DNA from: a virus
Direction: 5' to 3' (one strand)
Length of the DNA: 21,210 nucleotides
IMG/VR virus record: IMGVR_UViG_3300046360_000196
Coordinates: 1 to 21,210 of that record
The translations under genes were made by a program, and so were the position numbers. Below, one piece after another: positions 1 through 21,210 of the stretch. Each line of letters begins with the position of its first letter. Within the stretch, counting starts at the first letter, position 1. Under the pieces are notes generated by a model. That model was not told the origin of the DNA, made no database searches, and saw nothing but the letters and a program-made list of their open reading frames with translations.

Positions 1-1
1 T

Positions 2-187
2 GAGTTCCTTTGGGTTGTTCCAAGTAAATTAGTGTGTAAAATGTTTAAAGAACACGCGCTACAAATTGACGAATCTGAGCGTGTTTTAAGAGATTTTGTA
101 TTATCCTTTGAAGATGGTACTCTGTTAGCTAAAAGCAAGAGACTTAATGGTGAGCAAGAAAAGTCATTATTTCTTAAGTTAAGTTAA
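2..187 (+). CDS. C-terminal end of an unidentified phage gene (partial)
   Basis: An open frame runs in from the left edge and stops at TAA 185-187, giving about 61 residues ending in KSLFLKLS. The piece is charged and soluble, with no membrane segment. It lies 24 bases before the scaffold-like gene on the same strand. In many phages that place is held by the portal protein or a small protein after it, so a head role is likely, but I do not recognise the fragment and the portal idea rests only on position. The start lies outside the window. Confidence 0.65.
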   Translation, partial: EFLWVVPSKLVCKMFKEHALQIDESERVLRDFVLSFEDGTLLAKSKRLNGEQEKSLFLKLS

Positions 188-211
188 TTTTATGCATATA
201 AAGGAGTATTA

Positions 212-901
212 ATGCAAGAAGAATTACAATTAGAACAACAAATACAAGAACAGCCACAAGATCAAGAGCTTGAGCAATCGCCAGAAGCAAACGATGCAGC
301 CGTTGAGCAAGAGAAGAATAATTCACGAGAACGTAACTTCGCTTCGCTTCGCAATGCAAAGGAACTTGCTGAGAAAGAACGTGATGCTTATTATAAAAAA
401 CTTCAGGAAATAGAGCAGTCTCAAAAAGCAGCCCGTATCGAACTGGGCGATGATGACCTAGCTGAAGGTAGACATGTTAAAGAACTGAAGAAAGAATTAG
501 AATCATATAAGCTCGAAATGCAGCAAGTTGCGATTGAAACACGTCTTAAAAATAATTTCCCTGATTTTGATTCAGTTGTTAATAAAGACACGATAGCTCA
601 ATTGCGTACTGCGTATCCAGAAATAGCAGCTACGTTGAGTGCATCGAATGATCTTTATAATACGGCCGCTTCCGCATATACTATGATAAAGAAATTAGGT
701 ATTTATGATAATGCTGCTGATTATAATTCAAACCGTTCTTCATTATTAAAAAATTCACTCAAGCCGCGTCCTTTAACTAGTGTTTCTCCTCAGCAAGCTG
801 ATAGTCCTTTGTCTCAGGCTAATGCATTTGCAAATGGTCTGACCAAAGAGTTAAAACAAAAACTTTATCAAGAAATGATTGAAGCGCGCAAAGCGGTATA
901 A
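212..901 (+). CDS. Putative capsid scaffold-like protein
   Basis: This 229-residue protein begins at ATG 212 after the Shine-Dalgarno AAAGGAG. Residues 1-45 are extremely rich in Gln and Glu. About residues 46-105 are charged and helical, likely coiled coil (RERNFASLRNAKELAEKERD and following). A middle part has NNFPDFDSVV and an alternating helical stretch, and the end is basic (LKQKLYQEMIEARKAV). Acidic coiled-coil N-terminus, basic C-terminal helix and position directly before the major capsid gene are the classic signs of a phage scaffolding protein, which guides capsid assembly and then leaves. A strong terminator follows it. No protease motif is visible. The role is inferred from composition and position rather than from a recognised domain. 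Confidence 0.7.
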   Translation: MQEELQLEQQIQEQPQDQELEQSPEANDAAVEQEKNNSRERNFASLRNAKELAEKERDAYYKKLQEIEQSQKAARIELGDDDLAEGRHVKELKKELESYKLEMQQVAIETRLKNNFPDFDSVVNKDTIAQLRTAYPEIAATLSASNDLYNTAASAYTMIKKLGIYDNAADYNSNRSSLLKNSLKPRPLTSVSPQQADSPLSQANAFANGLTKELKQKLYQEMIEARKAV

Positions 902-927
902 TTCATTCTTTTAAGTACACGTCTCAG

Positions 928-981
928 TACCCTGTGTTATCATTTTTTTCAGATTTCATGAATAGCACGGGGTATTTTTTT
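928..981 (+). terminator. Rho-independent terminator after the scaffold gene
   Basis: A 13-bp stem (928-940 with 962-974, two G-U pairs, no mismatches) with a 21-base loop is followed at once by seven Ts (975-981). It separates the scaffold transcript from the capsid transcript. Confidence 0.85.
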
Positions 982-1004
982 AAAAATTCTTGTTTTCCAG
1001 TCGC

Positions 1005-1124
1005 ATGATACGGTATAGTAAAGCAGATATAAAGTACTTTTGTGCTTTGTGTCGCATGCGTAAAGGGTTTCGCAATCCCTCACTATTCTTTAAGGCTGTA
1101 TGTAAGTGTTCGCCTACTTATTGA
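1005..1124 (+). CDS. Possible 39-aa Cys-rich (zinc-knuckle-like) mini-protein
   Basis: A short frame begins at ATG 1005 (a TTG at 990 is in frame) and ends at TGA 1122-1124. It encodes 39 residues with CALC at 13-16 and CKC at 33-35, a C-x2-C ... C-x-C spacing that could bind one zinc ion. It is very basic between the cysteines (RMRKGFR). The neighbouring virion proteins are almost free of cysteine, so the pattern is unlikely to be drift of a structural gene. Against it: no Shine-Dalgarno site precedes the ATG, and part of the frame can fold into RNA hairpins (for example 1031-1037 with 1042-1048). It may be a real small gene or simply the capsid leader. Confidence 0.35.
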   Translation: MIRYSKADIKYFCALCRMRKGFRNPSLFFKAVCKCSPTY

Positions 1125-1149
1125 CCGTATTTAAGACTCGTCATCTTAT
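1121..1149 (+). promoter_or_regulatory. Candidate sigma70-type promoter for the capsid gene
   Basis: TTGACC (1121-1126), a 17-base spacer and TCTTAT (1144-1149) fit a bacterial promoter at the right distance from the capsid start at 1189. It lies just after a strong terminator, which makes a fresh promoter here expected. The -10 box is only a 4/6 match. Confidence 0.4.
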
Positions 1150-1188
1150 CGTTAAAACATTTTTTAACAATTGAAAAAGGAAACTAAG

Positions 1189-2136
1189 ATGGCTATAACA
1201 ACATCTTCAGAGTTACCTGCTCCAGTTCAGCAAAGCTTTTCATACAAGCTGCTTTCTGTACCGGTGCCAAACTTTATTCATAAGATACCTGCAATGAAGA
1301 AGTCGATGCCCCGCAATGGTGGTACAACGCTTCGTATGCGTCGGTACAATCCTTTAAATTCTGCATTAGTACCTTTAGGAAACAGTGGTGTAACTCCTCC
1401 CGCTCAGTTGCTTAGCGCGGTCGATATTGATGCTACAATCGATTTCTATGGTACCTATGTACAATTGAATGAACAGGTTACCTTACAAAACCAAGATCCC
1501 GTCCTTAATGAAGCTGCAGCTCGACTCGGTGTTTCTCTTCGTCAAACAGAAGATGAGCTTACCCGTAATATGCTTGCATCTACTGCTTCATTTATTAACT
1601 GTGTTGGTGGTGTTAATGGTGACAACCCTACTGAAATCACTCGTTCAGATGTTGATGAAGTGGTTCGTACATTGTTGAATAACAATGCATATACCATCAT
1701 GGATAACATTGAAGGTGAAGATAAGTTTGGTACTGCTCCTGTTCGTGATGCTTATTTTGCATTATGTTCAACTCAGTTGACCGGAAACCTAGATTCAGTT
1801 GCTGGATTTATACAGAAAAACCAATATCCATCTCCAATGAACGCTCTTCGTTCAGAATGGGGTGCTATTGGAAACCTTCGTTTCTTAATATCTTCTATTG
1901 GTTCAGTATCTCCTAATGCTTCTTCTAATGGTTCAGATGTGTATAACATCTTCTGTGTTGGTATGGAAGCATATGCTTGTATCGAACAAGATGGATACAG
2001 CGCAAGCTTTATTTATAGACCGCCAATATATGATGGTCCTCTTGCATTGAACGCTTCAGTTGGGTATAAGTTTGCGGAAGTTCCTAGAATTACCAATGAC
2101 TTATGGGTTATAAACTTACGTGCTACATTAGCTTAA
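1189..2136 (+). CDS. Major capsid protein, N4-gp56 type
   Basis: This 315-residue protein would form the icosahedral head shell. I chose ATG 1189 (MAITTSSE) because AAAGGAAA sits about eight bases upstream; an in-frame TTG at 1171 would place that ribosome site inside the gene. The first half carries the pattern seen in the N4-gp56 capsid family: a Gly-Gly stretch with a basic beta strand (GGTTLRMRRYNPL, about 44-56), a Pro/Gly-rich turn (SGVTPPAQ), a strand pair ending in YGTYVQLNEQV (about 98-108), then a long helix (NEAAARLGVSLRQTEDELTR) that forms the capsid spine. The C-terminal part has a second domain ending in WVINLRATLA. Length is somewhat short for the family but complete. It has its own terminator-promoter boundary upstream and is followed nine bases later by another virion protein. 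Confidence 0.85.
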   Translation: MAITTSSELPAPVQQSFSYKLLSVPVPNFIHKIPAMKKSMPRNGGTTLRMRRYNPLNSALVPLGNSGVTPPAQLLSAVDIDATIDFYGTYVQLNEQVTLQNQDPVLNEAAARLGVSLRQTEDELTRNMLASTASFINCVGGVNGDNPTEITRSDVDEVVRTLLNNNAYTIMDNIEGEDKFGTAPVRDAYFALCSTQLTGNLDSVAGFIQKNQYPSPMNALRSEWGAIGNLRFLISSIGSVSPNASSNGSDVYNIFCVGMEAYACIEQDGYSASFIYRPPIYDGPLALNASVGYKFAEVPRITNDLWVINLRATLA

Positions 2137-2145
2137 GGAGATAAT

Positions 2146-3120
2146 ATGGCTTATGATACCGTAATCCAACAGGGTAGTTTTACTTCTGATGGAACAACTA
2201 AATTATTAAGTATTCGTTCCGATGTTGACTGGATGTATGTATATAACTATACAAACGCTGGTGTTACCGACGACAATTCCGTAGAGTTCTATTGGCAACG
2301 AGGCATGGCGCCACTAGCTGGTGTACGTAAATTTAAAAGCGCTGGTGGTAACACGTTAAATGAAACGGTTATGACTACGACTGGATTTACCCTTGTTGAT
2401 ACTTCTACAAATCCATTAACTGCACGCGTTGCAATTACAGCCGGTACTAATATAACTAGACCAGTTTATTCTACCGGAAGTACTGCGGGGCTTGTTGAAG
2501 GCAGTGTAGTATTATTAACAAATCTTACTGGACAACAAGATTTATCTGGAATTGAATTCCAAGTAGGTACTATTGTTACAGATACAAGCTTTAAGCTATC
2601 TTATGCCCTTGCGAATGCTCCGGGAGCGGCAGCAACTGCTGGTTTCTGGCGCAAAGTTAAGTGGGATCCTATTTTCTATCCACGTAGAAGATTTGTAGCA
2701 AACATCTCTCAAGCTGTTGCTGCTGTTGTTACGTGTACGGTAGATCATGGGCTTACTGTTGGACAAAAGGTCCGTATGGTTGTCCCTGCAGTGTACGGAA
2801 TGGTACAAATGGATGGCCTGCAAGCTACCATTACTGCAGTTACTGCAAATACGTTCACTACGAATATTGATTCTAGTGCATTTACTGCATTTGTATTCCC
2901 TTTACCTGCTTCCGTTCCTTTCAGTCCATCACTAGTAGTTCCTTTTGGAGAAGATACTGCGCAAGCACTTTCTTCTGGAGCGAATATACTTGCTGATGCA
3001 ACTATTAATGAAGCTGTTATTGGTATGTTATTACCCGGTGGAGAAGATGCTCCTGGTGGTGCTGCTGAGAATGTTATGTATTGGAGAGCTGGAAAATCTT
3101 TCAGTGTCACTAATGTATAG
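2146..3120 (+). CDS. Virion protein with FCCH-like beta domain
   Basis: This 324-residue beta-rich protein starts at ATG 2146 behind AAGGAG and is likely co-transcribed with the capsid gene. The N-terminal part (MAYDTVIQQGSFTSDG) resembles proteins found directly after capsid genes in phages, perhaps decoration or head-completion proteins. At about residues 196-250 it has a small beta domain (DHGLTVGQKVRMVVP, then YGMVQMDG, then TANTFTTNIDSSAF). This matches the pattern often annotated in phages as a ubiquitin-activating-E1 FCCH-like domain, here a plain structural module and not an enzyme. The same module occurs in the genes at 3606 and 5714. The end, MYWRAGKSFSVTNV, is typical of a virion surface protein. 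The exact role is unknown. Confidence 0.75.
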   Translation: MAYDTVIQQGSFTSDGTTKLLSIRSDVDWMYVYNYTNAGVTDDNSVEFYWQRGMAPLAGVRKFKSAGGNTLNETVMTTTGFTLVDTSTNPLTARVAITAGTNITRPVYSTGSTAGLVEGSVVLLTNLTGQQDLSGIEFQVGTIVTDTSFKLSYALANAPGAAATAGFWRKVKWDPIFYPRRRFVANISQAVAAVVTCTVDHGLTVGQKVRMVVPAVYGMVQMDGLQATITAVTANTFTTNIDSSAFTAFVFPLPASVPFSPSLVVPFGEDTAQALSSGANILADATINEAVIGMLLPGGEDAPGGAAENVMYWRAGKSFSVTNV

Positions 3121-3133
3121 ATAAAACAATAAT

Positions 3134-3171
3134 TGGTCTGTGTAAAAAAGCGCTTCGTTTTACACAGACCA
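3134..3171 (+). terminator. Perfect 14-bp hairpin, likely terminator or attenuator
   Basis: Arms 3134-3147 and 3158-3171 are perfectly complementary around a 10-base loop. The hairpin lies 13 bases after the stop of the 2146 gene. Only a weak T-rich tail (GTCTTAAT) follows, so it may trim or stabilise the 3' end of the capsid mRNA rather than fully stop transcription into the gene at 3195. Confidence 0.6.
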
Positions 3172-3194
3172 GTCTTAATAAGAGGGAAAAATTA

Positions 3195-3602
3195 ATGCAA
3201 CAACCAATGGAAATAAAAAAAGACACGTTAAAGAAACCGGCCAAAAGTCATCGATGGAATAGAGATAAAGATCGAGAAATGGTTAAGGGTATGTTCAAAT
3301 TCTATGAAGTTACTGGTGGTCAATTATCTTTCTCTTTTCGTATGTACAAAGAAGACAAAGTAGAACGATATGACTTGGTTGATGGAGAAATTTATACTAT
3401 TCCTTTAGGAGTTGCTCGCCATCTTAATAAGAATGGTTGGTATCCAGTACATGCATATGTTATGAATGAACTAGGTGTTCCGGTATCAAGAATGGGACAA
3501 AAGAAGAGACGATTTGGATTTCAGTCATTAGAATTCATTGATATCGATGATTTAAGTGAAGACAATGGTAGTGGTATTATAACCGTAGAAAAGATTAGAT
3601 AA
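3195..3602 (+). CDS. Conserved phage structural-region protein, unknown function
   Basis: This 135-residue protein begins at ATG 3195 after AGAGGGA. The N-terminus is basic (WNRDKDREMVKGMFKFYEV, about 22-40), the middle is beta-rich (GGQLSFSFRMYKED, then LVDGEIYTIPLGVARHLNKN), and the C-terminus is acidic. The segment VDGEIYTIPLGVARHLN looks like a conserved core; the overall look is familiar from small proteins encoded beside N4-gp56-type capsid genes in environmental phages, but I can give no named family. It has no membrane segment. It lies in a packed run (three bases to the next gene), so a head-completion or connector role is inferred from position only. Confidence 0.75.
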   Translation: MQQPMEIKKDTLKKPAKSHRWNRDKDREMVKGMFKFYEVTGGQLSFSFRMYKEDKVERYDLVDGEIYTIPLGVARHLNKNGWYPVHAYVMNELGVPVSRMGQKKRRFGFQSLEFIDIDDLSEDNGSGIITVEKIR

Positions 3603-3605
3603 AAG

Positions 3606-3962
3606 ATGAGTGGATTTGCCGTTCGATATCCTATGTTTCAACCGGCCATGCGTTTGATCACTGCTATAAGTAATGCCCCTATAGCTATGGTAACAACCAG
3701 TTTTGATCATGATTATCTTGCTCAATTGGTCGTTCGTTTATATGTTCCGGAAGGCTGGGGTATGGTACAGGCCAATCATTTGGTGGGAATCATACTTGAA
3801 GTTCTTACTCCTACTACATTTATGATTTCCATCGATACGTCTTCATTCGATACGTTCAATTACCTTGATCCAGCTCCGTGGTATATTTCTCAATACGCCA
3901 TAGTTGTTCCGGTCGGTGAGCAAAATTCAACATTATTACAATCAACTAGAAATATTTTGTAA
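3606..3962 (+). CDS. Small virion protein with FCCH-like beta domain
   Basis: This protein of 118 residues is little more than one beta domain (about 30-83: TTSFDHDYLAQLVVRLYVPE, WGMVQANH, TPTTFMISIDTSSFDTF). That domain aligns by eye with residues 196-250 of the 2146 protein, so the two genes share a common module. ATG 3606 follows the previous stop by three bases and has no good Shine-Dalgarno site, which suggests translational coupling to the 3195 gene. A C-terminal tail (VPVGEQNSTLLQSTRNIL) matches the style of the other protein (VPFGEDTAQALSSGANIL), so the similarity continues beyond the core domain. It is likely a head or neck structural component. Confidence 0.75.
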   Translation: MSGFAVRYPMFQPAMRLITAISNAPIAMVTTSFDHDYLAQLVVRLYVPEGWGMVQANHLVGIILEVLTPTTFMISIDTSSFDTFNYLDPAPWYISQYAIVVPVGEQNSTLLQSTRNIL

Positions 3963-3977
3963 AAAAAGGAGAAGATA

Positions 3978-4919
3978 ATGGCACTTTCAGACTTGGATGC
4001 GATACGAAAAAAGGTTCGTAAATTAACGCAATCCCCTTCTGTTTCTCAATTGTCCGTATCTGATCTTGATGATTATATAAATACTTTTATTCGGTATGAT
4101 TTTCCTGAAATATTGAGAACTTTTAATCTTCATAAGCCGATCATCTTTAGTTTAGAACCTAATGTTGATACCTATACGATTGATTCTGTACTCGGGGATA
4201 TTAATAACTATATTACGTTTAATCCTCCTGTTTATATTGCTGGCTTTAAAGCAGCATTTTCTCAATCAGAAGAAGAATTTTATAATGTATATCCTTTCAA
4301 TAGCTCCATACAGGCCACAGCAAATTCTGGAGATGGCTCAACGTTTGTCTTTTCTGGTGTTCTTGCACAAGTTCCCATACTTCCGGGAAAAGTTGCATTT
4401 ACTGCCATTGGCGCAAACAATAATGGATTGATTTTACAGGATAGTGGTACCCCTACAGGGATACTTACGGGTGATGGTGTAGGAACGATCAACTATGTAA
4501 CGGGCGTTTATTCGTTAACTTTTAATAGTGCTCCAATTGGAGTTATAAACTCACAAACGGTACCGTACTCTGCTGGTCGTCCTACATCGATGCTCTTCTT
4601 TCAAAATAGTTTTACCTTTAGGCCCGTTCCAGACCAAGTATATCAAGTACAATTAGAAGCATTCATTCCCCCAATTGAATTAATAGCAGGAAATCAAAAT
4701 CCTGAACTCAATCAATGGGCTCAATATATCGCTTATGGAGCAGCAAAAAAGGTTCTTGAAGATAGGCTTGATACAACTACTTTAGCGGCGATACAACCGG
4801 AATTTAATCGTCAGGAAAGATTAGTACTAAGAAGGACAATTGTTCAGTTAACCAATGAACGGACTGCCTCTATTTATAATGGTTATGGAACTAATTTATT
4901 CTCTAATGAACGATTTTAA
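3978..4919 (+). CDS. Putative head-tail adaptor/neck protein with inserted beta domain
   Basis: This 313-residue protein starts at ATG 3978 behind AAAGGAGA. The N-terminal helices (DLDAIRKKVRKLTQSPS, then DLDDYINTFIRYDFPEILR) and the C-terminal helical part (QWAQYIAYGAAKKVLEDRLD, then QPEFNRQERLVLRR) look like a podovirus connector or tail-tube adaptor that docks under the portal. Between them, about residues 108-200, lies an inserted beta domain: TFVFSGVLAQVPILPGKV, then GILTGDGVGTINYVTGVYSL and a closing strand before PYSAGRP. That domain pattern (FSG..PI.PG, GTINY.TG) is found in many unrelated virion and baseplate proteins. Adaptor assignment rests on fold impression and gene order. Confidence 0.65.
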   Translation: MALSDLDAIRKKVRKLTQSPSVSQLSVSDLDDYINTFIRYDFPEILRTFNLHKPIIFSLEPNVDTYTIDSVLGDINNYITFNPPVYIAGFKAAFSQSEEEFYNVYPFNSSIQATANSGDGSTFVFSGVLAQVPILPGKVAFTAIGANNNGLILQDSGTPTGILTGDGVGTINYVTGVYSLTFNSAPIGVINSQTVPYSAGRPTSMLFFQNSFTFRPVPDQVYQVQLEAFIPPIELIAGNQNPELNQWAQYIAYGAAKKVLEDRLDTTTLAAIQPEFNRQERLVLRRTIVQLTNERTASIYNGYGTNLFSNERF

Positions 4920-4934
4920 TTGGATAATAATGAT

Positions 4935-5111
4935 ATGGATCTTTTTCGCATTATTAAAACAAAGTTAAAGTTTTATGTTCTATTCTTCACCCGGCGATTA
5001 AAAGATCATCCTCATATTGCCTATCAAAGATCGGTATTACGCAAAAGTTTTCTGCAAAAGTATGAAATGATGAAAAAAGATAAAAAAGAGGTAAAAAAGG
5101 ATGGCCTATAA
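4935..5111 (+). CDS. Small basic protein, unknown
   Basis: This is a 58-residue Lys/Arg-rich protein (about one residue in four basic) with the stretch FYVLFFTRRLKDHPHIAYQR and a Lys-rich end. ATG 4935 is preferred; an in-frame TTG at 4920 directly follows the previous stop, and neither has a strong Shine-Dalgarno site. It fills an otherwise empty gap in a packed operon and overlaps the next start by 11 bases, with that gene's ribosome site (GAGGT) inside it, suggesting coupling. One short hydrophobic patch is too short for a sure membrane segment. It could be a DNA-binding head protein or a non-coding gap. Confidence 0.55.
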   Translation: MDLFRIIKTKLKFYVLFFTRRLKDHPHIAYQRSVLRKSFLQKYEMMKKDKKEVKKDGL

Positions 5112-5712
5112 TAATGCGATTCCTCAACCAACGGACAGGATTAAATCTTCTCAGAATGATATCTTACAGAACTTCTCCAGTATTTATACCCTTGTTGGTG
5201 TAGATCATGTTAATTTTGATGATGTATCGGGTAATCAAGGCGAGCATAATAAAGTTACGTTTCCTAATTACACTCCCACAGGATCTCCTACTGCAGTAGT
5301 GGATGCACCTATATTATTCTCTAAAGATGTTGCCGGTACTTCTGAGTTATTTCTACTTCCTGAAGCAGCAGATGCTTTACCCGCTGAAAGAAATATTAGC
5401 GGAGCCATTCGTTTACCTAATGGAGAATGTACATTACCCTCAGGAATCAAATTAAAATGGGGTCTAGCATCTACCCCGGGTAATGGAGATGGAACATTAA
5501 CTTTTGCCGCTGCAGGATTAAATAATTTTTCTACTCTTTATACGGTATATACAACCATATTTAATGCCGCGGGAAACCCAAGTGCAACAAGTGAAGATTA
5601 TGTAATGCGTGTATATCAATATAGTGCATCACAATTTTCTGTAGTTACCTATTTATCATCTTCAGGAACTCGTGGTTCGGCAGAATTTTCTTGGTTTGCT
5701 ATAGGAGTATAA
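5101..5712 (+). CDS. Tail fibre-like virion protein with gp53-like C-terminal domain
   Basis: This 203-residue protein starts at ATG 5101 (site GAGGT, eight bases away). The N-terminal motif NAIPQPTDRIKSSQNDILQN, then VGVDHVNFDD and GEHNKVTFP, is a recurring virion-attachment pattern in podovirus tail proteins. The C-terminal part from about residue 112 begins LPSGIKLKWG and ends GSAEFSWFAIGV. This is the framing of the small beta-sandwich domain at the tips of phage fibres (called gp53-like C-terminal), which often touches the cell surface. It stands before the large nozzle-like gene with one base between them. Short fibre or tail-spike-like accessory is the best reading. Confidence 0.7.
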   Translation: MAYNNAIPQPTDRIKSSQNDILQNFSSIYTLVGVDHVNFDDVSGNQGEHNKVTFPNYTPTGSPTAVVDAPILFSKDVAGTSELFLLPEAADALPAERNISGAIRLPNGECTLPSGIKLKWGLASTPGNGDGTLTFAAAGLNNFSTLYTVYTTIFNAAGNPSATSEDYVMRVYQYSASQFSVVTYLSSSGTRGSAEFSWFAIGV

Positions 5713-5713
5713 T

Positions 5714-7888
5714 ATGGCACGGCAACGTTTTATAATTGCACCCATTGAGACAGGTTTACAAGATAATGTTAAGCCATGGTTAATACCTGATGATGCATTC
5801 AAAACGTTAAAGAATGCCTATGTATACCGGGGACGATTACGTAAACGCTTTGGTTCACGCCTTCTTGATGAATCAGTTGAAACGCCACAATTAGCATCTC
5901 GATTACGTATAAAAATAGGCGTTACTAATGGATCGGGAAATTTAGGAGCAACGGCTCTTCCTATGACTCCGGTAGTAGGGCAATTGTTCTCTGCTGATGA
6001 TGTCATATTTACTGTCTATCAAAATGGATCAACATTGGTGGGCCGTGCGGGAAGTACGACTACGGCAACGGGAACGGTATCATTTGGTGGTGCTACTTTT
6101 GCCATAGGTGGATCGGATGCAACCATAGCAGGAGCTGATGTTTATTTTTATCCAGCTTTACCCGTTATGGGACTACTGACATTAGAAACTAATGAGATTA
6201 ATGATGATGGTATTTTGGGATTTGATACCATGTTCGCCTATACGTATGTATCAGGTGGCTGGGAAAGATTAGCTCTTGGTACCAGTACATGGACAGGGGA
6301 TGATAGTCAATTCTTTTGGGGTACGACGTATTATGGGACCGTGTTTTCAGATCCGCGATTCTTTGTGGTTAATTATAATGTTGGTGATGGTGTCCGCAAT
6401 TACAATCCTGCAACATTTACCTGGGCAACAGTAACCTATGTCACTACGGGAACTGACACTATTCAAACTGCCAGGATGGTTATCATCTTTAAAAATAGAT
6501 TATTATTGCTCAATACGTGGGAACTTGTAAGCGCAGTCTCTACTGCTTTTCCCGGTAGAATTAGATACTCTCAAATAGGTGATTTAATAAGTGCAGCAAA
6601 TACTTTTTCAGAAGCAAATGGTCGTGGTGGATTTCTTGATGCTCCTACAAAAGAAGTAATCGTTAGTGCGCGCATTATAAAAGATAGACTTATTATATTC
6701 TTTGAGCGAAGCACTTGGGAGCTTGTCTATCAAGGTGACCAAATTTCTCCCTTTGCCTTTCAGAAAATTGATTCAGAACTTGGAGCAGAGTCTACCTTTG
6801 CCTCCGTTATTTTTGGCACTGACATAGTTGGTGTAGGAAACGTTGGTATTCATGCATGTAATGGCGCCTACGTTCAACGCATAGACGATAAAATACCCAA
6901 CCTTGTGTTTGAGGTGCATAATTTAAATTCTGGCGTAGAGCGGGTTTATGGAGTTAGAGATTTTGAATCTGAAATGATATATTGGACCTTTCCTGACACG
7001 TCTCGCAATCCTAATAATGTTACGCCACGATATCCTAATCAAATTTTAGTCTTTAATTATAGAAACGGATCATGGTCTATCAATGATGATACGATAACTT
7101 GTTTTGGTTATTTCCAACAACAAGATCTTATTATCTGGTCTTCTATTGCGCAAACATGGGAAGATTATGATGAAAAATGGAATAGCGGTGATTTTCAGGC
7201 ATTAACGCGTCAGGTTATTGCAGGCAATCAAGAAGGATTTACCTTCTTTGTAAATATTAATCTTGCACGTAATGCACCTGCTCTTCAAATTACGCAATTA
7301 TCAGTTCCGGTATCTCGACCACGATTAACTATTATCGATCATAATTTCCTCGTTGGGGAATTTATACGCATTGAAGATTGCATCGGAAATACCTATCTTA
7401 ATGATAAAAACTATGAAATAGTACAAGTTGTTGATAAAGACAATATTGAAATTATTGAGCCAGCCTTTTCTTTGTCTCCAGCATATAAAGGTGGCGGAAC
7501 GGTAACACGTATAAGCCAGATAGATATTTGGACAAAGGATTATGATTTTTTCGTTAAAGAAGGAACCGGGGTATTTATTCCTCGCGTTGATTTTTTGGTT
7601 GATAGATCCGAGAATGGTCAGGTAACCATTGATTTATTTACTGCTTCATCTTCAAATTCGTCAGAATCATTTATTTTGGAAACTTCTCCGTATGCTCTCT
7701 ATCCAAATGAGGCAAGTCAAACGAGATTATGGCATCCGGTCTATACACAATCTCAAGGAGATACGGTTCAACTGCGTATATATTTAAGTACTGCTCAAAT
7801 GCTTGATTTTGAGGTAATACTTGCAGACTTTCAACTTAACGCTATGGTATTTCATGCACAAGAAAATGGCATAAGGTTGGGTGGATGA
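5714..7888 (+). CDS. Large tail protein, nozzle/tail-tubular-B-like with FCCH-like domain
   Basis: This 724-residue protein starts at ATG 5714 (site AGGAG). Its N-terminus (MARQRFIIAPIETGLQDNVK, then AYVYRGRLRKRFGSRLL) is the pattern of podovirus tail-tube/nozzle proteins. The centre has beta-propeller-like blades, with strands such as KNRLLLLNTWEL (about 258), KDRLIIFFERSTWELVY (about 324) and VGNVGIHACNGAYVQRIDDK (about 374-393). At about residues 535-597 there is a third copy of the FCCH-like module (IDHNFLVGEFIRIEDCIGN, then YLNDKNYEIVQVVDKDN and a GGG turn). It probably forms the tail tip that opens on adsorption. It is the last gene of its operon and is followed by a palindrome and a terminator. 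Confidence 0.7.
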   Translation: MARQRFIIAPIETGLQDNVKPWLIPDDAFKTLKNAYVYRGRLRKRFGSRLLDESVETPQLASRLRIKIGVTNGSGNLGATALPMTPVVGQLFSADDVIFTVYQNGSTLVGRAGSTTTATGTVSFGGATFAIGGSDATIAGADVYFYPALPVMGLLTLETNEINDDGILGFDTMFAYTYVSGGWERLALGTSTWTGDDSQFFWGTTYYGTVFSDPRFFVVNYNVGDGVRNYNPATFTWATVTYVTTGTDTIQTARMVIIFKNRLLLLNTWELVSAVSTAFPGRIRYSQIGDLISAANTFSEANGRGGFLDAPTKEVIVSARIIKDRLIIFFERSTWELVYQGDQISPFAFQKIDSELGAESTFASVIFGTDIVGVGNVGIHACNGAYVQRIDDKIPNLVFEVHNLNSGVERVYGVRDFESEMIYWTFPDTSRNPNNVTPRYPNQILVFNYRNGSWSINDDTITCFGYFQQQDLIIWSSIAQTWEDYDEKWNSGDFQALTRQVIAGNQEGFTFFVNINLARNAPALQITQLSVPVSRPRLTIIDHNFLVGEFIRIEDCIGNTYLNDKNYEIVQVVDKDNIEIIEPAFSLSPAYKGGGTVTRISQIDIWTKDYDFFVKEGTGVFIPRVDFLVDRSENGQVTIDLFTASSSNSSESFILETSPYALYPNEASQTRLWHPVYTQSQGDTVQLRIYLSTAQMLDFEVILADFQLNAMVFHAQENGIRLGG

Positions 7889-7924
7889 TAAAATAATGTT
7901 AGTCTTTTACTAGCGCTTGATATG

Positions 7925-7942
7925 CGGGCCCGGCCGGGCCCG
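7925..7942. repeat. 18-bp perfect GC-only palindrome
   Basis: The segment CGGGCCCGGCCGGGCCCG is a perfect palindrome made only of G and C, inside an AT-rich gap between two convergent genes. As RNA it can fold to a 7-bp stem with a GGCC loop. No T-tract follows, so it is not itself a normal terminator; the true terminator lies at 7988. It may be a protein-binding site or a recombination or nicking site. The function is unknown. Confidence 0.75.
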
Positions 7943-7987
7943 GAATCTACAGAGATATTTATACTATTTTTACTTTCCTTTTGTGCG

Positions 7988-8023
7988 CCACCATATGATT
8001 CGCTCTGTGGTGGTTTTCTTTTT
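7988..8023 (+). terminator. Terminator of the tail operon
   Basis: A 6-bp GC-rich stem (CCACCA at 7988-7993 with TGGTGG at 8008-8013) is followed by TTTTCTTTTT (8014-8023). It ends + strand transcription just before the 3' end of the convergent gene, and its T-tract overlaps that gene's stop codon. Confidence 0.75.
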
Positions 8024-8558
8024 ATTGAATAATCCATTCCAATATTACATAAGTGATAGTGTAGGCACTTTTGTTGCTGTGCGTTGTTATATTTACATTG
8101 GTAGTATCCGCATTTAATTCAATGACATCTCCTGCGGTAGTTGATGCATAGGGTAAGGGGATAAAAGAGGTGTTGGGATTAGTTGCTGTTGCATAAATTC
8201 TGGTGAAAGAAAATAATGCATCAATAACGATGCCATGTGGTACTGACTTTGTGGTATTATTAGGGAGTGCTCCAAAGTTTATTACTTTTCTTAATACATT
8301 TCTGTAGGTAGGTAATCGTGAAGTTGTGGAATTTAATGCTTGATTAGGGAAAAAGACTTGTCCGTTTGCCGTCTCATCCAAAATGTAGTAGCCCGTATCT
8401 TTTAAGTTAACCGCTATATTAATATTATTTATTGATTGTCTTAATCGAGTAATAAAGTTCCTAAATTCATCAGGAGATTTAATAATTTCTCGGGTATCAA
8501 TTGAATCAAATACGTCAGTTGTATTAAGATAAAGACCATCACGTATAGAATTTGCCAT
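8022..8558 (-). CDS. Virion-type protein on the opposite strand
   Basis: This 178-residue protein starts at the ATG at 8558 (MANSIRDG), chosen because AAAAGGAG stands about eight bases upstream; a longer frame to 8612 lacks such a site. It begins with NTTDVFDSIDTREI, has a helix (DEFRNFITRLRQSINNINIA), then KDTGYY, NGQVFFPN and a beta-rich second half (RKVINFGALPNNTTKSVPHG, FIPLPYAS, VILEWIIQ). The block VINFG.LPN..TKSV.HG with a final strand ending in ILE is one I associate with small structural proteins of podovirus-like phages, possibly fibre-tip or base proteins; no named family is claimed. It is the only virion-like gene on the minus strand, cut off by a terminator on one side and a divergent promoter gap on the other. 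Confidence 0.75.
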   Translation of the reverse strand: MANSIRDGLYLNTTDVFDSIDTREIIKSPDEFRNFITRLRQSINNINIAVNLKDTGYYILDETANGQVFFPNQALNSTTSRLPTYRNVLRKVINFGALPNNTTKSVPHGIVIDALFSFTRIYATATNPNTSFIPLPYASTTAGDVIELNADTTNVNITTHSNKSAYTITYVILEWIIQ

Positions 8559-8580
8559 TTGGCTCCTTTTTATCTTCGTG

Positions 8581-8625
8581 ATTATAAAATGTATATAGTA
8601 CGCTCTATACAAGATGACATATAAT
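8581..8625. promoter_or_regulatory. Divergent promoter region (two TATAAT boxes)
   Basis: The 89-base gap between the divergent starts at 8558 and 8648 holds a perfect TATAAT on each strand: minus strand at 8586-8581 and plus strand at 8620-8625. Convincing -35 boxes are not seen. Between them lies a short inverted repeat (TATAG ... CTATA, 8594-8609), a possible operator. Confidence 0.35.
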
Positions 8626-8647
8626 TTTATAAAAAGGAGAATTTATT

Positions 8648-9250
8648 ATGGTCGGTTTAGGGTTATTGGGAGGCGGATTATTGTCGGCTATACTTGGTGC
8701 TTTAGGTGGCGCAGCAGGTAATTCTTATCTAAATTCTAATCAACAAAATAATAATCAATCTTTTGGCGGATTCAATAATAATGCTGGCGGAGGTTCATTT
8801 TCAAGTCTTCCGCGCGGAGGTAGTTTAGGAAATTTCTCTGCATTAAACCAAGGCCAACAGAATGTTCAGAATCAGTTATTATCTCTTTTAGGATCTCAAT
8901 TAGGGCAAGCAGACAATGGTAATGATCCTCTTGCTCAATATTCACAACGACAATTTCAAAACCAGGGATTGCCCCAATTACTAGAACGGTTTACGCAACA
9001 CGGTAGCACACTTCAGGGGTCAGGAGCACGCAACTCTATTATAAATGCTCAAGCAGACATATCGAGCCAGCTGGGTGCACAACGATATCAAACATTGCAA
9101 AATTTATTGGGCACTGCACTTAATCCTTCAACTAATCAGGTCTATATGCCGCGAGATGGGAGCGGAATCGAAGGATTATTAAAAGGTCTTTCCGGTGGTG
9201 TAGGAAGTACGTTGCCACTTTTTGCCGCTAAATATGGTATTGGGTTTTAA
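8648..9250 (+). CDS. Internal virion/ejection-type protein
   Basis: This 200-residue protein starts at ATG 8648 (site AAAGGAGA). Residues 1-25 are a Gly/Leu/Ala-rich hydrophobic segment (VGLGLLGGGLLSAILGALGG) that could insert into a membrane. Residues 30-65 are low-complexity Asn/Gln/Gly. The helical rest contains YSQRQFQNQGLPQLLERFTQ followed by GSTLQGSGARNS and Leu-rich helices. This core (F...LP.L.ERF...GS...G.R.S) is typical of small podovirus proteins that are packed in the head and ejected with the DNA to form a channel, comparable in role to P22 gp7. A host-membrane pore role is inferred. It is followed 14 bases later by the second ejection-type gene. Confidence 0.7.
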   Translation: MVGLGLLGGGLLSAILGALGGAAGNSYLNSNQQNNNQSFGGFNNNAGGGSFSSLPRGGSLGNFSALNQGQQNVQNQLLSLLGSQLGQADNGNDPLAQYSQRQFQNQGLPQLLERFTQHGSTLQGSGARNSIINAQADISSQLGAQRYQTLQNLLGTALNPSTNQVYMPRDGSGIEGLLKGLSGGVGSTLPLFAAKYGIGF

Positions 9251-9264
9251 TAATAAGGTTTATA

Positions 9265-10734
9265 ATGGCTTTACAAATACTTCGACAACAAAATCCTGCT
9301 AATCAAATTGGTGAATCTTTTGGCTCTGGCCTTGGAAGTGGATTGCAGAACCTTGCTCAAATGAAATTTAATGAAATGCAACAAAGGCAATTGGGTCAAC
9401 AACTTGAAAAAGCTGGTTTTCCTGCATTATTATCTCAACTAGATCCAAGAGTTCAAGCTGCTTATTTAAGAGAATATGGGGCGAGGCAGCAAGGACAATT
9501 GGGACAATATGGCGCAAATGAACAAATAGGTCCACAACAAAATGATGACATCAGTACTCTTTTGCACAGTGTTATTTCAGGAGGACGCGGACCACAAGCT
9601 TCTCAGCAGATGCAGAATGAACTATCACCTTTACAGCAACTTCTTCAACCTCAACAACAAATGCCTTCCGCACAAAATATGCAAACTCAACAGCCCGTGC
9701 ACCAACAAAGTGGTATTGAGCATATTTTACAAGCATTGCAGCAACAATTATCAAATCAACCTAATCAACAGATTGCTCGATTAGCACTTCAACCTAATCA
9801 ACAAACTTCTGTGCCACAGCACCAAGCAGCACCAGTTCCGTCTGCTTCCATTGCTAATCCTGTTTCCAAAGAAGTTTTACCAAAAAAAGAAGAGAATGAA
9901 TCAGCAAAGAAAATAGTAGAATCATTTAAACCAGCTGATAAGAATGAACTTAAGAAACTTTCCCCGGGGGCAAAGGCAGCTGAAGAAAGTGAAGCATTTG
10001 AAAAGAAACTAAATAGTTTAAATATCTCTGACAGTATAAAAGAAGCAGCTCGTGAGAGATTAGAAAAACGACATGAAAAATTAATCAAGCAGCAAGATAA
10101 AATTGATGATGCTACTAAAGATTATTATGACGACTTGTTGAAACAAAATAAGGGTGCTATTGAGGGAGATATTCGTCTTGGTAGAATACAAGAACTGATT
10201 GATACCGGAAATCTTAATCATCCTATAACTTTTAATTTTTTAGACAAACTTGCTCACGGAATAAAAGGTGTTGGTCTTGATTTAAAAGGTGGGCTTTTAA
10301 GTCCCGAATCACAAGAACTTGAAAAACTCTCAACAGATTTCTTAAGAAATGCCAAGGATTACTTTGGGAATAGAATAACTCAGCAAGAAGTTAACATATT
10401 TCTAAAAACAATCCCCTCTTTAACGCAATCTGATGAAGGTAAAGAACGCGTGATTAGAAATATGCACCTCTTTAATGAAGTCGGAAAAACACGTTATGAG
10501 ACAGCTCAGCAAATCATAGAACGAAATAAAGGATTTAGGCCGCACGATCTTGCGCAACAAGTTGAACAACAGGTAAAACCGCTTGTAAATGATATTGCAC
10601 AACGATTTAAACGTGACATAAGAACCGCTGAATTGGTTGCCAAAAGACAAGCAGAAAATGCTTTAACCGAAAAGCATAAAAAGGAAGCGCAAGAAAGAAG
10701 AGAGAAATCAGGAATTAAGCCGCTACCTTTTTAA
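9265..10734 (+). CDS. Large Gln-rich internal virion/ejection-type protein
   Basis: This 489-residue protein starts at ATG 9265 (site AAGG). Residues 1-80 are helical with a Gly-rich start (GESFGSGLGSGLQNLAQ) and QQ-rich coiled coil. Residues 80-190 are Gln-rich low complexity. About 200-290 are highly charged helix. About 290-460 form a folded helical domain with RIQELIDTGNLNHPITFNFL, then STDFLRNAKDYFGNRITQQE, VNIFLKTIPSLTQSDEGKER and a final HDLAQQVEQQVKPLVNDIA. That domain pattern is widespread in phage proteins beside ejection genes. Together with the preceding gene it likely forms the DNA-ejection set. Its stop overlaps the convergent mini-gene by four bases. Confidence 0.7.
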   Translation: MALQILRQQNPANQIGESFGSGLGSGLQNLAQMKFNEMQQRQLGQQLEKAGFPALLSQLDPRVQAAYLREYGARQQGQLGQYGANEQIGPQQNDDISTLLHSVISGGRGPQASQQMQNELSPLQQLLQPQQQMPSAQNMQTQQPVHQQSGIEHILQALQQQLSNQPNQQIARLALQPNQQTSVPQHQAAPVPSASIANPVSKEVLPKKEENESAKKIVESFKPADKNELKKLSPGAKAAEESEAFEKKLNSLNISDSIKEAARERLEKRHEKLIKQQDKIDDATKDYYDDLLKQNKGAIEGDIRLGRIQELIDTGNLNHPITFNFLDKLAHGIKGVGLDLKGGLLSPESQELEKLSTDFLRNAKDYFGNRITQQEVNIFLKTIPSLTQSDEGKERVIRNMHLFNEVGKTRYETAQQIIERNKGFRPHDLAQQVEQQVKPLVNDIAQRFKRDIRTAELVAKRQAENALTEKHKKEAQERREKSGIKPLPF

Positions 10735-10886
10735 TCTTTGAATATGCTATTTAATGCCTTTATTGGGTTACGTATTATTTTAAACATACAGCCACAGAAA
10801 AATATAATGATAGATATTTGTATCCAGAAAAATCCGGCAGCGAGTATGAGTAGTGGTATAGCTTGTATTAATTGTATGAATCCCAT
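10731..10886 (-). CDS. Small membrane protein (holin- or toxin-like), 51-56 aa
   Basis: The minus strand encodes a short hydrophobic protein. The start at 10886 (MGFIQLIQ, 51 residues) is preferred because AAAGG lies seven bases upstream; an in-frame ATG at 10901 (MKGYSMGF, 56 residues) has no such site. A long hydrophobic span covers most of residues 2-34 (IPLLILAAGFFWIQISIIIF), enough for one long or two short membrane helices, followed by a basic tail (KIIRNPIKALNSIFKD). This is the design of small holins and of type I toxin peptides. Its stop overlaps the convergent ejection gene by four bases. It lies downstream of the regulator at 11219 on the same strand, so the two may share a transcript. 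Confidence 0.6.
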   Translation of the reverse strand: MGFIQLIQAIPLLILAAGFFWIQISIIIFFCGCMFKIIRNPIKALNSIFKD

Positions 10887-10935
10887 TGAATAACCTTTCA
10901 TTTAATAAAATAAGACCGATGAATTAAGCTTTTTA

Positions 10936-10964
10936 TTGTATAAATTTAAATTAAGAAATATAAT
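10936..10964 (+). promoter_or_regulatory. Candidate promoter for a small RNA
   Basis: TTGTAT (10936-10941), exactly 17 bases, then a perfect TATAAT (10959-10964). The expected start of transcription (about 10971) falls on the first base of the long hairpin that follows. The -35 box is poor (3/6). Confidence 0.45.
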
Positions 10965-10970
10965 GAATGT

Positions 10971-11048
10971 ATCGATGTGATAAGGATTATGCGTATTTTC
11001 CCCTGAAGAAAATTATGGATATGTAGCCCTTATCACATCGAATTTTTA
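10971..11048 (+). ncRNA. Candidate small RNA closed by its own terminator
   Basis: From the predicted start the transcript would be about 75-80 bases. Its 5' end (10972-10985) pairs perfectly over 14 bp with 11028-11041. An inner hairpin forms from 10995-11000 with 11008-11013. The outer stem is followed by a T-run (11043-11047). So 5' and 3' ends are locked together, a compact layout common in regulatory RNAs. It is antisense to the gap between the two minus-strand mini-genes and just touches the end of the regulator gene. The simpler alternative is a terminator for the upstream ejection operon and for the regulator gene. Confidence 0.4.
10972..11047 (+). terminator. Long-stem terminator downstream of the ejection genes
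   Basis: A 14-bp perfect stem (10972-10985 with 11028-11041) with a 42-base loop that itself contains a 6-bp hairpin, then a T-run (11043-11047). Whatever starts transcription upstream, + strand RNA should end here. Confidence 0.65.
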
Positions 11049-11219
11049 TTCGTATTGTTTTTGCTGTAGTACTTGTTTAGTTAGCAATCGTTCTATATAG
11101 CAGTTGAGTGTCATGCCGTTTCTGATAGCAAGTAATTGGAGTTGTTTTTTCAGCTCTTCACTTAAACGAATATTCATTTGTTTTCTGCTTATTGATTGAT
11201 TATCCTTATTTTCTTCCAT
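11046..11219 (-). CDS. Ribbon-helix-helix (Arc/MetJ-type) regulator
   Basis: This 57-residue protein starts at the ATG at 11219 with AAGGAAGG directly upstream. Residues 13-23 (KQMNIRLSEEL) form the DNA-contacting beta strand with alternating polar residues. Residues 21-34 (EELKKQLQLLAIRN) form helix A, a Gly turn follows at 35, and residues 37-53 (TLNCYIERLLTKQVLQQ) form helix B. That is the full ribbon-helix-helix fold, a dimeric DNA-binding protein used as repressor or antitoxin. The first 12 residues are a disordered tail. No toxin gene of a known family follows; the next minus gene encodes a small membrane protein. Tandem 8-base repeats in its own promoter are probable operator boxes, so autorepression is likely. 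Confidence 0.8.
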   Translation of the reverse strand: MEENKDNQSISRKQMNIRLSEELKKQLQLLAIRNGMTLNCYIERLLTKQVLQQKQYE

Positions 11220-11254
11220 ATCCTTCCTTGGTTTTTCAGGGTTTTTACTGCATA

Positions 11255-11284
11255 TATATATGATAGCATTTTAGCACTTTTTAA
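11255..11284 (-). promoter_or_regulatory. Regulator promoter with embedded operator boxes
   Basis: On the minus strand, TTAAAA (11284-11279), 18 bases and TATATA (11260-11255) make a weak but well-spaced promoter 36 bases before the regulator start. The spacer is filled by two tandem 8-base boxes, read on the + strand as TAGCATTT (11264-11271) and TAGCACTT (11272-11279). Tandem 8-base boxes are the usual binding unit of ribbon-helix-helix dimers. Confidence 0.4.
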
Positions 11285-11321
11285 TCTATTGTTTGTTGTT
11301 TCTACCTTAAAAATGTAAGGA

Positions 11322-11329
11322 TAGTGCTA
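11322..11329 (-). promoter_or_regulatory. Third, inverted operator-like box
   Basis: TAGTGCTA on the + strand is TAGCACTA on the minus strand, one base different from the box at 11272. It lies 30 bases before the fibre gene start at 11359, so the same regulator could also affect that gene. An 8-base match can arise by chance. Confidence 0.25.
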
Positions 11330-11358
11330 GTAATAATTTTTATAAAAAGGATGTGATA

Positions 11359-12339
11359 ATGGCTATAAAAAGACAAAGAGGCGATGCCTACGGGCTCAGT
11401 CAACCTATATTAAGCTTATCTCCAGAGCCTATTGTTGCTCAAAGAGCGCCTAAAACCAATGATTATGCTCAATTAGGTACTATATGGCTTGATCAACCAG
11501 GAAGCACATCATATGTTTTAGTAAAAATCGTAGCCAATGTAGCAACGTGGCAATCATTTTCTGGTGATGCTGTTTTTGATGACATTACGGTTACGGGTGT
11601 ATTGACTGTTGCCGGTGATTATATACAAGATGGTGGCGTATTTCAGGTAACCACTTTAGATAACGTAGCAAATGCTATTCTCTTACAAACTAATGGTGGA
11701 ACTTCAGAGACCATTGTTATTAATGCAGGTCAAAGTACCAGTAGTAGTGCAGTAGAGATTGAAGCTGCAACTGGTGGAATTGCGCTTGTCGCGGGGAAAG
11801 CAATCGCCAATGCTATATCTCTTGATGCAACAGCTGGTGGTGTGGCCATTACAGCGGCAGATGCAATAGCTACTGCTATAGTTCTTGATGCAACAGCTGG
11901 TGGTGTAGAAATTGTTGGGGCTATTGCTGCGGCTAATGCAATCGTAATTAATGCAAGTAATGCTGCGGGTGGATTACAATTACTTACTGGTGGTGGTGAA
12001 TTATTACTTAATACCGGCGCAACAGGAAATATACTTCTAGAAGCGGCTACGTCAACGATTGCTGGTCCCGCTGAGACATTAGATGCTCGTGTTGGGTATG
12101 TAATATTTACTGGATTGACTACTGCTGCAGCTGCTGCTCAAGTTTTCACTATCACTAACGCATTTTCTTCTACTATATCTTCAATCCTTGTAACGGTAGC
12201 AAACACAGGAGCAAACGACGCACAAATGACCTGTACTCGTGTTAATCCGGGTAATGGATCATTCACGGTTACGGCATTGAATAATGGCGCTGCTTCACTT
12301 AATGGGAATGTTATCATCTCTTGGATGTTTTTAAATTAA
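11359..12339 (+). CDS. Tail fibre-type protein
   Basis: This 326-residue protein starts at ATG 11359 (MAIKRQRG) with AAAAAGG eight bases upstream; the in-frame GTG at 11353 is too close to that site. Residues 36-60 hold YAQLGTIWLDQ ... YVLVKIVANVATW, the anchor-like motif also found in the genes at 17000 and 18381. The middle is a repetitive beta region with near-identical units (SLDATAGGVAITAADAIA, then VLDATAGGVEIVGAIAAA) that should form a beta helix or trimeric shaft. The last 85 residues (from about 240, RVGYVIFTGLT to NGNVIISWMFLN) form a compact C-terminal domain common at fibre ends. It opens the host-recognition block and is closed by a long inverted repeat. Confidence 0.75.
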   Translation: MAIKRQRGDAYGLSQPILSLSPEPIVAQRAPKTNDYAQLGTIWLDQPGSTSYVLVKIVANVATWQSFSGDAVFDDITVTGVLTVAGDYIQDGGVFQVTTLDNVANAILLQTNGGTSETIVINAGQSTSSSAVEIEAATGGIALVAGKAIANAISLDATAGGVAITAADAIATAIVLDATAGGVEIVGAIAAANAIVINASNAAGGLQLLTGGGELLLNTGATGNILLEAATSTIAGPAETLDARVGYVIFTGLTTAAAAAQVFTITNAFSSTISSILVTVANTGANDAQMTCTRVNPGNGSFTVTALNNGAASLNGNVIISWMFLN

Positions 12340-12347
12340 TTATCTAA

Positions 12348-12398
12348 AAAATATGTTAGTAATTTGGTAGTATAAGTTCCAAATTACTAACATATTTT
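12348..12398. terminator. 20-bp perfect inverted repeat after the first fibre gene
   Basis: Arms 12348-12367 and 12379-12398 match perfectly over 20 bases around an 11-base loop. The stem is AT-rich, with A-run and T-run ends included in the arms, so it can act as a terminator in both directions. It lies nine bases after the fibre stop and 18 bases before the next start. Confidence 0.65.
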
Positions 12399-12416
12399 AA
12401 ATTCTAAGGAGAACTC

Positions 12417-12608
12417 ATGAATCAAAAAGGTTACGTCCATCTTGAAGTTGAAAAAGGTGATAAACTCTTCTTTTTTGCAATGCCTATGGGTGCTTCTTTA
12501 GCTGAAGCAACTGATGCCGCTCTTTTAGTATTAAGAGAATGCGATCGGCTGTATCGAGAAGCTATGGATAAGCAATTAAAAGAAGAAGAACCTAAATCAT
12601 CTGAATAG
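12417..12608 (+). CDS. Small acidic protein, unknown
   Basis: This 63-residue protein starts at ATG 12417 with a strong AAGGAG. It has two short strands (YVHLEVEKGDKLFFFAMPM), an Ala-rich helix (LAEATDAALLVLRECDRLYR) and a charged tail (KQLKEEEPKSSE). The beta-beta-helix layout looks like a small structural or chaperone-like phage protein. I do not recognise it. It sits between fibre genes, so a fibre chaperone or minor virion role is possible. Confidence 0.7.
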   Translation: MNQKGYVHLEVEKGDKLFFFAMPMGASLAEATDAALLVLRECDRLYREAMDKQLKEEEPKSSE

Positions 12609-12630
12609 TAATAAATAAAAGGGGATAGTA

Positions 12631-12975
12631 ATGGCAACTTTAGCAATACGTTTAGTTCCTGAAACAATTAGGACTCTTGCCGGGACCTCTGTTGTGGCTG
12701 GATATACTGCGGTTGGAACCGCTTTTTTGCATCCTTCACGGCTCCTGATTTTAAATAATCTTTCCGATCAATCGGTGATGTTCTCTTTTGATGGTGTGCA
12801 TGATCATGTAGCCATAGCCGGACCAGGAAGCTTTGTACTGGATGTGTCATCAAATAAAGGTGTTGCGGGAGATTTGTTTATCGCTCAAGGTACTATAATT
12901 TATGTCAAACGTATCGGAACTCCTACAACAGGAGCAGTGTATGTTTCGACATTTTATGGTAATAATGGCTATTAA
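12631..12975 (+). CDS. Small beta-sandwich virion protein, copy 1
   Basis: This 114-residue beta-rich protein starts at ATG 12631 (site AAAAGGGGA). Core pattern: SRLLILNNLSDQSVMFSFDG, then DHVAIAGPGSFVLDVSS and a final IYVKRIGTPTTGAVYVSTFYG. The same framework appears in the next gene, so the two are tandem duplicates that have diverged. Small beta-sandwich proteins of this sort are common beside phage fibre genes and may cap or attach them; that role is inferred. Confidence 0.7.
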   Translation: MATLAIRLVPETIRTLAGTSVVAGYTAVGTAFLHPSRLLILNNLSDQSVMFSFDGVHDHVAIAGPGSFVLDVSSNKGVAGDLFIAQGTIIYVKRIGTPTTGAVYVSTFYGNNGY

Positions 12976-12983
12976 GGGATGTC

Positions 12984-13325
12984 ATGGTTTCTATTCGTAT
13001 GGTCGCAGCACCTATTCAAACGCTTAATGCTTCAAGTATAAGCTCAACATATATGGGTATAGGCCCACGATTTGACCATTCAGCTCGTGTAGTAAGGGTT
13101 GCTAATTATACGGATGGATTGTTGATGTTTTCTTGGAATGGTATTGATGATCACTTTCCCTTATTGGTATACACTTCTATAGTGATAACTATATGTAACA
13201 ACGATCAGGATAATTCTGATTATTTTGCACTGCCAGCATTAAACCGTTTATATGTAAGAGAAGTGAAACCTGCAACAGTAGGCTATGTATGCGTAACAGA
13301 GTTTCGTGGAATAAATGATGCATAA
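12984..13325 (+). CDS. Small beta-sandwich virion protein, copy 2
   Basis: This 113-residue protein starts at ATG 12984 (site AAGGG), eight bases after copy 1. It aligns with copy 1 by eye along the whole length: ARVVRVANYTDGLLMFSWNG matches the first core, DHFPLLVYTSIVITICNN the second, and LYVREVKPATVGYVCVTEFRG the last. Identity is low but the order and spacing are kept, so the duplication is old. It has two cysteines that copy 1 lacks. Confidence 0.7.
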   Translation: MVSIRMVAAPIQTLNASSISSTYMGIGPRFDHSARVVRVANYTDGLLMFSWNGIDDHFPLLVYTSIVITICNNDQDNSDYFALPALNRLYVREVKPATVGYVCVTEFRGINDA

Positions 13326-13334
13326 GGATTAGAT

Positions 13335-16300
13335 ATGTCATATATGACACAATTCGATATTAATGGAGTCTTAAGTCCTATAACTTCTATTACGGGAAAT
13401 ACTGGTGAAGCGTTTCCTGTCGATGGCAATGTAAATATATTAGGAGCTAATTTAATTTCAACCGATGGATCAGGAGATACGCTTACCATATCGCTTGATA
13501 ATGGAACTGATGGTCAATTGATTATCGGCGGCGGTACAGATCCTGAATGGGCAGATTTAACATCTACCGGTGGAACTATTGTTTTCACTCCTGGTCCTAA
13601 TAGTTTAAATTTAGAGACTTCAGATGAAGTAGCTACTTCTTATGATACCGATTCAGGTACTGCAGTTCCCGCTTTAAATGTCTTAAATATATTGGGTGGC
13701 ACCGGAATCACTACTTCAGGTTCAGGTAATACGATTACTATCACCAATGATGCACCCGCTGATGATCTTACTATAACCGGTAACAGTGGTGGCCCTATTT
13801 CCCCTTCTTTGGATAATTGGAATTTAGTAACGGCTAATTCTACCATGGAAGTTGTAGGTTCTGGATCGACATTAACAATGGATTTTGGTTTAAGCAATCT
13901 ATTGTTAGGTGCTGATGCTGTATCAATAACTTCGGGAATTGATAATACAGGGCTTGGTTTTTTATCCGGAAATTCCATAACATCGGGAAATGAAAATACA
14001 TTAATCGGCCGCCAATGTGGTCCATCAATAACGACAAGTACGGGAAATACCGGTGTTGGACCCTTTACCTTATTTAATTTATCCACATCTTCCAATTATA
14101 ATATAGCTATTGGAGGAGGCGTTCTTGCTTCATTAACAACCGGAACGGGACGAAACGTTGGTGTTGGACATGATAGTTTAGTCTTTTTGCAAGGTGGATC
14201 TTTTAATGTTGCGTTAGGTGATAATGCAGGATCATTAATCACTGGATCTGAATCCGGTAATATTTATATCAATCATTTTGGAATTGTTGGAGAAAGTAAT
14301 ACATTACGTATCGGAGCATTTACAGGGTCAGGAAGCCAACAATTAAACGCTGCTTATATATACGGTATTGATGGCGTTAACGTAGGATCTGTTGCTAAAG
14401 TAGTAACTATGGCATCTGACAAACTTGGAACGGCTACTATAACCGCTGGAACAGGTATTACGGTTACACCTGGCGCGAATACGATTACTATCGCAAATAG
14501 TTCACCTGCTTCTGCATTGACCATAACGGGTAATAGCGGAGGTGCCATTTCTCCTTCTGCAGGTAATTGGAACTTAGTAACCAGTAATAGTACGGTTAAA
14601 GTTGTGGGGTCCGGATCCACATTAACAATGGATTTTGGGTTAAGTAATCTATTATTAGGATCAAATGATACTGCAATAACTACGGGCAGTTTAAATACAG
14701 CTCTTGGTTCTCTAGCGGGAGATTCTTTAACATCCGGAGCTGCAAATACATTAATAGGATACCTATCGGGGCAATTAATAACGACAAGTCAGAATAATAC
14801 TGGTTTGGGTACCCGATCATTAGGAAGTTTGACTAGTACTTCAGATGATAACGTAGCAATAGGACAGGCATCTCTCTTTTCAGCTACCAGTGGAACTACG
14901 CGTAATACTGCCGTAGGAACATCAAGTCTATCTGGAATAAATGGTGGAGACGATAATGTTGCTTTAGGTTGGTCTGCAGGATCAAATAATACTGGATCTG
15001 ATTCTAGCAATATTTATGTTAATAACTTTGGAACTCTAGGCGAATCTAATAAATTACGCATTGGGGCAGCGACGGGAACAGGAAGTCGACAATTAAATGC
15101 CGCATATATTTGTGGTATTGATGGTGTCAATGTAGGGTCTGTTGCAAAAGTTGTTACGATGGCCTCAGATCAGCTTGGTACTGCGACCATAACTGCTGGT
15201 ACAGGTATTACGGTCACTCCAGGCGCTAATACCATTACGATTGCCAACAGTTCACCCGGATCAGCCCTTACTATAACAGGTAACAGTGGTGGTGCCATTT
15301 CTCCTGCTGCTGGTAATTGGAACTTGGTAACGGCGAATTCTACTATGAAAGTAGTAGGTTCAGGATCAACTTTGACCATGGATTTTGGATTAAGTAATCT
15401 ATTTTTAGGGTCGAATGGCGCTTCAATAGCCGGAGCAACTGACAATACTGCTCTTGGAGTCCTTGCGGGAAATGCTATAACATCTGGAACGGAGAATACA
15501 TTAATAGGAGCCGAATGTGGCCGATTAATAACGTCGAGTATTAATAATACTGCGGTAGGTTCCTTTGCTTTATGGCAATTAACCACGTCATCTAATGACA
15601 ACGTCGCCATTGGTGAGGGTGTTCTCTCAGCAGCAACAACAGGAACAGCAAACAATACCGGTGTCGGAACATTTAGTTTATTTTCTTTAAATGGCGGATC
15701 GTATAACGTTGCCGTTGGATATAACACCGGAGCAAATAATACCGGTTCTGACTCTAGTAATATTTATATTAATAATTCAGGAACTGCCGGAGAATCTCAT
15801 GTGTTGCGTATTGGCTCTGCCACTGGTGCCGGTAATCAACAATTAAACACTGCTTATATATGTGGTATTGATGGTGTCAATGTTGGATCTGTCGCTAAGG
15901 TAGTGACCATGGCATCCGATAAACTCGGAACTGCTACAATAACTGCTGGTTCAGGTATTACGGTAACTCCTGGTGCCAATACGATTACTATTGCAGCTTC
16001 TGGTGGTGGCGCGGGAACTATAACCGGTAACACTGGTGGTGCTATTTCGCAATCTGCGGGCAATTGGAACTTAGTAACTGCTAATGCTACAGTTCAAGTT
16101 GCAGGATCTGGATCAACTCTGACCATGGATTTTGGATTAGATAATCTATTATTAGGTGCAGATGCTACAGGGATAACTACTGCAAATCAAAATACAGCCC
16201 TTGGTTTCTTATCAGGAGATGGCCTAACATCAGGTGATGAAAATACATTAATAGGATGTGAATGTGGCCCAGTAATAACGTCCAGTCAGAGGAATACGAG

Positions 16301-16997
16301 CGTAGGATCCTTTGCTTTATGGAGATTAACCAGTTCATCCGATGACAATATAGCTATTGGAGAAGGTGTACTTTCCACGGCAACAACAGGCACGACACGT
16401 AATACTGCTGTCGGAACGTTTAGTTTATTTTCTTTGAATGGCGGATCCTATAATATTGCAGTAGGTTATAACACCGGAGCAAATAATACTGGATCAGATT
16501 CTAGTAATATTTACATGAATAATGCTGGTACAGCAGGAGAATCTAATACATTACGTATAGGTTCTGCAACGGGGACTGGTAATCAACAGGTAAATACAGC
16601 AATAATTTGTGGTATTAATGGACAGACATCGGCTAGTGGTGTTCCTGTTCTTATTAATGCGTCAGATGTTTTAGGAACTACCGTATCTTCAATAAAATAT
16701 AAAACTAATGTTAAAGATATGGGTGATACTTCTGCTCCTATTTATAAATTAAGGCCGGTCACCTTTAATTTGAAAGAAGATGAAAAAAGAGTAACGACAG
16801 CTGATGCTCAATTAACACAATATGGATTAATAGCAGAAGAAGTTGTTTCGGTTATGCCTGATTTAGTCCATTATACACAAGATGGTGAGATTAATTCTGT
16901 GCGTTACCTTAATTTAATTCCTATGCTTTTAAATGAAATCCAAAAATTGCGTAAAGACTGTGATGCGTTATTAGCTCTTAAAGTAAAGGTATTATAA
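13335..16997 (+). CDS. Giant tail fibre with four ~250-aa repeats and S74 chaperone
   Basis: This 1220-residue protein starts at ATG 13335 (site AAGGATT). Residues 1-145 are a beta-rich N-terminal part (TGNTGEAFPVDGNVNILG, GQLIIGGGTDPEWADLTS). From about 147 come four large repeats of 250, 250, 249 and about 200 residues. Each begins TGNSGG.ISPS..NWNLV and then has six rungs of the type NTALG..AG..LTSG, like the head of trimeric adhesins, ending in NIYINN..GESN.LRIG and a linker (CGIDGVNVGSVAKVVTMAS). The C-terminus (1118-1220, SSIKYKTNVKDMG ... QYGLIAEEVVSVMPDLVHY ... RYLNLIPMLLNEIQKL) is a peptidase S74 intramolecular chaperone, which trimerises the fibre and cuts itself off. By family pattern the cut would lie before Ser1118, with Lys1123 as partner. 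The product is probably the main receptor-binding fibre. Confidence 0.85.
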   Translation: MSYMTQFDINGVLSPITSITGNTGEAFPVDGNVNILGANLISTDGSGDTLTISLDNGTDGQLIIGGGTDPEWADLTSTGGTIVFTPGPNSLNLETSDEVATSYDTDSGTAVPALNVLNILGGTGITTSGSGNTITITNDAPADDLTITGNSGGPISPSLDNWNLVTANSTMEVVGSGSTLTMDFGLSNLLLGADAVSITSGIDNTGLGFLSGNSITSGNENTLIGRQCGPSITTSTGNTGVGPFTLFNLSTSSNYNIAIGGGVLASLTTGTGRNVGVGHDSLVFLQGGSFNVALGDNAGSLITGSESGNIYINHFGIVGESNTLRIGAFTGSGSQQLNAAYIYGIDGVNVGSVAKVVTMASDKLGTATITAGTGITVTPGANTITIANSSPASALTITGNSGGAISPSAGNWNLVTSNSTVKVVGSGSTLTMDFGLSNLLLGSNDTAITTGSLNTALGSLAGDSLTSGAANTLIGYLSGQLITTSQNNTGLGTRSLGSLTSTSDDNVAIGQASLFSATSGTTRNTAVGTSSLSGINGGDDNVALGWSAGSNNTGSDSSNIYVNNFGTLGESNKLRIGAATGTGSRQLNAAYICGIDGVNVGSVAKVVTMASDQLGTATITAGTGITVTPGANTITIANSSPGSALTITGNSGGAISPAAGNWNLVTANSTMKVVGSGSTLTMDFGLSNLFLGSNGASIAGATDNTALGVLAGNAITSGTENTLIGAECGRLITSSINNTAVGSFALWQLTTSSNDNVAIGEGVLSAATTGTANNTGVGTFSLFSLNGGSYNVAVGYNTGANNTGSDSSNIYINNSGTAGESHVLRIGSATGAGNQQLNTAYICGIDGVNVGSVAKVVTMASDKLGTATITAGSGITVTPGANTITIAASGGGAGTITGNTGGAISQSAGNWNLVTANATVQVAGSGSTLTMDFGLDNLLLGADATGITTANQNTALGFLSGDGLTSGDENTLIGCECGPVITSSQRNTSVGSFALWRLTSSSDDNIAIGEGVLSTATTGTTRNTAVGTFSLFSLNGGSYNIAVGYNTGANNTGSDSSNIYMNNAGTAGESNTLRIGSATGTGNQQVNTAIICGINGQTSASGVPVLINASDVLGTTVSSIKYKTNVKDMGDTSAPIYKLRPVTFNLKEDEKRVTTADAQLTQYGLIAEEVVSVMPDLVHYTQDGEINSVRYLNLIPMLLNEIQKLRKDCDALLALKVKVL
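13779..16625 (+). repeat. Four tandem coding repeats, period 750/750/747 bases
   Basis: The same point of the TGN motif recurs at 13779, 14529, 15279 and 16026. The copies keep their protein pattern but differ at many third codon positions, so they are old and held by selection. Copies 3 and 4 are the most alike in their second halves (GEGVLS, GTFSLFSLNGGSYN, GYNTGANNTGSDSSNIY). The last copy loses the linker and runs into the S74 part. Confidence 0.85.
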
Positions 16998-16999
16998 TT

Positions 17000-18370
17000 A
17001 TGCCTACTTCTGGAAATAATAATAATCAACGTAGGGATGGATTAAATCCTTGGGCATACCTGGGCGTTAATGCATATCAACCACCAGAATTTATAACTCA
17101 AAATAGAAGACCCAATTCTACTGATTTTCAAAATATTTCTTTAGGATCTATTTGGTTAGATATTTCTAATTATGATACTACTCCTCCAAGGTTTCATGAT
17201 ATTTATATATTGGTTAATGTCATTAATTCAGTTGCATCTTGGGTAAAGGCTGATACTACTGATCTTTTATCGTTATCTGGAAACACAGGGGGATTAATTC
17301 CCCCTGATGCTATGAACAATATATCATTAGTAGGTGATGGAACAGGGATAACCGTTGCAGGAAATCCATTATCAAATACGCTTACTGTATCACTTATCGC
17401 TGATTCGTATCTTTCTGATCTTTCTGGTAATTCAGGCGGAGATGTAGGCCCTACTGCAGGAAATATTAATCTTGTAGGCAGTGGTCTTATTACTGTTGTA
17501 GGAAACCCAGGGACAAGCACACTCACTATAGTTCCTTCTGGCGCTATCGCATCAAGTTTTGATACTGATCCTCCTACCGGTACGGCTACTCCCTCTTTTG
17601 GGTTGCTAACATTTGAGGGAACAAATGGGGTCGTATGTTCAGCTTCAGGGTCTACTATAACCATAGATGGTAGTGGAACATCGAGTCTTGATGGCTTTAG
17701 GGCTGATGATGGAAATGTTGTTACGCCTACGGGAGATACAATTTCTATAGTTGGTGTTAACAATATTAAGACGACCGGAACGGTTGGTCCGAATACGTTA
17801 ACCATAGGATTAAATGGTATAACTCAGAATCGCGTTCAAGTGGGAGGCGCATCTAATACGCTTACTCAGATAGCAAATGGCACTACCGGACAAGTACTAA
17901 CCGCGACTACTGGAGGTAATCCAACCTGGCAGAATATTTCTTCTTCGATTATATATGCAACAGGTACTTTTGTTCCCGGAGTAACATTTAATGAGAATGC
18001 TGTAGGGATGACGTTTGCCATTCAGAATGGTTATTATATTAGAATACAAAATACTATTTTTTATACTCTTTTTATGAAATTTACATCAAAAGGTTCTTCT
18101 ACGGGAATTGCTCGTTTTACGGGCCAACCTTTTGCATCAGATGTAGCACCTCCTTATTGGGATAGCCAAGCTATTACTATGGGAGCTACTAATTTTATAA
18201 CATTTGATGTGGGCAGAACTTATGGTTGGATAAATCAAAATGGTGCATCATCGGTTACTACAGCGATAACAAGACAATCTGTTGCTGGAATGAACAATAT
18301 CCTTCTTACAGATAATAATTTTTCTGATGATTCCGAAGTCCATGTGCAAGGTTTTTATTTAATACCGTAA
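17000..18370 (+). CDS. Tail fibre protein A with receptor-binding-type C-terminus
   Basis: This 456-residue protein starts at ATG 17000, two bases after the giant fibre stop, with AAAGG upstream. Residues 1-75 are an anchor region (NPWAYLGVNAYQPPEFITQN, LGSIWLDIS, IYILVNVINSVASW). Two TGN.GG modules follow (about 92 and 142), then FDTDPPTGTATPSFGLLTFE, a VCSASGSTITIDG strand, and VQVGGASNTLTQIANGTTGQ. The last 137 residues (from ATGTFVPGVTFNEN) form a beta domain with Y-rich strands and TSKGSSTGIARFTGQPF, a pattern seen at fibre tips. It is paralogous to the next gene; the N-terminal two thirds are far more alike than the tips. Confidence 0.8.
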   Translation: MPTSGNNNNQRRDGLNPWAYLGVNAYQPPEFITQNRRPNSTDFQNISLGSIWLDISNYDTTPPRFHDIYILVNVINSVASWVKADTTDLLSLSGNTGGLIPPDAMNNISLVGDGTGITVAGNPLSNTLTVSLIADSYLSDLSGNSGGDVGPTAGNINLVGSGLITVVGNPGTSTLTIVPSGAIASSFDTDPPTGTATPSFGLLTFEGTNGVVCSASGSTITIDGSGTSSLDGFRADDGNVVTPTGDTISIVGVNNIKTTGTVGPNTLTIGLNGITQNRVQVGGASNTLTQIANGTTGQVLTATTGGNPTWQNISSSIIYATGTFVPGVTFNENAVGMTFAIQNGYYIRIQNTIFYTLFMKFTSKGSSTGIARFTGQPFASDVAPPYWDSQAITMGATNFITFDVGRTYGWINQNGASSVTTAITRQSVAGMNNILLTDNNFSDDSEVHVQGFYLIP

Positions 18371-18380
18371 TGAGGTAGCA

Positions 18381-19739
18381 ATGGTACGAAAAACTGGTCT
18401 TAGAGACCAACGATTAAATGGATTAAATATATTAGCATATATGGGTGTTAATTCATTTCAGCCACCTGAGGTTGTTACCGAAAAAAAATCTCCAGGGCCA
18501 CAAGATAAAAGAAATTTTCAATTAGGTACTATATGGATTGATGTTTCTTCTTATCCGATATCTCCTACTATTTCTAATGTTTATATATTAGTGTCTTTGG
18601 CTAACGGAGTAGCAAGTTGGGCCTCTTTTGAAGGGGACAATATTATAACGTTGACCGGAAATACGGGCGGTGAAGTATCACCCGATGTAGCCCAAAATAT
18701 TGATATTATTGGGGATGATATAACGTTGACTGTTTCAGGAAATCCAGGAACGCATGCATTAACTATTTCTCTTGTAGGAACGGGCGTTTTAAGTACTATT
18801 ACGGGTAATTCAGGCGGTGCTGTAGGTCCTACATCTGGGGAGATTAATATAGTCGGCAGTGGTGTGATTACTGTTGTCGGAAATCCGGGAACCAGTACGC
18901 TCACTATTGTACCTTCTGATTCTATTGCAGATAGTTTTGATACTGATCCCGCTACTGGCACAGCTATTCCTTTTTTAGGATTAATAACATTTGAAGGAAC
19001 TAATGGTATTGTCTGTTCGGCTTCCGGATCTACGATTACTCTTGATGGTACTGGATTGGGGAATGTTGCAAGCTTGCAAGCGGGTGATTCAAATATTGTT
19101 ACGCCAACTGCAGGAATTATTGAAATAACGGGTGCATCTAATATTGCAACAACAGGCACAGTTGGGCCTAATACGCTTACAGTCAATCTTGATGGTATAA
19201 CGCAATATAGTGTTCAAGTTGGTGGAGCAGGAAACTCTTTAACTCAAATTCCCAATGGCACTACAGGACAAGTATTAACGGCAACAACTGGGGGAGATCC
19301 CTTTTGGCAAACTAATGCTGCTACCTATGGAACCGGAACATTTGATGCACAATTAAGGTTTGGGGGATCAAATACAGGTATTACGTATTTCACCAAACAA
19401 GGTTATTACAATAGAATCGCAGATGTGGTTTTTTACAGTATATATTTAGGTTTAAGTAATAAAGGTTCTGCAACAGGAGATGCAACGGTCATAAATCTTC
19501 CATTTACCGTTAAAAATGACTCTTCTATACCTGAATTCCATAGCCAAGTGATCACCAATGGATTTGCTCTTCCTCTTTCTGTGAATTATGATTTTTCATA
19601 TTTTTCAACAATTATAAATACGACAACAGCTAATTTATATCAATTTGGATCAGGACAAGTAGCTATACCATTAACTGAAGCTAATTTTAATAATAATACA
19701 GATATAACTATCCAAGGATGGTACCAATTAGAATCTTAA
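18381..19739 (+). CDS. Tail fibre protein B, paralogue of the preceding gene
   Basis: This 452-residue protein starts at ATG 18381 (site GAGGT), ten bases after fibre A. It repeats the same layout: LAYMGVNSFQPPEVVTEKKS, LGTIWIDVS, VYILVSLANGVASW, two TGN.GG modules (about 90 and 140), FDTDPATGTAIPFLGLITFE, and VQVGGAGNSLTQIPNGTTGQ. The C-terminal 137 residues (GTGTFDAQLRFGGSNTGITY ... NKGSATGDATVINLPF) belong to the same tip family as fibre A but are much more diverged. This is the picture expected if two fibres recognise different receptors, or one is a spare copy. A terminator follows. Confidence 0.8.
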   Translation: MVRKTGLRDQRLNGLNILAYMGVNSFQPPEVVTEKKSPGPQDKRNFQLGTIWIDVSSYPISPTISNVYILVSLANGVASWASFEGDNIITLTGNTGGEVSPDVAQNIDIIGDDITLTVSGNPGTHALTISLVGTGVLSTITGNSGGAVGPTSGEINIVGSGVITVVGNPGTSTLTIVPSDSIADSFDTDPATGTAIPFLGLITFEGTNGIVCSASGSTITLDGTGLGNVASLQAGDSNIVTPTAGIIEITGASNIATTGTVGPNTLTVNLDGITQYSVQVGGAGNSLTQIPNGTTGQVLTATTGGDPFWQTNAATYGTGTFDAQLRFGGSNTGITYFTKQGYYNRIADVVFYSIYLGLSNKGSATGDATVINLPFTVKNDSSIPEFHSQVITNGFALPLSVNYDFSYFSTIINTTTANLYQFGSGQVAIPLTEANFNNNTDITIQGWYQLES

Positions 19740-19748
19740 AGATTAAAC

Positions 19749-19785
19749 TCCCCGATGTAAAATAAAATTATCATCGGGGATCTTT
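19749..19785 (+). terminator. Terminator of the fibre operon
   Basis: A perfect 9-bp GC-rich stem (19749-19757 with 19772-19780) with a 14-base loop is followed by a short TCTTT tail. It lies between two convergent transcripts and could serve the minus strand as well. Confidence 0.65.
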
Positions 19786-19802
19786 AGACTTATCTTCTTC
19801 CG

Positions 19803-20174
19803 CTATTTATTACCATACATAAGAAACACGTAATATCCAGACGATACAACTACTGTACTCATATAAAAAAGAGAGAAATGCATACTTATCAATAAAGAAG
19901 ATACGATTAAAAATGATCGTTTGGAGCATTCTTTACCAGATAGCTTATGCCTACCATATGATAATTTATACTCTTCATATAATTTCCAAATTATAAAACT
20001 TAGATAACAATAAATAAAGGTCATTATTCCATAATAAAAAATATTTCCCCTGTCGAAGTTCAAAATATAAAATAAGTGCATAAGAACGGTATATATTCTG
20101 CTGATAAATGAACCAAACCATAAATAGAATAGAAATTCTAGTATATATTCAGGAATTATTTTATATATATGCAT
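19803..20174 (-). CDS. Multi-pass membrane protein, unknown
   Basis: This 123-residue protein starts at the ATG at 20174 (GAGAG about seven bases upstream) and ends at TAG. It is very hydrophobic and rich in Tyr, Phe and Ile, with about four membrane spans (roughly 10-35, 45-65, 85-105 and 107-120) and a basic loop at about 66-85 (EEYKLSYGRHKLSGKECSKR). It is markedly AT-rich. I recognise no family. It stands 32 bases after the larger minus gene and is probably in one operon with it. It could be a phage lysis or superinfection protein, or a host gene at the edge of a prophage. Confidence 0.65.
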   Translation of the reverse strand: MHIYKIIPEYILEFLFYLWFGSFISRIYTVLMHLFYILNFDRGNIFYYGIMTFIYCYLSFIIWKLYEEYKLSYGRHKLSGKECSKRSFLIVSSLLISMHFSLFYMSTVVVSSGYYVFLMYGNK

Positions 20175-20206
20175 AATGAATCTCTCTTTTTTTTACAGTT
20201 ATGATC

Positions 20207-21115
20207 TTAAGGTAAGAATGTAAGAGACATTCCAATAGCACCAGCTTTTACTGCCAGAGCTTCTACTGCTGCTGCAATTCCTCCACCTATACTTAGGGCT
20301 GGCGTAGAAGTCGCTGCAGCCCCTAGTGACCCTATACCAACATAAACTGAATTAGCATCCATATTACCAAGCATAAATTCTGATGTTGAAGCAATGGAAT
20401 TCCCAACGTCTCCTGTTGGAGCCCAAGGCATGCGGTCAAAAGCTGCATCAATCGCTGCATCAGTAGGGTTAAATGTGACAGGAATATCCGGAAGTCCATT
20501 TCTTCCTGGTACTATTGATGGCGCTCCAGTAATTGCCGTTACTGCTGCTTTTGTTGCGAACTTTGCGGCGCCCCACAAGATACAATAAGCTCCCGCTCTT
20601 ACTGTTCCGTAGAATACAGCAGCCGCAACAGGACCTGCGCCTCTTACATTACCACTCGCATTGATAGCAAATTCTTCAGATTCTCCACCAGTTAATTCTT
20701 TAATATCAAAACGGACTGCTCTGTTTTGTGCTAATTTTAGAATATCTTCTTTTGAAAGATCTCTAATTAAAGGATCTACGAATGCTTTATCTACTTCATA
20801 TCTCTTATTGTCTTTAATAACATTGAATCCCTCGTCATCAATCACTATGAACGGGTCGTTATTATCATTATCCGTTTTCCCTATTATTACGCCACGTCTT
20901 GCTTCTTCTTTCTTGGCAAAAAAAGAAGGTCTTGTGGGCATTGGTTTAATAGATTTTGGTTGATAATGCGTTGATTCATATATCATTTCTCTCGTAAGAG
21001 GAACCGATAAAGGTGCTCTATTAGGGTTACGAGATCCTGTTAATGTGAACATGTTTATTAAAATAATATTTAATGTAACAGCTAGTGTAATAAGCTGATG
21101 CTTTTGAATTCTCAT
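20207..21115 (-). CDS. Secreted or membrane-anchored protein, unknown
   Basis: This 302-residue protein starts at the ATG at 21115 (site CAGGGG). Residues 8-27 (LITLAVTLNIILINMFTLTG) form a signal anchor or signal peptide after a short basic head. The middle (30-150) is charged and probably soluble (VIIGKTDNDNNDPFIVIDDE, KAFVDPLIRDLSKEDILKLA). Residues about 155-190 are Ala-rich and hydrophobic (GPVAAAVFYGTVRAGAYCIL). A Pro/Asp-rich stretch follows, and the C-terminus is Gly/Ala-rich and hydrophobic (SIGGGIAAAVEALAVKAGAI). This amphipathic pattern could be a membrane-inserting or effector-like protein. No enzyme motif is visible. Nothing links it to virions. Confidence 0.7.
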   Translation of the reverse strand: MRIQKHQLITLAVTLNIILINMFTLTGSRNPNRAPLSVPLTREMIYESTHYQPKSIKPMPTRPSFFAKKEEARRGVIIGKTDNDNNDPFIVIDDEGFNVIKDNKRYEVDKAFVDPLIRDLSKEDILKLAQNRAVRFDIKELTGGESEEFAINASGNVRGAGPVAAAVFYGTVRAGAYCILWGAAKFATKAAVTAITGAPSIVPGRNGLPDIPVTFNPTDAAIDAAFDRMPWAPTGDVGNSIASTSEFMLGNMDANSVYVGIGSLGAAATSTPALSIGGGIAAAVEALAVKAGAIGMSLTFLP

Positions 21116-21141
21116 TATTCCCCTGCAAGTTATGTAATAAG

Positions 21142-21195
21142 ATGTATTGAAAATGTATTGTTATATGAACTGCTTATTCATGAATAGTAATTATA
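21142..21195 (-). promoter_or_regulatory. Leader/promoter of the minus-strand operon
   Basis: A minus-strand TATAAT lies at 21195-21190; the matching -35 box would be at or beyond the window edge. Downstream in the leader are a 12-base palindrome (21175-21186, TATTCATGAATA) and two direct copies of ATGTATTG (21142-21149 and 21153-21160), 11 bases apart, about one helical turn. They are possible operator sites. Confidence 0.35.
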
Positions 21196-21210
21196 CTACA
21201 TAAATTCCTC

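Follow-up and report, generated by a model that had tools for sequence, protein, structure and literature searches.

What is an 18-bp perfect palindrome composed only of G and C doing in the AT-rich gap where two genes of a virus run towards each other? The question is raised by the record of an uncultivated virus, possibly a genome fragment, which appears podovirus-like from a reading of its gene set. The window, meaning the whole stretch of DNA that was analysed, is this entire record of 21,210 bases (38% GC). Its major capsid gene (1189-2133; phrog_1357, 4e-32; Pfam PF25209) is followed by a gene at 2146-3120, here called the capsid follower. Further on lie the gene of a 724-aa virion protein (5714..7888, + strand; phrog_3287 virion structural protein, 4.4e-22; no Pfam match), referred to as the tail gene, a reversed gene of 178 aa (8022..8558, - strand; no PHROG or Pfam match) and a gene encoding an S74 chaperone domain (13335-16997). 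The tail gene and the reversed gene are convergent, so that two 3' ends meet at the gap that holds the palindrome.

The palindrome and its gap

The palindrome, CGGGCCCGGCCGGGCCCG, is its own reverse complement, occupies exactly positions 7925-7942 and exceeds in length every other perfect palindrome of the window. It lies within a 20-nt run of G and C only (7924-7943), the next longest such run in the window being 10 nt, while the DNA around it has 35%, 34% and 35.5% GC when 50, 100 and 200 bases are taken on each side. An earlier note on this DNA had described just such a GC-only palindrome in an AT-rich gap and had held its chance origin to be very unlikely. The description was confirmed: the feature does exist in the assembled sequence, and its composition is unusual. 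The judgement on chance is borne out for the composition, with no G+C-only palindrome in 2000 simulated first-order Markov windows (independent-base expectation ~1e-6) and an 18-nt G+C-only run in 0.1% of them; palindrome length alone is not rare, perfect palindromes of at least 18 bp being expected 0.14 times per window and seen in 13% of the 2000, and none of these figures is a clean P value because the feature was chosen post hoc.

Further copies, which the note had proposed to look for, are few. The window holds a single match with up to three mismatches allowed (100 shuffles gave none), and the palindrome is absent from all 114 relatives examined, including those with the reversed gene. 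Exact matches in viral contigs were restricted to 10 stretches, all in contigs of 65-73% GC, in a search that may have left out records closely similar to the window; three of these contigs (L003, L005 and L006) have one common flank and the remaining matches have other flanks. A pattern of the two palindrome flanks with 0-30 bases between them gave no match, blastn of window positions 7000-9300 matched no phage record, and neither an Rfam family at gathering level nor a tRNA was found in the window. A restriction-site reading was rejected, as neither GGCC (29 seen, 25.2 expected) nor CCGG (62 seen, 47.4 expected) is avoided.

By the open reading frames found, the gap is intergenic and 133 nt long, extending from the stop of the tail gene at 7888 to that of the reversed gene at 8022-8024. 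As RNA from either strand, the palindrome is predicted to form a 7-bp all-GC stem with the loop GGCC, its foot standing 36 nt past the tail gene stop. The fold of the bare 18-mer has -14.9 kcal/mol; with eight flanking bases on each side this becomes -18.1 kcal/mol on the + strand and -16.9 on the - strand. Folds as good were given by 1/30 shuffles of the whole gap and by 4 and 5/200 shuffles of the local 34 bases, a lead that is modest because GC content alone yields stable folds. The stem is followed by GAATCTACAG on the + strand and CATATCAAGC on the - strand; in agreement with the earlier note, no T run directly adjoins it on either.

Two further hairpins were predicted on the + strand. 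The upstream one (7898..7914) is a 6-bp stem with the loop CUUUU (-4.5 kcal/mol, 2/200 shuffles as good). The third (7987..8014) reaches -13.3 kcal/mol, is equalled by 0/200 shuffles and is followed by TTTTCTTTTT; it is likely to be the intrinsic terminator of the + strand tail transcript, and it corresponds to the separate terminator that the note had placed close by. A consensus terminator scan of 7850-8060 listed no terminator-like site, this hairpin included. The fold of 7880-8040 as a whole has z = -2.9, with 0/200 shuffles as good. No structure of the gap is stronger on the - strand than the palindrome: beyond it there is only a 4-bp stem (-0.9 kcal/mol, no better than shuffles), then a U-rich stretch, AUUAUUUU, some 27 nt past the palindrome.

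Gene layout and hairpins among relatives

Relatives were gathered with the capsid protein, from which the best 80 of 578 related stretches were used (L013-L092), and with the reversed gene, which gave 20 loci (L093-L112), some of them repeats or weak; cellular genomes added five. The tail protein was matched in 55 of 91 loci, and those in which the match reached residue 690 and was accompanied by a reversed-gene match were kept (39 and the window); one further locus reached residue 690 without a reversed-gene match. Of the 51 loci with both genes, the window included, 18 have the small gene reversed and the other 33 have it forward. This requires two changes of orientation on the tail-protein tree (shuffled mean, 15) and six on the small-gene tree. 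The tail-protein tree is a quick one, in which the branch uniting the window's 16 reversed-gene rows has a support of 86; L093, L095, L099 and L101 were excluded as duplicates from the tree and from the survey of long palindromes, and near-copies remain elsewhere. Because so few changes are needed on the tail-protein tree, the convergent layout is probably old and common to the clade. Nor is a chimeric join implied, since in 18 of the 51 loci the tail gene is followed by a reversed gene. The palindrome itself may be a later feature of this record, or may have been replaced in the other relatives.

The gap between the tail gene and the reversed gene varies from 0 to 1208 nt among relatives, and its content varies too. 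In L037, L056, L069, L082 and L084, where 440-760 nt follow the tail gene before the next one, a small additional gene seems to lie in the gap; its start looks by eye like a signal peptide in L037, L056 and L084. Genes for tRNA-Glu (TTC) were seen in two relatives (L021:17070-17145 and L064:9694-9768), one inside the gap between the tail gene and the reversed gene and one shortly before the capsid gene.

At three of the 18 convergent loci, namely L042, L064 and L097, the two genes leave no gap, and no notable hairpin is seen. For the other 15 the best hairpin was compared with 30 shuffles of the segment at each locus, and it was reached by at most one shuffle in nine of them: the window, L021, L052, L056, L061, L067, L075, L082 and L098. 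The remaining six (L037, L054, L060, L069, L084 and L103) did not pass, and together with the three gapless loci they indicate that a hairpin in the convergent gap is not obligatory. The hairpin sequences look unrelated from locus to locus. L061, the nearest relative on the tail-protein tree, has a different GC-rich hairpin in a gap of 41 nt; the hairpin of L021 lies 818 nt into a gap of 1208 nt; and the gap of L067 holds a stem with runs of A and T at its feet, resembling a bidirectional terminator. The earlier note had counted unrelated sequence in relatives against the feature, and their sequence at this place is indeed unrelated, but hairpins are frequent there all the same.

Hairpins of -15 kcal/mol or lower occur within 72 nt of the tail stop in 6/15 loci with a reversed neighbour (window included) and 3/25 with a forward neighbour, and at -10 kcal/mol or lower the counts are 11/15 and 9/25, so that the excess beside a reversed neighbour is a tendency and not universal. 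In a survey of 93 loci, 12 palindromes had at least 18 bp and at least 55% GC; nine of them, that of the window among them, lay between genes, compared with the 9.7% of the DNA that a mechanical ORF count puts outside coding sequence.

A strong hairpin also stands behind the capsid follower of the window (3134..3171, + strand; -21.3 kcal/mol, 0/200 shuffles as good). Hairpins of -15 kcal/mol or lower were found after this gene in 64 of 73 loci, these rows representing 62 distinct picks, compared with 7 of 73 stretches inside the gene. Picks for the junction surveys and for the arm comparison below were automatic, and some rows took the neighbour of an obvious stem. A U tract is absent in 54 of the 64, and by eye their sequence is almost wholly different except among near-copies. 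The strands of the stem are not alike: the 5' arm carries the G in 271 of 350 GC pairs (the other 79 being C-G) of 54 distinct hairpins, which are distinct strings and not independent lineages; 47 hairpins are G-rich on the 5' arm, five are the reverse and two are even. Loops of the type cUNCGg on a 5-bp stem, sought in the 80 capsid relatives (best 80 of 578), were found at 13 places on the capsid-gene strand, about eight of these being distinct, and at none on the other. Five of the 13 lie ~2.0 kb after the capsid start, which is the capsid-follower junction, and the other eight elsewhere. The G-rich 5' arms, and UNCG loops confined in the relatives to the capsid-gene strand, speak for the capsid-region hairpins of this family acting as RNA rather than DNA.

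This arm bias is absent from ten convergent-gap hairpins (28 against 33 pairs), as would be expected if they served both strands; the difference from the capsid-follower hairpins has a Fisher P of 1.5e-6, computed on pooled pairs that are not independent. The ten come from those of the 18 convergent loci whose best hairpin is -15 kcal/mol or lower, L054 and L060 being included despite failing the shuffles.

Not all gene junctions of these viruses carry a strong hairpin. An excess was found after the scaffold-like gene (36/73 against 2/71 inside the gene), the tail gene (9/40 against 0/40) and the small reversed gene (12/40 against 1/40), with a weaker one after the gene at 9265 (4/17 against 2/17). 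Directly after the capsid gene, hairpins of -15 kcal/mol or lower numbered 0/80, and after the genes at 3195, 3606, 3978 and 5101 they numbered 2/70, 5/62, 0/58 and 3/35.

A proposed two-way barrier at the 3' ends and its rivals

Of the three options offered by the earlier note (a binding or cleavage site, a hairpin protecting the mRNA 3' end, a remnant of recombination), protection of the 3' end is the best supported, because relatives often have different hairpins in the convergent gap and a near-universal, RNA-like hairpin stands elsewhere. We put at about an even chance the reading that the palindrome is a transcript-end hairpin of the convergent gap that acts, without a U tract, as a barrier at mRNA 3' ends in both directions. 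Transcription from either side would yield the same 7-bp all-GC stem and 4-nt loop. The U-tailed hairpin at 7987-8014 would terminate the tail-gene mRNA on the + strand, with the GC hairpin standing 44 nt earlier as a second barrier that would keep 3'-5' exonucleases out of the tail gene. The reversed-gene message on the - strand has no strong U-tailed hairpin in the gap, which would make the GC hairpin the main candidate for fixing and protecting the 3' end of that message. We infer transcription from both sides, formation of the hairpin in RNA and blocking of the exonuclease; against a barrier it can be said that the + strand terminator hairpin could already do the protecting. The strand symmetry of a perfect palindrome suits a site where two messages end, but it is no separate evidence, as such a sequence is symmetric by construction, and selection on the hairpin cannot be shown because its sequence is not conserved and the site has no second copy.

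The palindrome is most likely a conspicuous case of a type of element already known, not a new system. REP/BIME units are a repeated family of GC-rich intergenic palindromes said to protect mRNA 3' ends; the palindrome is likewise GC-rich and intergenic, but single in its record. Structured RNA is also placed in the gaps of structural blocks by terminators of phages and by RNase III sites close to late genes, for example T-phi and the R sites of T7. The palindrome resembles these as a predicted structured RNA in the gap of a structural gene block and differs from them in having no U tract and only a 7-bp stem, which is short for RNase III. Closer likenesses are offered by exonuclease-blocking hairpins of E. 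coli. The galE hairpin, with an 8-bp stem and a 4-nt loop, is described as blocking exonuclease (PMC11925234), and stabilised 3' ends in E. coli operons are reported to be marked by hairpins without a U tract, malE being an earlier case (PMC5927463). With galE and the malE-malF intercistronic structure the palindrome shares a short stable stem and a small loop near a gene end; it too forms a stable hairpin soon after a stop codon and has no U tract directly after the stem. Unlike them, it lies between convergent genes, is the same on both strands and belongs to a virus of other bacteria. The E. coli report places 17 of 26 protective structures inside the next coding sequence, and its authors warn that the RNases of other lineages differ (PMC5927463). 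Terminator strength has also been linked to the stability of the upstream mRNA (PMC11696848).

The main rival to a 3'-end barrier is a bidirectional terminator or pause site, at which the hairpin, with hardly any U tract or none, would halt polymerase arriving from either side; this is possible, though we do not think it probable. Bidirectional intrinsic terminators of convergent genes, with a hairpin between two 3' ends that is usable from both strands, are described as established in bacteria (PMC5381666), and the convergent position, the identical sequence on both strands, the ten convergent-gap hairpins without arm bias, the A and T runs at the stem feet in the same gap of L067 and the U-rich stretch on the - strand are all in keeping with one here. 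The palindrome, however, offers the GC-rich stem of an intrinsic terminator (7 GC pairs) without the U tract right after it, and neither an A tract nor a U tract adjoins the stem on either side. A-rich tracts are reported to mark bidirectional terminators, though they are rarer in Gram-negative bacteria (PMC12207403). Those of B. cereus are described as more conserved than one-way terminators (PMC5381666), whereas the palindrome is not conserved, and the U-tailed hairpin 44 nt further on serves the + strand.

The absence of the palindrome sequence from the 114 relatives bears on the other explanations in different ways. It would fit a neutral oddity, that is, a functionless chance insertion rich in G+C or a hairpin-templated tract in a fast-changing gap, as would a gap whose length (0 to 1208 nt) and contents differ among relatives; we consider this unlikely, given that a 20-nt G+C run is itself very improbable in the composition of the window and that long GC-rich palindromes of these viruses lie in gaps far above expectation. 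The same absence, together with the lack of a second copy in the record, speaks against a site used as DNA, whether bound by a dimeric protein, nicked or cut in packaging, or extruded as a cruciform. A perfect palindrome without a loop is symmetric as DNA, and GGGCCC occurs in the window only within it, twice, but the strand bias and RNA-type tetraloops of the related hairpins are not needed by a DNA site, which makes this option decidedly unlikely. An assembly or sequencing artefact would explain why the palindrome in this context occurs only in this record, and the palindrome has no independent witness because the near-identical contig L013 (99.4% identical over window positions 1-4612) stops at 4612. 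The flanks, however, are the correct neighbours, in the layout of 18/51 loci, and an 18-mer is shorter than usual assembly k-mers; an artefact is very unlikely. The earlier note had also suggested that the palindrome might have been left behind when recombination reversed the neighbouring gene. The palindrome does adjoin that gene, but the reversed orientation is clade-wide (two tail-tree changes against a shuffled mean of 15), the palindrome accompanies the rearrangement in none of the 114 relatives, which are more distant than sister genomes would be, and the window holds no second copy with up to three mismatches. The inverted-repeat scan spans repeats up to 200 bases apart, a range too short for a matching arm at the far end of the gene. 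A scar of this kind is hardly credible, and the suggestion was abandoned.

The wider pattern, a possible host and other observations

By itself the palindrome is a curiosity; following it revealed a hairpin kept at a fixed junction by nearly all relatives while its sequence turns over, and this family-wide pattern is more interesting than the palindrome alone. It suggests, tentatively and with more doubt than the barrier reading, that in a podovirus-like clade, possibly of Chlamydiota, levels of structural-gene mRNA may be set by hairpins conserved in position and free in sequence. One-way hairpins with a G-rich 5' arm, sometimes with UUCG-type loops, would cap the capsid-region message, and strand-symmetric palindromes would cap two convergent messages. 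Confirmation would make it a simple and testable example in which selection acts on the stability and direction of an RNA structure and not on its sequence; it would also offer a way into the study of how phages express their genes in hosts that are difficult to culture.

The host lead comes from cellular genomes. Five matches fell in MAGs or bins: three are Chlamydiota (titled Simkaniaceae, Parachlamydiaceae and Parachlamydia) and the other two are a Methanomicrobiales bin and a Methylococcaceae bin. Capsid matches were found in 4 of 147 genomes drawn from the order of the MAG holding L114, two of them being MAGs already known. Since binning errors are possible, a Chlamydiota host is a lead and not proof. 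The tRNA-Glu of L021 was matched in one of the five MAG genomes (that of L117, 77%) and in none of the three Chlamydiota MAGs, which makes it no guide to the host. In the listed titles and abstract openings of literature on phage intercistronic hairpins near capsid genes, Dependentiae phages and tailed Chlamydiae phages, the clade was not recognised; its absence from print is not claimed.

In the MAG contigs the capsid gene is interrupted, with one insert at L114:3821-5895, three at L115:9225-11376 and four at L116:10001-12739. The inserts measure ~200-1130 nt, and some lie at matching capsid positions. Those of L115 and L116 have common stretches by eye and gave us the impression of being group-I-intron-like; across the five MAG loci Rfam gave no intron at gathering level, and the stretches of L114 and L116 gave nothing at E <= 1. 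In the window, a 302-aa gene on the minus strand (20207-21115) has no Pfam match and no tblastn match in the 91 loci. An inverted repeat was also noted at 12348-12398, just past a gene ending at 12339: it is perfect over 20 nt with an 11-nt spacer, starts with AAAA and ends with TTTT, and from its sequence looks like a bidirectional terminator.

Follow-up and report, generated by a model that had tools for sequence, protein, structure and literature searches.

A leftward cassette among late genes

The window analysed here is a whole virus record of 21,210 nt, which is probably a fragment. Its + strand carries virion genes, including those for the major head protein (PHROG 1357), other structural proteins and tail-type proteins. 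Two of these rightward genes flank the locus of interest: a late gene at 9265-10734, which encodes a 489-aa protein that is virion-associated by its position, and a late gene at 11353-12339. Between them, on the - strand, lie a 57-aa RHH protein gene (11046-11219; Pfam HicB, 32.1 bits at a cut-off of 21; PHROG Arc-like repressor) and a gene for a small membrane peptide of 51-56 aa (10731-10901), of which the start codon falls within 10886-10901 and the stop overlaps the stop of the upstream late gene by 4 nt. The two leftward genes are separated by a 145-bp gap that holds a hairpin, and we infer that they form one operon and are transcribed jointly.

Relatives were gathered via the head protein (80 loci) and via gene 9265 (72 loci). 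A leftward RHH gene follows gene 9265 in approximately 60 of the 72 syntenic relatives, amid rightward late genes, and small hydrophobic peptides usually adjoin it. Most members of the group (L015-L070, L091-L110, and L119-L188) share this arrangement, with a leftward RHH repressor-like gene and small membrane peptides flanked by rightward virion genes. The RHH proteins share only 7-28% identity with that of the window, so that the cassette is highly divergent yet positionally fixed. Searches of phage and plasmid collections with the RHH protein (tblastn) gave no matches, and BLASTP produced no alignment between the membrane peptide and its look-alike in L031, and therefore does not support homology of these two peptides. 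The RHH cassette is conserved in place, and the hairpin is not conserved. The more useful result of this analysis is the RHH-membrane peptide cassette, conserved across an uncultured phage group.

The hairpin, its T-run and the promoter-like boxes

The gap contains an inverted repeat of 14 perfect pairs, with a 5' arm TCGATGTGATAAGG at 10972-10985, a 3' arm CCTTATCACATCGA at 11028-11041, and a loop of 42 nt (10986-11027), in which a further helix of 9 pairs is predicted for the + strand RNA, so that the terminal loop shrinks to 18 nt. The stem-loop spans 70 nt in total, and on the + strand it is directly followed by the T-run ATTTTTATT (11042-11050), which on the - strand corresponds to the RHH stop codon and the bases beyond it. 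A perfect 14-bp stem with a partner arm leading into a T-run had been pointed out in an earlier note on this DNA, and this description is confirmed: the + strand RNA from 10971 to 11048 folds at -27.5 kcal/mol (z = -6.6). Perfect arms of at least 14 within 80 nt occur three times in the window, as compared to 0.04 times per shuffled window, and the stem is far beyond chance. RNA of the - strand forms the same hairpin at -22.8 kcal/mol (z -5.1), with no T-run after the - strand stem. Two other perfect hairpins in the window, at 3134-3171 (14 bp, loop 10) and 12348-12398 (20 bp, loop 11), are located right after the stops of virion genes and have no clear T-runs; relatives hold similar intergenic hairpins of unrelated sequence.

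The earlier note had proposed a covariance-model search, and at the gathering score no Rfam family matched the hairpin. Matches at relaxed thresholds, which are miRNA and snoRNA stems with an animal miRNA model as the best (24.4 of 75 bits), were dismissed as chance. The two arms were not found elsewhere in the viral contig collection, and comparison of the DNA of the region with 40 records gave only short chance matches, with the proviso for both searches that near-identical records may be left out. Moreover, none of the syntenic relatives has a hairpin of similar size directly after the 3' end of its RHH gene, and no close DNA relatives usable for covariation were found. The hairpin sequence itself recurs in none of the relatives.

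Upstream of the stem lie promoter-like boxes on the + strand (10936-10964), consisting of TTGTAT (10936-10941), a 17-nt spacer and TATAAT (10959-10964), with a predicted start at approximately 10971. The perfect TATAAT at 17 bases from a TTG-type box is therefore present as the earlier note had described it; the start, which was said to coincide exactly with the stem, precedes it by one base, since the stem runs from 10972. The boxes match the consensus at 9 of 12 positions (3/6 in the -35 box) and an extended -10 is absent, which makes a weak promoter match that is near chance in this AT-rich flank. When the 70-nt flank (82% AT) is shuffled with its dinucleotides preserved, a promoter of 9/12 with its start at most 3 nt from the stem arises in 7% of cases, and in 1.9% when a perfect -10 is also required, while 12.7% of plain flank shuffles match when placement within 5 nt on either side is allowed. 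Promoter, RNA and terminator had been said to fit together to the base; they do align within one base, but 2-13% of AT-rich shuffles reproduce this alignment. Across the window the same promoter rule gives 39 matches on the + strand and 35 on the - strand, 13 per strand having a perfect TATAAT. The promoter part of the locus is accordingly weak and not clearly beyond chance.

In the relatives, 19 of the 51 regions upstream of the RHH gene contain a sigma-70 promoter of at least 10/12, against 3.4 expected, and many of these have a perfect TTGACA. Judged by these sequences, the host appears to rely on sigma-70-type promoters, and the likely promoters of the phage group look better than the TTGTAT boxes, tending to a perfect or near-perfect TTGACA. 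In L133, L134, and L140, which are the same as or close to the phages L020, L024, and L027, a palindrome TGTACAC-N3-GTGTACA precedes the RHH start by about 25 bases and is a likely operator.

Proposed termination and the alternatives

The most likely, and also the commonest, explanation for such a structure is a terminator-like function. Our preferred reading is that the hairpin is an atypical, long-loop intrinsic terminator that is read from the + strand and insulates the RHH gene, for which we estimate a probability of about 0.5. Late transcripts that read rightward past the end of gene 9265-10734 would run antisense through the membrane peptide gene; in the + strand RNA the 14-bp stem would then form and, together with the U-tract encoded by ATTTTTATT, would release the polymerase just before antisense transcription of the RHH gene, which would thereby be insulated within the late gene block. 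Both the termination at the hairpin and the insulation of the RHH gene are presumed here. If the hairpin does act in this manner, it is ordinary plumbing that keeps the leftward regulatory cassette apart from the surrounding late genes.

The stretch after gene 9265 was scanned in 49 regions, including the window, for hairpins of -12 kcal/mol or better that are followed by T-rich DNA. These were present on the + strand in 41% of the regions, as compared to 27% on the - strand and 10% in shuffles, and the hairpin plus T-run of the window is the most stable among the 49. Stricter stems (perfect, at least 8 bp, loop of at most 12) were found in 6 of 50 regions on the + strand and in 2 of 50 on the - strand, where 0.15 and 0.10 were expected. 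In L119, the nearest relative (48% in gene 9265), a hairpin at 3837-3864, GCTGTGTTG...CAACACAGC followed by CTCTTTTATATTTTT, lies just past the membrane peptide gene and thus in the same slot, and a similar terminator-like hairpin occupies this slot beyond the membrane peptide gene in L121. The flanks upstream of the terminator-like hairpins of the relatives, including those of L119 and L121, contain no promoter above chance. A plain terminator predicts no promoter, and + strand hairpins that lack a placed promoter therefore favour termination of rightward transcripts before the RHH gene. The argument that the placement of a promoter sets the unit apart from a plain terminator depends on a placement that is near chance in the window and that the terminator-like hairpins of the relatives do not show.

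Compared with intrinsic (Rho-independent) terminators as defined by TransTermHP-type rules, the hairpin is alike in having a stable stem beyond chance, a T-rich tract directly after the stem from 11042 onwards, and a position downstream of a gene block. It differs in being located inside a leftward gene pair and not directly after the late gene, and in its size: canonical intrinsic terminators have loops of 3-13 nt with a median of 4 and stem-loops of up to 59 nt (PMC12207403), whereas the loop here is 42 or 18 nt and the stem-loop 70 nt. Because its long loop departs from these limits, the hairpin is labelled terminator-like rather than counted among the canonical terminators; a consensus terminator scanner did not call it. 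Further points that weigh against termination are that the other two long hairpins of the window lack a T-run, so that such stems need not terminate, that the contrast between the strands (41% versus 27%) is modest, and that many of the hairpins in relatives are closer to the late-gene stop than that of the window.

A processing or stability element in the leftward mRNA, which would separate the expression of the RHH and membrane peptide genes, possibly as an RNase III site or as a barrier to 3' exonucleases, is an unlikely but tangible alternative. In the - strand RNA the hairpin, which folds stably in that orientation as well, begins 4 nt past the RHH stop codon and between the two leftward genes, and long perfect hairpins are habitual in this phage group, where 57 of the 63 hairpins of at least 12 bp are intergenic, with loops of up to 57 and many without T-runs. 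Placement directly after a stop codon was rejected as a special feature, however, because random placement within the same short gaps brings hairpins equally near to stop codons; the relatives have no counterpart of this size behind their RHH genes, and the joint transcription of both genes is putative.

We consider it rather improbable that the boxes at 10936-10964 serve as a dedicated promoter for a small RNA, roughly 75 nt long, that ends at the T-run of the hairpin and acts as a trans or antisense regulator like sar of phage P22, perhaps by binding of its 3' arm to the gene 11353 ribosome-binding site. In lambda, OOP is encoded opposite the 3' end of a regulator gene and has a long overlap with cII. 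The candidate RNA is similar to OOP in size and in this position, but differs in that it would overlap the RHH gene by a few bases only. OOP RNA measures 77 nt and sar antisense RNA 68/69 nt (PMC12197685), and sar is located in the arc-ant intergenic region, arc being an RHH gene (PMC7968456). The candidate shares with sar (immunity I, 'ant moron') a unit of about 70 nt that lies, in the opposite orientation, between an RHH repressor gene and the partner gene of its operon, in this case a putative operon, as well as the insertion of the cassette among late genes (PMC7968456, PMC2629481, PMC12197685). The alignment of promoter-like boxes, stem and T-run also speaks for such an RNA, as does the arc-sar-ant-like location (PMC7968456), and the pairing of the 3' arm with the ribosome-binding site of gene 11353, at -15.2 kcal/mol, is the best of 23 leaders. 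Against this, 8% of shuffles reach the same pairing energy, so that the pairing was rejected as proof of a small RNA; both arms would be locked within the 14-bp stem; the promoter is weak and within chance; and neither conservation nor an Rfam family at the gathering score was found for the candidate. Unlike sar, moreover, an RNA of 10971-11048 misses the ribosome-binding site of the operon partner, the start of which lies at 10886-10901; this partner is a membrane peptide and not an antirepressor, no resemblance to sar in sequence is apparent, and the unit of the window is a predicted transcript. The self-contained small RNA unit of the earlier note is therefore borne out as to its hairpin and T-run and is not established as a transcript, for which it depends on the weak promoter match. 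If the locus did encode a small RNA, an antisense RNA inside an RHH cassette would be known from a second, independent case besides P22. The more elaborate proposal, in which a sar-like RNA, antisense or acting in trans, opposite the RHH-membrane peptide operon links the cassette to the next late gene via GATGTGATAA at its ribosome-binding site in widespread uncultured phages, is more doubtful still.

Part of the arm sequence recurs at that ribosome-binding site. The decamer TGTGATAA occurs exactly three times in the 21 kb, all within 400 bases: in both arms (10974-10983 and 11030-11039) and at the gene 11353 ribosome-binding site (11350-11359), where the longer motif GATGTGATAATG (11350-11361, + strand) matches at 11 of 12 positions. 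The local probability of the third copy is approximately 0.003, estimated post hoc. This confinement of the triple to the locus would fit a DNA element in which the RHH protein, or some other regulator, binds GATGTGATAA sites, two of which form the arms while the third covers the start of gene 11353, and 9-mers in three copies occur in 7 of 55 regions, compared with 2 in shuffles. We nevertheless deem such an element very improbable. RHH operators usually overlap the RHH promoter, and the candidate operator in L133, L134, and L140, just upstream of the RHH gene, is unlike the GATGTGATAA sites. Furthermore, a widely spaced inverted repeat leaves the T-run unexplained.

Host hints and inserts in the head-protein gene

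The head protein was detected in 2 of the 39 searched genomes of one bacterial family (L090 and L191-L196), the first of which is labelled as a Parachlamydiaceae MAG. This hints at hosts of the tailed phage group among environmental chlamydiae or cells that accompany them, with binning error as a possible source of the association. The head-protein gene is interrupted in both genomes (L090 and L196). Searches with Rfam gave no match to the inserts of either genome at the gathering score. In L090 (3815-5895 of PLSG01000101.1) a single 1.1-kb insert carries an oppositely oriented LAGLIDADG gene, and in L196 (G064:C388, from 34500) there are several inserts that share repeated end motifs and look like group I introns.
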